A program made the position numbers and the translations under genes. A DNA stretch of 64,000 bases from Enterobacter sp. JUb54 (lineage in GTDB: Bacteria; Pseudomonadota; Gammaproteobacteria; Enterobacterales; Enterobacteriaceae), in NCBI RefSeq assembly GCF_014298075.1, contig NZ_CP060418.1:1922001-1986000 (forward strand), read 5' to 3'. The notes under the pieces are model-generated. The model saw only the letters and a list, made by a program, of their open reading frames with translations, searched no databases and was not told where the DNA came from. This document shows, in pieces, positions 1 to 64,000 of the stretch. The number at the start of each line of letters is the position of its first letter. The first letter of the stretch is position 1.

Positions 1-92
1 AAATCAAGAGTCATATCAGGCGTCATCAGCCCCGAACGGGGCGGTTGGGAAAGGTGGAACGCCATCACCTTGCAGGCAAGTATAGGTCAGAA

Positions 93-149
93 AAACCGGC
101 CTGTCAGCCGCCATGTTGGCTGATAACCCCCGGTTTATCGCTATTTTTT
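93..149 (+). terminator. Rho-independent terminator-like hairpin near the window edge
   Basis: Outer arms AAACCGG (93-99) and CCGGTTT (130-136) enclose an inner TCAGCC/GGCTGA stem, and a run of Ts follows at about 143-148. It probably ends a plus-strand gene lying before the window. Confidence 0.5.
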
Positions 150-376
150 AAGCGTCAGAACCACCAGTACACGCAGGTCTTATAAGGTAAGTTCACCCAC
201 GACGAGGTAAAGCAACTTGTTGGCAAAGACCATATCGCAAGAGTCAGTATGGGCCGGGGGTTGATGATGTCGCAGTTGTTGAACCAGGTCACACTTTTCC
301 CCTCCCGAATACACTGGTAAAAACTGTGTGTTACTATTCATCGCGTAAATATCTTTCAACTCAACCCGAGGCTTTG
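150..376. other. Non-coding stretch with a possible gene remnant
   Basis: No complete gene is visible. Plus-strand codons from about 186 to 323 stay open and read GKFTHDEVKQLVGKDH then about 27 more residues to a stop, but an in-frame TAA lies just upstream and there is no start codon. The DEVKQLVGK piece loosely recalls SmpA/OmlA-type lipoprotein domains. The topAI promoter should lie between about 320 and 370. Confidence 0.3.
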
Positions 377-400
377 ATGCTGGAGAATGTCATCATCTGA
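377..400 (+). CDS. toiL: Short leader peptide ORF upstream of topAI (ToiL-like)
   Basis: ATG at 377 opens a seven-codon ORF reading MLENVII followed by TGA. A GAGG Shine-Dalgarno lies about six bases upstream. In E. coli the topAI-yjhQP operon is controlled by a short leader peptide, ToiL, whose ribosome stalling under ribosome-targeting antibiotics relieves blocked translation and Rho termination of topAI. Position, size and the hairpin starting at the stop codon fit that role. I infer the identity from context, not from an alignment. Confidence 0.65.
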   Translation: MLENVII

Positions 401-440
401 TAATCAGCTCCCCCGACCTTTTCAGGCCGGACTGATTATC
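399..440 (+). promoter_or_regulatory. Leader hairpin between toiL and topAI
   Basis: GATAATCAG (399-407) pairs perfectly with CTGATTATC (432-440), and an inner CCGACCT/AGGCCGG stem extends it with one mismatch. The 5' arm overlaps the leader stop codon, so a ribosome held on the leader would prevent pairing. This is the expected layout of a translation-coupled attenuator. Confidence 0.7.
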
Positions 441-501
441 ACTGCGCTGAAATCGAATGCGGACACCGCTGTGTGTTTGCACGTTTTGCACATGATGATG
501 A

Positions 502-774
<273 letters not shown>

Positions 775-784
775 GGAGAGGATA

Positions 785-1531
785 ATGGATATCCCACGTA
801 TTTTTACCGTTAGCGAAAGTGAACACCGGATCCATAACCCGTTCACACCAGAAAAGTACGCCACGCTGGGCCGCGTGTTACGCATGCCGCCGGATGCACG
901 CATTCTCGATCTCGGCAGCGGCTCGGGCGAGATGCTCTGCACCTGGGCGCGCGATCATGGTATTCACGGCGTCGGCATCGACCTGAGCCCCCTCTTCACC
1001 GCCCAGGCGAAGCAGCGCGCGGAGGAACTTGGCGTCAGCGGACAGGTGCATTTTATCCATCACGACGCCGCCGGTTACGTTGCTGATGAGAAATGTGATG
1101 TGGCGGCCTGCATCGGCGCGACCTGGATTGCTAACGGCGTCGCCGGGACCATTGAACTGCTGTCAAAGAGCCTCAAGCCCGGCGGGATCCTGCTTATCGG
1201 CGAGCCTTACTGGCGACAGATCCCCGCGACAAATGCGATCGCCAAAGCCTGTGGCGTCAGCACCGTGGCCGATTTCCTGCCCCTTCCCGACCTTGTCGCC
1301 ACGTTTGACGAGCAGGGTTATGACCTGGTGGAGATGGTGCTGGCAGATCAGGAGGGCTGGGACCGATACGAAGCAGCTAAATGGCTCACGATGCGCCGCT
1401 GGCTGGAGCAACATCCAGAAGATGACTTTGCACCGGAGGTGCGTACGACGTTAACGACCGCGCCGGAGCGTCATGTCCGCTGGACGAGGGAGTATTTCGG
1501 CTGGGGTGTTTTTGCCTTAATGCAGCGGTAA
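785..1531 (+). CDS. yjhP: SAM-dependent methyltransferase YjhP
   Basis: A 248-residue class I methyltransferase. The SAM-binding motif I ILDLGSGSG is at residues 40-48, with the acidic GVGID strand about 20 residues later. It matches E. coli YjhP, whose substrate is not known. An AAGGAGAGG Shine-Dalgarno fixes the ATG at 785, and only 10 bp separate it from topAI, so the two are cotranscribed. Its job beside a topoisomerase inhibitor is unclear; modification of the toxin, its target or a small molecule are open possibilities. Confidence 0.85.
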   Translation: MDIPRIFTVSESEHRIHNPFTPEKYATLGRVLRMPPDARILDLGSGSGEMLCTWARDHGIHGVGIDLSPLFTAQAKQRAEELGVSGQVHFIHHDAAGYVADEKCDVAACIGATWIANGVAGTIELLSKSLKPGGILLIGEPYWRQIPATNAIAKACGVSTVADFLPLPDLVATFDEQGYDLVEMVLADQEGWDRYEAAKWLTMRRWLEQHPEDDFAPEVRTTLTTAPERHVRWTREYFGWGVFALMQR

Positions 1532-1560
1532 TCTCAGATGGCGTGATAGTGCTCAACAAC

Positions 1561-1584
1561 TAAGCCCCGCAACCGCGGGGCTTA
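1561..1584. terminator. Hairpin between convergent yjhP and cigR
   Basis: AAGCCCCGC and GCGGGGCTT form a perfect 9-bp stem with a 4-nt loop. It lies between genes that converge, so it may end transcription from both sides. No long T-run follows on either strand. Confidence 0.55.
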
Positions 1585-1600
1585 TCGTAATGCGGCTGGT

Positions 1601-2131
1601 TTAATCGAAAACACCGTTGATGATTGAGGTCACAATGGCGGTGCTCAACGCAATCAGCACCAGGTCATCGCCAACGGCGCGCCATTCGTAACCCGGATAA
1701 TAAGGCAAATCGTTGATCATCGACGCTGGTAAGGTTTTTTTGGCAATTCCCGGAGGTAACGGCTTACCGCGTACCAGATTTTTTGCAATACCCGGCGGCA
1801 GCGTTTTATATCCGACGAGGCCGTAATTCACCGCAAGCGAACGCGCGCGGGTGAAGCTGATATCGGAGTCAACGTGGTCCGGTTTGCCATAGTTTTTACG
1901 GCTACCGTGATCGGCATTCGACTTGCCCTTCTCCTGGCCGTTACTGGCATTGTTACCATTATTGCCCTTGTTACCATTATTGCCGTGATTACCGCTGTTG
2001 CCACTATTACCGTGCCCATTGCCGTTGCCGTTGCCGTTGCCGTTGCCTGGGTTTGCATAAACCGGCGCGGCCAGCACGGCGAGGGAGATCATAGCCGCAA
2101 GCGCGGTTTTGAGGGTTCGACGCTTTAGCAT
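1601..2131 (-). CDS. cigR: CigR-family (RcnB-domain) exported protein
   Basis: A 176-residue protein with a signal peptide (residues 1-26, ending VYA), a Gly/Asn-rich low-complexity stretch at about 27-65, two copies of the LPPGIAK motif near residues 111-130, and a hydrophobic C-terminal helix at about 155-175. This layout fits the RcnB-like family annotated as anti-virulence regulator CigR after the Salmonella SPI-3 protein, which represses virulence. A signal peptide plus a C-terminal hydrophobic segment suggests periplasmic exposure with membrane anchoring. It is monocistronic, between convergent yjhP and the M14 peptidase gene. Function here is inferred from the family only. Confidence 0.75.
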   Translation of the reverse strand: MLKRRTLKTALAAMISLAVLAAPVYANPGNGNGNGNGNGHGNSGNSGNHGNNGNKGNNGNNASNGQEKGKSNADHGSRKNYGKPDHVDSDISFTRARSLAVNYGLVGYKTLPPGIAKNLVRGKPLPPGIAKKTLPASMINDLPYYPGYEWRAVGDDLVLIALSTAIVTSIINGVFD

Positions 2132-2272
2132 TCTGTTTATTCCGTGAGGTGAAGTACACGATGAGAATATAGGTTAAGGCAATACCCTTAACAATCTCAT
2201 GCTTTCTGAATTTTAAACACGTCGCGGACATAGATAGCCGGGATAGCCTGGACAGGCTCCCGGCCAGTACAT

Positions 2273-3190
2273 TCACTGTGATATCGCGAATTCGATAGCC
2301 CGGTGGAGCGTGACAACCTGCGCCCGGGTGCACTCCTGCGGCGTAGTCGATGCGCTGTCGGGATAGACTTCCGTGGTCGTGGTAAAGGGCGCGTTGGTCA
2401 TGCTGGCGCATAAATGCCAGGCGCCGTTGTCATACTCAACCACCCCGTGAGTCACCACCGGATAACCCAGCATGCTGCCTTTCTGGTCTGCCGGGGCAAT
2501 ATGCGTCACCGCTTCCACAGCGGAGATAATTGCGCTCTGGAAGTCCAGCCTGGAGTTGCGCGTATCGCTGACCAGATAATAACCATCCGGCACGCATTCT
2601 GGCTCGTACTGTCGGCCATCTCTGGCGGCCAGCGCCGGGCTGAACTCACTTTCATCGCTGTCCGTCGTTTCATGCAAATCGACGTGCACCAGGATGCGTT
2701 CTGGTATCTGCGCGATAAATGCCATCAACGTTAACGACTCTTCCGCTTTACCTTCCGGGAAAAACTGCCGGTTGGGATCCACCGCATGGTAGTTCCAGCG
2801 GGCAACACGCTCGTACGCCCAGGGGCTGACACAGGGGATAACCAGCAGATTAACCGCGTCGGAATAGTCGTTCTGATAATGGGATAAAAATTCCAGCGCG
2901 CCCAGAACGCCGCTGGTTTCGTAACCGTGGACACCGCCGGTAATCAGCGCCACAGGCAGGCTGGGATCCCACGCTTTAGACCTGGCCGCCATTAACGGAT
3001 AGTGGTCATCGCCATAATGTAGCTCGCCATACTGAACAAGATCGTAGCGGTCATTGAGCGAGTGCAGAACGTCAAGGACATCATTTTTATAGTATCTGAC
3101 GCGGGTCTGGCGCTCTCGCCACAACTGCTTTTCAGTCTCGGACCAGGGCTGCCCTGGCGTACCGATGGGATAAAACGGTTCAGTTGTCAT
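2273..3190 (-). CDS. M14-family zinc carboxypeptidase-like protein
   Basis: A 305-residue M14-type metallopeptidase. The zinc ligands are visible as H88 and E91 in GGVHGYETSG and H173 in HVDLHE; N140-R141 (DPNRQF) matches the substrate-carboxylate binding pair, and E274 in TTTEVYP is a candidate general base. No signal peptide is seen, so it likely acts in the cytoplasm on short peptides or acylated amino acids. It lies 19 bp downstream of the EamA transporter gene on the same strand, suggesting an operon that joins hydrolysis with export. Substrate unknown. Confidence 0.75.
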   Translation of the reverse strand: MTTEPFYPIGTPGQPWSETEKQLWRERQTRVRYYKNDVLDVLHSLNDRYDLVQYGELHYGDDHYPLMAARSKAWDPSLPVALITGGVHGYETSGVLGALEFLSHYQNDYSDAVNLLVIPCVSPWAYERVARWNYHAVDPNRQFFPEGKAEESLTLMAFIAQIPERILVHVDLHETTDSDESEFSPALAARDGRQYEPECVPDGYYLVSDTRNSRLDFQSAIISAVEAVTHIAPADQKGSMLGYPVVTHGVVEYDNGAWHLCASMTNAPFTTTTEVYPDSASTTPQECTRAQVVTLHRAIEFAISQ

Positions 3191-3209
3191 ATTTCACTCT
3201 ACAGAAGAA

Positions 3210-4079
3210 TTAATTCGTTAAGCCGCGACGACGCGCCGGCAACCAGACGGATAATACCGACGCGCCAATAATTAACACCGCTCCCATCAGGGTTTGCCCG
3301 CCGGGTTGCTGATGCAAGAAAATCCAGGCCAGCAGCACAGCATACACCGGCTCCAGCACAATCATCATCGATACGGTACTCGCCTGCAGCGTGCGCAAGC
3401 CCCAGGTCAGCATCCAGTATGCCAGGCCAGTACACAGAATGCCCAGTAAACCAATGAAAACCAGATCGTGGCCGCTGCTGTGAACCAGGCCCGCGAGCCC
3501 GCCGGGAAGCGTCACCAGCGCGCAGCCCGCGCACTGCCACCAGGAGGACTGTATTGCCGATGCCCGAATGCGCAGGTAGCGATTAAATATAATCACCAGC
3601 GCATGGATAAACCCCGATCCTAGCGCCCAGAGTAGCCCCGTCAGGCTGCCGGCATTTTCAGTCCGCATCGGCGCAAGTATGTAGACGCCAGCAACGATCA
3701 TCGTCACCAATAACATATCGAAAAGCGCCGGTTTCTTATGCGACAGCACCGCCTCAATCATAATGACAAAAGCGGGGAATGTCGCAAAACCGAGCGTGCC
3801 GATCGCCACGCCCCCGGCTTTAACGCCCATAAAAAAGCAAAACCAGTGGCCAGCCAGCAATGCGCCATTCAGCAGCAGCTTGCTTCTGTCGCGCCAGGGA
3901 ATATATGTGCGCGACCTGTCGAACAGGCACAGCAACGCGCCGAGAAAAAGCAGTGCGAACGCCCCTCTTCCCAATACTACCGCCGTAATATCACTCTGGA
4001 TTTGCTCCCCCATCAGCGCCGATAAACCGAACAAAACCGTACATGCCTGGATGGCGAGATAAGCTCTGACGTTGCCCAT
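3210..4079 (-). CDS. EamA/DMT-family transporter
   Basis: A 289-residue integral membrane protein with about ten hydrophobic segments, arranged as two EamA repeats typical of drug/metabolite transporters. The loop carrying the basic C terminus (PARRRG) fits cytoplasmic orientation. It is the first gene of a two-gene unit with the M14 peptidase and is transcribed away from the LysR gene at 4179, which probably controls it. The family exports amino acids and other small molecules; the substrate here cannot be read from sequence. Confidence 0.8.
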   Translation of the reverse strand: MGNVRAYLAIQACTVLFGLSALMGEQIQSDITAVVLGRGAFALLFLGALLCLFDRSRTYIPWRDRSKLLLNGALLAGHWFCFFMGVKAGGVAIGTLGFATFPAFVIMIEAVLSHKKPALFDMLLVTMIVAGVYILAPMRTENAGSLTGLLWALGSGFIHALVIIFNRYLRIRASAIQSSWWQCAGCALVTLPGGLAGLVHSSGHDLVFIGLLGILCTGLAYWMLTWGLRTLQASTVSMMIVLEPVYAVLLAWIFLHQQPGGQTLMGAVLIIGASVLSVWLPARRRGLTN

Positions 4080-4178
4080 ATTTCACCTCAATTAGCCGTA
4101 AGGCGAATTTACCCGGCAGAAGATTACCCGTAAAATGAATAATACACTGCATTAGCATTCGATAATCGGATAGGTGAT

Positions 4179-5033
4179 ATGACCGAACCCCATCTGGAAA
4201 TTAGCTGGCTAAAGACCTTTATCACCGTGGCCCGCACAGGTTCGATGACGGAAGCCACCTCGTCGCTGTGCCGCTCTCAATCGGCAATCAGTATGCACAT
4301 CAAAAAAATCGAGGAGACGCTGGGCCGCAAGGTGTTCAATCGCGAGGTCAGACGGCTTACCCTGACGCCCGCAGGTCAGGAGTTGTTGCTCCATGCCCAG
4401 CGCCTGCTGGGAGTTTACTCCGAAGCTATGCAGAGCCTGACGGGGTCGAACGTGCAGGGGAAAATCAGCCTCGGGATCCCCGATGACTACGCCGTGCGCT
4501 ACCTGCCCCAGGTGCTGAAGGCCTTCGGGGAAAAATATCCGGCGATTGAGATATCGCTTTTCTGCGAGCCTTCCCTGACCCTCATTCCGAAAATCGAGTC
4601 CGGGATGCTGGATGTGGCGATTGTCACCCGGGATATCTCCGGGCGCGGCGAGCTGCTGTTCAGCGAACAGCTAGTATGGACGGGGATAAAAAGCACGCTC
4701 ATCAAGGAGGATCACCCCTTGCCTGTTGCCGTTTATGAATATGGCAGCGAAGCGCGGAAAAAGGTACTGGCCGCGCTTGAACAGTTACCTTCGGGGTACC
4801 GAATCGCCTACAGCAGTCCCTATGTTGCTGGTCAGATTGCCGTTGTCGAAAGTGGAATGGCGGTCGCGGTACTGACGCGCTGCAGCGTCCCGCAGCATTT
4901 GCACATCATCCATTCGGAGAAACTCCCGGCGTTACCGTCGCTGGAGGTCGTCGTGATCTCCCGGGAAAATGCGGCCAGCGCAACGCTCAATCCGCTGCTG
5001 GTCAATGAGATAAAGCTTCAGCTGCAACGGTAA
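4179..5033 (+). CDS. LysR-family transcriptional regulator
   Basis: A 284-residue LTTR. The winged helix-turn-helix lies at about residues 8-66, with the usual pattern SMTEATSSLCRSQSAISMHI, followed by a periplasmic-binding-protein-like effector domain. It is divergent from the EamA/M14 genes across a 99-bp gap, the classical LTTR layout, so it likely regulates them and itself. Effector unknown. Confidence 0.85.
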   Translation: MTEPHLEISWLKTFITVARTGSMTEATSSLCRSQSAISMHIKKIEETLGRKVFNREVRRLTLTPAGQELLLHAQRLLGVYSEAMQSLTGSNVQGKISLGIPDDYAVRYLPQVLKAFGEKYPAIEISLFCEPSLTLIPKIESGMLDVAIVTRDISGRGELLFSEQLVWTGIKSTLIKEDHPLPVAVYEYGSEARKKVLAALEQLPSGYRIAYSSPYVAGQIAVVESGMAVAVLTRCSVPQHLHIIHSEKLPALPSLEVVVISRENAASATLNPLLVNEIKLQLQR

Positions 5034-5042
5034 ACGCGCCAG

Positions 5043-5780
5043 CTATACGCCGACGTGATGGCTCGTCAGCACGTTGTCGATATAGCGGTGAAGCATCAGC
5101 GTCGGCGGATCGCTGACCGGCGGCACGTTGACGGTTCCAAACCATACGGGATTTGCCGGACAAACGGAGCCGCAGATATACGCCGGCACACCCGCAAAAG
5201 TACCCACTACCGGTCGGTGCACGTGCCCGGCAGAAATGGCCAGCAGACTGGCTGGCGAGTTTCTTATCACGTGCTCCAGCTCGCTTAGCCCCCTGCACAT
5301 CAACGGGTCCAGAGTCGGGATGCCCGATGGGAACAGGTGATGATGGGTAAACAGCAGCACCGGGGAGTCGCCTGCGTGATGGAGCTGGCTATCCAGCCAC
5401 GCGCCATGCTCGCTCAGATCGCCATAATCTTCCCCCTCGACCGTCGAATCGAGTCCAATCAGGCGCAATGCCCCGGCCTGATGAACAGCATGTAACGCCC
5501 TCGTGGATGCATCCTGCGTCCATCGACTTTCACCCCATGTGGCGCGCATCAATTGACGATCGTCAGCGTTGCCCGGCAGGATCAGCGAAGGATAATCTAG
5601 CTGCTCCAGACGGGCCGCGATCTGTTGATAGCCTTCCAGCCAGCGATCGTCCGTCAGGTCGCCGCTTAGCACCAGGGCATCCGGCCGCACATGGGCAAGC
5701 CATGTCAACACCCGGTCAAACCGAAGCAGGTGTTCATTGTCCGGTGACGCATGAATATCTGAAACCTGTGCTATCAGCAT
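5043..5780 (-). CDS. Calcineurin-like phosphoesterase, CpdA-type
   Basis: A 245-residue cytoplasmic metallophosphoesterase with motifs in order: D8-x-H10 (SDIH), GDLTDD with D41, GNAD with N71, THHH at residues 145-148 and GHVH with H186 and H188. The usual GNH(E/D) motif reads GNAD, so the conserved His next to the metal-bridging Asn is Ala; cyclic-nucleotide phosphodiesterases of the CpdA/Rv0805 type commonly keep that His, so specificity may differ. It converges on the LysR gene with 9 bp between them. Confidence 0.75.
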   Translation of the reverse strand: MLIAQVSDIHASPDNEHLLRFDRVLTWLAHVRPDALVLSGDLTDDRWLEGYQQIAARLEQLDYPSLILPGNADDRQLMRATWGESRWTQDASTRALHAVHQAGALRLIGLDSTVEGEDYGDLSEHGAWLDSQLHHAGDSPVLLFTHHHLFPSGIPTLDPLMCRGLSELEHVIRNSPASLLAISAGHVHRPVVGTFAGVPAYICGSVCPANPVWFGTVNVPPVSDPPTLMLHRYIDNVLTSHHVGV

Positions 5781-6004
5781 AAACCCCTGTTACCCCGCGG
5801 CAATGTTCGCTGTGTCAGACCAGACTGTCTTGTAAGGTGGCGGCAATCTGGCAGAATGCCCAATGACATATACTCCATCTTTCCAGGTACATCGGCTTTC
5901 GGGTAGGTAAAAGCGTGTACGGCATCAGCTTAGTTGACCTGCTAGAAATTAGCGCCAACGATGGTCATTTCCTTCACGAAGCTGACGACATCGGCCTGAG
6001 AGGT
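5781..6004. other. Intergenic stretch with a possible truncated gene end on the minus strand
   Basis: No complete gene is visible. On the minus strand, codons from 6004 read TSQADVVSFVKEMTIVGANF and then stop at about 5942, directly after the SDR gene. A further open piece (DAVHAFTYPKADVPG) recalls the C-terminal part of dienelactone-hydrolase-type proteins. It may be a decayed gene, but the similarity is only by eye. Confidence 0.25.
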
Positions 6005-6844
6005 TCAGGACTTCATAAAGGTTTCAAACGCCGCTTTCCAGTCGGGATGCCAGCGAGACAACGCGGGCCGGTTTTGAATAATATCCTGATAGGCCCAGGT
6101 AATGCGCTTCGCGTCCATTTCCGGCGTCACTGCCGCATCCGGACAGATAATATAAAAATCACCGTCAGAGAAACGTTCGACAAAATAGTCAATGACTTGC
6201 TCAGAGGTCCACGTGCCGGTTGGCTGAATATCAGTATTCTCGTTCATCCCAGGGAAGTTCATCGGTGTCCAGGTGTAGCCCGGCACCAGCAAATGCGCCG
6301 AAATCCTGTTTCCGCACTCTTTTAATAAGTCATGCGCAAGCTGCTCGGTAACAATTTTGACGCCGGCTTTTGAAACGTTATAAGCATTGTTGCCTGGCGG
6401 CGTCGTGATGCCTTGTTTAGAGCCGAGATTCACGATCGCGCTACGCTTATTTAGCGATAACATCGCCGGCACGAAGATATGCTGAACATTAATAACAGAC
6501 AGCAGATTACCTTCGAGCTGGATCCGCCAGTCATCAGGATCGCCCCACGGTCCAACAGGGTGCGAAATTCCGGCATTATTCATCAACAAGGCGATATCAG
6601 CGAATTCGCGCAGGGTGATATTAAGCAGCTTTTGAATATCCTCGGGATGTCTGACATCCCCGGCGACCAGACGGACTTCCGTTTCCAGCGTGTTGGATAA
6701 TGCCTGCAGAGCCTGCTCATCTCGATCGAAAAGACACAGGTTCATCCCTTCCCGGGATAATCGTTTTGCTGCCGCTGCGCCAATTCCTTTTGCTGCACCA
6801 GTTATCACGGCCGTACGCCCTTTTGCGATCACGGGATTCGTCAT
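6005..6844 (-). CDS. Short-chain dehydrogenase/reductase (SDR)
   Basis: A 279-residue classical SDR. The NAD(P)-binding motif TGAAKGIG is at residues 15-22, NNAG at 92-95, and the catalytic set S145, Y158 and K162 is intact. It is about 30 residues longer than the usual 250, the extra lying at the C terminus. A GGAGGTG Shine-Dalgarno fixes the start. Its promoter region carries a long inverted repeat (6880-6913) and a copy of the local palindrome (6963-6976), placing it in the gene group likely run by the LysR at 8267. Substrate unknown. Confidence 0.8.
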   Translation of the reverse strand: MTNPVIAKGRTAVITGAAKGIGAAAAKRLSREGMNLCLFDRDEQALQALSNTLETEVRLVAGDVRHPEDIQKLLNITLREFADIALLMNNAGISHPVGPWGDPDDWRIQLEGNLLSVINVQHIFVPAMLSLNKRSAIVNLGSKQGITTPPGNNAYNVSKAGVKIVTEQLAHDLLKECGNRISAHLLVPGYTWTPMNFPGMNENTDIQPTGTWTSEQVIDYFVERFSDGDFYIICPDAAVTPEMDAKRITWAYQDIIQNRPALSRWHPDWKAAFETFMKS

Positions 6845-6879
6845 TTTTCACCTCCAGGCGATATTCATTTTCCCAACTT

Positions 6880-6913
6880 TTCGGATAACCTTGTTTATTC
6901 AAGGCTATCCGAA
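6880..6913. repeat. Near-perfect inverted repeat upstream of the SDR gene
   Basis: TTCGGATAACCTTG (6880-6893) and CAAGGCTATCCGAA (6900-6913) are reverse complements with one mismatch, separated by 6 nt. It lies 36 bp before the SDR start codon and has no T-run, so it fits an operator or 5'-UTR hairpin better than a terminator. Confidence 0.75.
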
Positions 6914-6962
6914 CTATAACCGAAGACCGGCATAACGTTGTTTACGTCAGTCAGATGCCTTA

Positions 6963-6976
6963 TTGAATTAAATTCA
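6963..6976. promoter_or_regulatory. LysR-type palindrome, copy 1
   Basis: TTGAATTAAATTCA matches the TTGAATT-N-AATTCAA pattern except for the final base. It lies about 120 bp upstream of the SDR start and overlaps the stop codon of the phosphoesterase gene. A T-N11-A core is present, as in LTTR operators. Confidence 0.5.
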
Positions 6977-8098
6977 TCCTTCTGAATCTAATGTCAGCAA
7001 TGTTATTTCCGCTGGTTTGCCTAGTCTTAACGGGAAGCCATTCCAGAGCCCGGTTCCGTTACTCACATATAAAGACATCGCGTTGACCTGATAATGCCCG
7101 GAGACGTAACCGTTATTGGCGGGCGCAATTATCTTATCGAGGCCGTAGATCATCCCCCCGTGAGTATGACCTGACAATTGCAATGACACCCCGGCGTCGG
7201 CGCTTTCCCGGGCATGTCCTGGACGGTGACTCATCAGTATGATTTTATCGGATGGGGCGGTACCTGAAAGGGCTGAAGATAAATCCGGCGGCGCACTGCC
7301 ATATTCGGCGGCCACATCGTCAGTAATACCCGCAATAACTAATCGCGCACCGTTTCGTGAAAGCACGAGGTGTTGATTGTTCAGAAAATGCAAACCCAGA
7401 CGGGTAAATTCAGTGGTCCATGCGTCTGCATCAAAATAATATTCGTGATTACCGGTAACGGCATATACACCGTCATGAGCGTTCAGCAGAGCAAGCGAGC
7501 TGACATCATTTTTTCTGTTGGCTACGGTGCCGTCAATCATATCTCCGGTAAGCAATATCAGGTCAGCATTTAAGGCATTTGTTTTCTCAACAACCTGACG
7601 CAACCACGCCCCTGTCAGGAGACGACTAACATGGAGATCGGTAAGCTGGACAACGCGATAGCCGTCATACTCTTTCGACAACCCCGGAATAACGACCTTT
7701 ACTTCACGAACGTCAGGCACTTTTAACGATTCGTACACCCCAATGCCGGAAAGCAGCGCCGCGATAATGACCAGCGCCCCATCGACTTTCAAAGACGCAT
7801 ATCGATGCCGCGTTATCAGATAACGAGCAAGCATCAAAACATCACGAACAATAAGCAGAACGAACAGGATGACGATACAGCCGAAACCCCAGCCTAAAAA
7901 CGTCATCACCGATTGCGGCAGTTCCGGTGAAAACATCGTGCCAAATAGCATCCTGCTGAGAAGATGAAAATCGGCAACCATGGCAAGCGCGATAAATATC
8001 AGGCATCGCAATAACCACGAGATCTGACGAGGGTAAACCAGCCTGACCCCAATATAGAGTGCCGGGAGTAAAGTCCAAAGATGAAACACGCAAAGCAT
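6974..8098 (-). CDS. Membrane-anchored metallophosphoesterase
   Basis: A 374-residue protein with about four hydrophobic segments in the first 125 residues, then a calcineurin-like domain with all metal motifs: D154 and H156 (TDLH), D186 (GDMID), GNHEYY with N217 and H218, H291 (SHRPGH) and H311/H313 (GHTH). This resembles the YkuE/YaeI group, some members of which act on lipid-linked or UDP-sugar pyrophosphates; the substrate here is not known. It is divergent from the LysR gene at 8267, and two palindrome copies lie in the shared promoter region. Confidence 0.8.
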   Translation of the reverse strand: MLCVFHLWTLLPALYIGVRLVYPRQISWLLRCLIFIALAMVADFHLLSRMLFGTMFSPELPQSVMTFLGWGFGCIVILFVLLIVRDVLMLARYLITRHRYASLKVDGALVIIAALLSGIGVYESLKVPDVREVKVVIPGLSKEYDGYRVVQLTDLHVSRLLTGAWLRQVVEKTNALNADLILLTGDMIDGTVANRKNDVSSLALLNAHDGVYAVTGNHEYYFDADAWTTEFTRLGLHFLNNQHLVLSRNGARLVIAGITDDVAAEYGSAPPDLSSALSGTAPSDKIILMSHRPGHARESADAGVSLQLSGHTHGGMIYGLDKIIAPANNGYVSGHYQVNAMSLYVSNGTGLWNGFPLRLGKPAEITLLTLDSEG

Positions 8099-8169
8099 TC
8101 CTTATGTGATGAACATTGAGAGCTTCTCATCAATCAAATCGGATGTGACACCGGCCGTAGACAAGATTG

Positions 8170-8227
8170 TTGAATTAAACTAAAAATAACACTTAATTAT
8201 GGCAATAATTGTTGAATTAAATGCAAT
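8170..8227. promoter_or_regulatory. LysR-type palindromes, copies 2 and 3
   Basis: TTGTTGAATTAAA occurs twice, with the TTGAATTAAA cores at 8170-8179 and 8212-8221; the second extends to TTGAATTAAATGCAA (8212-8226), one base from a full palindrome. They are 42 bp apart, four helical turns, between the divergent phosphoesterase and LysR genes. A 12-bp perfect palindrome TGCAATATTGCA follows at 8223-8234. Confidence 0.55.
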
Positions 8228-8266
8228 ATTGCAATGAGCTATATTCACGGTTGATGAGAATTTCGT

Positions 8267-9193
8267 ATGCCTGTAAGACCTATAGCAAAACTATCACGTA
8301 GTGACCTCGCTGATCTAAATGCCTTCAGAACGGTTGAGAGGTTGCGAAGTTTTACCCAAGCCGCCGTTGAGCTGGGCATCACCACCTCCGCGCTTAGCCA
8401 TTCGGTGCGTAATCTGGAAGCCAGGTTAGGCGTGCGTCTGCTCAACCGAACAAGCAGAACGGTCGCTCCAACCGATGCGGGCGCTAATCTCGCCAGACGC
8501 TTAGAGATTGGGTTCAATGAAATTGGTGAGGCACTGGATGAAATCAACCTGATGCGTGACCGGCCCGTTGGCAGATTACGTATCAACGTGCTGGCTGACG
8601 GCGCAAGGTTAATCGTGTCGCGGCTTTTACCAAAATTTGTCCAGAGCTATCCAGACGTCGAAGTTGAAGTCGCGGTCGATGACAAAATGGTCGATATCGT
8701 CTCGGCGGGCTTTGATGCCGGGATTCGCTTTGGCGGCACGGTACCCGAGGATTTCGTTGCCGTTAAATTAGGACCAGAGCTCAGATGGGTTGCGGTCGCC
8801 TCGCCCCGCTATCTTTACCGTAAACAGACGCCGGTGATACCTGAAGATTTGAAATCGCATAACTGCATTCAAATTAGAACCGGGCAAGGGGTCATTTATC
8901 GCTGGGATTTTGAAAAAGGTGATGACCACAGGACGATCGAAGTACCAGGGCAGGTCTGTGTCAACGAAACCACCCTCGGTATCGAGCTGGCATTAAAAGA
9001 TGTTGGTATTATGTATTGCCTGGAAGAACGGGTCGCCGAATATATTAAGAGGGGGGAACTGCACATTGTGCTGCCTGACTGGTCACCGATGGAACCCGCT
9101 TTGCATCTGTATTATCCGGGACACCGTCAGGTGCCTCAAGGACTGAAGGAATTTATCGAAGTGTTGAAATCGGCGTACAACGATCTCACCTGA
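8267..9193 (+). CDS. LysR-family transcriptional regulator
   Basis: A 308-residue LTTR with its winged helix-turn-helix at about residues 13-72 (RSFTQAAVELGITTSALSHS) and an effector domain from about 100. It sits between a divergent phosphoesterase gene and a convergent MFS gene. The palindromes in its promoter recur before the MFS and SDR genes, so I infer that it controls this whole block. The proteins regulated suggest response to a small, perhaps toxic, organic compound; that is inference. Confidence 0.85.
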   Translation: MPVRPIAKLSRSDLADLNAFRTVERLRSFTQAAVELGITTSALSHSVRNLEARLGVRLLNRTSRTVAPTDAGANLARRLEIGFNEIGEALDEINLMRDRPVGRLRINVLADGARLIVSRLLPKFVQSYPDVEVEVAVDDKMVDIVSAGFDAGIRFGGTVPEDFVAVKLGPELRWVAVASPRYLYRKQTPVIPEDLKSHNCIQIRTGQGVIYRWDFEKGDDHRTIEVPGQVCVNETTLGIELALKDVGIMYCLEERVAEYIKRGELHIVLPDWSPMEPALHLYYPGHRQVPQGLKEFIEVLKSAYNDLT

Positions 9194-9357
9194 CACGGGT
9201 TTGAGGTGGGCCACCGGACCCACCTCATCATCACTTAATATAGCCCCTGGATGGTTATTCATCACTTCAGCAACACGCATAATATTACCTCGCAGTACAA
9301 CTTCGCATTTCATTATTCACGGCAGTTAGTCATCATGATTAAAGAAGTCATTCACGT

Positions 9358-10554
9358 TTATTTTTTATTCGTCACTCTGACGGATAAAAACATAAGAACC
9401 AGGCCGATGAGTGAAAAACAAACCCCGACCCACCCTGTCGATACCCAGGATCCTCCGCATGAAATCGCAAGCGCGCCGAACGCGGCACCCAGTGCATTTG
9501 AAATATTAAATGCGCTATGTGTTAAGGATGACGCCAGGGTTTGCGCTTCTCCGGCAATGTTCATCATGTGGGCCTGCAGCGCCGGAACCAGGGCAAAGCC
9601 ATTACCAAGCAAAAAGATGGTAATTAAAGTCGAAACTTTCCATTGTGCGACAACGGCAAATACCGCAAGGAAGACGATATTCCAGATAATCATGCCATAG
9701 ATCGATGGAATCAGAGCCCGGTCAGCCAGTCGCCCTCCCACAATATTGCCGGTGACCATGCCTAAACCCCATAGCACAAGTATCCAGGGAACCTGTTTGA
9801 GATCGAAGCCGCTCACTTCGGTAAGCGCTGGCGTAATAAAGCTGTAGACCGCAAACATGCCGGCGAACCCCACTGAGGCCACCCCAAACGCCATTAAAAC
9901 CTGCGGGCTGCGCAGCGCGCTTAATTCTTTAAGGGGGGATGCACTTTTCTCCGGTGGGATTTTGGGAATAAAAGCCGACACCATCAGCCCTGTAAGCACA
10001 ATTCCAATACAGACGAAGGTGAACGACATCCGCCACCCAAGCGCCTGCCCGGCCCATGTGACCAGAGGGACCCCGGCAACATTCGCCACCCCGAGGCCAA
10101 GCATCACATAGGCGATATATTGTGCTTTCTGATTTTCTGGCACCATTGAGGCCGCAACCAATGCCGCGACACCATACCAGGCACCGTGTGGCAGGCCGGA
10201 GATAAACCGGGCCACCATCAAAGAGGAATAATCCCATGCCACCGCGCTTAATGTGTAACCTGCTACCGCGATGATTAATAAAATGATCAGCAGGGTTTTG
10301 CGCGGCCAGCGCGCGGCCATCACCGCGAGTAAAGGCGCACCGATAACCACTCCGGCGGCATAGGAACTGATGTACGCGCCAGCTGCCGGTATCGACACTG
10401 AGGTACCCGCAGCCAAATCAGGCAACAGGCTCATCGGGGCAAATTCACCGGTACCGATACAGAGTCCACCAGCGCCTAGCGCGAGCATTGCGGGCAACAG
10501 ACCCGATGGGGGAATAACTTTTGCGTCGTTAATACTTTCAGTCTGACAGTTCAT
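9358..10554 (-). CDS. MFS transporter of the sugar/drug efflux type
   Basis: About 398 residues from the ATG at 10554 and twelve hydrophobic segments; the opening GTGEFAPMSLLP is typical of the AraJ/YdhP/SetA-like DHA1 branch. The reading frame continues 58 codons further upstream, but a GGGAG Shine-Dalgarno precedes the ATG at 10554 and the first membrane helix begins shortly after it, so that start is chosen. A perfect 15-bp palindrome lies 174 bp upstream. Likely an inner-membrane proton-driven exporter; substrate unknown. Confidence 0.8.
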   Translation of the reverse strand: MNCQTESINDAKVIPPSGLLPAMLALGAGGLCIGTGEFAPMSLLPDLAAGTSVSIPAAGAYISSYAAGVVIGAPLLAVMAARWPRKTLLIILLIIAVAGYTLSAVAWDYSSLMVARFISGLPHGAWYGVAALVAASMVPENQKAQYIAYVMLGLGVANVAGVPLVTWAGQALGWRMSFTFVCIGIVLTGLMVSAFIPKIPPEKSASPLKELSALRSPQVLMAFGVASVGFAGMFAVYSFITPALTEVSGFDLKQVPWILVLWGLGMVTGNIVGGRLADRALIPSIYGMIIWNIVFLAVFAVVAQWKVSTLITIFLLGNGFALVPALQAHMMNIAGEAQTLASSLTHSAFNISNALGAAFGALAISCGGSWVSTGWVGVCFSLIGLVLMFLSVRVTNKK

Positions 10555-10727
10555 TGCTGAAACATCTCCCGTGTATAAAACATAGAGTGAATTACGCGAT
10601 TGCTCATCACGACCCATCCTGCCATCGCTGCGCCGGTAGATATGAAGATCATTGATGATAACGTTGAGCGGAATTAAACTATACACGACAAACTGGCCGT
10701 AATTGTTTAGCCATAACAGATGCTTCA

Positions 10728-10742
10728 TTGAATTTAATTCAA
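10728..10742. promoter_or_regulatory. LysR-type palindrome, copy 4 (perfect)
   Basis: TTGAATTTAATTCAA has perfect 7-bp arms around a central T. It lies upstream of the MFS gene in the 294-bp gap between that gene and the next LysR gene, and is the best copy of the motif also found at 6963, 8170 and 8212. Confidence 0.6.
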
Positions 10743-10848
10743 TTAAAATAACCGAATAAAGGCGTTGTTGCTGTTCGGTGGGTTATGTATTTCGGGCCAG
10801 GATAGGCCATGTCATCAACAGGCTATTTCAGATATCCCTGGATACACG

Positions 10849-11781
10849 TTACTGATTTCCTGCCCGTGCGCCCTGGCGAAGATTCTCCACGATGAATTCA
10901 ACCAAAACGCGGATCCGATGCGGCATATGCTGTGTCTGGGGATAGACCAGGTAGAATGGCTGTGTCGCGCCATTCACCGCCGGTAAGACTTCGCACAGTT
11001 CACCGCGAGCGAGTGCATCCGCCACAACATAACGATAGATTTGGTAGATCCCGGCACCATTTTTGGCCAGAGACACACCGGCCAGATAGTCTTCCGAACA
11101 GAGCAGACTGCCCTTCAGGTGGATCTCCTGTTGTTCCCCGTCAGTACGTATCAGCCACGGCGCAGGACGCCCCGTACCGGGCAACACAAACCGAATACAC
11201 TGATGTAACGCGAGATCCTGCACCGACGCGATCGGCGGGTGCTGCTGGAGGTAGTCTGGGGAAGCAACCATCACCAGCCCGGCGTCTTCCAGCTTGCGGG
11301 CGATTAATGTTGAATCATCCAGTTCGCTCCCCCGAATCGCCAAATCATAATCTTCGCGCGCAAAATTGACGCTGTGCGTGCTGATATGAAACGCCAGATC
11401 GATCTGCGGGTAACGCTGCTGGAACGGTGGGATTAATGGGAACAGCCGCCAGTGCGCGTATGCCGCTGGCAGACTGATACGCACGGAACCCGATGGTGTT
11501 TGCTGTTCGCCAGTCGCCTCAAGCTCAGCATGATGCAGCAGCTCCATCGCCGCACGACACTGCGCCGCGTACTGCCTGCCGGCGTCAGTCAACCTCACCT
11601 GCCGGGTGCTGCGGATAAAGAGCGGAATACCCAGACGCTCCTCGAGCCGCATAATGGTCTTGCTCACCGCCGCAGGCGAGATCCCGGCGGCCTGCGCCGC
11701 CAGGGTAAAGCTCTGGTGCTCGGCAGCAAGACAAAACAAATCGATGCTGCTAATCATGATGTCGTTCAAACGCTGCGGCAT
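10849..11781 (-). CDS. LysR-family transcriptional regulator
   Basis: A 310-residue LTTR of the CrgA/DmlR-like branch, with helix-turn-helix at about residues 12-70 (QSFTLAAQAAGISPAAVSKT) and an effector domain with the SEDYLAGVSLAKNGAGI segment typical of that branch. It lies 61 bp downstream of the tautomerase gene on the same strand, so it may be cotranscribed with, and regulate, the SDR/tautomerase unit. The start could also be the Met at residue 9. Confidence 0.85.
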   Translation of the reverse strand: MPQRLNDIMISSIDLFCLAAEHQSFTLAAQAAGISPAAVSKTIMRLEERLGIPLFIRSTRQVRLTDAGRQYAAQCRAAMELLHHAELEATGEQQTPSGSVRISLPAAYAHWRLFPLIPPFQQRYPQIDLAFHISTHSVNFAREDYDLAIRGSELDDSTLIARKLEDAGLVMVASPDYLQQHPPIASVQDLALHQCIRFVLPGTGRPAPWLIRTDGEQQEIHLKGSLLCSEDYLAGVSLAKNGAGIYQIYRYVVADALARGELCEVLPAVNGATQPFYLVYPQTQHMPHRIRVLVEFIVENLRQGARAGNQ

Positions 11782-11842
11782 AGTGGTCCAGAGTCCTTAT
11801 TGGCGGGCAGTAAACATCGCTATGATATACGAAATCCCGGGG

Positions 11843-12052
11843 TCAACGCTGCTCTGCGCGCTGACGCAGTGCGCTGACCGTTTCCCCTCCGACGCCCCAA
11901 TTGTCGGTGCTGATTTCGTCAATCACGACATAGGTCGTCGCCCGAGGTTTATTCAGCACCTGCTCAAGCAGCACAGTGGCGCCTTCGATTAACTGGCGTT
12001 TCTGCTGGGCGGTGACCTTTTCATCCGTCACTTTGATATTAATGTAAGGCAT
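11843..12052 (-). CDS. 4-oxalocrotonate tautomerase-family protein
   Basis: A small (69-residue) tautomerase. Starting at the ATG at 12052 puts Pro directly after Met (MPYINIKV), as needed for the N-terminal proline that acts as catalytic base in this family; an upstream ATG at 12064 overlaps the GGAGG Shine-Dalgarno and is rejected. Members act on keto-enol conjugated acids, usually as oligomers. It follows the SDR gene by 13 bp, indicating an operon. Substrate unknown. Confidence 0.8.
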   Translation of the reverse strand: MPYINIKVTDEKVTAQQKRQLIEGATVLLEQVLNKPRATTYVVIDEISTDNWGVGGETVSALRQRAEQR

Positions 12053-12065
12053 CGCGTCCTCCAAA

Positions 12066-12803
12066 TTACCATTTGCCCGAGGTGGCGCCGCCGTCCACCA
12101 CCATCACGCTACCGGTGACAAAACGCGAATCCGTTAAATACATCACGGCGTTCACCATATCCTGCACGTCACCGACCAGCCGGGTTGGCGCCATCGTTTT
12201 CAGGGCTTCCAGCGTCTGCGGGTCTTGTGAATGCATCGGGGTGGAAATAATACCGGGAGCAATCGCATTGACCATAATCCCGGCATCAGCCAGCTCCAGC
12301 GCCAGGCCTTTTACGGCATGATTAAGCCCGCCTTTGACCATGATCGGCAGCAGCGCGGGAACATTCACATTAGGCTGCATGGCAATCGCCGCGGTAATGG
12401 CAATGATATGGCCGCCACCCTGGGCGCGCATATGCTGTGCTGCGCGCTGGGAGGTGTAGAAGAAACCTTTCATATTCACCGCCAGCATCGTTTCGACATC
12501 GTCGGGCGTATAGTCGGCGATCGGTCTGGAGATAAATACGCCGGCATTATTGACCAGCACATCAACCCGACCAAAACGGGCCTCCGCCTGCGTAAACAGC
12601 GCTTCTGCAGTTTCTGGCAGCGAAATATCACCGGCAACCAGCAGCAAATTATCCGGCGAGCCTAACGCCTGTGCGGCCTTTTCCAGCCCCTGACGTGTAG
12701 GAGCATTCGCCACCACATTGTCACCTCGCTGTACAAAGGCCTGAGCGATAGCAAAACCAATACCACTTGATGCACCGGTGACGACGACTGTTTTCGTTTT
12801 CAT
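12066..12803 (-). CDS. SDR-family protein with altered catalytic residues
   Basis: A 245-residue SDR-fold protein. The cofactor motif TGASSGIG (residues 9-16), NNAG and the C-terminal VDGG are kept. The catalytic YxxxK motif is not: the Lys is present (PIMVKGGL) but the Tyr position is Pro, and the usual catalytic Ser region reads ITAAIA. It may be a divergent oxidoreductase using other residues, or a binding or regulatory protein. First gene of a unit with the tautomerase and possibly the LysR gene. Confidence 0.75.
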   Translation of the reverse strand: MKTKTVVVTGASSGIGFAIAQAFVQRGDNVVANAPTRQGLEKAAQALGSPDNLLLVAGDISLPETAEALFTQAEARFGRVDVLVNNAGVFISRPIADYTPDDVETMLAVNMKGFFYTSQRAAQHMRAQGGGHIIAITAAIAMQPNVNVPALLPIMVKGGLNHAVKGLALELADAGIMVNAIAPGIISTPMHSQDPQTLEALKTMAPTRLVGDVQDMVNAVMYLTDSRFVTGSVMVVDGGATSGKW

Positions 12804-12984
12804 TGTAGTTTCCTGGGTTAGTTATGACTTAAGGGAAACTATAATGGCGGGAGACAGGAGGTTGAACGGCTGCGGGATGACATCAGTAATGACATCATGG
12901 AATAAATGAGATAAACGAAATATTCCGTACATTTATTTCATAAATAAAATGACAGAATATATTTGCCGAAAAAATAACACCTCC

Positions 12985-13029
12985 CCCTTTCGATAACAGG
13001 GCGAGAATACGCATCGCCCTGTTAAAGGG
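12985..13029 (-). terminator. Stem-loop downstream of the DUF4282 gene
   Basis: AACAGGGCGA (12995-13004) pairs perfectly with TCGCCCTGTT (13014-13023), and CCCTTT/AAAGGG extends the stem across a bulge. It lies 25 bp after the DUF4282 stop codon. No immediate T-run follows on the minus strand, so its role as a terminator is only likely. Confidence 0.5.
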
Positions 13030-13053
13030 ATTACTCTTAAAGCTGGAAAACTA

Positions 13054-13302
13054 TTACTTTGGCTGTTCGATATTCTCAGCAATACGGCGCAGATACTCAT
13101 TATTCTTGAAAGCAATCATGATGAGTTCAAAAGTGACGCGACAACCGATCAAACTGAAAATGGTGCCAAAAAAACCGGCGATGAACTGCCCGTTAAACAT
13201 CGAAAAAACGCCGCCGACGATTATAAGGACCATTAACAGCCAATACAGAAACACGAGTACTTTAGGGGTAATTAAATGGTCAAAACCCAAAAGATCTTTC
13301 AT
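13054..13302 (-). CDS. DUF4282 membrane protein
   Basis: An 82-residue protein with two hydrophobic segments (about residues 14-33 and 39-62) and the family opening MKDLLGFDHLITPKVLVFLY. The C-terminal tail ending EYLRRIAENIE is charged and likely cytoplasmic. Function of the family is not known. It stands alone downstream of icd on the same strand, separated by the icd terminator. Confidence 0.75.
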   Translation of the reverse strand: MKDLLGFDHLITPKVLVFLYWLLMVLIIVGGVFSMFNGQFIAGFFGTIFSLIGCRVTFELIMIAFKNNEYLRRIAENIEQPK

Positions 13303-13446
13303 TTTAACTCCTGTAAAAAATAAACTTCATCCAAAAGAAAAATGAATATACGAAACACATTTCAAAATGTAAATATTTATTATTTGAACAATGAGTTTTC
13401 AGAAGTGAGACGGTGTACGTCTACCGGCAGGCGACGATTTAAAGGC

Positions 13447-13477
13447 AAAAAAAACGGGAACCCAATCGGCTCCCGTT
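13447..13477 (-). terminator. icd terminator
   Basis: Reading the minus strand, AACGGGAGCC and GGGTTCCCGTT form a stem around a short loop and run into eight Ts. It lies just after the icd stop codon. Confidence 0.85.
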
Positions 13478-13499
13478 ATTGTTTAACCCAGAGACTGGA

Positions 13500-14750
13500 T
13501 TACATGTTCGCGATGATCGCGTCGCCAAACTCGCTACATTTCAGCAGTTTAGCGCCTTCCATCAGACGTTCAAAGTCATAGGTCACAGTCTTAGCGGCGA
13601 TAGCGCCTTCGGTGCCTTTAACGATCAGGTCTGCGGCTTCGAACCACTGCATATGGCGCAGCATCATCTCAGCGGACAGAATAATAGAACCTGGGTTCAC
13701 CTTATCCTGACCTGCGTATTTCGGTGCAGTACCGTGGGTCGCTTCGAACAGTGCACATTCGTCACCGATGTTTGCGCCCGGAGCGATACCGATACCACCA
13801 ACCTGTGCCGCCAGAGCATCAGAGATGTAGTCACCGTTCAGGTTCATACATGCAATGACATCGTACTCAGCCGGACGCAGCAGGATCTGCTGCAGGAAGG
13901 CGTCAGCGATAACGTCTTTGATGATGATTTCTTTACCGGTGTTCGGGTTTTTGATCTTCTGCCACGGGCCGCCGTCAATCAGTTCGCCACCGAACTCTTC
14001 GCGAATCAGCTGGTAACCCCAGTCTTTGAACGCGCCTTCGGTGAACTTCATGATGTTGCCTTTGTGTACCAGAGTCAGCGAATCGCGATCGTTAGTGATA
14101 GCGTATTCGATAGCCGCACGAACCAGGCGCTTGGTGCCTTCTTCAGAGCACGGCTTGATGCCGATACCGCAATGTTCCGGGAAGCGAATTTTCTTCACGC
14201 CCATCTCATCACGCAGGAATTTGATAACTTTTTCAGCGTCAGCAGAGTCTGCTTTCCACTCGATACCTGCATAGATATCTTCGGAGTTTTCACGGAAGAT
14301 AACCATGTCGGTCAGTTCAGGATGTTTAACCGGGCTCGGGGTGCCCTGGTAGTAACGTACTGGACGCAGGCAGACGTAGAGGTCCAGTTCCTGGCGCAGC
14401 GCAACGTTCAGAGAACGAATACCGCCGCCAACTGGCGTCGTCAGAGGGCCTTTGATAGCAACACGATAGTCACGAATCAGATCAAGAGTTTCGGCAGGCA
14501 GCCAGACGTCCTGGCCATAAACCTGGGTCGATTTTTCGCCGGTGTAAATTTCCATCCAGGAAATTTTACGCTCGCCTTTATAGGCTTTCTCAACGGCGGC
14601 ATCCACCACTTTCAGCATCGCTGGGGTCACATCAACACCGATACCATCACCCTCGATAAACGGGATGATCGGGTTGTTAGGGACATTCAGTTTGCCATCT
14701 TGCAGGGTGATTTTCTGACCTTCCGCCGGAACTACTACTTTGCTTTCCAT
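13500..14750 (-). CDS. icd: Isocitrate dehydrogenase (NADP+)
   Basis: A 416-residue TCA-cycle enzyme that oxidatively decarboxylates isocitrate to 2-oxoglutarate with NADP+. The regulatory Ser113, phosphorylated by AceK, is in [13 protein letters not shown], and the metal/isocitrate motif NLNGDYISD is intact. Length matches E. coli Icd exactly. In E. coli the 3' end of icd is the attachment site of prophage e14; here the gene ends normally and is followed by its terminator, so that site is empty. It diverges from rluE. Confidence 0.98.
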
Positions 14751-15014
14751 TAACCTCTCCTTCGAGCGCTTCTGGTTCTGCTCTTCCTTTTCACACTAAC
14801 CGAGCGTTGGCTTTATCCGCCCACTCCCGCCACCGGGTCATCCCGCTAACCGGAGATTCGCGTCCGTGCCGCCTTCTAGTAGCGCGAATCAGTTTGAGCA
14901 ATATTTTTGTTAAAAAATTGTGATGAGCATGTCAATACTACCTGAATGTTTGCGTCCATGAAAGGCATTCGTAATTAGGCTATAATGCGGCAATTGCCAG
15001 GATCTGAAAATACC

Positions 15015-15635
15015 ATGCAGAAAACTTCATTTAGAAAACATCGCGTTGAGCGATTCAGCTCACAACAAAGTGCCAGACAACGTAAAGAACACCAGCCAAA
15101 ACGCGTCATCTTGTTTAATAAACCCTACGATGTGTTGCCGCAATTTACAGACGAAGCCGGACGCAGCACCCTAAAAGATTTTGTTCCGGCCGCCGGCGTC
15201 TATGCTGCGGGTCGCCTTGACCGCGACAGCGAGGGGCTACTGGTGCTCACCAACGATGGCGCACTGCAGGCGCAGCTGACCCAGCCGGGCAAACGCACCG
15301 GCAAAATTTACTATGTCCAGGTTGAGGGCCAGCCAACAGACCAGGCCCTGAGCGCGCTGCGCGATGGCGTCCCCCTCAACGATGGCCCCACCCTGCCCGC
15401 CGGTATCGAACGGGTGGCGGAACCCGCCTGGCTGTGGGCGCGAAACCCGCCCATCCGCGAACGTAAAGCGATTCCCACCAGTTGGCTGAAGATCACCCTC
15501 TATGAAGGGCGCAACCGTCAGGTTCGCCGCATGACCGCTCACGTGGGATATCCCACGCTGCGCCTGATTCGTTATGCCATGGGTGGCTACACGCTCGATG
15601 GTATCGCTAACGGTGAGTGGCGCCAGGTTGAGTAA
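15015..15635 (+). CDS. rluE: 23S rRNA pseudouridine synthase RluE
   Basis: RsuA/RluB-family enzyme that makes pseudouridine 2457 of 23S rRNA. The catalytic Asp is in [14 protein letters not shown], and the [15 protein letters not shown] motif follows. The annotated E. coli start corresponds to ATG 14985, but here that codon overlaps a consensus TATAAT (14981-14986); ATG 15015 ([11 protein letters not shown]) is preceded by AGGA and is taken as the start. No S4 domain is visible. First gene of the rluE-nudJ-mnmA-hflD-purB cluster. Confidence 0.9.
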
Positions 15636-15655
15636 TCACAAAAGGAACCCACCGC

Positions 15656-16114
15656 ATGTTTAAACCGCACGTCACCGTCGCCTGCATCGTCCATGCGCAG
15701 GACAAATTTCTGATCGTTGAGGAAACCATCAACGGTAAAGCGCTGTGGAACCAGCCCGCCGGTCACCTCGAAGCCGATGAAACGTTGCTCCAGGCCGCCG
15801 AACGCGAGCTGTGGGAAGAGACCGGTATTCGCGCAACGCCGCAGCACTTTATCCGCATGCATCAGTGGATAGCCCCCGACAAAACGCCGTTTTTGCGCTT
15901 TCTGTTCGCCATTGAACTTAACGATATGTGCGCCACTGAACCTCACGACAGCGATATCGACCGCTGCCTGTGGCTGAGCGCGGAGGAGATCCTCAACGCG
16001 CCAAATCTGCGCTCCCAACTGGTTGCCGAGAGCATCCGCAGCTATCAACAGGACCCGCGTCAGCCGCTGTCACTGATTGGTGCGTTTAACTGGCCGCTCC
16101 TGGGGGGTGCCTGA
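15656..16114 (+). CDS. nudJ: Nudix phosphatase NudJ
   Basis: A 152-residue Nudix hydrolase. The Nudix box starts at GHLEADE near residue 36 and ends with RELWEETGI. In E. coli NudJ releases phosphate from nucleoside tri- and diphosphates and from HMP-PP, a thiamine precursor. AAGGA lies before the ATG and 20 bp separate it from rluE, indicating cotranscription. Confidence 0.93.
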
Positions 16115-16170
16115 GCCGCTAGTGCGTGCTAGAATATGCCGCCTTGAAGTTCAATGTGGTGAATATTCCA

Positions 16171-17277
16171 ATGTCAGAAAGCCAAAAAAAAGTGATCGTC
16201 GGCATGTCCGGCGGCGTCGATTCCTCTGTTTCTGCCTGGTTGCTGCTTCAGCAAGGTTATAAGGTAGAAGGCCTGTTCATGAAGAACTGGGAGGAAGACG
16301 ATGGTGAGGAATACTGCACCGCCGCTGCCGATCTCGCCGACGCGCAAGCCGTCTGCGATAAGCTCGGGATTGAGCTTCATACCGTAAACTTTGCCGCAGA
16401 ATACTGGGACAACGTGTTTGAACTGTTCCTGGCCGAATATAAAGCCGGGCGCACGCCGAACCCGGATATTCTGTGCAACAAAGAGATCAAATTTAAAGCC
16501 TTCCTGGAGTTTGCTGCCGAAGATCTCGGCGCCGACTATATTGCCACCGGCCACTACGTGCGCCGTGCCGATGTCGACGGTAAAAGCCAGCTGCTGCGCG
16601 GCCTGGATGGCAACAAAGATCAGAGCTACTTCCTCTACACCCTCGGCCACGAACAGATCGCCCAAAGCCTGTTCCCGGTAGGTGAGCTGGAAAAGCCGCA
16701 GGTGCGTAAAATCGCCGAAGATCTTGACCTTATCACCGCGAAGAAAAAAGACTCCACCGGGATCTGCTTTATCGGTGAACGTAAATTCCGCGAGTTCCTC
16801 GGTCGCTACCTCCCGGCCCAGCCAGGCAAAATCGTCACCGTTGATGGCGACGAAATCGGCGAGCACCAGGGTCTGATGTACCACACCCTGGGGCAGCGTA
16901 AAGGCCTCGGTATCGGCGGGACCAAAGAAGGCAGCGAAGATCCGTGGTACGTTGTCGATAAAGACGTCGAAAACAATATTCTGGTGGTGGCACAAGGCCA
17001 CGACCACCCGCGTCTGATGTCAAAAGGCCTGATAGCTCAACAGCTGCACTGGGTTGACCGCCAGCCGGTTACCGGTACCCTGCGCTGCACGGTGAAAACC
17101 CGTTATCGTCAGACCGACATCCCATGCACGGTGAATGCCCTGGATGACGAGCGCATTGAAGTTATCTTTGACGAGCCGGTTGCGGCCGTTACGCCTGGCC
17201 AGTCCGCGGTCTTCTATCGTGGTGAAGTGTGCCTCGGTGGTGGCGTGATCGAGCAGCGTCTGCCGCTGCAGTCCTGA
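16171..17277 (+). CDS. mnmA: tRNA 2-thiouridylase MnmA
   Basis: A 368-residue enzyme that thiolates the wobble U34 of tRNA-Lys, -Glu and -Gln using sulfur relayed from IscS through the Tus proteins. The PP-loop [10 protein letters not shown] is near the N terminus, and the catalytic cysteines lie in [11 protein letters not shown] and [11 protein letters not shown]. The ATG at 16171 gives the same length as E. coli MnmA; the frame opens earlier at 16126 but lacks support there. It lies 56 bp after nudJ. Confidence 0.97.
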
Positions 17278-17337
17278 CAGACCGTTTTTACCGCCGGTGC
17301 GGCAGAGTCCGTCGCCGACGGTTTACAAGGAGTATGT

Positions 17338-17979
17338 GTGGCGAAGAATTATTATGACATCACATTGGCGCTAGCCGGTATTTGCCAGGCCGCCCGTCTG
17401 GTACAGCAGCTGGCGCATCAGGGCCATTGCGACAGCGATGCCCTGCACGTTTCACTGAACAGCATTATCGATCTCAACCCGAACTCCACGCTGGCAGTGT
17501 ACGGTGGCAGTGAAGCTAATCTTCGCCTCGGGCTGGAAACCATGCTCGGCGTACTCAATAGCGGCAGTCGTCAGGGCCTCAATGCAGAACTGACCCGCTA
17601 CACATTGAGCCTGATGGTGCTGGAGCGTAAGCTTGACTGTAGCAAAGGGGCGATGGACACCCTCGGCAACCGTATTTCCGGCCTGCGCCGCCAGCTGGAA
17701 CATTTCGACCTGCAGTCAGAAACGTTGCTCAGCGCCATGGCCGGGATTTATGTTGATGTGATCAGTCCGTTAGGCCCACGTATTCAGGTAACCGGCTCAC
17801 CGGCCGTGTTGCAAAGCCCGCAGGTTCAGGCGAAAGTTCGCGCCTCTCTGCTGGCAGGCATTCGCGCCGCCGTGCTCTGGCATCAGGTCGGCGGTGGCCG
17901 CATGCAGCTTATGTTTTCTCGTAATCGTCTGGTTAACCAGGCAAAACAAATTCTTGCTCATTTAACCCCGGAGTTGTGA
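17338..17979 (+). CDS. hflD: High frequency lysogenization protein HflD
   Basis: A 213-residue membrane-associated, largely helical protein starting at GTG (AAGGAG upstream). In E. coli HflD binds phage lambda CII and blocks its DNA binding. It ends 3 bp before purB, as in E. coli, so the pair is translationally close-coupled. Confidence 0.95.
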
Positions 17980-19353
<1,374 letters not shown>

Positions 19354-19360
19354 GCCCCAC

Positions 19361-19390
19361 AACCCTCTTTCCGCAAGGGAAGAGGGTTTT
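19361..19390 (+). terminator. purB terminator
   Basis: AACCCTCTTCC-type arms around a short CGCAAG-containing loop, ending in GGGTTTT. It lies 7 bp after the purB stop codon. Confidence 0.8.
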
Positions 19391-19469
19391 ACAAATTTGT
19401 CCGGCGCCAGCGTCCCCCGACATCTGGATGGAACCCTTCCCCTGTTTTTTCTATAGAACGCCTGCCTGT

Positions 19470-20684
19470 TTATTTGCCAGACGCCACGCGGCGGGTTGCA
19501 AACCAGAAAATGAGCGCCAGCAGGCTGACGGCCGCCCCCAGCACGCACACCCCTTGCCATCCGGCAACGGCGTAAACCGCCGTCGTACCGGCAGCACCCA
19601 GTCCGCTGCCAACAGCATAAAACAACATATAGAGTCCCACGAGCCGGCTGTGGGCTTCGGGTCGGGTACGAAAAATCATACTCTGATTAGTCACATGCAG
19701 CGCCTGTCCCCCCAAATCCAGCAGCACGATCCCGATCAGCAACGCTACCGGCGACCACGCCATCAGCGACAGCGGCCACCAGGCAAGTAGCAGTATCACC
19801 AACGCCGCGGCGCTGGTACGTTGCCCGTAGCCCATGTCAGTCCACTTTCCGGCATGCCCGGCAGCCAGTGCCCCGATCACCCCAACCAGCCCCAAAGCAC
19901 CAATAGCAGTGTGGGAAAAATCATAAGGCGGCGCGCTCAGCGGCAGCACCAGCGCACACCAGAAAATATTGAAGGCGGCGAACATCAGCAGCGCCAGCAC
20001 GCCGCGAACCTGAAGGATTTTCTCCTGACGCAGCAGGGTCAGCATCGATGCCAGCAGTTGCGGATAGCTCAGCGTACTCTTTGCTACCGTGAGCACCGGC
20101 AACCGTCGCCACAGCGGAACGGCGATGCTCAGCATCAGCAGAGCGGCGAACAGATAGACCCCGCGCCAGCCGAAGAGGTCGCTGATGCCGCCAGAGAATA
20201 CCCGAGCCAGCAGCAGCCCGATAAATACGCCGCTCTGCGCGGCACCGACCACCCGCCCCTGCTCGTGCGGTCTGGCTGCGCTGGCGGCATAGGCGATCAG
20301 GCCCTGCGTCATCGCGGTGCCCAGCAGTCCCACCGCCAGCATGCTGCCCAGCAGCATCGCCGCAGAAGATGCCGCGCTTACCGTAATCAGCGCGCCGATC
20401 AGCAGGATCAGCTGCGTGCCCATCAGCCGACGGCGATTCAGCCGATCGCCAAGCGGCACCAGCAGCAGTAGCGCCAGAGCGCAGCCGATCTGGGTTGCCG
20501 TTATCACGCCTCCGACGGAGGCGGCGCTGATAGCAAACTCCCGCGCCAGCCCATCAAGCAACGGTTGGGCGTAATAGACGTTTGCTACACTGAGGCCACT
20601 GGCGATAGCGAACAACCAAACCAGGCCGGTGGGCATAGCCACGACCGGGCCGGAAGGTGAAAGCGGTACGATGGATGTTTTCAT
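19470..20684 (-). CDS. MFS transporter, DHA-type exporter
   Basis: A 404-residue protein from the ATG at 20684 (GGAG upstream), with about twelve hydrophobic segments; VANVYYAQPLLDGLA after the first helix and the GDRLNRRRLM loop are typical of the YgaY/YnfM-like multidrug exporters. The frame opens further upstream but crosses the divergent HxlR gene. It is divergent from the HxlR regulator, which probably controls it. These two genes separate purB from phoPQ, which are neighbours in E. coli. Confidence 0.82.
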   Translation of the reverse strand: MKTSIVPLSPSGPVVAMPTGLVWLFAIASGLSVANVYYAQPLLDGLAREFAISAASVGGVITATQIGCALALLLLVPLGDRLNRRRLMGTQLILLIGALITVSAASSAAMLLGSMLAVGLLGTAMTQGLIAYAASAARPHEQGRVVGAAQSGVFIGLLLARVFSGGISDLFGWRGVYLFAALLMLSIAVPLWRRLPVLTVAKSTLSYPQLLASMLTLLRQEKILQVRGVLALLMFAAFNIFWCALVLPLSAPPYDFSHTAIGALGLVGVIGALAAGHAGKWTDMGYGQRTSAAALVILLLAWWPLSLMAWSPVALLIGIVLLDLGGQALHVTNQSMIFRTRPEAHSRLVGLYMLFYAVGSGLGAAGTTAVYAVAGWQGVCVLGAAVSLLALIFWFATRRVASGK

Positions 20685-20787
20685 GATTCTCTGCTCCGGC
20701 AACCTGGTTTCAAAACAAAACTGGTTGAAGGCTAGAGCATGTAGTTTTAAAATGCAACCAGATTCATGACAGCGAGGAGCGCGCATT

Positions 20788-21240
20788 GTGCCGAGTAAAA
20801 TAATGAAAAACGAACCCTGTCCCGTCGCCCGCAGCGTGGATATTATCGGCGACCGCTGGTCGCTGCTGATCGTGCGCGACGCTTTTGATGGCATGAGCCG
20901 CTTTAGCGACTTTCAGCGCAGCCTGGGAATGGCGCGCAATATTCTCTCCGACCGCCTGCATAAGCTGGTTGATGCCGGCATCCTCAGGACCCAGGCGGCC
21001 TCGGATGGCAGCGCTTATCAGGAGTACGTCCTGACAGCAAAAGGAGAATGCCTGTTTCCCCTCGTGGTCGCACTGCGCCAGTGGGGAGAGCACTATCTTT
21101 TCGCCAGCGGCGAGCCTCATTCTGTGCTGATCGATAAGCGCACCCGGCAGGCGGTTCCGCTAATGGCGCCGGTTGCTGAGGACGGCACTCCGCTGCTACC
21201 TTCAGCAACCGAAGTATGCAAGGTGCAGGCAGACGAATGA
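20788..21240 (+). CDS. HxlR-family transcriptional regulator
   Basis: A 150-residue one-domain winged-helix regulator. The family pattern is clear: CPVARSVDIIGDRWSLLIVR, FSDFQRSLGMARNILSDRL and EYVLTAKGECLFP. A GTG start at 20788 with GAGGAG eight bases upstream is chosen over ATG 20803. The conserved N-terminal Cys (ENEPCP context, residue 11) is the residue that senses reactive electrophiles or redox stress in HypR and QorR-type members. Divergent from the MFS gene, its likely target. Confidence 0.82.
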   Translation: MPSKIMKNEPCPVARSVDIIGDRWSLLIVRDAFDGMSRFSDFQRSLGMARNILSDRLHKLVDAGILRTQAASDGSAYQEYVLTAKGECLFPLVVALRQWGEHYLFASGEPHSVLIDKRTRQAVPLMAPVAEDGTPLLPSATEVCKVQADE

Positions 21241-21343
21241 CGGTCGACACCGCCTGTTTCACGTATTCCGCCAGCATATCAATGACCTGGTAGCAAAATG
21301 GCATTTCAGCAGGGAAACACGCGGAGCGTTAATTGAAATTCGT

Positions 21344-21377
21344 TATTTAACAGCTGTTTATATTCAACGTGTATAAT
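21344..21377 (+). promoter_or_regulatory. PhoP box and -10 element of the phoPQ promoter
   Basis: TATTTA (21344-21349), 5 bp, then TGTTTA (21355-21360) match the (T/G)GTTTA direct-repeat PhoP box. A consensus TATAAT follows at 21372-21377, 11 bp downstream. This spacing is typical of PhoP class-II promoters and shows positive autoregulation. Confidence 0.85.
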
Positions 21378-21420
21378 TAGCGCTAAACTATTCAAATCAA
21401 AAATGAAAGGGAGAACTGGC

Positions 21421-22095
21421 ATGCGCGTACTCGTGGTTGAGGACAACGCTCTGCTGCGCCATCACCTGAAAGTTCAGCTGCAGGAGCTGGGACACCAGGT
21501 AGATGCCGCGGAAGATGCAAAAGAAGCAGACTATTATCTCGGTGAACATGTGCCGGATATCGCCATCGTCGACCTTGGTCTGCCGGATGAAGACGGTCTG
21601 TCCCTGATTCGCCGCTGGCGGAGCCATGATGTGTCGGTGCCGGTGCTAGTGCTCACCGCCCGCGAAGGCTGGCAGGATAAGGTCGAAGTGCTGAGCGCCG
21701 GGGCGGATGATTACGTCACCAAGCCATTCCACATTGAAGAAGTTGCCGCGCGCATGCAGGCGCTGCTGCGCCGTAACAGCGGCCTGGCATCGCAGGTCAT
21801 CTCTCTGCCGCCTTTCCAGGTCGATCTGTCACGTCGCGAACTGTCGATTAACGACCAGCCGATCAAACTGACCGCGTTTGAATACACCATCATGGAAACC
21901 CTGATCCGCAACCGCGGAAAAGTGGTCAGTAAAGATTCCCTGATGCTCCAGCTCTATCCCGACGCCGAGCTGCGCGAAAGCCACACCATCGATGTCCTGA
22001 TGGGACGACTGCGGAAAAAAATCCAGGCGCAACACCCGAATGATGTAATTACGACGGTACGCGGCCAGGGTTATTTATTCGAACTCCGCGGATGA
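21421..22095 (+). CDS. phoP: Response regulator PhoP
   Basis: A 224-residue OmpR-type response regulator. The phospho-acceptor is D51 (AIVDLGLP), with the acidic pair near E7-D8 and the switch Lys in VTKPF; the winged-helix DNA-binding domain occupies about residues 125-222. It activates genes for low Mg2+, acid and antimicrobial-peptide stress. Start ATG 21421 (MRVLVVED) matches E. coli; an ATG 18 bp upstream lies in the leader. Overlaps phoQ by 4 nt. Confidence 0.98.
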
Positions 22096-23558
22096 AAGGC
22101 CCGCTACGGCATATTTTGCCGCTGTCTTTACGCGTTCGCTTTTTACTGGCGACAGCTGCCGTGGTGCTGGTGCTCTCACTGGCTTACGGTATGGTCGCGC
22201 TGGTGGGCTACAGCGTCAGCTTCGATAAAACCACCTTCCGTCTGCTGCGCGGGGAAAGCAACCTGTTCTATATGCTGGCCAAGTGGGAAGACGGCCGCAT
22301 CGATGTTGATATCCCCGAAAATCTCAATATGCAGAGCCCGACGGTCACCTTAATTTATGACGTCAAAGGCAACCTGCTGTGGATGCAGCGCGATGTCGGG
22401 TGGCTGGCCAAACGTATTCAGCCCGAATGGCTCAAAAGCAACGGCTTCCACGAAATCGAATCCGACGTCGACAGCAGCAGCAAGTTGCTGCGTAACAATC
22501 AGGAAGTCCAGGAGCAGCTGGATGAGCTGCGCCAGCAGGACGACGATTCAGAAATGACCCACTCGGTGGCGATCAATATCTATCCGGCGACCGATAAGAT
22601 GCCGCAGTTGAGTATCGTGGTGGTCGATACCATCCCGGTCGAACTGAAGCGTTCCTACATGGTGTGGAGCTGGTTTATCTACGTGCTGGTCGCCAACCTG
22701 CTGCTGGTGATCCCGCTGCTGTGGGTAGCCGCCTGGTGGAGCCTGCGGCCGATTGAGTCGCTGGCAAAAGAGGTGCGAGAACTCGAAGAGCACCACCGCG
22801 AGATGCTCAACCCGAACACCACCCGCGAACTGACCCGCCTGGTCAGCAACCTTAACCGCTTGCTGAAAAGCGAGCGCGACCGTTATGACAAATATCGCAC
22901 CACCTTAACCGACCTCACCCACAGCCTGAAAACGCCGTTGGCGGTGCTGCAAAGCACGCTACGCTCTCTGCGCAGCCAGAAGCTCGATGTCACAGAGGCA
23001 GAGCCGGTGATGCTCGAGCAGATCAGCCGTATCTCGCAGCAAATTGGTTACTATCTCCACCGCGCCAGCATGCGCAGCGACAGTACGCTCCTGAGCCGTG
23101 AACTGCACCCGGTGGCCCCGCTGCTCGACAAGCTGACATCGGCCCTCAATAAGGTTTATCAGCGTAAAGGGGTTAATATCACCCTCGATATCTCGCCGGA
23201 AACCAGCTTCGTCGGCGAACAGAATGACTTTATGGAAGTGATGGGCAACGTGCTGGATAACGCCTGTAAATATTGTCTGGAGTTTGTCGAGGTGTCCGTG
23301 CGTCAGACCAACGACCATCATCTGCATATTCTGGTGGAAGATGACGGCCCCGGCATCCCGATGAGCCTGCGGGACAGCGTGTTTGACAGGGGCCAGCGCG
23401 CCGATACGCTGCGGCCAGGACAAGGGGTCGGACTCTCCGTGGCCCGTGATATTGTCCTGCAGTACAACGGTGAGATTATTGCCAGTGAGAGCCTGCTCGG
23501 CGGTGCCTGCATGGAAGTGATTTTTGGTCGCCAGCTGCCGGACGATAGCCAAAGTTGA
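22092..23558 (+). CDS. phoQ: Sensor histidine kinase PhoQ
   Basis: A 488-residue inner-membrane sensor for Mg2+, low pH and cationic peptides. First membrane helix at about residues 17-40, PAS-like periplasmic domain to about 190, second helix at about 192-215, HAMP, then the phosphorylated H277 ([10 protein letters not shown]) and the ATP-binding N box ([10 protein letters not shown]). T48 in [11 protein letters not shown] is kept. The metal-binding acidic patch at 148-154 reads QQDDDSE, less acidic than the EDDDDAE of E. coli. Confidence 0.98.
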
Positions 23559-23680
23559 CCCGCTGTGCAGCTGAGGTTACTGAACTCTGTGACTGCGCAG
23601 GACAATCGCCGTCAACAAAGAGGCAGTTTGAAGGATGGCGTGTATAATCCCAAACAAACACCTGCTGTGGAATAAATAAA

Positions 23681-24802
23681 ATGGATTATCAATTAACGCT
23701 TAACTGGCCTGACTTTATCGAACGCTACTGGCAAAAGCGCCCGGTGCTACTGAAACGCGGGTTTGCCAATTTCATCGATCCGATTAGCCCGGACGAGCTG
23801 GCCGGTCTGGCGATGGAAAGCGAAGTCGACAGCCGCCTGGTCAGCCATCAGGATGGAAAATGGCAGGTCAGCCATGGTCCCTTCGAAAGCTACGATCACC
23901 TGAGCGAAAACAACTGGTCGCTGCTGGTTCAGGCGGTAAACAACTGGCATGAACCTACGGCTGCGCTGATGCATCCGTTCCGCGCCCTGCCCGACTGGCG
24001 AATCGACGATCTGATGATCTCGTTCTCCGTACCCGGCGGTGGCGTAGGCCCGCACCTCGATCAGTACGATGTGTTTATCATCCAGGGAACCGGGCGTCGT
24101 CGCTGGCGCGTGGGCGAGAAGGTGCCGATGAAGCAGCACTGCCCGCATCCGGACCTGCTGCAGGTCGATCCCTTCGACGCCATCATCGATGAAGAGATGG
24201 AGCCGGGCGATATTCTCTATATCCCGCCAGGATTCCCGCACGAAGGCTATTCGCTGGAAAACTCGCTCAACTATTCCGTGGGCTATCGCTCGCCTAACGC
24301 CCGTGAGCTGTTCAGCGGTTTTGCCGATTATATTCTGCAGCGTGAACTGGGCAGCCAGCGTTACGCCGACCCGGACGTGCCGGCGCGCGATCATCCTGCG
24401 GATATTCTGCCGTCAGAGCTGGATCGTTTGCGGGACATGATGCTGGATCTGATCAACCAGCCAGAACATTTCAAACAGTGGTTTGGCGAGTTTATTACCC
24501 AGTCGCGTCATGAACTGGACGTCGCCCCTGCAGAGCCACCGTATCAGCCGGATGAGATTTACGACGCGCTGCAGCAAGGCGATCGTCTGGTACGTCTCGG
24601 CGGGCTGCGGGTGCTGCGCATTGATGGCGAGGTCTTCGTCAACGGCGAGAAAATCAACTCTCCGCACCGCCCGGCGCTGGACGCCCTGGCGACGCATCTG
24701 TCATTGCATGCCCAGCATTTTGGCGATGCGCTGGAAGACCCGTCGTTCCTCGCCATGCTGGCCGCGCTGGTCAACAGCGGATACTGGTTCTTCGAAGACT
24801 AA
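23681..24802 (+). CDS. roxA: Ribosomal protein uL16 3-hydroxylase RoxA
   Basis: A 373-residue JmjC-type 2-oxoglutarate/Fe(II) oxygenase (YcfD) that hydroxylates an Arg of ribosomal protein uL16. The iron ligands H125, D127 (GPHLDQYD) and H187 (GFPHEGY) are in place. A C-terminal winged-helix-like region follows. It lies 122 bp downstream of phoQ with a TATAAT at 23643, so it probably has its own promoter. Confidence 0.97.
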   Translation: MDYQLTLNWPDFIERYWQKRPVLLKRGFANFIDPISPDELAGLAMESEVDSRLVSHQDGKWQVSHGPFESYDHLSENNWSLLVQAVNNWHEPTAALMHPFRALPDWRIDDLMISFSVPGGGVGPHLDQYDVFIIQGTGRRRWRVGEKVPMKQHCPHPDLLQVDPFDAIIDEEMEPGDILYIPPGFPHEGYSLENSLNYSVGYRSPNARELFSGFADYILQRELGSQRYADPDVPARDHPADILPSELDRLRDMMLDLINQPEHFKQWFGEFITQSRHELDVAPAEPPYQPDEIYDALQQGDRLVRLGGLRVLRIDGEVFVNGEKINSPHRPALDALATHLSLHAQHFGDALEDPSFLAMLAALVNSGYWFFED

Positions 24803-24810
24803 ATCTACGC

Positions 24811-24904
24811 TATCCCCGTCCCGGCTGACGGCACGTTGCGCCCTGGCCGGGCTACAGACGGGGATAAGTAGCGGGTCGCCCGGATAAGCGCAATGCTTTC
24901 CGGG
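24811..24904. repeat. REP/BIME-like palindromic element
   Basis: TATCCCCGTC (24811-24820) and GACGGGGATA (24857-24866) are perfect inverted repeats enclosing a second pair CCCGGC/GCCGGG. A separate hairpin with CCCGG/CCGGG arms follows at about 24879-24904. It fills the gap between convergent roxA and pepT, a usual place for BIMEs, which can stabilise mRNA 3' ends. Confidence 0.7.
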
Positions 24905-24916
24905 ATTCTGCGAAGA

Positions 24917-26146
24917 TCAGGCGCCGCGTTTTGCCGTTAGCTCGGCAATACGAACAATCACCTGCACCGCTTTCTCCATGCCCTCCAGGGTCACGAACTC
25001 ATGCTTACCGTGGTAGTTGTAGCCACCGGTGAACAGGTTCGGGCAAGGTAACCCCATAAACGACAGCTGGGCGCCGTCGGTACCGCCGCGAATCGGCTTC
25101 ATCTGCGGTTCAATATCGCAATCCACCATCGCCTGACGAGCAATTTCAACCACATGCGGATGGGCTATCACTTTTTCATGCATATTGTAGTAGCTGTCCT
25201 CAATCACCAGCTCAATATAGCAATCCGGGTGCAGCCCTTTGCCGACCTTTTTGGCAATTTCCATCATCTTGCGTTTGCGGGCTTCAAACTGCTTGCGGTC
25301 AAAATCACGGATGATGTAATGCATCTCCGCGCGGTCAACCGTGCCTTTGATATTCGCCAGGTGGTAAAACCCTTCATAACCTTCGGTGGTTTCGGGTGCC
25401 TCATCGGCCGGGACTTCAGCATGGATGCGGGCCGCCAGCGACAGCGCATTCACCATCACCCCTTTTGCGGTCCCCGGATGGACATTGTTGCCGACAATCT
25501 TGATGGTCACCGACGCCGCATTGAAGTTTTCACACTCCAGCTCGCCCACGCCGCCGCCGTCAACGGTATAGGCCCAGCGGGCATCAAAGGCCGCAACGTC
25601 AAAATGCTTCGCCCCTTTGCCCACCTCTTCGTCCGGCGTAAAGGCCACGCGGATATCACCGTGGGGGATCTGTTTGGCCTTTAGCGTAGCCAAAGCAGTC
25701 ATAATTTCGGCGATACCAGCTTTATCGTCGGCGCCAAGTAATGTTTTGCCGTCGGTGGTAATCAACGTATGCCCCAGCAGCTGATGCAGCACCGGGAACA
25801 TCACCGGCGACAGCACTTCATCGCCAATCCCCAGCGCGATGTCGCCGCCGCGGTAGTTTTCGACAATCTGCGGGTTCACATTCTTGCCGCTGAAATCAGG
25901 TGCCGTATCAACGTGAGAAATAAAGCCGATGGCTGGAATATCGCCGGCGACGTTTGCCGGAAGCGTTCCCATTACCGTCCCTTTGTCACTCAGCGTTACG
26001 TTGGCCAGCCCCATCTCTTCCAGCTGCTTTTGTAGCAGGCGTAACAGCTTCCACTGCCCTTCCGTGCTTGGTACCTGACGCACGCCAGGCTTCGACTGTG
26101 TGTCCAGAGAAACGTATTGTAAGAAACGCTCAAGCAATTTATCCAT
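24917..26146 (-). CDS. pepT: Peptidase T (tripeptidase)
   Basis: A 409-residue M20-family aminotripeptidase of the cytoplasm with two-zinc motifs: H in [12 protein letters not shown] in LLGADDKAG, the EE pair in [10 protein letters not shown], and the C-terminal H in [10 protein letters not shown]. The ATG at 26146 ([20 protein letters not shown]) follows GAGGGTGG and matches E. coli PepT; an earlier in-frame ATG at 26182 is less likely. Divergent from potABCD. Confidence 0.97.
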
Positions 26147-26421
26147 GTAGCCACCCTCTTCTTTTGTGACAACATTATTCATAAGCCCGAAAAGACAAAT
26201 ATTGCGTCAGGTCATTTTTAACCCGGCAAATAAGAATTTAATACCTTAACCGGCGTAAAGTTGTAAAGGTCATGCTTCTGTATGCGACAAGGTTTGGCTA
26301 TCGTTAACGTTTGCCGTAGAATGTTGGCCCTTAAATAATCATGTGCAGCGCCAAAGGTGGTTAACCACAAACCCCGCAACGACCCGTATTTCGTTGCGTC
26401 TACACGGGACAGAGTCAAAAA

Positions 26422-27540
26422 TTGAATATACAACCGCGTTCGCTTTCTCCGCTGGTGCAGCTGGCGGGAATTGGCAAAAGCTTTGATGGAAAAATGGTCA
26501 TCGCCGATCTCAACCTGACCATCAACAATGGTGAATTTCTCACCCTGCTTGGCCCCTCTGGCTGCGGTAAAACCACCGTTCTTCGTCTTATCGCCGGGTT
26601 AGAAAATGTCGACACCGGGCGAATTCACCTCGAAGACCAGGATATCACCCATGTTCCGGCGGAAGACCGCCACGTCAATACCGTCTTTCAAAGCTACGCC
26701 CTGTTTCCCCACATGAGCGTCTTCGAAAACGTCGCCTTTGGTCTGCGTATGCAGAAAACGCCGGCGGCAGACATCCCCCCTCGCGTCATCGAGGCGCTGC
26801 GGATGGTGCAGCTCGAAGAGTTTGCCCAACGTAAACCCCATCAGCTCTCCGGCGGCCAGCAGCAGCGTGTCGCCATCGCCCGGGCCGTCGTCAATAAACC
26901 GCGGCTGTTGCTGCTCGATGAGTCACTGTCGGCGTTGGATTACAAACTGCGCAAGCAGATGCAAAACGAGCTGAAAGCGCTCCAGCGTAAGCTCGGTATC
27001 ACCTTCGTGTTTGTCACCCACGATCAGGAAGAGGCATTGACCATGTCCGACCGCATCGTGGTCATGCGCGACGGGAAGATAGAACAGGACGGCACGCCGC
27101 GTGAAATTTACGAAGAACCGAAAAACCTGTTCGTCGCCAGCTTCATCGGCGAAATCAACCTCTTCAACGCCACGGTCATTGAACGCCTTGACGCGCAGCG
27201 TGTGCGCGCCAGCGTCGAAGGCCGGGAATGCAACATCTACGTCAATTTCCCCGTCGAGAAGGGCCAGCGGCTCAACGTCCTGCTGCGACCGGAAGACCTG
27301 CGGGTCGATGAAGTTCACCACAGCAACGACGCCGACGGTTTGATCGGCTATATCCGCGAGCGCAACTACAAAGGGATGACCCTGGAATCGGTTGTCGAAC
27401 TGGAAAACGGCAAAATGGTGATGGTCAGCGAATTCTTTAATGAAGACGACCCCGATTTTGACCACCCGCTGGACCAAAAAATGGCCATTAACTGGGTAGA
27501 GAGCTGGGAGGTTGTGCTGGCCGATGAAGAACACCAGTAA
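26422..27540 (+). CDS. potA: Spermidine/putrescine ABC transporter ATPase PotA
   Basis: About 372 residues. Walker [10 protein letters not shown], signature LSGGQQQR, Walker [13 protein letters not shown] and the C-terminal TOBE domain are intact. It powers polyamine import by PotBC. The codons just upstream read [11 protein letters not shown], matching the E. coli N terminus MGQSKKLNKQP, but the codon aligned with the E. coli ATG is ACG (26404-26406). I therefore place the start at TTG 26422, with AGAG seven bases upstream. Overlaps potB by 17 nt. Confidence 0.95.
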
Positions 27541-28381
27541 ATTCCAGAATGTGGTGATCGCCACGATCGTCGGCTGGCTGGTGCTGTTTGTCTTCCTGCC
27601 CAACCTGATGATCATCGCCACCAGCTTCCTGACCCGCGACGACGCCAGTTTCGTCAAAATGGTCTTTACGCTGGATAACTATACGCGCCTGCTGGATCCG
27701 CTCTATTACGATGTGCTGCTGCACTCGCTGAATATGGCGCTGCTGGCGACGCTGGCCTGCCTGGCGCTGGGCTATCCCTTCGCCTGGTTTCTGGCCCGGC
27801 TGCCGGAGAAAGTGCGTCCGCTGCTGCTGTTTCTGCTGATTGTGCCGTTCTGGACCAACTCACTGATCCGCATCTACGGGCTGAAAATCTTCCTCAGTAC
27901 CAAAGGCTATCTCAACGAGTTCCTGCTGTGGCTGGGGGTCATCGATACGCCGCTGCGCATCATGTACACCCCGTCGGCGGTTATCATCGGCCTGGTCTAC
28001 ATTCTGCTGCCGTTTATGGTGATGCCGCTCTACTCCAGCATTGAGAAGCTGGATCGCCCGCTGCTGGAAGCGGCGAAAGATCTCGGCGCCAGCAAGCTGC
28101 AAACCTTTATCCGCATTATCATTCCGCTGACCATGCCGGGCATTATTGCCGGCTGCCTGCTGGTGATGCTGCCGGCAATGGGGCTGTTCTACGTCTCAGA
28201 CCTGATGGGGGGCGCGAAGAACCTGCTGATCGGTAACGTCATTAAGAGCCAGTTCCTGAATATTCGCGACTGGCCGTTTGGCGCCGCCACCAGCATTACG
28301 CTGACCCTGGTGATGGGCCTGATGCTGCTGGTTTACTGGCGGGCAGCAAGCCTGTTGAATAAGAAGGTGGAACTCGAATGA
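27524..28381 (+). CDS. potB: Spermidine/putrescine permease PotB
   Basis: A 285-residue inner-membrane permease with about six helices and the EAA loop [19 protein letters not shown], which contacts PotA. ATG 27524 (MKNTSKFQ) lies inside the end of potA, giving translational coupling, and matches the longer E. coli form. Overlaps potC by 4 nt. Confidence 0.96.
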
Positions 28382-29169
28382 TCGGTCGACTGCTGCGCGG
28401 CGGCTTTATGACCGCCATCTATGCTTATCTTTATATTCCGATCATTATTCTGATCGTCAATTCGTTTAACAGTTCGCGTTTCGGCATCAACTGGCAGGGC
28501 TTCACCAGCAAATGGTATGGCCTGCTGATGAACAACGATAGCCTGTTGCAGGCGGCCCAGCATTCGCTGACCATGGCGGTGCTGTCGGCGACTTTTGCGA
28601 CGCTTATCGGCTCATTGACCGCCGTGGCGCTGTATCGCTATCGCTTTCGCGGCAAGCCGTTCGTCAGCGGGATGCTGTTTGTGGTGATGATGTCGCCGGA
28701 TATTGTCATGGCGATCTCGCTGCTGGTGCTGTTTATGCTGATCGGCATTCAACTTGGCTTCTGGTCGCTGCTGTTCTCGCACATCACCTTCTGCCTGCCT
28801 TTCGTAGTGGTGACGGTCTATTCGCGCCTCAAAGGCTTTGACGTGCGGATGCTGGAAGCGGCGAAAGATCTCGGCGCCAGTGAGCTGACGATCCTGCGCA
28901 AAATCATTCTGCCGCTGGCGATGCCGGCGGTGGCGGCGGGCTGGCTGCTCAGCTTTACGCTGTCGATGGATGACGTAGTGGTCTCTTCGTTCGTTACCGG
29001 GCCGGGGTATGAAATTCTGCCGCTTAAGATTTACTCAATGGTCAAAGTGGGCGTCTCACCGGAGGTGAACGCGCTGGCGACCATTCTGTTACTGCTTTCT
29101 CTGGTTATGGTCGTTGCCAGCCAGATTGTTGCTCGTGATAAAACGAAATCTCAGGGGACATCGAAATGA
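28378..29169 (+). CDS. potC: Spermidine/putrescine permease PotC
   Basis: A 263-residue permease, partner of PotB, with about six helices and the EAA loop [17 protein letters not shown]. Start and stop overlap its neighbours by ATGA, as expected for a tight operon. Confidence 0.96.
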   Translation: MIGRLLRGGFMTAIYAYLYIPIIILIVNSFNSSRFGINWQGFTSKWYGLLMNNDSLLQAAQHSLTMAVLSATFATLIGSLTAVALYRYRFRGKPFVSGMLFVVMMSPDIVMAISLLVLFMLIGIQLGFWSLLFSHITFCLPFVVVTVYSRLKGFDVRMLEAAKDLGASELTILRKIILPLAMPAVAAGWLLSFTLSMDDVVVSSFVTGPGYEILPLKIYSMVKVGVSPEVNALATILLLLSLVMVVASQIVARDKTKSQGTSK

Positions 29170-30200
29170 AAAAAATGCTCGCCGCCGCGGCGCTGGTGCT
29201 CGGAATGGGTGCTGCGCACGCCGATGACAGCAAAACGCTCTACTTCTACAACTGGACCGAATACGTGCCGCCGGGACTGCTGGAGCAGTTCACCAAAGAG
29301 ACCGGGATCAAGGTTATCTATTCGACCTACGAGTCGAATGAAACCATGTACGCCAAGCTCAAAACCTACAAAGACGGCGCTTACGACCTGGTGGTTCCGT
29401 CCACCTACTTCGTCGATAAGATGCGTAAAGAGGGCATGCTGCAGAAGATCGACAAGAGCAAGCTGAGCAACTTCGGCAATCTCGACCCTGAAATGCTCAA
29501 TAAACCGTTCGACCCAGGCAACGATTACTCGATTCCCTACATCTGGGGCGCCACCGCTATTGGCGTCAACAGCGATGCCATCGACCCGAAAACCGTCACC
29601 AGCTGGGCCGACCTGTGGAAGCCGGATTACAAAAGCAGCCTGCTGCTGACCGATGATGCGCGTGAAGTGTTCCAGATTGCCCTGCGCAAACTGGGCTATT
29701 CCGGCAACACCACCGACCCGAAAGAGATTGAAGCGGCCTACCAGGAGCTGAAAAAGCTGATGCCTAACGTCGCGGCGTTCAACTCCGATAACCCGGCCAA
29801 CCCGTACATGGAAGGCGAAGTGAATCTCGGGATGGTGTGGAACGGCTCAGCCTGGGTGGCTCGTCAGGCCGGCACGCCGCTGGAAGTGGTCTGGCCGAAA
29901 GAAGGCGGGATCTTCTGGATGGATAGCCTGGCTATTCCGGCCAATGCGAAAAACGTCGACGGCGCGCTGAAGCTGATCAACTTCCTGCTGCGCCCGGAAG
30001 TGGCTAAACAGGTCGCGGAGACCATCGGCTACCCGACGCCTAACCTGGCGGCGCGCAAGATGCTGAGCCCGGAAGTCGCCAACGACAAATCGCTGTATCC
30101 AGATGCCGAAACCATCGCCAAAGGCGAATGGCAGAATGATGTCGGCAGCGCCAGCACGCTGTATGAAGAGTATTACCAGAAGCTGAAAGCGGGCCGTTAA
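29166..30200 (+). CDS. potD: Periplasmic spermidine/putrescine-binding protein PotD
   Basis: A 344-residue solute-binding protein with a signal peptide of about 19 residues (ending AAHA). Binding-pocket stretches YNWTEYVPPG, ATAIGVNSDAI and MVWNGSAW match PotD. Last gene of potABCD, followed by a strong terminator. Confidence 0.97.
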   Translation: MKKMLAAAALVLGMGAAHADDSKTLYFYNWTEYVPPGLLEQFTKETGIKVIYSTYESNETMYAKLKTYKDGAYDLVVPSTYFVDKMRKEGMLQKIDKSKLSNFGNLDPEMLNKPFDPGNDYSIPYIWGATAIGVNSDAIDPKTVTSWADLWKPDYKSSLLLTDDAREVFQIALRKLGYSGNTTDPKEIEAAYQELKKLMPNVAAFNSDNPANPYMEGEVNLGMVWNGSAWVARQAGTPLEVVWPKEGGIFWMDSLAIPANAKNVDGALKLINFLLRPEVAKQVAETIGYPTPNLAARKMLSPEVANDKSLYPDAETIAKGEWQNDVGSASTLYEEYYQKLKAGR

Positions 30201-30216
30201 TCCGCCGCCGCAACGC

Positions 30217-30245
30217 CGCCCCGGCCTGAACGCCGGGGCGTTTTT
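30217..30245 (+). terminator. potABCD terminator
   Basis: CGCCCCGGC (30217-30225) and GCCGGGGCG (30232-30240) form a 9-bp GC stem followed by five Ts. It also lies next to the stop codon of the convergent ligase gene. Confidence 0.9.
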
Positions 30246-30247
30246 AT

Positions 30248-31876
30248 TTATGCTTCGTCGCCCATCAGAATCTGACCGAACTCGGCCCGCAGCTGATTCT
30301 TCAGTACCTTACCGGTGGCGCTCACCGGCAGGCTGTCAATAAACAGAATCCGGTCCGGAAGCTGCCATTTCGGTATTCGCTGCTGATACCAGGCCAACAG
30401 CTCATGCTCTTCGATCTCGCTGCCCTCCTCCCTGACGCACAGCACTACCGGCCGCTCATCCCAACGTGGATGCTGCGCCGCAATCGCCGCCGCGCTGCGA
30501 ATCGCCGGGTGAGCGATGGCAATGTTCTCCAGCTCTACCGTGGAGATCCACTCGCCGCCGGACTTAATAATATCTTTCGCCCGATCCTGAATCACCAGAT
30601 AGCCATTTTGATTGAGCGTGCCAATATCGCCGGTATCGAACCAGCCGTCCGGGGTCATGGCGCTCTCCGGGCGGCCATAATAACTGGCGACCACCCAGTG
30701 GCCGCGCACCTGCAAATATCCCTGAGTCTCACCGTCGTCGGGCAGCGGTTGGCCGTCCACATCCACCACCCGCAGCTCGATGCCAAAGATCGCCCGCCCC
30801 TGGCCGTGACCCAGCTTATCCTGCGCCGCCTGAGGCAACGCCTTGTGTTTGCTTAACGGCGTGTTGATCGTGCCGATCGGCGAGGTTTCCGTCATGCCCC
30901 AGGCGTGGATCAACTCAATATCATAATCGCGGCGGAACACCTCAATCATCGACGGCGGCAAAGCCGAGCCGCCAACAAAAGAGCGTTTAAAATGCGGCAA
31001 GCGAATCTCCGATTTGCGCAGCGCCGCCAGCAGGCCGGCCCAGATCACCGGGACGCCGAACGCCACGCTGACCTGCTCTTCACTCAGCAACCGCAGCAGG
31101 CTTTCGCCATCAAGATTCGGCCCCGGCAGCACCAGTCGCGCCCCCACCATGGCGGCGATAAACGGCGTTCCCCAGGCATTGACGTGGAACATCGGCACCA
31201 CCGGCAACAGCGAATCCTGCGCCGAAATACCGGCGGCATCTGGCTGATTGCCGCTGAGGGCATGCAGCACCAGCGAACGATGGGTGTTCAGCACCCCTTT
31301 CGGCTTTCCCGTCGTTCCCGAGGTGTAGCACAGCGAGGCGGGCGACTGCTCGCTGAGATCGGGCCAGCGATACTGTGGGTCCGCCTCGGCGAGCAGGTCA
31401 TCAAAGAACAGCAGCGAGTCCACGGTGGCAAGCGCCGCCTCGTTGCGCGGTTCCAGCACAACAAAATGTTTCACCGTCGGTAAGTGTGGACGCAGCGCGG
31501 CGATCAGCGGCAGGAAGGTATAGTCGAAAAACAGGACCTCGTCGGCAGCATCATTGATGATAAACACCAGATGCTCAACGGACAGACGCGGGTTGATAGT
31601 GTGCGTCACCCACCCGCCGGCGCTGACGCCAAAATAGATTTCCAGATGCCGGCGATTATTCCACGCCAGCGTGCCGCAGCGGGCACCTTGCGTTATCCCC
31701 AGGCGCTGCATGGCACTGGCCAGACGCCGCGCACTCTCCGCTACCTGCCCCCAGCTGCTGTACTCCCGTCCTGCTAACGTCCCGACCGAGACAATACCGG
31801 TATCGGTGTGATAGCGCGCGGCATGTTCGAGTAGCGCTCGGGTCGTTAAATCCTGATACATCATCGATGGATGCAT
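30248..31876 (-). CDS. AMP-forming acyl-CoA ligase
   Basis: A 542-residue ANL-superfamily ligase that activates a carboxylic acid as the acyl-AMP and transfers it to CoA. Motifs: P-loop YTSGTTGKPKG, AWGMTET, YFDTGD-type GWFDTGDIGTLNQNGY, the hinge DRAKDIIKSGGEWIS and the catalytic Lys in SATGKVLKNQLR. It is most like medium/long-chain fatty-acid ligases. Substrate cannot be read from sequence. Lies alone, divergent from the cytochrome b561 gene across 313 bp. Confidence 0.85.
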   Translation of the reverse strand: MHPSMMYQDLTTRALLEHAARYHTDTGIVSVGTLAGREYSSWGQVAESARRLASAMQRLGITQGARCGTLAWNNRRHLEIYFGVSAGGWVTHTINPRLSVEHLVFIINDAADEVLFFDYTFLPLIAALRPHLPTVKHFVVLEPRNEAALATVDSLLFFDDLLAEADPQYRWPDLSEQSPASLCYTSGTTGKPKGVLNTHRSLVLHALSGNQPDAAGISAQDSLLPVVPMFHVNAWGTPFIAAMVGARLVLPGPNLDGESLLRLLSEEQVSVAFGVPVIWAGLLAALRKSEIRLPHFKRSFVGGSALPPSMIEVFRRDYDIELIHAWGMTETSPIGTINTPLSKHKALPQAAQDKLGHGQGRAIFGIELRVVDVDGQPLPDDGETQGYLQVRGHWVVASYYGRPESAMTPDGWFDTGDIGTLNQNGYLVIQDRAKDIIKSGGEWISTVELENIAIAHPAIRSAAAIAAQHPRWDERPVVLCVREEGSEIEEHELLAWYQQRIPKWQLPDRILFIDSLPVSATGKVLKNQLRAEFGQILMGDEA

Positions 31877-32189
31877 GAATGATACTCCGCGACTGGCTGA
31901 TTATGTTGTGTGTTGGGCTACCACTAAATCTGGCAACAACCCGCAGAACCGACCAAAAGAGATGTGCAAAATTTAGCGTTGACGCACAACAATTGCCCTC
32001 TGGCGCTGGGGAATGTGATGGAAGCTGGTTTTTTACAACAGCTTACGACTGGCAACCGGTCGGGTGAAACCGGTCAGACAGCGGATAAGTTTCCGGCGGG
32101 AATTATCACAATTAATTTAAGGTTTTGTGATACATCGGGGACCACTTTTGAGCCACACTGTTTTTAACGCACTGACCGGGAATATAACA
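31877..32189. other. 313-bp divergent intergenic region
   Basis: It separates the ligase gene from the cytochrome b561 gene and must hold both promoters. A short direct repeat ACCGGTC occurs at about 32053-32082. I see no convincing known operator, hairpin or small gene. Confidence 0.4.
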
Positions 32190-32801
32190 ATGAACACGCC
32201 AACGTTTCAGGTTAAGCCCGCGACCATTCATCCTTTATGGTTAAGAATATGTCACTGGGTGAATGCCCTCGCGATATTAATAATGGTCACCAGCGGCTGG
32301 CGTATTTATAACGCATCGCCACTATTTGCTTTCGACATTCCGGATATTATTACCCTCGGCGGCTGGCTTGGCGGGGCATTACAATGGCATTTCTTCGCTA
32401 TGTGGCTATTTGCGTTGAACGGCCTGGCGTATTTGGCACTGAATATCAGCAGCGGGCGATTAACACGCCAGTTCTGGCCGCTGTCGCCGCGAGGCCTGGT
32501 GCAGGATTTACTTTCGGCCCTGCGCGGTAAGCTGGCCCATGACCATGCCGGACAATATAACCACGTCCAGAAACTGGCTTATCTGTTCGTGATGGTCGAT
32601 AGCATTATTCTGACGCTATCTGGCCTGGTTATCTGGAAATCGGTGCAGTTTCCCCTGCTGAGAGAATTACTTGGCGGTTATGACAACGCCCGCGTTATCC
32701 ATTTTCTGGCAATGTCGGCGCTAGTGGGTTTTGTGGTGATTCATCTGATCATGGTGCTGTTAGTACCGAAAACATTACTCGCCATGCTCCGTGGACGATA
32801 A
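32190..32801 (+). CDS. Cytochrome b561-type membrane protein
   Basis: A 203-residue cytochrome b/b6-domain protein with about four transmembrane helices. Candidate haem-ligand histidines are in LRICHWVNAL near the start, ALQWHFFAMW, and the late ARVIHFLAMS and FVVIHLIMVL helices. It starts at ATG 32190 with GGGA upstream. It lies 10 bp before the molybdoprotein gene, so it is the likely membrane electron donor, in the manner of YedZ/MsrQ for YedY/MsrP. Confidence 0.8.
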   Translation: MNTPTFQVKPATIHPLWLRICHWVNALAILIMVTSGWRIYNASPLFAFDIPDIITLGGWLGGALQWHFFAMWLFALNGLAYLALNISSGRLTRQFWPLSPRGLVQDLLSALRGKLAHDHAGQYNHVQKLAYLFVMVDSIILTLSGLVIWKSVQFPLLRELLGGYDNARVIHFLAMSALVGFVVIHLIMVLLVPKTLLAMLRGR

Positions 32802-32811
32802 GAGGTCTCTG

Positions 32812-33600
32812 ATGAGCCAACGTGATAAATCACTGCCGACTGCCGATAAGAACATCATTATCCAGGACGCCAGTCGGGAAATAAATAAACAACTGTCTGC
32901 CGAAGGCCGTCGTCGTTTTTTAAAACAGGGCTTAACCCTCGGCGGTTTAATGATGTTGACCGGATGCGACATCAGTAATAACAGTTCGGTCGAAAATACC
33001 CTGAGCCGTATTTCCCGATTTAACGATCGTGTTCAACAATGGTTATTTAACCCTGATGATCTCGCGCCGGTATATCCCGAAAGCATGATAACGCGCCCCT
33101 TCCCGTTTAATGCGTTTTATAGCGAGGATCAGGCGCCGACGATCGATGGCAGCGATTATCGTCTGGAAGTCACCGGGCGCGTGAGCGATAAACGTGCCTG
33201 GAGCCTTGCCGAACTGCATAACATGGCGCAGGTCAGCCAGGTTACGCGGCATATTTGTGTGGAAGGATGGAGTGCCATTGGTAAATGGGGCGGCGTACCC
33301 TTTGCCCTGTTTCTCAAAACGATCGGGGCGGACCTGAATGCCAGCTACGTCAGCTTCCGCTGCGCGGATGATTACTACACCAGTATTGATATGGCAACCG
33401 CCCTCCACCCGCAGACCCTGATGGCATTAACCTACGACGGTCAGATTTTGCCTCGCAAATATGGCTTCCCGATGAAGATAAGGATCCCTACCAAGCTGGG
33501 CTATAAAAACCCCAAACATATTTTGGCTATTGAAATCACCAATCGCTACCCCGGCGGTTACTGGGAGGACCAGGGCTATAACTGGTTCGGCGGTAGCTAA
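32812..33600 (+). CDS. Tat-exported sulfite-oxidase-family molybdoprotein (MsrP-like)
   Basis: A 262-residue oxidoreductase of the sulfite oxidase molybdopterin-binding family. A twin-arginine motif (RRRFLKQG) at about residues 34-41 is followed by a hydrophobic stretch ending LMMLTGCDIS, a lipobox-like site with Asp at +2, which suggests a Tat lipoprotein kept in the inner membrane. The Mo-ligand Cys lies in RHICVEGWSAIG, comparable to RMRCVEAWS of E. coli MsrP. AGAGG precedes ATG 32812. Substrate is inferred from context: methionine sulfoxide in the neighbouring Met-rich protein. Confidence 0.8.
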   Translation: MSQRDKSLPTADKNIIIQDASREINKQLSAEGRRRFLKQGLTLGGLMMLTGCDISNNSSVENTLSRISRFNDRVQQWLFNPDDLAPVYPESMITRPFPFNAFYSEDQAPTIDGSDYRLEVTGRVSDKRAWSLAELHNMAQVSQVTRHICVEGWSAIGKWGGVPFALFLKTIGADLNASYVSFRCADDYYTSIDMATALHPQTLMALTYDGQILPRKYGFPMKIRIPTKLGYKNPKHILAIEITNRYPGGYWEDQGYNWFGGS

Positions 33601-33661
33601 TTCACTGTGGTCATCATCTGTGATTGATCCAGAACGTATACACTCATGAAGGAATGACGAA

Positions 33662-33964
33662 ATGAAAAAGCTCAATACCCTGCTGATGTGCTCTGCTTTG
33701 CTGTTTGGAATGGCCGGCGCCAACGCGGCTGACAATATGGCCAAGGACAATATGGCGAAAGACAGTATGGGCAAAATGTCCCATGACTGTACCAAAGACA
33801 GCATGAAAAAAGAGTGTATGTCGAAGGACGGCATGGCCAAAGACGGGATGAAGAAAGATGGCATGTCGAAGGACAGCATGCATAAAGACACGATGAGCAA
33901 AGACGGTATGGCCAAAGATTCAATGTCGAAAGACAAAATGGCCAAAGACGCCATGAGTCACTAA
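33662..33964 (+). CDS. Secreted pentapeptide MXKDX-repeat, methionine-rich protein
   Basis: A 100-residue protein with a 22-residue signal peptide (ending GANA). The 78-residue mature part is almost only pentapeptide repeats of the form M-x-K-D-x and holds 15 Met (19%), 2 Cys and many Lys/Asp. It has no hydrophobic core and is probably unstructured in the periplasm. It lies 61 bp after the MsrP-like gene with AAGGAA upstream of its start. Context suggests a sacrificial oxidant scavenger like the MrpX peptide of Azospira suillum; metal binding is an alternative. Confidence 0.85.
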   Translation: MKKLNTLLMCSALLFGMAGANAADNMAKDNMAKDSMGKMSHDCTKDSMKKECMSKDGMAKDGMKKDGMSKDSMHKDTMSKDGMAKDSMSKDKMAKDAMSH

Positions 33965-33990
33965 TTCTCGTCACGCCCGACGCCAGGATC

Positions 33991-34023
33991 AAAGCGATTG
34001 CCCACCCAGGCAATCGCTTTTTA
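33991..34023 (+). terminator. Terminator after the MXKDX-repeat gene
   Basis: AAAGCGATTGCC and GGCAATCGCTTT form a 12-bp stem with a short loop, followed by TTATTA. It closes the cytochrome/molybdoprotein/MXKDX unit. Confidence 0.85.
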
Positions 34024-34045
34024 TTATCGGGTAAGGCCCCGGCGC

Positions 34046-34870
34046 TTACAGATCCTTTAGCAGTTGCTCAATAAATGCCGGAACCACTTCACTCGCCAGC
34101 CCGTAGTGTTTTTCAGCAAATTCGCTGCCCACCTGGCTCGGTTCAAGGTTTAGCTCCACCGTATGCGCTCCCTGCAGACGGGCTTCGTGGACGAAACCGG
34201 CCGCCGGATAGACATGCCCGGAGGTGCCGATGGCAATAAAGATATCGGCATCGGCCAGCGCGCTGTAGATGTCATCCATCCCCAGCGGCATCTCGCCAAA
34301 CCAGACCACGTGCGGGCGCAGCGGCGCCGGGAACTGACAGCAGTGGCACTTGTCCTCTGCGGTGACGTCCCCGGTCCACTCCAGCACCTGCCCGCTCCAC
34401 GAACAGCGGACTTTGAGTAACTCACCATGCATGTGGATCACCCGCTGATTCCCGGCGCGTTCGTGCAGGTTATCAATGTTCTGCGTCACCAGCAGGAAGT
34501 TGTCGCCCAACGCCGATTCCAGTTTCGCCAACGCCTGATGCGCCGCATTTGGAACAATATCGGGGCCTTGCAGTTGTCGGCGACGGGCGTTGTAAAACGC
34601 CTGCACCAGCGCGGGGTCACGGGCGAAACCTTCCGGCGTCGCCACATCTTCAACCCGGTGCTCTTCCCACAAGCCATCGGCAGCACGGAAGGTTTTTATA
34701 CCGGACTCCGCCGAAATCCCAGCGCCGGTCAGCACCACAACCTTAGGTTTATCCATTGTATCCACCGCCGTCTTATCCTCTTTAAAGAAAATCCGCTGGC
34801 GCAGACGTTCACGCAAGCGACGTTTGTTACGGCGAAAACGGCTCAATCGGTGTAAGCGGCGCGACAACAT
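34046..34870 (-). CDS. cobB: NAD-dependent protein deacylase CobB
   Basis: A 274-residue sirtuin. NAD-binding [22 protein letters not shown] with the catalytic H in [13 protein letters not shown], and a CHCC zinc-site half are visible. The Arg-rich N terminus ([19 protein letters not shown]) corresponds to the long form of E. coli CobB. It removes acetyl and succinyl groups from lysines. Same strand as nagK, 14 bp downstream of it. Confidence 0.96.
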
Positions 34871-34884
34871 AGCTACCCCTGTGG

Positions 34885-35796
34885 TTAACGAGTCAAATGA
34901 AGGAAGGCCGCACCGCGCATACCCCCAGCATCGCCATGACGCGCGCGTTCAATTCGCGGCACCCTGGCAACCGGCAGTAAATGACGCGGCAGGCGCTGCG
35001 CCAGCCCTTCGCTTATTGCTGTAAAGTTAGACAACCCACCGCCAAGCACCAGCAAATCCGGGTCGACAATGGTTAAAATATTCCCCAGACAGACCGCCAG
35101 CAGGTCAAGATAGCGCTCGACGTGCTCACGCGCCCGCGCCTCGCCCTGTTGCCACTGGGCGACGATCTCGGGGGAAGTTAAGGCGTGTTGATAAAAGTGT
35201 TCATACAGCCAGGCGAAACCGCGGCCGGAAAGATAATTTTCAATGCAGCCCAGTTGGCCGCAGCCGCAGCGGGTGAGCGGGAAATCACGCCCCACCACCT
35301 CGAGGGCATCAACCGGCAGGCGGATATGGCCAAATTCGCCGGTGATATAACTATGTCCGGTAATCGATTTACCGTTGAGTACCAGTCCACCGCCAACGCC
35401 GGTGCCGAGGATCAGCCCCATCACCAGCGGATATTGCGTGAACTCGTCGTCCCAGGCTTCTGAGAGGGCAAAACAGTTAGCGTCGTTGTCCAGACGAACC
35501 TCGCGCCCGAGACGAGCGCTGAGGTCGGCACGAAGCGGCTGGCCGCTGGCGGCGGGAACGTTGGCGGCGTACAGCGTGCCGTCCGCCGTTTCCGGCATTC
35601 CCGGAATACCAATGCCCACCGTTCCCTCACAGTCAAAACGGCTGTCCGCTTCACGTACCAGCGACTCCACCGCCTGCTGAAAATCCTCATAACCTGTTTT
35701 TGGTGTGGCAACGCGCTTTTCCCAACGCAGTCGCCGCTCTTGATCGAAGACACCCAGTGCTATCTTGCTGCCGCCAATGTCAAATCCGTAGTACAT
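34885..35796 (-). CDS. nagK: N-acetylglucosamine kinase NagK
   Basis: A 303-residue ROK-family kinase that phosphorylates GlcNAc released in murein recycling. The N-terminal ATP motif [23 protein letters not shown] with the catalytic region, and the ROK zinc motif [10 protein letters not shown] are intact. It acts downstream of nagZ, also in this window. Confidence 0.96.
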
Positions 35797-35842
35797 TCAG
35801 CAATTCCTCTTGTTAACCAGCAAAGCCGGTTATGACGATAAA

Positions 35843-37086
35843 TTACTGGCCACTCAGCACCCTCGCCGGGTCAATGCGGCTGGCGCGGCGGGCGGGATAC
35901 CAGCTGGCCAGCAAACTCAGCAACAGTGCCGTCACCAGCACGTAAACGACGTCCAGCCAGTGCAGTTCAGACGGCAGGAAGTCAATAAAATAGATGTCGC
36001 CGGACAGGAATTTGTGCCCAATCAGATATTCGATCCCGTTAATCACCGATGTCAGCTTCAGCGCGCCAACCACGCCGATCGCCACCCCAATCAGGCTCCC
36101 GACCGAACCGGCAAGTAAACCATACCAGACAAAGATGGCGCGGATCAGGCCGTCTTTGGCCCCCAACGTGCGCAGGACCGCAATATCGCTGCTTTTATCT
36201 TTCACCGCCATCACCAGGGTCGAGACGATGTTAAAGCAGGCCACGCCGATCACCAGCACCATCGCAAGGTACATAATGGCGCGGATCATCTGAATATCAC
36301 GATACATATAGCCGTACGTCCCGATCCAGCTCTTGATGTAAACGTAGCTGTTGGTCACTTCCCCCGCGTCACGCACCAGCGTATTGGCGTGGAAGACATC
36401 GGTGACTTTAATCGCAATCCCGGTGACGCTGCTACCCATATCCAGGTACTGTTGGGCATCGCTCATCGGGATCATCGCAAAACTGTGATCGAGCTGACCG
36501 CTTAACTGCAAAATCCCGGTCACATGCAAGCGGACGCGTTTAGGTTGCAGGAGCTGATGTTCGGAGTCGGAATTGGGGATCATAATCGACACCCAGTCGC
36601 CCTGCTTCACGTGCAGCGCATCCGCAACCCCTTTGCCCAGAATCACCTGCTGCTCGCCGGCTTTAAAGCTGGCCCAGGCGTTATTCTGGATATATTGCGG
36701 CAGCGAACTCAGGCGGCTCTCCTGTTGTGGATCAACGCCCTTCACCTGGATCGCGCGCATGTTGCTGCCGCTCTCCACCAGCCCGGTAAAGTTGATGTAA
36801 GGGGCGGCGGCCACGATGCCCTTCACCTTCTCAACTTTCGCCAGCGCTTCGTTCCAGTTGGTCCAGGGCTGTTTGACCGGCTCAATTTCGCCATGAGGCA
36901 CCACCGCCAGAATGCGGTTATTCAGCTCACGTTCAAAGCCGTTCATCGCGCTGAGGCCGACGATTAATACCGCCACCCCGAGAGCAATGCCGATGGTCGA
37001 AATCACCGAAATCAGCGACACCATGCCGCCACGTCGCCGACCGCGGCTAAAACGCAGGGCAATCAATAACGATAACGGAGCAGTCA

Positions 37087-37087
<1 letters not shown>
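35843..37087 (-). CDS. lolE: Lipoprotein-releasing ABC transporter membrane subunit LolE
   Basis: A 414-residue MacB/FtsX-type membrane protein with one N-terminal and three C-terminal helices around a large periplasmic domain. With LolC and LolD it extracts outer-membrane lipoproteins from the inner membrane for LolA. Starts 1 nt into the lolD stop, in the lolCDE order. Confidence 0.96.
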
Positions 37088-39124
<2,037 letters not shown>

Positions 39125-39261
39125 CTATCAGAATCTTTCCCCTGGATGCCCTCGCCTGCCGTCAATCGGGTTGGCGAATGCGGGTCAATCACGGATAATC
39201 ATCATCATTGAATGTACGGTATCCACATAGAGCGAATCACGAAGGGATCCTGATAACAGCT

Positions 39262-42200
39262 ATGTCTCAACACTATCGATACGCACTGCCGGTGAAGCCC
39301 GGCGATCAGCGGCACCTCGGCGAATTAACCGGTGCGGCCTGCGCCACTCTGGTGGCGGAAATGGCCGAACGCCACGCCGGACCGGTGATACTCGTCGCCC
39401 CGGATATGCAAAATGCCCTGCGTCTGAATGATGAAATCCGCCAGTTTACCGACAGCATGGTGATCGGCCTGGCGGACTGGGAAACCCTCCCGTACGACAG
39501 CTTCTCGCCGCATCAGGATATTATCTCTTCCCGCCTCGCCACCCTTTACCAGTTACCCACTATGCAACGCGGCGTGCTGATCGTGCCGGTCAGCACCCTG
39601 ATGCAGCGCGTCTGTCCGCACAGCTTCCTGCACGGGCATGCGCTGGTGATGAAAAAAGGCCAGCGCCTGTCGCGCGATGGTCTGCGTACGCAGCTGGACA
39701 GCGCCGGCTACCGCCATGTGGATCAGGTGATGGAGCACGGCGAGTATGCTACTCGCGGCGCCCTGCTTGACCTGTTCCCGATGGGTAGCGAACAGCCCTA
39801 TCGTCTCGACTTCTTCGATGATGAAATTGACAGCCTGCGCCTGTTCGACGTCGACAGCCAGCGCACGCTGGAAGAAGTGCAGGCCATCAATCTGCTGCCT
39901 GCCCACGAATTCCCGACCGATCAGACCGCCATCGAGCTGTTCCGCAGCCAGTGGCGCGATCGTTTTGAAGTGAAACGCGATGCCGAACACATCTATCAGC
40001 AGGTCAGCAAAGGCACGCTGCCGACCGGGATCGAATACTGGCAGCCGCTGTTCTTCAATGAACCGCTGCCGCCGCTGTTTAGCTACTTCCCGGCGAACGC
40101 CCTGGTGGTCAACACTGGCGATCTGGAAGCCAGCGCCGAGCGTTTTCAAAATGAAACCCGCGCGCGCTTCGAGAGCCGCGGCGTTGATCCTATGCGCCCG
40201 TTGCTGCCGCCAGAACTACTGTGGCTGCGGGTCGATGAGCTGTTCAGCGAGCTGAAAAAGTGGCCGCGCGTGCAGCTCAAAACCGAGCGCCTGGCCGAGA
40301 AAGCCGCCAACACCAACCTCGGTTATCAGACGCTGCCGGACCTCTCCATCCAGGCGCAGAGCAAAGCGCCGCTGGATAATCTGCGCCGCTTCCTCGAATC
40401 TTTTGATGGCCCGGTGATCTTCTCGGTAGAAAGTGAAGGCCGCCGTGAAGCCCTCGGCGAAGTACTGGCGCGCATCAAAATCGCCCCGAAACATATTCTG
40501 CGGCTGGAAGAGGCGAGCGGCAACGGCCGCTATCTGATGATTGGCGCGGCTGAGCACGGGTTTATCGATGGGCAACATTCGCTGGCGCTGATTTGCGAAA
40601 GCGACCTGCTGGGCGAGCGCGTGGCGCGTCGCCGTCAGGATTCCCGGCGCACCATCAACCCCGATACCTTAATCCGCAACCTGGCAGAGCTGCATGAAGG
40701 CCAACCGGTGGTGCACCTCGAGCATGGCGTAGGCCGCTATGCCGGAATGACCACCCTGGAGGCGGGCGGCATCACCGCTGAGTATCTGATGCTCATCTAT
40801 GCCAATGATGCCAGGCTGTACGTGCCGGTCTCTTCTCTGCACCTGATCAGCCGTTACGCGGGCGGCGCGGAAGAGAACGCGCCGCTGCATAAACTCGGCG
40901 GCGATGCCTGGACCCGTGCGCGACAGAAAGCGGCGGAAAAAGTCCGCGATGTGGCAGCGGAACTGCTCGATATCTACGCCCAGCGTGCCGCAAAATCCGG
41001 TTTTGCCTTCAAACACGATCGCGAACAGTATCAGCTGTTTTGCGACGGTTTCCCCTTTGAAACCACTCCGGATCAGGCGCAGGCCATCAACGCCGTGCTC
41101 AGCGATATGTGCCAGCCGCTGGCCATGGATCGCCTGGTGTGCGGCGACGTTGGCTTCGGTAAAACCGAAGTGGCGATGCGCGCCGCCTTCCTGGCGGTTG
41201 AGAACCACAAGCAGGTCGCGGTGCTGGTGCCGACCACCCTGCTCGCTCAGCAGCACTTCGATAACTTCTGCGACCGTTTCGCCAACTGGCCGGTTCGCAT
41301 CGAAATGCTATCGCGTTTTCGTAGCGCAAAAGAGCAGGCGCAGATCCTTGAGCAGGCGGCGGAAGGCAAAATCGATATTCTTATCGGAACGCACAAGCTG
41401 CTGCAAAATGAGGTCAAACTGCGCGATCTTGGGCTGCTGATCGTCGATGAAGAGCACCGCTTCGGGGTCCGTCACAAGGAGCGCATCAAAGCCATGCGCG
41501 CCGATGTCGATATCCTGACCCTGACCGCCACGCCAATTCCGCGAACCCTGAATATGGCGATGAGCGGAATGCGCGATCTTTCCATTATCGCCACTCCGCC
41601 GGCCCGTCGCCTGGCGGTGAAGACCTTCGTGCGCGAGTACGACTCGCTGGTGGTGCGCGAGGCTATCCTGCGTGAAGTGCTGCGCGGCGGCCAGGTGTAC
41701 TACCTCTACAATGACGTGGAAAACATCCAGAAAGCCGCCGACCGTCTGGCGGAGCTGGTGCCGGAAGCGCGCATTGCCATTGGTCACGGGCAGATGCGCG
41801 AGCGCGAGCTGGAGCGCGTCATGAACGATTTCCACCACCAGCGGTTCAACGTGCTGGTGTGTACCACCATTATCGAAACCGGGATCGATATCCCGACCGC
41901 CAACACCATTATCATTGAGCGGGCTGACCACTTCGGTCTGGCACAGCTGCACCAGCTGCGCGGGCGCGTCGGGCGTTCGCATCACCAGGCTTATGCCTGG
42001 CTGCTGACGCCGCATCCGAAAGCCATGACCACCGATGCGCAAAAGCGCCTCGAAGCCATCGCCTCGCTGGAAGATCTCGGGGCCGGCTTCGCACTGGCCA
42101 CCCATGATCTTGAGATCCGCGGGGCCGGGGAACTGCTGGGCGAAGATCAGAGCGGACAGATGACCACCATCGGCTTCTCGCTGTATATGGAGCTGCTGGA

Positions 42201-42708
42201 AAATGCCGTCGATGCGCTGAAAGCCGGGCGTGAGCCTTCCCTTGAGGATCTCACCAGCCAGCAGACCGAAGTCGAGCTGCGGATGCCGGCCTTGCTGCCG
42301 GATGATTTTATTCCTGACGTCAATACCCGCCTGTCGTTCTACAAACGGATTGCCAGCGCCAGGCATGAGCACGATCTGGAAGAGATTAAAGTCGAGCTGA
42401 TCGATCGTTTTGGCCTGCTGCCGGATGCGGCGAGAAACCTGCTGGACATCGCTCGCCTGCGACAACAGGCGCAGAAGCTCGGCATCCGTAAGCTGGAAGG
42501 CAACGAGAAAGGCGGCGTGATTGAGTTCAATGAAAAGAACAACGTCAACCCGGTATGGCTGATTGGTCTGTTGCAGAAGCAGCCGCAGCATTTCCGCCTC
42601 GACGGGCCGACCCGCCTGAAGTTTATGCAGGACCTGGGCGAACGTAAAACCCGTATGGAGTGGGTACGTCAGTTTATGCGCCAGCTCGAAGAGAACGCCG
42701 CAGCATAA
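39262..42708 (+). CDS. mfd: Transcription-repair coupling factor Mfd
   Basis: A 1148-residue ATP-dependent translocase that removes stalled RNA polymerase and recruits UvrA. Order: UvrB-like N-terminal domains, the RNA-polymerase-interacting domain around residue 500, the helicase core with GDVGFGKTE and VDEEHRFG, TRG motif with HQLRGRVGRS, and the C-terminal TRCF domain. ATG 39262 gives the E. coli length exactly; the upstream in-frame ATG at 39208 is not supported. Confidence 0.97.
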   Translation: MSQHYRYALPVKPGDQRHLGELTGAACATLVAEMAERHAGPVILVAPDMQNALRLNDEIRQFTDSMVIGLADWETLPYDSFSPHQDIISSRLATLYQLPTMQRGVLIVPVSTLMQRVCPHSFLHGHALVMKKGQRLSRDGLRTQLDSAGYRHVDQVMEHGEYATRGALLDLFPMGSEQPYRLDFFDDEIDSLRLFDVDSQRTLEEVQAINLLPAHEFPTDQTAIELFRSQWRDRFEVKRDAEHIYQQVSKGTLPTGIEYWQPLFFNEPLPPLFSYFPANALVVNTGDLEASAERFQNETRARFESRGVDPMRPLLPPELLWLRVDELFSELKKWPRVQLKTERLAEKAANTNLGYQTLPDLSIQAQSKAPLDNLRRFLESFDGPVIFSVESEGRREALGEVLARIKIAPKHILRLEEASGNGRYLMIGAAEHGFIDGQHSLALICESDLLGERVARRRQDSRRTINPDTLIRNLAELHEGQPVVHLEHGVGRYAGMTTLEAGGITAEYLMLIYANDARLYVPVSSLHLISRYAGGAEENAPLHKLGGDAWTRARQKAAEKVRDVAAELLDIYAQRAAKSGFAFKHDREQYQLFCDGFPFETTPDQAQAINAVLSDMCQPLAMDRLVCGDVGFGKTEVAMRAAFLAVENHKQVAVLVPTTLLAQQHFDNFCDRFANWPVRIEMLSRFRSAKEQAQILEQAAEGKIDILIGTHKLLQNEVKLRDLGLLIVDEEHRFGVRHKERIKAMRADVDILTLTATPIPRTLNMAMSGMRDLSIIATPPARRLAVKTFVREYDSLVVREAILREVLRGGQVYYLYNDVENIQKAADRLAELVPEARIAIGHGQMRERELERVMNDFHHQRFNVLVCTTIIETGIDIPTANTIIIERADHFGLAQLHQLRGRVGRSHHQAYAWLLTPHPKAMTTDAQKRLEAIASLEDLGAGFALATHDLEIRGAGELLGEDQSGQMTTIGFSLYMELLENAVDALKAGREPSLEDLTSQQTEVELRMPALLPDDFIPDVNTRLSFYKRIASARHEHDLEEIKVELIDRFGLLPDAARNLLDIARLRQQAQKLGIRKLEGNEKGGVIEFNEKNNVNPVWLIGLLQKQPQHFRLDGPTRLKFMQDLGERKTRMEWVRQFMRQLEENAAA

Positions 42709-42720
42709 GCGTAATCACCT

Positions 42721-42751
42721 CAGGGATACGGTAACGCACGCCGTATCCCTG
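42721..42751 (+). terminator. Hairpin after mfd
   Basis: CAGGGATACGG and CCGTATCCCTG are perfect 11-bp arms around a 9-nt loop, 12 bp after the mfd stop codon. The downstream sequence has few Ts, so it may act with Rho or as a 3'-end stabiliser. Confidence 0.6.
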
Positions 42752-42882
42752 CCCTTTGGCCGCCGGTTTCTGTCATCCCCGGCAACCTTTACAAATGTTT
42801 TGCAATATACCAGGGTTTCCCCACATTCACCCACGCGATAATTCCCGTCTGTTTCCGCATAAAAAATAACCACTTATTTATT

Positions 42883-43845
42883 ATGACTATTTCCGTATCG
42901 CGTTTATCTCTCTGGCTGGCAGCGATGGCCGTCGCCGTCGTCATGGCGCTGCCCGCCCGCGCCAATACCTGGCCGCTACCGCCGGCGGGCAGCCGCGTCG
43001 TGGGGCAGAACCAGTTTTACGTCGTGCAGAATAACGGCGGTTCACTGGAGGCTATCGCCAAGCGCTACAACGTCGGATTCCTGGCCTTGCTGCAGGCCAA
43101 TCCTGGCGTCGACCCATTTGTGCCGCGGGCCGGGAGCGTCCTGACCATTCCGCTACAGACCCTGTTACCCGATGCGCCGCGTGAAGGGCTGGTGATCAAT
43201 CTCGCCGAGCTGCGCCTCTATTATTACCCACCGGGTAAAAACGAGGTTACCGTCTACCCTATCGGTATCGGCCAACTGGGGGGCGATACGATTACGCCCA
43301 CCATGGTCACCACCGTTTCCGACAAGCGCGCCAACCCGACCTGGACGCCAACCGCCAACATTCGGGCCCGCTATAAAGCGATGGGGATAGACCTCCCTGC
43401 CGTGGTGCCTGCCGGGCCGGAAAACCCGATGGGACATCACGCCATTCGCCTCGCGGCCTACGGCGGTGTCTATTTGCTGCATGGTACCAATGCTGATTTT
43501 GGTATTGGCATGCGCGTCAGCTCCGGCTGCATCCGTCTGCGCGATGATGACATCAAAACGCTGTTTGACAAGATTACCCCGGGCACCAGAGTCAACATCA
43601 TCAACACGCCGATTAAGGCCTCCGTTGAGCCGGACGGCACGCGTCTGGTGGAGATCCATCAACCGCTGTCCAAACATCTGGATGACGATCCGCAAACCCT
43701 GCCGATCGTTCTGAACAGCACAATGGAGAGCTTTAAGCAGTCACCAGCGACCAACCAGGACGTCATGAACCACGCCATGGAACTGCGCTCAGGCATGCCG
43801 ATTAACGTGACCCGCCACCATGTGGCGCACGAGCAAGCAATGTAA
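42883..43845 (+). CDS. ldtC: L,D-transpeptidase LdtC
   Basis: A 320-residue periplasmic enzyme (YcfS) that attaches Braun lipoprotein to murein. Signal peptide to about residue 27, LysM-like domain at about 44-91, and the YkuD catalytic domain with H200 (LLHGTN) and C215 (SSGCIRL). No clear Shine-Dalgarno precedes the ATG. Confidence 0.95.
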   Translation: MTISVSRLSLWLAAMAVAVVMALPARANTWPLPPAGSRVVGQNQFYVVQNNGGSLEAIAKRYNVGFLALLQANPGVDPFVPRAGSVLTIPLQTLLPDAPREGLVINLAELRLYYYPPGKNEVTVYPIGIGQLGGDTITPTMVTTVSDKRANPTWTPTANIRARYKAMGIDLPAVVPAGPENPMGHHAIRLAAYGGVYLLHGTNADFGIGMRVSSGCIRLRDDDIKTLFDKITPGTRVNIINTPIKASVEPDGTRLVEIHQPLSKHLDDDPQTLPIVLNSTMESFKQSPATNQDVMNHAMELRSGMPINVTRHHVAHEQAM

Positions 43846-43870
43846 GGGCAATCGGTCGGATTACCGACAT

Positions 43871-43911
43871 AAAAAAAACCGCCTGCAGGTAACCTGACAG
43901 GCGGTTTTTTT
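43871..43911. terminator. Bidirectional terminator between ldtC and bhsA
   Basis: ACCGCCTG and CAGGCGGT arms are flanked by a run of As on the left and Ts on the right, so it works for ldtC on the plus strand and for bhsA on the minus strand. Confidence 0.85.
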
Positions 43912-43954
43912 ATGGATATCTAACAAACAAGATAACGCGAAAGGTCGACATGCA

Positions 43955-44054
43955 GCGGTCTCATAAAGGGGTGAAGACCGCCTCACGTCTGTGGCATAGC
44001 AAGGAACATCTTACAGCGTACTGCTCGCGAGCTGATAAAGGGGTCAGGCTCGCG
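43955..44054. repeat. Tandem hairpins with different stems and an identical loop
   Basis: Hairpin 1 (43955-43981) has GCGGTCT/AGACCGC arms; hairpin 2 (44026-44054) has CGCGAG/CTCGCG arms. Each then has one bulged base on the same side, a short inner stem (CA/TG or CTGA/TCAG) and the same 8-nt loop, TAAAGGGG on the plus strand or CCCCTTTA on the minus strand. The units are 72 nt apart, and GTGGCAT follows each. They lie between the bhsA stop codon and its terminator, hence in the bhsA 3' UTR. Confidence 0.75.
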
Positions 44055-44087
44055 TGTTGTCAGTGGCATGACAGGGGTAACACAAAC

Positions 44088-44345
44088 TTATTTATAGATA
44101 ACAGCTGTTCCGTGCAGGGTGTTCGGGCCCGTGACGGAAGTGATACGGAAAGAGGTAGCGCCCATTTCTTCCGCTTTTTGTGCCAGCTGATCTTCCAGAG
44201 AACCTAAGTTGGTGCCAGCGGTCGCGGAAACGGTACCAATTTTGTGTTGGTTAGCTGGAGCGGATTGCACTTCAACAGCAGCAAAACTGGCGAAAGAGAG
44301 AGAGCTCAGCACAGCGGCCAGCGTCAGAGTTTTGATGGTTTTCAT
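44088..44345 (-). CDS. bhsA: BhsA/YcfR multiple-stress-resistance protein
   Basis: An 85-residue YhcN/BhsA-family outer-membrane or periplasmic protein with a signal peptide of about 22 residues (ending SFAA). In E. coli it affects biofilm, surface hydrophobicity and copper permeability and is induced by many stresses, including chlorine. Divergent from comR, its copper-responsive repressor. Confidence 0.94.
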   Translation of the reverse strand: MKTIKTLTLAAVLSSLSFASFAAVEVQSAPANQHKIGTVSATAGTNLGSLEDQLAQKAEEMGATSFRITSVTGPNTLHGTAVIYK

Positions 44346-44591
44346 GATTATTATACCTATGCAGATGATTTTAGTAGGGTCGCAAGAATTAACTTAACGA
44401 TCGATAGGTAAATATTAATGTGATCCATATCACACGTCAAATCATTTTTATAACGATCGTTTATTTATTTATAAACAACTTAAAATTCATATATATATGA
44501 ATTATTTATTTTTGCGGGTTCGGCGCTGGTAGGTTGCGGCGTTTATTTTTATAATGCCCACTCAACAAACCAACATAGGTACAGCGGCACC

Positions 44592-45227
44592 ATGACAACT
44601 GACGTTCGAAGTTGCACAAAAAAAAGCCGTGGCCGACCAAAAGTGTTCGACAAGGAAGCGGCGCTGGATAAGGCCATGGCACTTTTCTGGCAGCACGGCT
44701 ACGAGGCAACTTCTCTTGCCGATCTTGTAGAAGCGACCGGGGCAAAGGCGCCGACGCTGTATGCGGAGTTCGTCAACAAAGAAGGGTTATTCCTGGCGGT
44801 ACTCGACCGTTACATTTCGCGTTTCGCCGCCCGGCACGAAGCGGTGCTGTTTGACGAGGATAAATCTGTCGACCAGGCGTTGCGCGACTACTTCACCGCC
44901 ATCGCGACCTGCTTTACCAGCAAAGATACGCCGGCGGGCTGTTTTATGATCAACACCTCTGCGGCGCTGGCGGCCTCATCAACCGATATCGCCAACACCA
45001 TCAAATCGCGCCATGCGAAGCAGGAGCAGACCCTGGCCCAGTTTCTGCAGCAGCGTCAGCTGCGCGGCGAGCTTGCGGAAAATGGTGACGTCCAGCAGCT
45101 GGCGCAGTTTTTAAACTGCGTTTTACAAGGGATGTCTATCAGCGCGCGCGAAGGCGCCGACTTCGAGAAACTGATGCGCATCGCCGACACCACATTGCGG
45201 CTGTGGCCGCAAATCCTTCAGCACTAA
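44592..45227 (+). CDS. comR: TetR-family copper-responsive regulator ComR
   Basis: A 211-residue TetR protein (YcfQ). The helix-turn-helix lies at about residues 24-63 (TSLADLVEATGAKAPTLYAE). In E. coli ComR represses bhsA (comC) and releases DNA on binding copper. The conserved divergent layout supports the same role. Confidence 0.92.
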   Translation: MTTDVRSCTKKSRGRPKVFDKEAALDKAMALFWQHGYEATSLADLVEATGAKAPTLYAEFVNKEGLFLAVLDRYISRFAARHEAVLFDEDKSVDQALRDYFTAIATCFTSKDTPAGCFMINTSAALAASSTDIANTIKSRHAKQEQTLAQFLQQRQLRGELAENGDVQQLAQFLNCVLQGMSISAREGADFEKLMRIADTTLRLWPQILQH

Positions 45228-45340
45228 TCTGCGCTGCCACCCGGTGACACTCGCCACCGGGCCTTCACGTTCTCCCCTCCAGCTTTAACCTTATTTTTAT
45301 TAATGTTTTCATATTATTAAGTCGTTATTTTGTTGTAAAT

Positions 45341-45359
45341 GATATTGATAACGATAATC
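45341..45359 (+). promoter_or_regulatory. Fur box upstream of iutA
   Basis: GATATTGATAACGATAATC agrees with the 19-bp Fur consensus at about 15 positions. It lies 113 bp before the iutA start, so the receptor gene should be derepressed under iron limitation. Confidence 0.8.
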
Positions 45360-45471
45360 AATGTGTGCAAAATTCGCATTTGCTTTTCAAAATATTTCAG
45401 TCTGTAACCACCGGCGCGTCTGCCCCGGAATAACAAAAACAACGCTGTAATTACTCATAAAAGGAATGCGA

Positions 45472-47658
45472 ATGAACACGCGTCTCTGGGTGCTTAACCC
45501 ACTGCTGCTGGCTACTGCCCTGCCCGCGTTTGCCGCTCAGGTCGATGAAGAAAACATTATCGTGAGTGCCAACCGAACCCATCGCACCGTCGCCGAAATG
45601 GCGCAAACCACCTGGGTTATCGAAGGTCAGGAAATTGAACAGCAGGTGCAGGGCGGCAAGGAGTTTAAAGACGTTCTGGCCCAACTGATCCCCGGCATTG
45701 ACGTCAGCAGCCAGGGACGCACCAACTACGGCATGAACATGCGTGGCCGGGCCATCGTGGTACTGATTGACGGCGTGCGCCTTAATTCATCTCGTACCGA
45801 CAGCCGCCAGTTGGATTCTATCGACCCGTTCAATATTGAACACATTGAAGTGATTTCTGGCGCCACCTCTCTGTACGGCGGCGGCAGTACCGGCGGCCTG
45901 ATCAATATCGTCACCAAAAAAGGCCAGCAGGAGCGCCAGGTGGATCTGGAGCTCGGCGGTAAAACCGGTTTTGCCAACAGCAACGACCATGACGAACGGG
46001 TGGTGGCGGCGGTCAGCGGCGGAACCGATCACGCTTCCGGGCGTTTATCGGTCGCCTATCAGCGCTTCGGTGGTTGGTATGACGGCAACAACGATGCGCT
46101 GATCCTCGATAACACCCAGACCGGCCTGCAGCATTCTGACCGCCTGGATGTCATGGGCACCGGGACGATTAACATCGACGAAAACCGCCAGCTGCAGCTG
46201 GTGACGCAATACTACAGAAGCCAGGGCGACGATTACGGCCTCTATCTTGGCAAAAATATGTCGGCGGTCACCGGCGACGGGAAGGCCTACACCACCAACG
46301 GGCTGGACTCCGACCGCGTTCCCGGTACCGAACGTCATCTGATTAGCCTGCAATACTCCGACGCCGATTTCTACGGCCAGAACCTGGTCAGCCAGATCTA
46401 CTACCGCGACGAGTCGCTGAGCTTCTACCCCTTCCCGACCCTCAGCAAAGGCCAGGTCAGCAGCTTCTCCTCCTCAAAACAGGATACCGATCAGTACGGG
46501 GCGAAAATCACCCTCAACAGCCAACCGCTTGACGGCTGGGACCTGACCTGGGGGCTGGATGCCGATCACGAGACCTTCAACGCCAACCAGATGTTCTTCG
46601 ACCTTAACACCTCGATGGCATCCGGCGGCCTGCACAACGACGCGATTTACACCACCGGCCGCTATCCGGGCTACAGCATCACCAACCTGGCGCCGTTCCT
46701 GCAAAGCAGTTATGACCTCAATGAGATCTTCACCCTGAGCGGCGGCGTGCGCTACCAGTGGACGGAGAACCGGGTCAACGATTTTGTCGGCTATGCCCAG
46801 CAGCAGGACGTGGCCAACGGCAAAGTCAACTCGGCCGATGCCATTCCAGGCGGCAAAACCGATTACGATAACTTCCTGTTTAACGCCGGGATTGTTGCCC
46901 ACCTCACCGACCGCCAGCAGACCTGGTTTAATTTCTCGCAAGGGGTCGAGCTTCCGGATCCGGGGAAATACTACGGCATCGGTAAATATGGCGCGGCGGT
47001 AAACGGCAACTACCCGCTGCTGTCGAGCGTCAACGTCGGCGACTCGCCGCTGCAGGGGATCAAGGTCAACTCCTACGAGCTGGGCTGGCGCTACACCGGC
47101 GATAACCTGCGCACGCAGCTGGCGGCGTATTATTCCACCTCAGACAAAACTATCGTCGTTAACCGCACCGATATGACCATCGACGTGCAGTCTGACAAGC
47201 GACGCATTTACGGGGTGGAAGGCGCGGTCGACTATGCCTTCCCGCAGAGCGACTGGAGTACCGGTGCGAACTTCAACGTCCTGAAATCACAGGTGAAGAC
47301 GGACGGCAGCTGGCAGAAATGGGATGTCACCCTCGCCTCACCATCGAAAGCCACCGCCTGGGTCGGCTGGGCGCCGGATCCGTGGTCACTGCGCGTACAG
47401 ACTCAGCAGGTCTTCGATCTGAGTGATGCCAGCGGCAACAAGCTGGATGGCTACAATACCGTCGACTTTATCGGCAGCTATGAACTGCCGCTGGGCAAGC
47501 TGACCTTCAGCATTGAGAACCTGCTGAATGAAGATTATGTCACCATCTGGGGTCAACGAGCGCCGCTGCTGTATAGCCCGACCTACGGCAGCAGTTCACT
47601 GTATGAGTACAAAGGACGCGGACGCACCTTTGGTCTGAACTACGCCCTGAGCTTCTGA
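45472..47658 (+). CDS. iutA: Chromosomal IutA-type ferric siderophore receptor
   Basis: A 728-residue TonB-dependent outer-membrane receptor. Signal peptide of about 22 residues, TonB-box region EENIIVSANR, plug domain to about residue 150 and a 22-strand barrel ending in Phe. Long stretches match plasmid IutA, the ferric-aerobactin receptor (for instance TVAEMAQTTWVIE and NFSQGVELPDPGKYYG), but clearly diverged. No aerobactin synthesis genes are nearby. ATG 45472 is preferred over 45466 because AAGGA is then correctly spaced. Confidence 0.88.
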   Translation: MNTRLWVLNPLLLATALPAFAAQVDEENIIVSANRTHRTVAEMAQTTWVIEGQEIEQQVQGGKEFKDVLAQLIPGIDVSSQGRTNYGMNMRGRAIVVLIDGVRLNSSRTDSRQLDSIDPFNIEHIEVISGATSLYGGGSTGGLINIVTKKGQQERQVDLELGGKTGFANSNDHDERVVAAVSGGTDHASGRLSVAYQRFGGWYDGNNDALILDNTQTGLQHSDRLDVMGTGTINIDENRQLQLVTQYYRSQGDDYGLYLGKNMSAVTGDGKAYTTNGLDSDRVPGTERHLISLQYSDADFYGQNLVSQIYYRDESLSFYPFPTLSKGQVSSFSSSKQDTDQYGAKITLNSQPLDGWDLTWGLDADHETFNANQMFFDLNTSMASGGLHNDAIYTTGRYPGYSITNLAPFLQSSYDLNEIFTLSGGVRYQWTENRVNDFVGYAQQQDVANGKVNSADAIPGGKTDYDNFLFNAGIVAHLTDRQQTWFNFSQGVELPDPGKYYGIGKYGAAVNGNYPLLSSVNVGDSPLQGIKVNSYELGWRYTGDNLRTQLAAYYSTSDKTIVVNRTDMTIDVQSDKRRIYGVEGAVDYAFPQSDWSTGANFNVLKSQVKTDGSWQKWDVTLASPSKATAWVGWAPDPWSLRVQTQQVFDLSDASGNKLDGYNTVDFIGSYELPLGKLTFSIENLLNEDYVTIWGQRAPLLYSPTYGSSSLYEYKGRGRTFGLNYALSF

Positions 47659-47664
47659 TAAAAA

Positions 47665-47695
47665 AAGCCCCCCAGCCTGAACGGATGGGGGGCTT
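47665..47695. terminator. Terminator between convergent iutA and ycfJ
   Basis: AAGCCCCCCA and TGGGGGGCTT form a 10-bp stem. On the minus strand it runs into seven Ts, so it mainly ends ycfJ; the stem probably also serves iutA. Confidence 0.8.
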
Positions 47696-47714
47696 ATGGT
47701 GAATGGCATCTTTT

Positions 47715-48254
47715 TTACGCTTTATTGTTCAGAATTAACTGGCCGTTGTTGTCCAACGGAATTTGCGTGCCGGGATCGCGATCCATGCGGATTTTGCCCT
47801 GCTGACCACCAATTTTATAAGTGACGTCGTAACCCAGCATTTTATCCGACTTATCGTACACCGTTTTGCAGCGCTGCTGCGTTGTGGTGTAGGTATCGCC
47901 TTCCTGCATCGCGCCCTGGATCTGGTTGCCGGCATAGCCGCCACCCAGCGCGCCCGCGACGGTCGCCACGCTACGACCGCGACCGCCACCAAACTGGTGA
48001 CCGATGACACCACCCGCCACGGCGCCCAGCACCGAACCGGCAATGCGGTTTTCATCCTGCACCGGACGACGGTGGGTCACGGTGACGTTACGACACTCCT
48101 GACGCGGGGTTTTCACCGTCTCTTTAATGGGGGTGCTGGAAACCACCTGGGCATATTGCGGGCCGCGATCTAACACGTTCAGACCAGCGACGGCTGCTAC
48201 GCCCAGCGCGGCAGCGACGCCAATCCCTATACCCGCCAACATTGATTTATTCAC
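47715..48254 (-). CDS. ycfJ: Glycine-zipper membrane protein YcfJ
   Basis: A 179-residue protein starting at GTG 48254 (GGGAGGAT upstream). A hydrophobic N-terminal segment is followed by a Gly-zipper region (GSVLGAVAGGVIGHQFGGGR) of the Rick_17kDa type, then a conserved C-terminal domain. Function not known; linked to envelope and biofilm phenotypes in E. coli. Confidence 0.92.
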   Translation of the reverse strand: MNKSMLAGIGIGVAAALGVAAVAGLNVLDRGPQYAQVVSSTPIKETVKTPRQECRNVTVTHRRPVQDENRIAGSVLGAVAGGVIGHQFGGGRGRSVATVAGALGGGYAGNQIQGAMQEGDTYTTTQQRCKTVYDKSDKMLGYDVTYKIGGQQGKIRMDRDPGTQIPLDNNGQLILNNKA

Positions 48255-48415
48255 GGGACATCCTCCCTTGTTGCTGATAACCCTAATTTTGCGATCGCGC
48301 AGGGAACCTTGCAAATGAGAAAGCGGATGAAAAATGCGAGAAGCAGCGGCAAATAGCGGGGATTCAGAGGAATCTGAGACGATATAGCGAGCAAAGCAGA
48401 TGGATATTCTGGAAA

Positions 48416-48446
48416 TAACCCGGCGCATCGACGCTTCGCCGGGTTA
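48416..48446 (-). terminator. ndh terminator-like hairpin
   Basis: TAACCCGGCG and CGCCGGGTTA are perfect 10-bp arms, followed on the minus strand by TTTCC. A 9-bp direct repeat GCTCCGGAC (48449-48457 and 48472-48480) lies between it and ndh. Confidence 0.65.
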
Positions 48447-48497
48447 TCGCTCCGGACAGACCTGTGGGCCTGCTCCGGACGCTGAGACTTCAGGACA

Positions 48498-49802
48498 TTA
48501 GTGCAGTTTCAGACGCGGGCGAATAATACGGTTGATACGCCCTACCAGCATCATCAGCCCGGTTTTGCAGTACCCGTGCAGCGCAATCTGGTGCATGCGG
48601 TACAGCGAGATGTAGACGAAGCGCGCGATACGCCCTTCCACCATCATCGAACCGCGCATCAGGTTACCCATCAGGCTGCCGACCGTCGAATAGTTGGAGA
48701 GCGACACCAGGGAACCATGGTCTTTATAGACGTAGGATTTCAGCGGCTTGTCTTTCATCTGCGCCAGAATATTGTTCAGCGCGCAGGTAGCCATCTGATG
48801 CGCAGCCTGCGCACGTGGAGGTACGAATCCACCTTCCGGGCGCTCGCAGGAGGCACAGTCGCCGATGGCATAGATGTCCGGGTCCAGCGTGGTCTGCAGG
48901 GTTGGCTGCACCACCAGCTGGTTAATACGGTTGGTTTCCAGACCGCCGATCTCTTTCATAAAATCAGGCGCTTTGATCCCCGCAGCCCAGACCATCAGGT
49001 CGGCATCGATAAACTCGCCATCTTTGGTGTGCAGGCCGTTGGCGTCGGCGCTGGTTACCATGGTTTTGGTCAGCACGCGCACGCCAAGCTTGGTCAGTTC
49101 GCTATGCGCCGCGCCGGAAATACGCGGCGGCAACGCCGGCAGAATACGCTCGCCGGCTTCCACCAGCGTCACGTTCAGCGCTTCGTTGGTCAGCCCTTTG
49201 TACCCGTAGCTGTGCAGCTGTTTCACCGCATTATGCAGCTCAGCAGACAGCTCAACGCCGGTCGCCCCGCCGCCGACGATAGCGATATTCACTTTACCGT
49301 TAGCACCCAGGTTGGCGGAGTACTTCAGGAACAGGTTCAGCATTTCCTGATGGAAACGACGCGCCTGGTGCGGGTTATCAAGGAAAATGCAGTTTTCTTT
49401 GACGCCCGGAGTGTTGAAATCGTTGGAGGTACTGCCCAGCGCCATCACCAGGGTGTCATACGGCAGCTTACGTTCCGCCACCAGCAGATCGCCCTTCTCG
49501 TCACGTAATTCCGACAAGGTAATGGTTTTGGCTTCACGATTGATATCCGCCACCGAACCCAGCTGGAACTGGAAGCCGTGATTGCGGGCATGAGCCAGGT
49601 AGCTCAGCGCATCGACACCTTCATCGAGTGAACCGGTCGCCACTTCATGCAGCAACGGCTTCCATAAATGGCTATGGTTACGATCGACCAGCGTGATTTT
49701 CGCTTTTTTATGACGTCCCAGCTTTCTCCCCAGCTGAGTCGCCAGTTCCAGCCCGCCAGCGCCGCCACCTACGATGACGATTCTTTTCAATGGTGTAGTC
49801 AC
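48498..49802 (-). CDS. ndh: NADH dehydrogenase II
   Basis: A 434-residue single-subunit, non-proton-pumping NADH:quinone oxidoreductase. FAD-binding [10 protein letters not shown] at the N terminus and NADH-binding [14 protein letters not shown] about residue 170. A C-terminal amphipathic region binds the membrane. The FNR box upstream fits repression without oxygen. Confidence 0.97.
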
Positions 49803-49936
49803 GAGACCCCCTAAAATTATTAACCAATTGTTAATTAAAAGTTATAAAAATAGCTCTTATTTAACAACAAGTTACAGCAGTGAAACCATTCAGCGATATT
49901 GAGAATACCATGAACGGGTCATTGGTCATACCAAAA

Positions 49937-49950
49937 TTGATATGCATCAA
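49937..49950. promoter_or_regulatory. FNR box upstream of ndh
   Basis: TTGATATGCATCAA is a perfect match to TTGAT-N4-ATCAA, 135 bp before the ndh start codon. FNR represses ndh anaerobically in E. coli from sites upstream of the promoter. Confidence 0.85.
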
Positions 49951-49991
49951 GTTTTACCGCATGTTTTTTGAGCGGGCAATAAAAATGGCAT

Positions 49992-50024
49992 AAAAAAACC
50001 CGCTGTATGGTCATACAACGGGTT
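49992..50024 (-). terminator. ycfP terminator
   Basis: On the minus strand AACCCG(T)TGTATG pairs with CATACA(G)CGGGTT and is followed by seven Ts. It ends the hinT-ycfL-lpoB-thiK-nagZ-ycfP run. Confidence 0.88.
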
Positions 50025-50035
50025 GTGGGGAGGGG

Positions 50036-50578
50036 TCAGCCGAGGGTCTTAAAGGCTTTTATACGCTGCAGATGCGGTGAGATATTTTTGAATTTATGGG
50101 TCTGCTCGTTATCCCAGATTATCTCATAGTAGTGATGCAGCAGGTCGGCGGAACGCTGGCTGTCCAGCGCCTCATCCTGACGAGAGAGGATCACCAGGCA
50201 ACGGTCGCGATTTTTTTCGCGGAAGTTGTTCACGCATTTGGTGCCGATATCCGCGTACTCTTCAGGCCGGTCAATCTTGCCTTCCATGTTTTCAGCCGGA
50301 AACAGATTAGGGTTGAAAACCGCCTGACGGATATCGCACAGAAAGCCGATCCGCTCAGCCCAGTAACCGCCCAACCCGACACCGCAAATCAGCGGCCGGT
50401 CGTCGGTATTGAGCTGCAGCATTTTGTCGACCTCTTTTAACAAATGCTGCATATCATGTTTCGGGTGCCGCGTGCTGTAACTTATCAGGCGCACATCGGG
50501 ATCGATAAACTGCAGCTGGAGCACCTTTTCATGGTTGCCGGGGCTGTTTGAGTCAAAACCGTGTAAATAGATAATCAT
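50036..50578 (-). CDS. ycfP: Esterase-like protein YcfP
   Basis: A 180-residue alpha/beta-hydrolase-like protein of the UPF0227 family. [12 protein letters not shown] at the start and [11 protein letters not shown] (nucleophile-elbow-like, with Gly where Ser is usual) are visible. ATG 50578 (MIIYLHGF) matches E. coli; the longer frame overlaps nagZ. Activity not established. Last gene of the nagZ unit. Confidence 0.92.
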
Positions 50579-50604
50579 CGCATCCTCACCAGACTTCAGG
50601 TCAA

Positions 50605-51627
50605 TTACGCAGACTTCGCCTCTTGCCAACGCGCGTGGAGCTGTTCCAGCTGCGCATTAACCGTCTTCCAACGGGCAGAATCCCTTAACTCCTGACGGGT
50701 AAATGAACCTTTATGATACAATTTCGTAACACGCTCTGCTTTGATCGGCGACAGGTTATCCAGCACGCTGACCGCACCCTTACGATTATTGCAGACCAGG
50801 ATCATATCGCAACCGGCATCCAGAGAAGCCTGCCCGCGTTCAGCATAGCTGCCCATAATCGCCGCGCCTTCCATCGACAGGTCGTCCGAGAAAATCACCC
50901 CGTCAAACCCCAGCTCGCCGCGCAATACCGTCTTCAGCCAGTGTGCCGAACCGCTGGCCGGGCGAGGGTCGACGTCGCTGTAGATAACGTGTGCCGGCAT
51001 AATGGCATCGAGGCGGTTTTCCGCCACCAGGGTGCGAAATACCGCCATATCTTTAGCTCGGATCTCCGCTTCTGCGCGCGGGTCACGCGGCGTCTCTTTA
51101 TGGGAATCGGCGGTCACCGCGCCGTGTCCCGGGAAGTGTTTGCCGGTGGTTTTCATGCCCGCGTCGTGCATCCCGTCAATAAAGTGACGGGCAATGGCCA
51201 ACGCTTTCTGCGGATCCTCATGATAGGACCGCTCGCCAATGGCGGCGCTGATATGCCCGACGTCCAGCACCGGCGCAAAGCTGATATCAATGTCCATCGC
51301 AATCATTTCGCTGGCCATTAACCAACCGGCCTCGGTCGCCAGGGCGCCACCGGCTTCCATCCCCAGCAGCGCGGCAAAAGATTGCGCGGCAGGCAGACGG
51401 GTAAAGCCTTCACGAAAGCGCTGAACGCGGCCCCCTTCCTGATCGACCGCGACCACCAGATGGTTGCGTGAAGCCTCGCGGATCTGGCGCACCAGTTCCC
51501 GCAGCTGCGCCGGATCGTGGTAGTTGCGGGTGAACAAAATCAAGCCGCCTACCAGTGGATGCGCCAGAATCTCGCGCTCTTCTGCATCCAGTTCAAACCC
51601 TTCGACATCCAACATTACCGGACCCAC
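50605..51627 (-). CDS. nagZ: Beta-N-acetylglucosaminidase NagZ
   Basis: A 340-residue GH3 enzyme of the cytoplasm that removes GlcNAc from anhydromuropeptides in murein recycling; its product 1,6-anhydroMurNAc-peptide is the AmpR signal for ampC induction. The family motif [16 protein letters not shown] with its catalytic Asp/His pair and the nucleophile in FSDDLSMEG are intact. Starts with GTG. Confidence 0.96.
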
Positions 51628-51646
51628 ACTGACCTCTCTTATCCGT

Positions 51647-52465
51647 TTATTCTTTGTCTAACTGACACCATGTTTCATCTGCCAGCGTGATAAATTGCCG
51701 GTCGCCGGTCTGCTGCCAACGACGCTCATACCAGCCCGCCATCAATAAGATGACCCACGGGCGCCAACGTTGAACCTGTCGCCACAGCTGGCGCTCATCA
51801 ATACGCGCCAGCCGGGCATAATCGCGCACCAGCTGGCGATGCACCTCAGGGGCGATCCATACCGCCGCCAGCTCCAGCGCGATATCGCCATCGCCTGCAT
51901 ATTCCCAGTCGATCAGCCGCAAGGTCGTTCCGGCGTGGACGATATTGCCGGCGTGCACGTCCATATGTAACGGCGCCAGACGCAGAGGACGAGGCTCACC
52001 GCGCCGCAGCAAACGTCGATGCCAGCGCAGCCAGAATGGCGTCCGCCGCGCGCTATCGCCTTGCTGCCAGTAGCGCGTAAGCAGTGGCGCCAGCGCGATG
52101 CGCCAGCCCAGACGCGGTTGCTGGTGCAGATGATACAGTAATCCTGCCAGCTGCGGACTGCCCGGCAGCGCGCTTTTTATCTCGCCCGCGCAATAATCCA
52201 CCACCATCCAGTTCGGCGAATAAAAACGCGGCGCAGGAACGATGGTCACCGGCAGGCGAGACAGCGTGCGGTACTGACGAAGGAAGTCGCTGGCGGGGGC
52301 TTCAGGGTCGTGCGGCTGGCGAAGCACCAGCCGTTTGACGCCATCGCTGATAATACAACTGCCGCCGCTCAGGCCTTGCTGGCCCGGGTCGGCGACAGGT
52401 GAATAGCGGGGAAAATAGCGCGACAGTACCTCGTCGCGCGTTAGTTTATTGTTGCTGAACTGCAC
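51647..52465 (-). CDS. thiK: Thiamine kinase ThiK
   Basis: A 272-residue aminoglycoside-phosphotransferase-fold kinase (YcfN) that phosphorylates thiamine for salvage. The catalytic HMDVHAGN and the metal-binding [10 protein letters not shown] are intact. GTG start; it overlaps lpoB by 20 nt, as in E. coli. Confidence 0.94.
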
Positions 52466-53090
52466 CTTTACCTGACCAAATAATCTCGCCAGTTTGCACC
52501 AGCATCAGCTGCATTTTCAGCTCCGGCGAATTGACGTTGCCGGTGGCGTTAGAGTACAGCACGTACTGCGCGCCGACGGTGCGGGCAATGCCCATCGCTT
52601 TACTGCGGCTGCCAAGGCTATCCTGCGGCGACAAACCAAGCTGCTGTTTTGCCACGTTCAGTTGCTGCGCGGAGACCAGGGTAAATTTGCCATTGCCGCT
52701 CAGGGCATTGCGCAGTGCGCTGGTGGCGTCGGCAGCGTTGAGGGAACCGTTGGTACGGTTATTCACGCTGTCGACCAGCAGAATGCTCCCGGCATTGACG
52801 CCACCGGCCTGCAGCATTTGCGCCGCCAGCGGTTGAACCGCGGCATTCCAGTCGTAATGACGCACCCGCGGTGCCGGCTGTGCCGGTTGCTGCTCGTGTT
52901 CAATCGGCCCCGGCTGTTCAGGAATAGTCGGCACGGACGGTACCGTCGGAACCGTTGGCTGAGGCTGAGCGGGTTGCTCAGGCTTCGGCTGCGCCTCCTC
53001 GACGGGAGCGGGCTCTTGACGTTGCCCGACGCACCCAGCAAGGAATATCGCCAGTGCTGTGATTAACGCATAGCGACACATTTTAATCAT
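52446..53090 (-). CDS. lpoB: Penicillin-binding-protein 1b activator LpoB
   Basis: A 214-residue outer-membrane lipoprotein. Lipobox LAGC with Cys at about residue 20, then a Pro/Gln/Glu-rich flexible linker to about residue 75 that spans the periplasm, then the globular domain that activates PBP1b. Residue after the Cys is Val, consistent with outer-membrane sorting. Confidence 0.95.
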
Positions 53091-53102
53091 TACAATTACC
53101 CC

Positions 53103-53477
53103 TTACAGATAAAGATAAAGGCGGGCTTTGTGCGCCCCCAGAAGATTTGCGCTGCCGTATAAGGTGACGGAAGAGCGTGCTGGCACCGTGATGCTACGAG
53201 CCGGCTCCAGCGGATGCATTTCCAGCCCTCGTGCGTCATACCAGAAGAAGCGGTAATGCACGACGATCGGCTCCGACCGTTCATTAAACAGCCGGGAGGT
53301 GGCGGTGGCCTGAATCTCAGACGCGGTGACCGACGGTGGATCGGCGCTGATACCCGCCGCCAGCACGTTGGATTCCATCACCAGCGTCTGCTGTTCACCT
53401 ACCGGGATTTCCGCATGTGAACCGCACCCGGCCAGGAGTACCGCCGCCAGAAGTGTGCCGAAATGAGCTGCGCGCAT
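53103..53477 (-). CDS. ycfL: Lipoprotein YcfL (DUF1425)
   Basis: A 124-residue lipoprotein with lipobox LAGC at residues 15-18, followed by a DUF1425 beta-rich domain (HYRFFWYDARGLEM). Function unknown. Lies 12 bp upstream of lpoB and 3 bp downstream of hinT. Confidence 0.92.
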   Translation of the reverse strand: MRAAHFGTLLAAVLLAGCGSHAEIPVGEQQTLVMESNVLAAGISADPPSVTASEIQATATSRLFNERSEPIVVHYRFFWYDARGLEMHPLEPARSITVPARSSVTLYGSANLLGAHKARLYLYL

Positions 53478-53480
53478 CGA

Positions 53481-53837
53481 TTAACCTTTGTGTGCCAGCA
53501 TCGGACCCAGCGGGCGACCGCCCAGCAGGTGCATGTGGATATGGTAAACTTCCTGACCACCGTGGCGGTTGCAGTTGACGATCAGGCGATAGCCGTCGTC
53601 GGCCAGACCCTCGTCACGCGCAATTTTCGCGGCAACGGTCATCATGCGGCCCAGCGCCAGTTCATGTTCAGTGGTCACATCGTTGACGGTCGGAATCAGG
53701 ATATTGGGGATGATCAGAATGTGGGTTGGCGCCTGAGGGGAAATATCGCGAAATGCGGTCACCAGTTCGTCCTGATAAACCATATCCGACGGGATCTCCC
53801 GGCGAATGATTTTGCTAAAAATCGTTTCTTCTGCCAT
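53481..53837 (-). CDS. hinT: HIT-family purine nucleoside phosphoramidase HinT
   Basis: A 118-residue HIT protein with the histidine triad in YHIHMHLL. It hydrolyses adenosine 5'-phosphoramidates and lysyl-AMP. First gene of the hinT-ycfL-lpoB-thiK-nagZ-ycfP unit. Confidence 0.96.
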
Positions 53838-54195
53838 GACTGATTCCTTATAAATTTTTATACCGTGCTCTGGCCTGCCTCTGCAGATAAACGCGGATGC
53901 ACAGGATTCGCCTAAGAGTATGAGCGAGTTACTCCCTCTCTTTCAACCTGATTGCGCTTTTTCTTATGCCACAACGCCGCTGGCTGCTGGCGGATTAAGC
54001 ATATCGTGGGTGATGACCTTTCAGCTGGCGTGCTGACGCGCGTTGTTGAGAACTTTTCTTACGCTTGTTTACACATTAAATACTAATGCGTATATTTCTC
54101 ATTTGTATTCATTAAGAATGCAGTGCGCTTTAACACAACGATGACCGTGGCCGCAGAGCCCCGGCGCATAACAATAACCATTCGATTAAGGGTTC
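53838..54195. other. 358-bp divergent region between hinT and fhuE
   Basis: It must hold the hinT and fhuE promoters. An AT-rich stretch at about 54065-54120 with TCATTTGTATTCATTA is the only Fur-like candidate and is weak. No gene or strong hairpin is seen. Confidence 0.4.
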
Positions 54196-56367
54196 ATGAT
54201 GTCTCCCACTCTCCATTCCGGGGAATGGCGCCTCGCGCCTTCCCTGCTGGCTGTCGGCATTGCGCTGGCGCTGCACCCCTCCCTCAGTTCCGCCGCCGAC
54301 AACACTGAAGATACTATTATTGTAGAAGGCACAGCGGACACCAGCGCTGAGGCGCAGCAGCAGGATTACAGCGTCAAAACCACCACTACCGGCACCAAAC
54401 TGCTGTTAGTGCCGCGGGATATCCCGCAATCCGTCAGCGTCATCAGCCAGCAACGCATGGAAGATCAAAACCTGCAGACCATCGGCCAGGTGCTGAGCAA
54501 CACCACCGGGATCACGCAGCAGGTGCAGGATAGCGACCGTACGGTCTTTTATTCCCGCGGTTTTTTTGTCAGTAACTACGCCTACGACGACCTCCCGACC
54601 TCCATCAGCGAAGTATGGAACTTTGGCGATACCACCACCGATACCGCGATTTATGACCGTATCGAAGTGGTGCGCGGCGCCACCGGCCTGATGAGCGGCT
54701 CCGGCAACCCATCGGCCTACGTCAATATGGTGCGTAAACACGCCGATAGCCGTGAGTTCAAAGGGAATGTCTCCGCCAGCTACGGCAGCTGGGACAAGCA
54801 GCGCTATGTGCTGGATCTGCAGGCGCCTCTGGTCGAATCAGGCAACGTGCGTGGACGCATGATTGCCGGCTACCAGGATAACGACTCCTGGGTCGACAAC
54901 TATCACTACCGCAAGAAATTCCTCTACGGCGTGGTAGATGCCGACCTCACCGACAGCACCACCCTGTCACTGGGCTATGAGTATCAGGAAAGCACCACCG
55001 AAGACCCAACCTGGGGCGGACTGCCGACCTGGTATAGCGATGGCAGCAAAACCCATTACAACCGTAGCGATACCGTTGCGCCGAACTGGGCATACTCCGA
55101 TAAAGACAGCAAAAAGGTGTTCGCTAACTTCACCCAGCGCTTCGATAACGGCTGGGAAGCGCACATTAACGGTATGCACACCGAGACAAACTTCGATACC
55201 AAAATGATGTACATGTACGGTTACCCGGATAAGGACACCGGAAATGGCATGGTGGGATACGGCGGCTGGAACCGCGGCGAACGTAAACAGGACGCGGTTG
55301 ATGCCTTCCTGCGCGGGGGCTTTGACCTGTTTGGCCGCCAGCACGAAATGATGATCGGCGGCAGCCTCAGCCGTCAGCGCAACCACTACGATAACTCGCT
55401 CCCGGATTCGCTGTACGGGATGGTTGATGTCGGCAGCTTCCGTAACTGGAACAGCAATATTGCCGACCCGCAGTGGACCGACTGGCAGCTATACAGCAAG
55501 GACGACATTCGTCAGTCATCGGCCTATACCTCGGCCCGCTTCTCGCTGGCCGACCCGCTGCACCTTATCCTTGGCGCCCGCTATACCAGCTATAACATTC
55601 GTTATAACCCTGCCGGTTCGCCGCAGACGCGTCTCGAGAGCACCAAAGATGACGTGACCCCGTATGCCGGCGTGGTGTATGACATCAACGACGCCTGGTC
55701 GGCCTATGCGAGCTACACCTCGATTTTCCAGCCGCAGGATAAGCGTGATGCCAACGGTCGTTATCTCGACCCGACAACCGGGAAAAGCTACGAAGCTGGC
55801 GTCAAAGCCGACTGGTTTAACACCCGCCTGACCACCTCGCTGGCTATCTTCCGCATCGAGCAGGATAACGTGGCCAACAATACCTATACCTACCTGCCGA
55901 GCGGCGAGTCTATCTATGAGTCGCTGGATGGCGTGGTCAGTAAAGGGGTGGAGTTCGAGTTGAACGGCGCGCTGACCGATAACTGGCAGCTCACCTTTGG
56001 CGCGACCCGCTATGTCGCCGAAGACAAGAGCGGTAATGCGGTGAGTTCTGACCAGCCGCGCACCACCATGAAGCTGTTCACCCGTTATCAGTTGCCGATG
56101 ATGCCGGAGCTGACCGTCGGTGGTGGGGTTAACTGGCAAAGCAAGATCTGGAATGATGTGAGCGGCGGGCCAAACGGTCGGGATTACATTGATCAAGGCA
56201 GCTACGGCCTGGTGAATCTCTTCAGCCGCTATCAGGTGACCAAAAACTTTGCTCTGCAGGCGAATATCAACAACCTGTTTGATAAAGAGTACTACGACTA
56301 TGTCGGCTCCTACCTGGTGTACGGCGCCCCGTTGAACGTCTCGGTGTCAGCCAGCTACGATTTCTAA
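54196..56367 (+). CDS. fhuE: FhuE-type hydroxamate siderophore receptor
   Basis: A 723-residue TonB-dependent receptor for ferric coprogen and related hydroxamates. Signal peptide to about residue 33 (ending SSAA), TonB-box EDTIIVEGT, plug with VVRGATGLMSGSGNPSAYVNM, and a barrel ending in Phe. It matches E. coli FhuE, most strongly in the plug and the last third. The second ATG (54199) is better spaced from AAGGG and may be the true start. Confidence 0.92.
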   Translation: MMSPTLHSGEWRLAPSLLAVGIALALHPSLSSAADNTEDTIIVEGTADTSAEAQQQDYSVKTTTTGTKLLLVPRDIPQSVSVISQQRMEDQNLQTIGQVLSNTTGITQQVQDSDRTVFYSRGFFVSNYAYDDLPTSISEVWNFGDTTTDTAIYDRIEVVRGATGLMSGSGNPSAYVNMVRKHADSREFKGNVSASYGSWDKQRYVLDLQAPLVESGNVRGRMIAGYQDNDSWVDNYHYRKKFLYGVVDADLTDSTTLSLGYEYQESTTEDPTWGGLPTWYSDGSKTHYNRSDTVAPNWAYSDKDSKKVFANFTQRFDNGWEAHINGMHTETNFDTKMMYMYGYPDKDTGNGMVGYGGWNRGERKQDAVDAFLRGGFDLFGRQHEMMIGGSLSRQRNHYDNSLPDSLYGMVDVGSFRNWNSNIADPQWTDWQLYSKDDIRQSSAYTSARFSLADPLHLILGARYTSYNIRYNPAGSPQTRLESTKDDVTPYAGVVYDINDAWSAYASYTSIFQPQDKRDANGRYLDPTTGKSYEAGVKADWFNTRLTTSLAIFRIEQDNVANNTYTYLPSGESIYESLDGVVSKGVEFELNGALTDNWQLTFGATRYVAEDKSGNAVSSDQPRTTMKLFTRYQLPMMPELTVGGGVNWQSKIWNDVSGGPNGRDYIDQGSYGLVNLFSRYQVTKNFALQANINNLFDKEYYDYVGSYLVYGAPLNVSVSASYDF

Positions 56368-56377
56368 CCTTCCCTCT

Positions 56378-56412
56378 CCCGGGCCGACATCGCGCCCGGG
56401 TCTCCACTTTAT
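56378..56412 (+). terminator. fhuE terminator-like hairpin
   Basis: CCCGGGC (56378-56384) and GCCCGGG (56394-56400) form a GC stem followed by a T-rich stretch. It lies just beyond the 3' end of the group II intron. Confidence 0.65.
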
Positions 56413-56420
56413 TTCAGGCA

Positions 56421-58285
56421 ATAGGGATAGGAGCTGATCTCACGATCAGCCTCCTCCCACACCACCGTACGTACGGGTCCGTATACGGCGGTTCAGCTAT
56501 GTTTATCGTCGCCTGTCTTATATATCTGGCAGGCCCATTTCTCTGAACAACTTATTTGGCAGGGCTATGCACAACGCTGGCGATTGACTGACCCGCCATT
56601 GCTTGTGGCAGCTACCTACGGTCTGGGCGGCAAGGTCCTTACTTACACCCCTTATTCTGAGCTCGTTATAGCGCGTTCGTCCTTTCTTCCACTGTTTCCA
56701 CAGCAGACTGCGCAGTCTCCTTCTTACCCAGCTCAGCAGGCTGCGCGTCAGCGACGGCAGCTCATTCAGACTGTAGTAGTTCCTCCATCCCGTCAGATAC
56801 GACCTGAGCTCGCCGATGACCTGTTCCAGACTACGACCCCGGCTTCGCCCCGTTATTCCTTTCAGGCAGGATTTCGCCCGTCTCATCGATTCCGGAGCGA
56901 TGAGAACCCACGCTCTCCCTTTGCCGGCGCTGATGCTGTAACCCAGAAACTTACGTTCGCCCGGTGGGGACACCGCGCTCTTCCGCTCGTTTACCTTCAG
57001 TTTCAGCTTCTTCTCCAGCCAGAGTGTGACGCTTTCCTTCACTCGTTTACCGGCTCTTTCACTTCTGACGTAGATATTGCTGTCGTCTGCGTAGCGGACA
57101 TGCTTCAGACCTCGCTTTTCAAGCTCGCGATCCAGTTCATCCAGCAACACATTCGACAGCAGCGGCGACAGCGGACCACCCTGCGGTGTCCCTTCTGTCT
57201 GCGGGCTGACCAGACCTGCCTGCATAACTCCTGCATTCAGGAAGGCCCGGACTAGCTGTAGCACCCGCTTATCCTTTATCCGCTTTGCCACCCGGCTCAT
57301 CAGCACATCGTGGTTTACCCGGTCAAAGAACTTTTCAAGATCAATGTCCACCACCCAGTGGCGGCCTTCTTCCACATACGTCTTTGCCCGCTTCACTGCC
57401 TGATGTGCTGACCTCCCGGGGCGGAACCCATAGCTGTTGTCGCTGAAGGTCGGATCCCACTGGCTTTGCAGCACCTGCATCACCGCCTGCTGGATGAACC
57501 TGTCCGTTACCGTCGGGATACCCAGTTGTCGGGTGCCTCCCCCGGGTTTCGGTATGTCCACCCTGCGGACTGGCTGAGGCTTATATCTGCCAGCCAGCAG
57601 ACTGCTCCGAAGTTCCGGCCACTGACGTTTCAGATGCTCAGGAAGTTCGCTCACGCTTATTCCGTCCACACCCGGCGCGCCTTTGTTGGCTTTCACTCTC
57701 TTCAGCGCCTGTTTCAGATTTTCCTGGTTGAGGATAACCTCCATAAGGCTATCCCCGGACGACGGGCTTTCCCGTTCCTGCGGTGTCTGCGCGGTTTCAG
57801 CCCCTGACGGGGCAGGACTCGGGGCTTCACCCCTTCTGCTCTCATCGGGGTCGCATTGCGTTTTCTGCTGCATGACCGTTCAGAACCTCTGGTGGGATCC
57901 ACCGCTCATTACTGTTCGGGCCTTCGGGTTTTCCCTACTATGCCCTCTGCTGACTTCTGCATAACGATCAGCGCATCTCACGATGCACTCAGTCCTGAAT
58001 GCAGGACGCTATACAGACCTCCCGGGGTAAGTCCGACCGCCTTCACCACACACCTGCCTGATTTACTCATACGACCCTTGATGGCTATGGCCTTCGCGAT
58101 CATATGCTCGCTCTGCCGATCGGATGAGCCTTGTATCAGGTTTCTGTTCGTCAGGTCATGGTTTTGCTCCATGCTTCCTTCAGACCCCACCTCACGATGA
58201 CGCCCTTGCGTTTCGCTAGTCCTTCGCCACCATCAGGCTGGACAGGGGACTTTCACCCCCGAGCTGTCGGACATGCCCGGCACAC
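56421..58285 (-). mobile_element. Group II intron, complete
   Basis: About 1.87 kb on the minus strand. The 5' end is GTGTGCCGGGCATG (GUGYG rule) at 58285. Domain V is the hairpin at about 56459-56497 (GAACCGCCGTA with TACGGTGG). Domain VI follows (56421-56458), with a candidate bulged branch-point A eight nucleotides from the 3' end, which is AT (AY rule). The ORF lies in domain IV. About 0.5 kb of ribozyme surrounds it. The 5' exon is the ptsG terminator T-run. Confidence 0.88.
56518..57873 (-). CDS. ltrA: Group II intron reverse transcriptase/maturase
   Basis: A 451-residue intron-encoded protein. Reverse transcriptase blocks are in order: VKANKGAPGVDG, KPGGGTRQLGIPTV, YGFRPGRSAHQAV, DIDLEKFFDRVNHD, GTPQGGPLSPLLSN and the catalytic RYADDSNIYV (YADD at 261-264), then the maturase X domain (RSYLTGWRNYY). 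No HNH endonuclease domain is visible after it, as in classes that do not cut the second strand. No frameshift or stop interrupts it, so it may be active. Confidence 0.92.
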   Translation of the reverse strand: MQQKTQCDPDESRRGEAPSPAPSGAETAQTPQERESPSSGDSLMEVILNQENLKQALKRVKANKGAPGVDGISVSELPEHLKRQWPELRSSLLAGRYKPQPVRRVDIPKPGGGTRQLGIPTVTDRFIQQAVMQVLQSQWDPTFSDNSYGFRPGRSAHQAVKRAKTYVEEGRHWVVDIDLEKFFDRVNHDVLMSRVAKRIKDKRVLQLVRAFLNAGVMQAGLVSPQTEGTPQGGPLSPLLSNVLLDELDRELEKRGLKHVRYADDSNIYVRSERAGKRVKESVTLWLEKKLKLKVNERKSAVSPPGERKFLGYSISAGKGRAWVLIAPESMRRAKSCLKGITGRSRGRSLEQVIGELRSYLTGWRNYYSLNELPSLTRSLLSWVRRRLRSLLWKQWKKGRTRYNELRIRGVSKDLAAQTVGSCHKQWRVSQSPALCIALPNKLFREMGLPDI

Positions 58286-58287
58286 AT

Positions 58288-58313
58288 AAAAAAGGCAGCC
58301 ATTCGGCTGCCTT
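58288..58313 (-). terminator. ptsG terminator
   Basis: On the minus strand AAGGCAGCC and GGCTGCCTT form a 9-bp stem with a 4-nt loop and run into TTTTTT. The group II intron begins 2 nt later. Confidence 0.92.
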
Positions 58314-58332
58314 AGTCTCCCCACATTACCAC

Positions 58333-59766
58333 TTAGTTGCTGCGGATGTACTCATCCATTTCAGTTTTCAGGTTATCGGATTTAGTCCCGAAGATAGCCT
58401 GAACACCTGAACCTGCAACAACCACACCTGCAGCACCCAGTTTTTTCAGGCCAGCCTGATCAACTTTTGCTACGTCAGCAACGCTGACACGCAGACGGGT
58501 AATACATGCGTCGAGGTTAGTAATGTTTTCTTTACCACCGAAGGCGGCAATCAGTGCTGGCGCCATTTCGCTGGTCGCACCGACTTTGCTGTCTTCAGTC
58601 GAATCTTCACGGCCCGGCGTTTTCAGATCCAGTGCTTTAATCAGCACGCGGAAAACAACGTAGTAAACGATGGCGTAGCAGATACCGACGATTGGGAACA
58701 GCCACAGTTTGCTGCTGTTACCGGACAGAACGATGAAGTCGATCAGACCGTGCGAGAACGATGTGCCGTCACGCATACCCAGCAGGATACAGATCGGGAA
58801 TGCCAGACCTGCAAGAATTGCGTGGATGATGTACAGGATCGGCGCAACGAACATGAAGGAGAACTCGATCGGCTCGGTGATACCGGTCAGGAACGAGGTC
58901 AGCGCTGCGGAGATCATGATACCGCCCACTTTCGCGCGGTTTTCCGGTTTAGCGGAGTGCCAGATAGCGATAGCGGCAGCCGGCAGACCGTACATTTTGA
59001 ACAGGAAGCCGCCAGACAGTTTACCTGCAGTCGGGTCACCTGCCATGTAGCGCGGGATATCGCCGTGGAAGACCTGGCCTGCGGCGTTGGTGTATTCACC
59101 AATCTGCATCTGGAAAGGAACGTTCCAGATGTGGTGCAGACCAAACGGTACCAGGCAGCGTTCGATGAAGCCGTAGATACCGAATGCCACAACCGGGTTC
59201 TGATACGCAGCCCACTGAGAGAAGGTCTGAATAGCACTACCGATCGGTGGCCAAATGAAGGAGAGGATCACGCCGGTGAAAATAGCGGCCAGACCGGAGA
59301 TAATCGGAACAAAACGCTTGCCCGCGAAGAAGCCCAGATACTCTGGCAGCTTGATGCGATAGAAGCGGTTGAACATGTAGGCTGCAATAGCACCAGAGAT
59401 AATACCGCCAAGTACACCAGTATCTGCCAGGTGTTTGGCCGCAATTTCTTCAGCAGGTAAATGCAGAACCAGCGGTGCAACGACTGCCATGGTTTTCACC
59501 ATGATGCCGTAAGCCACAACGGAAGCCAGCGCAGAAACGCCGTCGTTATTGGTGAAGCCAAGCGCCACACCGATAGCGAAGATCAACGGCATATTAGCGA
59601 AGACTGAACCGCCCGCTTCTGCCATGACGTGAGAAACAACGGCTGGCAGCCAGCTGAAGTTTGCGGAACCGACGCCCAGCAGGATACCTGCGATAGGCAG
59701 TACGGAAACCGGCAGCATCAGCGATTTACCGACCTTCTGCAGGTTAGCAAATGCATTCTTAAACAT
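58333..59766 (-). CDS. ptsG: Glucose-specific PTS transporter subunit EIIBC
   Basis: A 477-residue glucose permease. The membrane EIIC domain fills about residues 1-385; the EIIB domain follows with the phosphorylated Cys in [13 protein letters not shown]. It takes phosphate from EIIA-Glc. Its leader carries an SgrS target, and its promoter carries Mlc and CRP sites. Single gene. Confidence 0.97.
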
Positions 59767-59780
59767 AATTGAGAGTGCTC

Positions 59781-59793
59781 CTGAGTATTTGGT
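59781..59793 (-). promoter_or_regulatory. SgrS pairing site in the ptsG leader
   Basis: On the mRNA strand ACCAAATACTCAG lies just before and into the GGAG ribosome-binding site. It matches the E. coli ptsG region paired by the small RNA SgrS under glucose-phosphate stress. Confidence 0.75.
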
Positions 59794-59862
59794 ACTTTTT
59801 TACGCTTTCACGCATTGGCCCGGGGGGAGAACCGTGCCGTGGACAGGACATCTAAGCGCCCT

Positions 59863-59887
59863 TTATTTATTACACAGAGTAAAATAA
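59863..59887 (-). promoter_or_regulatory. Mlc operator of ptsG
   Basis: The 25-bp sequence, read on the minus strand, begins TTATTTTACTCTGTG and ends TAATAAATAA, the form of the E. coli ptsG Mlc site. Mlc represses ptsG without glucose. Confidence 0.8.
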
Positions 59888-59900
59888 TTACCGAAAAGAT

Positions 59901-59920
59901 TGTTTGACGGCTATCACGTT
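59901..59920 (-). promoter_or_regulatory. CRP site of ptsG
   Basis: On the minus strand CGTGATAGCCGTCAAA shows the two CRP half-sites (consensus TGTGA-N6-TCACA), just upstream of the Mlc operator. Confidence 0.65.
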
Positions 59921-60070
59921 TCAATCAGTCAGCGCTGAAAAATTTACACCATCTTACATAAGCTGTATCTGGATGTTGCAAAAAGCCATTCACCGCCTGT
60001 TTTGTGGCGGTGAACTTTACTCGCTTTGCGTATTAATTACGAGCCTTAAAATAATAGAAAGATCGACAGG
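59921..60070. other. Upstream part of the 304-bp ptsG-ycfH gap
   Basis: Beyond the CRP site I see no gene or clear regulatory motif. An AT-rich stretch precedes the ycfH stop codon. Confidence 0.35.
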
Positions 60071-60856
60071 TTACAGCCGGGAGGGGTCAATGTGGAACAG
60101 GCTGGCAAAGTTCTCTGTGGTCTGTTGTGCCAGCTGTTCGAGCGAAACGCCCTTCAGCACCGCCATGTACTCCGCAACGTCGCGTACCATGGCCGGCTGG
60201 TTCTCTTTGCCACGATGCGGAACCGGCGCCAGGTACGGCGAATCGGTTTCCACCAGCAGGCGATCGAGCGGCACATAGCGCGCAGCATCGCGTAGCTGCT
60301 CGGCATTACGGAACGTCACGATGCCGGAAAACGAGATATAGAAGCCCATATCCAGCAATTTACCCGCGGTCTCCCTGTCCTCAGTGAAACAGTGTAGTAC
60401 GCCACCGCAATCCGTCACCTTTTCTTCCTGCAAAATAGCCAGGGTATCGGCACGGGCGTCACGGGTATGAACGATGACCGGTTTATTGAGGTCGCGGCCA
60501 ATGCGAATATGGTCGCGGAAAGAGGCCTGCTGGCGGGGTTTTGTTTCCGGCGTGTAAAAATAATCCAGCCCGGTCTCGCCCATAGCGACAACGCCCTCTT
60601 CCGCCGCCAGCTGACGCAGTTCGTCGACGTCGTACTCCTCGTCCTGATTAAGCGGGTGAACGCCACAGGAGAAAACCACGTTGTCACGCGGCCCGACCAG
60701 CTCGCGCATGCCGCGGTAGCCCGGCAGGGTCGTGGCCACGGCGAGGAAAAACTTCACGTCACGCGCGGCGGCTTTTGCCAGCACATCGTCCACGTCTTTA
60801 TGCAGCGTTTGATAATCCAGACCATCCAGATGGCAGTGGGAGTCGACTAAAAACAT
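60071..60856 (-). CDS. ycfH: TatD-family metal-dependent hydrolase YcfH
   Basis: A 261-residue TIM-barrel hydrolase. Metal ligands: H in VDSHCHLDG, E in GETGLDYFY, H in VIVHTRDA, H in VLHCFTED and D in VETDSPYL. Family members are 3'-5' DNases or related hydrolases. Last gene of pabC-mltG-tmk-holB-ycfH. Confidence 0.93.
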   Translation of the reverse strand: MFLVDSHCHLDGLDYQTLHKDVDDVLAKAAARDVKFFLAVATTLPGYRGMRELVGPRDNVVFSCGVHPLNQDEEYDVDELRQLAAEEGVVAMGETGLDYFYTPETKPRQQASFRDHIRIGRDLNKPVIVHTRDARADTLAILQEEKVTDCGGVLHCFTEDRETAGKLLDMGFYISFSGIVTFRNAEQLRDAARYVPLDRLLVETDSPYLAPVPHRGKENQPAMVRDVAEYMAVLKGVSLEQLAQQTTENFASLFHIDPSRL

Positions 60857-60866
60857 AATGTCTCGC

Positions 60867-61871
60867 TCAGAGGTGGGATACGGGCAGTACCGTCCCGGGT
60901 TGCAGGTAATGTTCCCAGCGCAGAAGGCGCTCGGTAAGCAGCAGTTCGCGGTTGACGCCGACGACGTTCAGCAGCCGATCGCGGCAGGTACTGACATCGC
61001 GCGCAATGGCCTGTAAACGAGCGGCAGGCAGCGTCCGGGCAAGTTGGTTGACCAGCGCCCAGGCATCAGGGTTGCTCACCTGGGTGATGCCCTGTTGCCG
61101 TTTTTGTGCATCCAGCAGCAGCGATGCCAGCCAGTGCAGACGAACTGCAGCCTGTTCGTGATTCAGGATAGACAGCAGTGACAGCCAGTCGCCGCTGGTT
61201 AAGACATTTTCCAGGGCGGCGATCAGCTGCTGGCGGGCAGCCCAGTGGCTCTCCTGCAGCAGATCCAGCGCGGCGGCAGGCGCATTGGCGCTCAGGCGCA
61301 GTGCCGAAAGCAGCGCCTCCTGCGGCAAGGACACCTCTCGCTCCAGCCACGCCAGCCCATAGGATTCCGCCGGCGGCATCAGGTGATACAGACGACAGCG
61401 GCTACGCAGCGTCGCCAGCAGGCGCGCAGGCTCCTGGCTGACCAGGAAAAACCAGGTATTCTCCGGCGGCTCTTCCAGGGTTTTTAACAAGGCGTTAGCC
61501 GCAGCATCGGTTAACTGCGCGGCGTCAGCGATCCACACCACCTTGGCGCCGCCCAGACGCGAGCGCTCATACAGCTTTTCGTTGACGTCACGCACGGCGT
61601 CGATCCCGAGGGCGCTTTTGCCCTTTTCCGGCGCGAGGGTATAGTAATCGGGGTGCGTGCCCGCCTGCATCAGCTGGCAGCTATGGCAATGTCCGCAGCT
61701 TTTGTTCCCTTCCGGCTGTCGGCACATCAGATAACGACACAGCGCGTAGATCAGCGCATCGCCTCCCATGCCAGGCAGTGCCTGAAGCAGTAACGCATGG
61801 TGACCCCGTCCAGCCTGATAGCTGGCGACTAATTGCTCAAATGACGGGCGTAACCACGGGTACCATTTCAT
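60867..61871 (-). CDS. holB: DNA polymerase III delta-prime subunit
   Basis: A 334-residue clamp-loader subunit of the AAA+ fold. Zinc-binding cysteines lie in [10 protein letters not shown] and an SRC motif in [13 protein letters not shown] 61871 ([12 protein letters not shown]) gives the E. coli length and overlaps tmk by ATGA; an ATG 21 bp upstream is not used. Confidence 0.95.
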
Positions 61872-62509
61872 GCGCGTTGCTCCGCCACCCACTGGCTGAT
61901 GAGCGCGTGGATATCACGGGCGACAGCGTCCAGCGGCTGCGTGGCGTCAATGGTACGAATCGTCGGGTCCTGCGCCGCCAGCTCGAGATAACGCGCCCGG
62001 GTACGGTTGAAGAAATCCAGCGACTCCTGTTCAATACGGTCGAGGTCGCCGCGGGCACGTGCGCGTTTCAGCCCGACTTCCGGCGTCACATCCAGGTACA
62101 GCGTCAGGTTCGGACGGAAATCCCCCAGCACTGCGTCACGCAGAGTGGCGAGCATGGTCTGGTCAATACCACGACCACCGCCCTGATAGGCCTGGGTCGA
62201 CAGGTCGTGACGGTCGCCAATCACCCACTGTCCGCTGGCCAGCGCTGGCTTAATCACCGTCTCCACCAGTTGTACGCGGGCGGCATAAAACATCAGCACT
62301 TCGGCTTTGTCATTAATGACTTCATCGCCGGTTGACTGGATATCCAGTACCAGGCTGCGCAGTTTTTCAGCGAGAATGGTCCCGCCCGGTTCCCGGGTAA
62401 ACACCAGATCGCTGATGCCCGATTGTTGCAGCGCCTCCACGACCAGATTGCGTGCCGTGGTCTTTCCCGCGCCTTCCAGGCCCTCGATGACAATATAATT
62501 ACTGCGCAT
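61868..62509 (-). CDS. tmk: Thymidylate kinase
   Basis: A 213-residue kinase converting dTMP to dTDP. P-loop [10 protein letters not shown], the DR motif [18 protein letters not shown] (LID type II), and length equal to E. coli Tmk. Overlaps mltG by 11 nt. Confidence 0.96.
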
Positions 62510-63521
62510 TTTTTTCCTTAAGTACTTTCAGATAATCCTGTACCGAGCGGTTGTGGCTGGCCAGATTAGTATTAAACGTATGCCCGCCTTTGCCATCGGC
62601 AACAAAATAGAGATACGGCGACTTCGCCGGGTGGGCCGCAGCGTTCAGCGATGCCTCTCCCGGTGCGGCGATAGGCCCTGGCGGCATGCCGGCGATCACA
62701 TAGGTATTGTAAGCCGTCGGCGTTTCAAGATCTTTGCGGCTCAGCTTGCCATTATAGCTCTCACCCATCCCGTAGATCACCGTCGGGTCGGTCTGCAACC
62801 GCATGCCAATCCGCAGACGGTTAATAAACACCGACGCCACGCGGTCGCGCTCTTCCGCAACCGCCGTCTCTTTCTCAATGATCGATGCCATCGTCAGCAG
62901 CTGATTCTGATCTTTGTACGGCAGATTATCCATCCGCCCTTCCCAGGCCTTATTGACCTGAGTAACCATTTTCTGATGCGCACGTTTGAGGATCGCGACA
63001 TCGCTGGTATTGGCGGTATACATCCAGGTGTCCGGCCAGAACCAGCCTTCAACCCAGTCCGCATGTTCAAGATCCAGCGCTTTGGCGACCGTCGCGTAGC
63101 TGTCGTCGGCCAGCGTATGTTTGACATAAGGCGCATCGCGAAGCTGGCGCAGATAGTCGCTGACCCGCATCCCCTCGACGAAACGCAGCGGGAACTGCGC
63201 CTCTTTGCCGCTGCCCAACAGCTGCAGCATCTCGCGCACCGTCATGGATGGCGTGAGGCGGTAAGTACCGGCTTTAAAGTGGGATAGTTCAGGCTCCAGG
63301 CGCAGCAACCACTGGAATACGCGTGGTCGGTTAATCACCTTGTCGCTATAGAGCTGTTCCCCTAACGCCATGCGTCCGGTGCCGGCCTCCAGGGTGAAGA
63401 TGGTCTCTTCTTTAATCAACAGCGTGCTGCTCGCCAGCTGGCGAACCTTCCAGATGCCCGCGCCAGCAGCGATGCCCAGCACCACCACCAACAACAGGAT
63501 AAAACGTAACATTTTCTTCAT
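62499..63521 (-). CDS. mltG: Endolytic murein transglycosylase MltG
   Basis: A 340-residue membrane-anchored lytic transglycosylase (YceG) that cuts nascent glycan strands. N-terminal anchor at about residues 4-22, a LysM-like part, then the catalytic Glu in [17 protein letters not shown]. Two base pairs separate it from pabC. Confidence 0.96.
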
Positions 63522-63523
63522 GA

Positions 63524-64000
63524 CTAACCAGACAGCTCACACAGTGGGGCTAAAAAATGATAAAGCTCTCGCGAGGACCAACATGTGTCGTCCCAGCGAC
63601 GAACCGGTACCAGCGGCATCAGCGCGTTGCAAATCAGCACTTCGTCAGCCTCCCGCAACGCATCGGGCTCCGCTGTGACTTCGACAACGCGAAACGGAGA
63701 TTGTGCCAGCTGCGCCATACAGTGTTGGCGCATAATGCCGTCGACTCCCGCCTGATCGAGGCGCGGTGTAAAAACCGTCGTCCCCTTGCGCCAGAACAGA
63801 TTCGCGGCACAGCATTCCGTAAGCCACCCGTCGCTGTCAAGAACCAGCGCCTCATCGGCTTCCGTCTGCTCAAGATGAGACCGGATCAGCACCTGCTCCA
63901 GCCGGTTCAGGTGCTTTAGCCCGGCCAGCGCCGGGTTACGTCCCAGCCGAATCGGGCTAAGCGCCAGGGTAATGCCGGTCTCTTGCCAACGGGAATAGTG
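63524..64000 (-). CDS. pabC: Aminodeoxychorismate lyase (partial)
   Basis: The C-terminal 158 or so residues of a PLP fold-type IV enzyme that forms p-aminobenzoate for folate. [39 protein letters not shown] and [16 protein letters not shown] match PabC. The 5' part lies beyond the window end. Confidence 0.93.

Follow-up and report, generated by a model that had tools for sequence, protein, structure and literature searches.

A cytochrome b561, molybdoenzyme and MXKDX protein operon in Enterobacter sp. JUb54 retains an OrhR box after loss of the adjacent orhRK genes and may be controlled by a remote OrhRK

Gene content of the operon

The window, a stretch of 64,000 nucleotides from Enterobacter sp. 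JUb54, contains three consecutive, co-directional open reading frames on the plus strand (32190-33964), which encode a cytochrome b561, a Tat-exported molybdopterin lipoprotein, here called the Mo protein, and an exported MXKDX protein. The cytochrome b561 (32190-32801, plus strand, 203 amino acids) matches PF01292 with 86.1 bits (cut-off 30.1), the Mo protein (32812-33600, plus strand, 262 amino acids) matches PF00174 with 101.5 bits (cut-off 24), and the MXKDX protein (33662-33964, plus strand, 100 amino acids) matches the pentapeptide MXKDX family TIGR02953 with 72.8 bits (cut-off 41). These matches agree with the three genes proposed in the initial annotation, including the cytochrome b561 as partner of the Mo enzyme. 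The genes are separated by 10 and 61 nucleotides, and the G+C content of the operon is 50.0%, as compared to 55.8% for the window. The operon is flanked by an AMP-ligase-like gene (30248-31876, minus strand) on one side and by cobB on the minus strand on the other. The names potB, potC, potD, cobB, nagK and lolCDE for neighbouring genes, and artJ and rlmC for two genes mentioned below, are presumptive. A terminator-like hairpin of 12 pairs (33991-34020, plus strand) separates the operon from cobB, which is convergent to it. That the operon has its own terminator, as previously suggested, is plausible given this hairpin, although such sites are no commoner in the 3-kb region than expected by chance (3 observed, 3.3 expected). 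The same simple scan identified no plus-strand promoter-like site directly 5' of the operon.

The genome, which consists of 5,304,724 bases in one contig, also carries ordinary msrPQ genes that are 85.5% and 80.1% identical to those in K-12. In comparisons with two relatives, the dN/dS values were 0.10-0.11 for the cytochrome b561 and 0.07-0.08 for the Mo protein, with 0.045 for cobB and 0.049 for nagK as a reference, while the synonymous sites of the MXKDX gene were saturated. The values suggest that the cytochrome b561 and the Mo protein are under purifying selection, but they are no proof of present use because they include the period before the loss of orhR (see below).

The predicted mature MXKDX protein consists of 78 residues, of which 15 (19.2%) are methionines arranged in M-x-K-D-x repeats, and our recount gave exactly the figures claimed for it before. 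It is a putative sacrificial oxidant sink similar to MrpX and C3568. PcoE and SilE are periplasmic binders of copper or silver, and if the MXKDX protein were of their kind, the module would serve mainly in metal stress. The protein is rich in methionine, exported and contains two cysteines, as such a role would have it, and HprRS-like genes, whose relative in E. coli has copper links, adjoin some relatives of the operon. However, the interval between consecutive methionines is five in 12 of 14 cases, and there are 11 M-x-K-D motifs as against a single M-x2-M/H motif and no M-x-M motif; copper binding was judged unlikely on this spacing. Furthermore, no copper gene was seen among the neighbours run through Pfam, which were a minority of all neighbours. 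A role in metal binding thus seems very improbable.

Distribution of the homologs

A search for the three families in 295 genomes of the order identified MXKDX proteins above the cut-off in seven genomes (13 at E 1e-3), cytochrome b561 relatives at E ≤1e-20 in seven, and relatives of the Mo protein with at least 66% identity in seven (169 at E 1e-3, the rest nearly all weak). These were the same seven genomes, and the genes were located side by side in all of them. The co-occurrence check proposed in the initial annotation thus came out positive, and since the triple adjacency recurs in other genomes as well, the arrangement is beyond chance. Two of the seven genomes (G228 and G276) also contain a second pair of b561 and Mo genes beside HprRS-like genes, with Mo proteins of 56-58% identity and no recognised MXKDX gene; TGACAATTTTGTCA is found at these HprRS-linked copies. 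At this locus, a genome of the same genus (G304) shows 100% identity to Raoultella planticola ATCC 33531 (L060) across 3,774 bases, which assigns the window to the genus of that species in the classification used. Within the genus, three of 20 genomes contain an intact operon of the same type as in the window, two contain remnants (G296 and G305), and two contain the HprRS-linked type.

A scan of named genomes yielded 590 relatives of the Mo protein, the best 80 of which were analysed; all are at least 63% identical, and this set is therefore biased to close relatives. In these best 80 of 590 loci, the b561 gene adjoins the Mo gene in every case (80/80), and 66 loci also contain an MXKDX gene. 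Some of the other 14 end at contig ends, and two (L131 and L132) have another Met-rich open reading frame. The neighbours among the 80 loci include MsrA genes (11/80), MsrB genes (7/80), SigF-like ECF genes (10/80) and NrsF genes (8/80). At the level of the phylum, MXKDX matches were obtained in 54 of 398 genomes, with the cut-off passed in 35. Of 30 phylum MXKDX loci, 18 have a Mo and/or b561 gene within 1.5 kb, ten have neither (all from family f66, which belongs to another class of the phylum), and two lie beside an ECF sigma gene only. In all ten f66 genomes, a b561 gene (54-59% identical) and a Mo gene (49-52% identical) form a pair at another locus, within 1.5 kb of which no MXKDX gene was recognised. 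Since 12 of the 30 phylum loci have no Mo or b561 gene nearby, the MXKDX protein is not an obligate partner: the cytochrome b561 and the Mo protein form the constant core, to which the MXKDX protein is a frequent, non-obligate addition. In E. coli, similar DNA was found in 350 of 5,426 complete genomes; 75 of the 363 matching places are on plasmids, and none of the 363 covers 80% of the query.

Features of the Mo protein and its membrane partner

A twin-arginine signal, RRRFLK, is present in the Mo protein from residue 33 onwards, together with a lipobox, LTGC, in which Cys52 is followed by an aspartic acid. In an alignment of 39 Mo proteins including that of the window, Arg33-Arg34, the Mo ligand Cys149 and Glu151 are invariant, and so is the lipobox cysteine, whereas the aspartic acid at position +2 is present in only 15 of the 39. 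We infer from the aspartic acid at +2 that the predicted lipoprotein of the window may be retained in the inner membrane, as proposed earlier. Cys149 aligns with Cys146 of the MsrP precursor, and the surrounding motif ICVEGWS resembles RCVEAWS in MsrP, which bears out the likeness to the Mo-ligand context of E. coli MsrP that had been pointed out.

The scores against the curated families are highest for MsrP (PRK05363, an NCBIfam equivalog; 82.9 bits, cut-off 207), followed by the sulfite dehydrogenase families SorA (52.1 bits, cut-off 600), SoxC (37.6 bits, cut-off 420) and SorT (10.9 bits, cut-off 570), and thus all are below their cut-offs. In a Foldseek search with a model of the Mo protein, the structures 1xdq/1xdy of MsrP (formerly YedY) ranked first among the 1000 top-ranked chains. 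The structural comparison with MsrP that had been suggested therefore places MsrP on top, but the result is unspecific in that the fold is also compatible with a sulfite dehydrogenase. Such a protein, an oxidoreductase for sulfite or for another S- or N-oxide, would exchange electrons with the quinone pool through the cytochrome b561, and the Met-rich protein would have another role. The family scores and the Foldseek ranking both argue against this, as does the CVE-W-S motif of MsrP, which is retained in the Mo protein where SorA diverges. The neighbouring genes and the shared box (see below) also indicate methionine sulfoxide repair, and the mutants of the E. coli homologs are sensitive to peroxide according to the accessible text of PMC8550376. 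We consider a sulfite oxidoreductase improbable and regard the Mo protein as a candidate MsrP-like methionine sulfoxide reductase.

The cytochrome b561 has four hydropathy peaks, and six histidines are invariant in 11 sequences: His22, His67, His171 and His185, which are candidate haem ligands, and His14 and His117. It is the predicted electron donor from quinol to the Mo cofactor. MsrQ of K-12 belongs to PF01794 rather than PF01292, and no similarity is detectable between MsrQ of K-12 and the cytochrome b561 of the window. Nor did any open reading frame among the best 80 of 590 loci and the 30 phylum loci have K-12 MsrQ or MsrP as its best match. Six remoter MXKDX loci (L155, L160, L163, L164, L168 and L169) encode cytochromes and Mo proteins that are 26-29% and 33-39% identical to those of the window. 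The membrane partner belongs to PF01292 at all five that were tested (all but L164), and four of the loci (L155, L160, L163 and L164) adjoin SigF-like genes. E. coli strain 1105 encodes a C3566 homolog that likewise belongs to PF01292. Thus, the MXKDX-linked Mo enzyme pairs with a cytochrome b561 and not with MsrQ at every locus examined, a set to which the Azospira and Brucella sequences do not belong. In the accessible parts of PMC8550376 and PMC8315932, the membrane partner is described as an MsrQ homolog. A search mostly confined to journals without subscription yielded no literature joining MsrP, cytochrome b561 and methionine sulfoxide.

The OrhR box and the loss of the adjacent regulator

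The binding site of OrhR is given as TCACA-N15-TGTGA in the accessible text of PMC8550376. An exact match to this pattern is located 59 bp before the start codon of the b561 gene (32106-32130, plus strand), where it aligns with the boxes of relatives. Only 0.02 exact boxes are expected in the window; the pattern occurs at three places in the 5.3-Mb genome, and a reversed-pattern control at one. A longer motif, built from the relatives and the site of the window itself, matches with at most two mismatches only at 32106-32130, and with three at two other places in the genome. In the 938,887 bases of the best 80 of 590 loci, we identified 56 boxes (at least 18 of 25 matches and at most one half-site mismatch), all 56 of which precede the operon and have the same orientation. 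Of the 33 loci at which an OrhR-like gene was recorded, 32 contain the box, or 31 of 32 true cases when L102 from Pseudomonas is left out, in which the OrhR-like gene is a 25% fragment. The exception (L076) has an adjacent OrhR gene, yet a poor box (18/25, two half-site mismatches). None of the ten SigF loci and neither of the two HprR-only loci contain the box, while it is present in 23 of the 35 loci that have no OrhR, SigF or HprR gene nearby, 22 of these 23 being from Pseudomonas and the flank ending at a contig end in some of the 35 (for example L082). These counts are not a wholly independent test because some of the 80 loci repeat genomes used for motif finding, such as L060, which is G304.

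In six relatives from the order, the orhRK genes are adjacent to the operon and divergent from it, but they are absent beside the operon of the window. In R. planticola (L171), the order of the genes is ligase, orhR, operon and cobB, with a divergent orhR at 10736-11506 and no recognised orhK beside it. A blastn comparison aligned positions 31719-32036 of the window with 10306-10644 of this locus, and 32097-33904 with 11507-13302. Between the two aligned segments, the window has a deletion scar of 60 bp (32037-32096), at which R. planticola has 862 bp (10645-11506), including orhR.

The only OrhR-type gene in the genome is located about 345 kb from the operon, between artJ and rlmC (genome positions 2302106-2302822), with an OrhK gene beside it; the pair spans 2300631-2302822. 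The encoded proteins are 78% (OrhR) and 63% (OrhK) identical to those of E. coli strain 1105, and the next best response regulator in the genome is 38% identical. Each of the 20 genus genomes contains the remote OrhR copy, and at the ten genus loci examined the pair adjoins no recognised effector gene. In one other genome (G208), a complete five-gene module (L056) is present at the place between artJ and rlmC. Since the remote OrhR occurs in 20/20 genomes and the intact operon in 3/20, the pair did not arise for the operon of the window, and being genus-wide with or without the operon, it must serve other targets or have served them in the past. At 10/10 genus loci, the remote orhR is preceded by a left half-box, TCACATTTTGTTTA; this half-box and the end of rlmC overlap, and its conservation may therefore reflect coding constraint. 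The helix WGYQHEGYEHTVNTHINRLR, which we take to be the recognition helix of OrhR, is identical in the remote OrhR of this genome, OrhR of E. coli strain 1105 and the local OrhR of R. planticola, and differs in HprR. It is near-identical across the nine OrhR proteins compared, and different in two HprR types.

That the remote OrhRK is the operon's own regulator after relocation was considered and rejected, because the remote copy is genus-wide. Moreover, the remote OrhR shares 78% identity with OrhR of strain 1105, while the operon-adjacent regulators of G112 and G140, the genomes with the effector operons most like that of the window, are 66-67% identical to it. Finally, R. planticola (G304) contains both a 79% copy and the local copy of 63%.

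The loss of the local orhRK raises the question of whether the box at 32106-32130 has become a relic, in which case the genes would work but the operon would be silent or constitutive and outside the control of the remote OrhRK. The presence of this pair in all genus genomes irrespective of the operon is consistent with this, as are the operon remnants in G296 and G305, which point to decay within the genus. However, the box is exact despite the deletion of the adjacent orhR, the presumed recognition helix is identical, and an OrhR was found elsewhere in 7/7 tested genomes that have a box and no OrhR in the fetched flank. On the whole, we think a relic box unlikely. The window thus provides a natural example of a target operon that persists although the regulator genes next to it have been lost, and that another copy may now control.

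OrhRK and genes for methionine sulfoxide repair

To learn more about OrhRK genes away from the operon, 12 genomes behind the best 80 of 590 loci were searched for OrhR at E 1e-50. Homologs were found in all seven genomes that contain the box without an adjacent OrhR (60-72% identical), in all three that contain neither a box at the operon nor SigF (L107, L131 and L137; 61-67% identical), and in neither of the two with SigF. The presence of OrhR elsewhere does not, therefore, predict the box, as the three genomes without one demonstrate. In these ten genomes, the remote orhRK genes are divergent from MsrB genes in eight and from msrPQ in one (Citrobacter sp. On2M), while Edwardsiella (L107) has no Msr neighbour. 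MsrB was called by Pfam or similarity, except in L201, where it was called by translation only. MsrA is also present in six of the eight MsrB-linked loci and a DsbD-like gene in several, in views that differ in length. A box with 18-24 of 25 matches is located between orhRK and the divergent genes in 8/10 genomes; none was found in G659 (L210) or Edwardsiella. The scores of these boxes were mostly reached by none of 200 shuffle controls, and by one of 200 in L204. A second OrhR with 65-66% identity is encoded in two genomes of the genus (G307 and G311). In G307, convergent MsrB, DsbD-like and MsrA genes come after it, and a 23/25 box is located before this orhR and not before the Msr genes.

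Because nine of the ten remote orhRK pairs adjoin Msr sets and eight of ten have a box, OrhRK may regulate envelope methionine sulfoxide repair generally, and an OrhRK regulon of this kind is the simplest reading. The balance tips slightly towards a broader proposal, in which a widespread OrhRK would control b561-Mo-MXKDX operons, MsrPQ, and MsrB, DsbD-like and MsrA genes through one 25-bp box, with the operon of the window having lost its local OrhRK and been taken over by the genus-wide remote copy. If so, the box would predict which envelope methionine sulfoxide repair genes are controlled by OrhRK in many Proteobacteria. The literature search described above yielded no account of an OrhRK regulon that extends past c3566-c3568 and hlyCABD.

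Taken together, we consider it likely that the operon is an envelope methionine sulfoxide repair and oxidant-scavenging module that is induced in trans by the remote OrhRK. The initial annotation, in proposing a periplasmic oxidant-scavenging module, is supported on repair and scavenging by the co-occurrence, the Msr neighbours and a published homolog, but not in the claim that this is a distinct version, since the same operon has been published in CFT073 (c3566-c3568) and the pairing with a cytochrome b561 is the rule in the best 80 of 590 loci. For the enzyme activity, the scavenging by the MXKDX protein, the lipid anchoring and the control in trans in this organism, we infer the following scheme from the sequence. 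Electrons from quinol would pass through the cytochrome b561 to the Mo enzyme, lipid-anchored at the periplasmic face of the inner membrane, which would reduce methionine sulfoxide in the MXKDX protein and perhaps also in other periplasmic proteins. The MXKDX protein would be oxidised in place of other proteins. Phosphorylated OrhR, made about 345 kb away together with OrhK, would bind the box at 32106-32130 and induce the operon in trans. The local orhRK may have been lost stepwise, with R. planticola retaining orhR without an adjacent orhK and the window retaining neither, such that the second, genus-wide OrhRK remains.

Comparison with known systems

The operon is genuine, appears to be intact, and belongs to the known C3566-C3568/MrpX kind of module. 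An adjacent OrhRK is not taken to define this kind, given that all seven tested relatives with a box and no adjacent OrhR encode one elsewhere and that some operons are SigF-linked. In the uropathogenic E. coli strain CFT073, according to the accessible text of PMC8550376, c3566-c3568 are co-transcribed and controlled by OrhK/OrhR (C3564/C3565), and OrhR binds their promoter in EMSA; C3567 shares 27.6% identity with MsrP, and C3566 shares 23.1% with MsrQ. The same text reports that c3566 and c3567 mutants show reduced growth and survival with tert-butyl hydroperoxide and that a strain lacking both genes has reduced survival in macrophages, and it gives no c3568 mutant phenotype in the presence of oxidants. 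The operon of the window matches that of CFT073 in the kinds and order of the three genes and in the box motif, and the genome encodes a homologous two-component system. With E. coli strain 1105 as a stand-in for CFT073, the identities are 56% for the cytochrome b561, 64% for the Mo protein and 44% for the MXKDX protein. However, the two-component genes are adjacent to the operon in strain 1105, whereas they are located about 345 kb away in the window genome, where cobB follows in the opposite direction. The operon in CFT073 is also co-transcribed with the hemolysin operon, as the accessible text of PMC8550376 has it, unlike that of the window.

The system in Azospira suillum, which comprises SigF/NrsF, YedY1, YedZ1 and MrpX (accessible parts of PMC4623255, PMC5748585 and PMC8315932), similarly includes a periplasmic peptide rich in methionine, a Mo enzyme and a partner in the membrane. 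It has a different regulator, a comparison made by description and not by sequence. SigF/NrsF, known from Azospira suillum, also adjoin operons related to that of the window in Azonexus, Polaromonas, Formivibrio and others. Melnyk et al., writing in mBio in 2015, reportedly described the MrpX system as conserved in uropathogenic E. coli and Brucella. The bcrXQP genes in Brucella melitensis (BcrS/AbcS) are induced by HOCl and involved in HOCl resistance, as far as the accessible text of PMC8315932 describes them; they differ from the window, again compared by description and not by sequence, in being under ECF sigma control.

E. coli MsrPQ resembles the window in having a Tat-exported PF00174 enzyme with a CVE-W-S motif and a partner in the membrane, but the partner MsrQ belongs to PF01794 and that of the window to PF01292, and MsrP has 334 residues as compared to 262 in the Mo enzyme of the window, a predicted lipoprotein. 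The operon type is thus already known from CFT073, and what is new here is its regulation: the local orhRK is gone, the box is kept, and the OrhR-type gene is remote.

Copies and relatives of the operon

In the window, an AMP-ligase-like gene (30248-31876, minus strand) lies between the operon and a gene that we take, from its sequence, to be potD, and the AMP-ligase-like gene has a counterpart at the Raoultella planticola locus. Truncated remnants of the operon were seen in two further species of the window's genus (loci L174 of genome G296 and L175 of G305). The Bordetella genomosp. 2 locus L113 contains two tandem b561-Mo-MXKDX sets (1547-8222) with one OrhR box per set, which could reflect either a duplication or an assembly artefact.

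A search of complete E. coli genomes for similar DNA placed the module on plasmids at 75 of 363 places, and plasmid pE700481_91 (L003) carries it between transposase fragments. The record titled Chryseobacterium sp. 18061 (L091) contains an enterobacterial-type orhRK-operon module, with an OrhR at 82% to that of E. coli, and is probably contaminated.

In family f66, no Mo or b561 gene was found within 1.5 kb of the MXKDX gene at loci L145, L147, L148, L151-L154, L156, L158 and L162. Four of these loci, L145, L147, L151 and L162, have a nearby ORF whose product begins with a Tat-like sequence.

Second b561-Mo pairs, accompanied by the box TGACAATTTTGTCA, occur in L050 (2663-11487; genome G228, contig 7) and L051 (G276, contig 22), next to HprRS-like genes and a gene for an exported protein of about 207 residues, whose Pfam match to DUF5666, searched in L050 only, was weak and under the cut-off. 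Genes for a fasciclin protein, an ECF sigma factor and an RskA anti-sigma factor are located a few kb beyond the pairs (Pfam, L050 only).

Locus L185 of the window's genus (G307; 4354-9595) encodes a second OrhR (66%), with no OrhK seen alongside. Its gene is preceded by a box, and is flanked by a DUF3750 gene on one side and, on the other, by convergent genes for MsrB, a DsbD-like/thioredoxin protein and MsrA.
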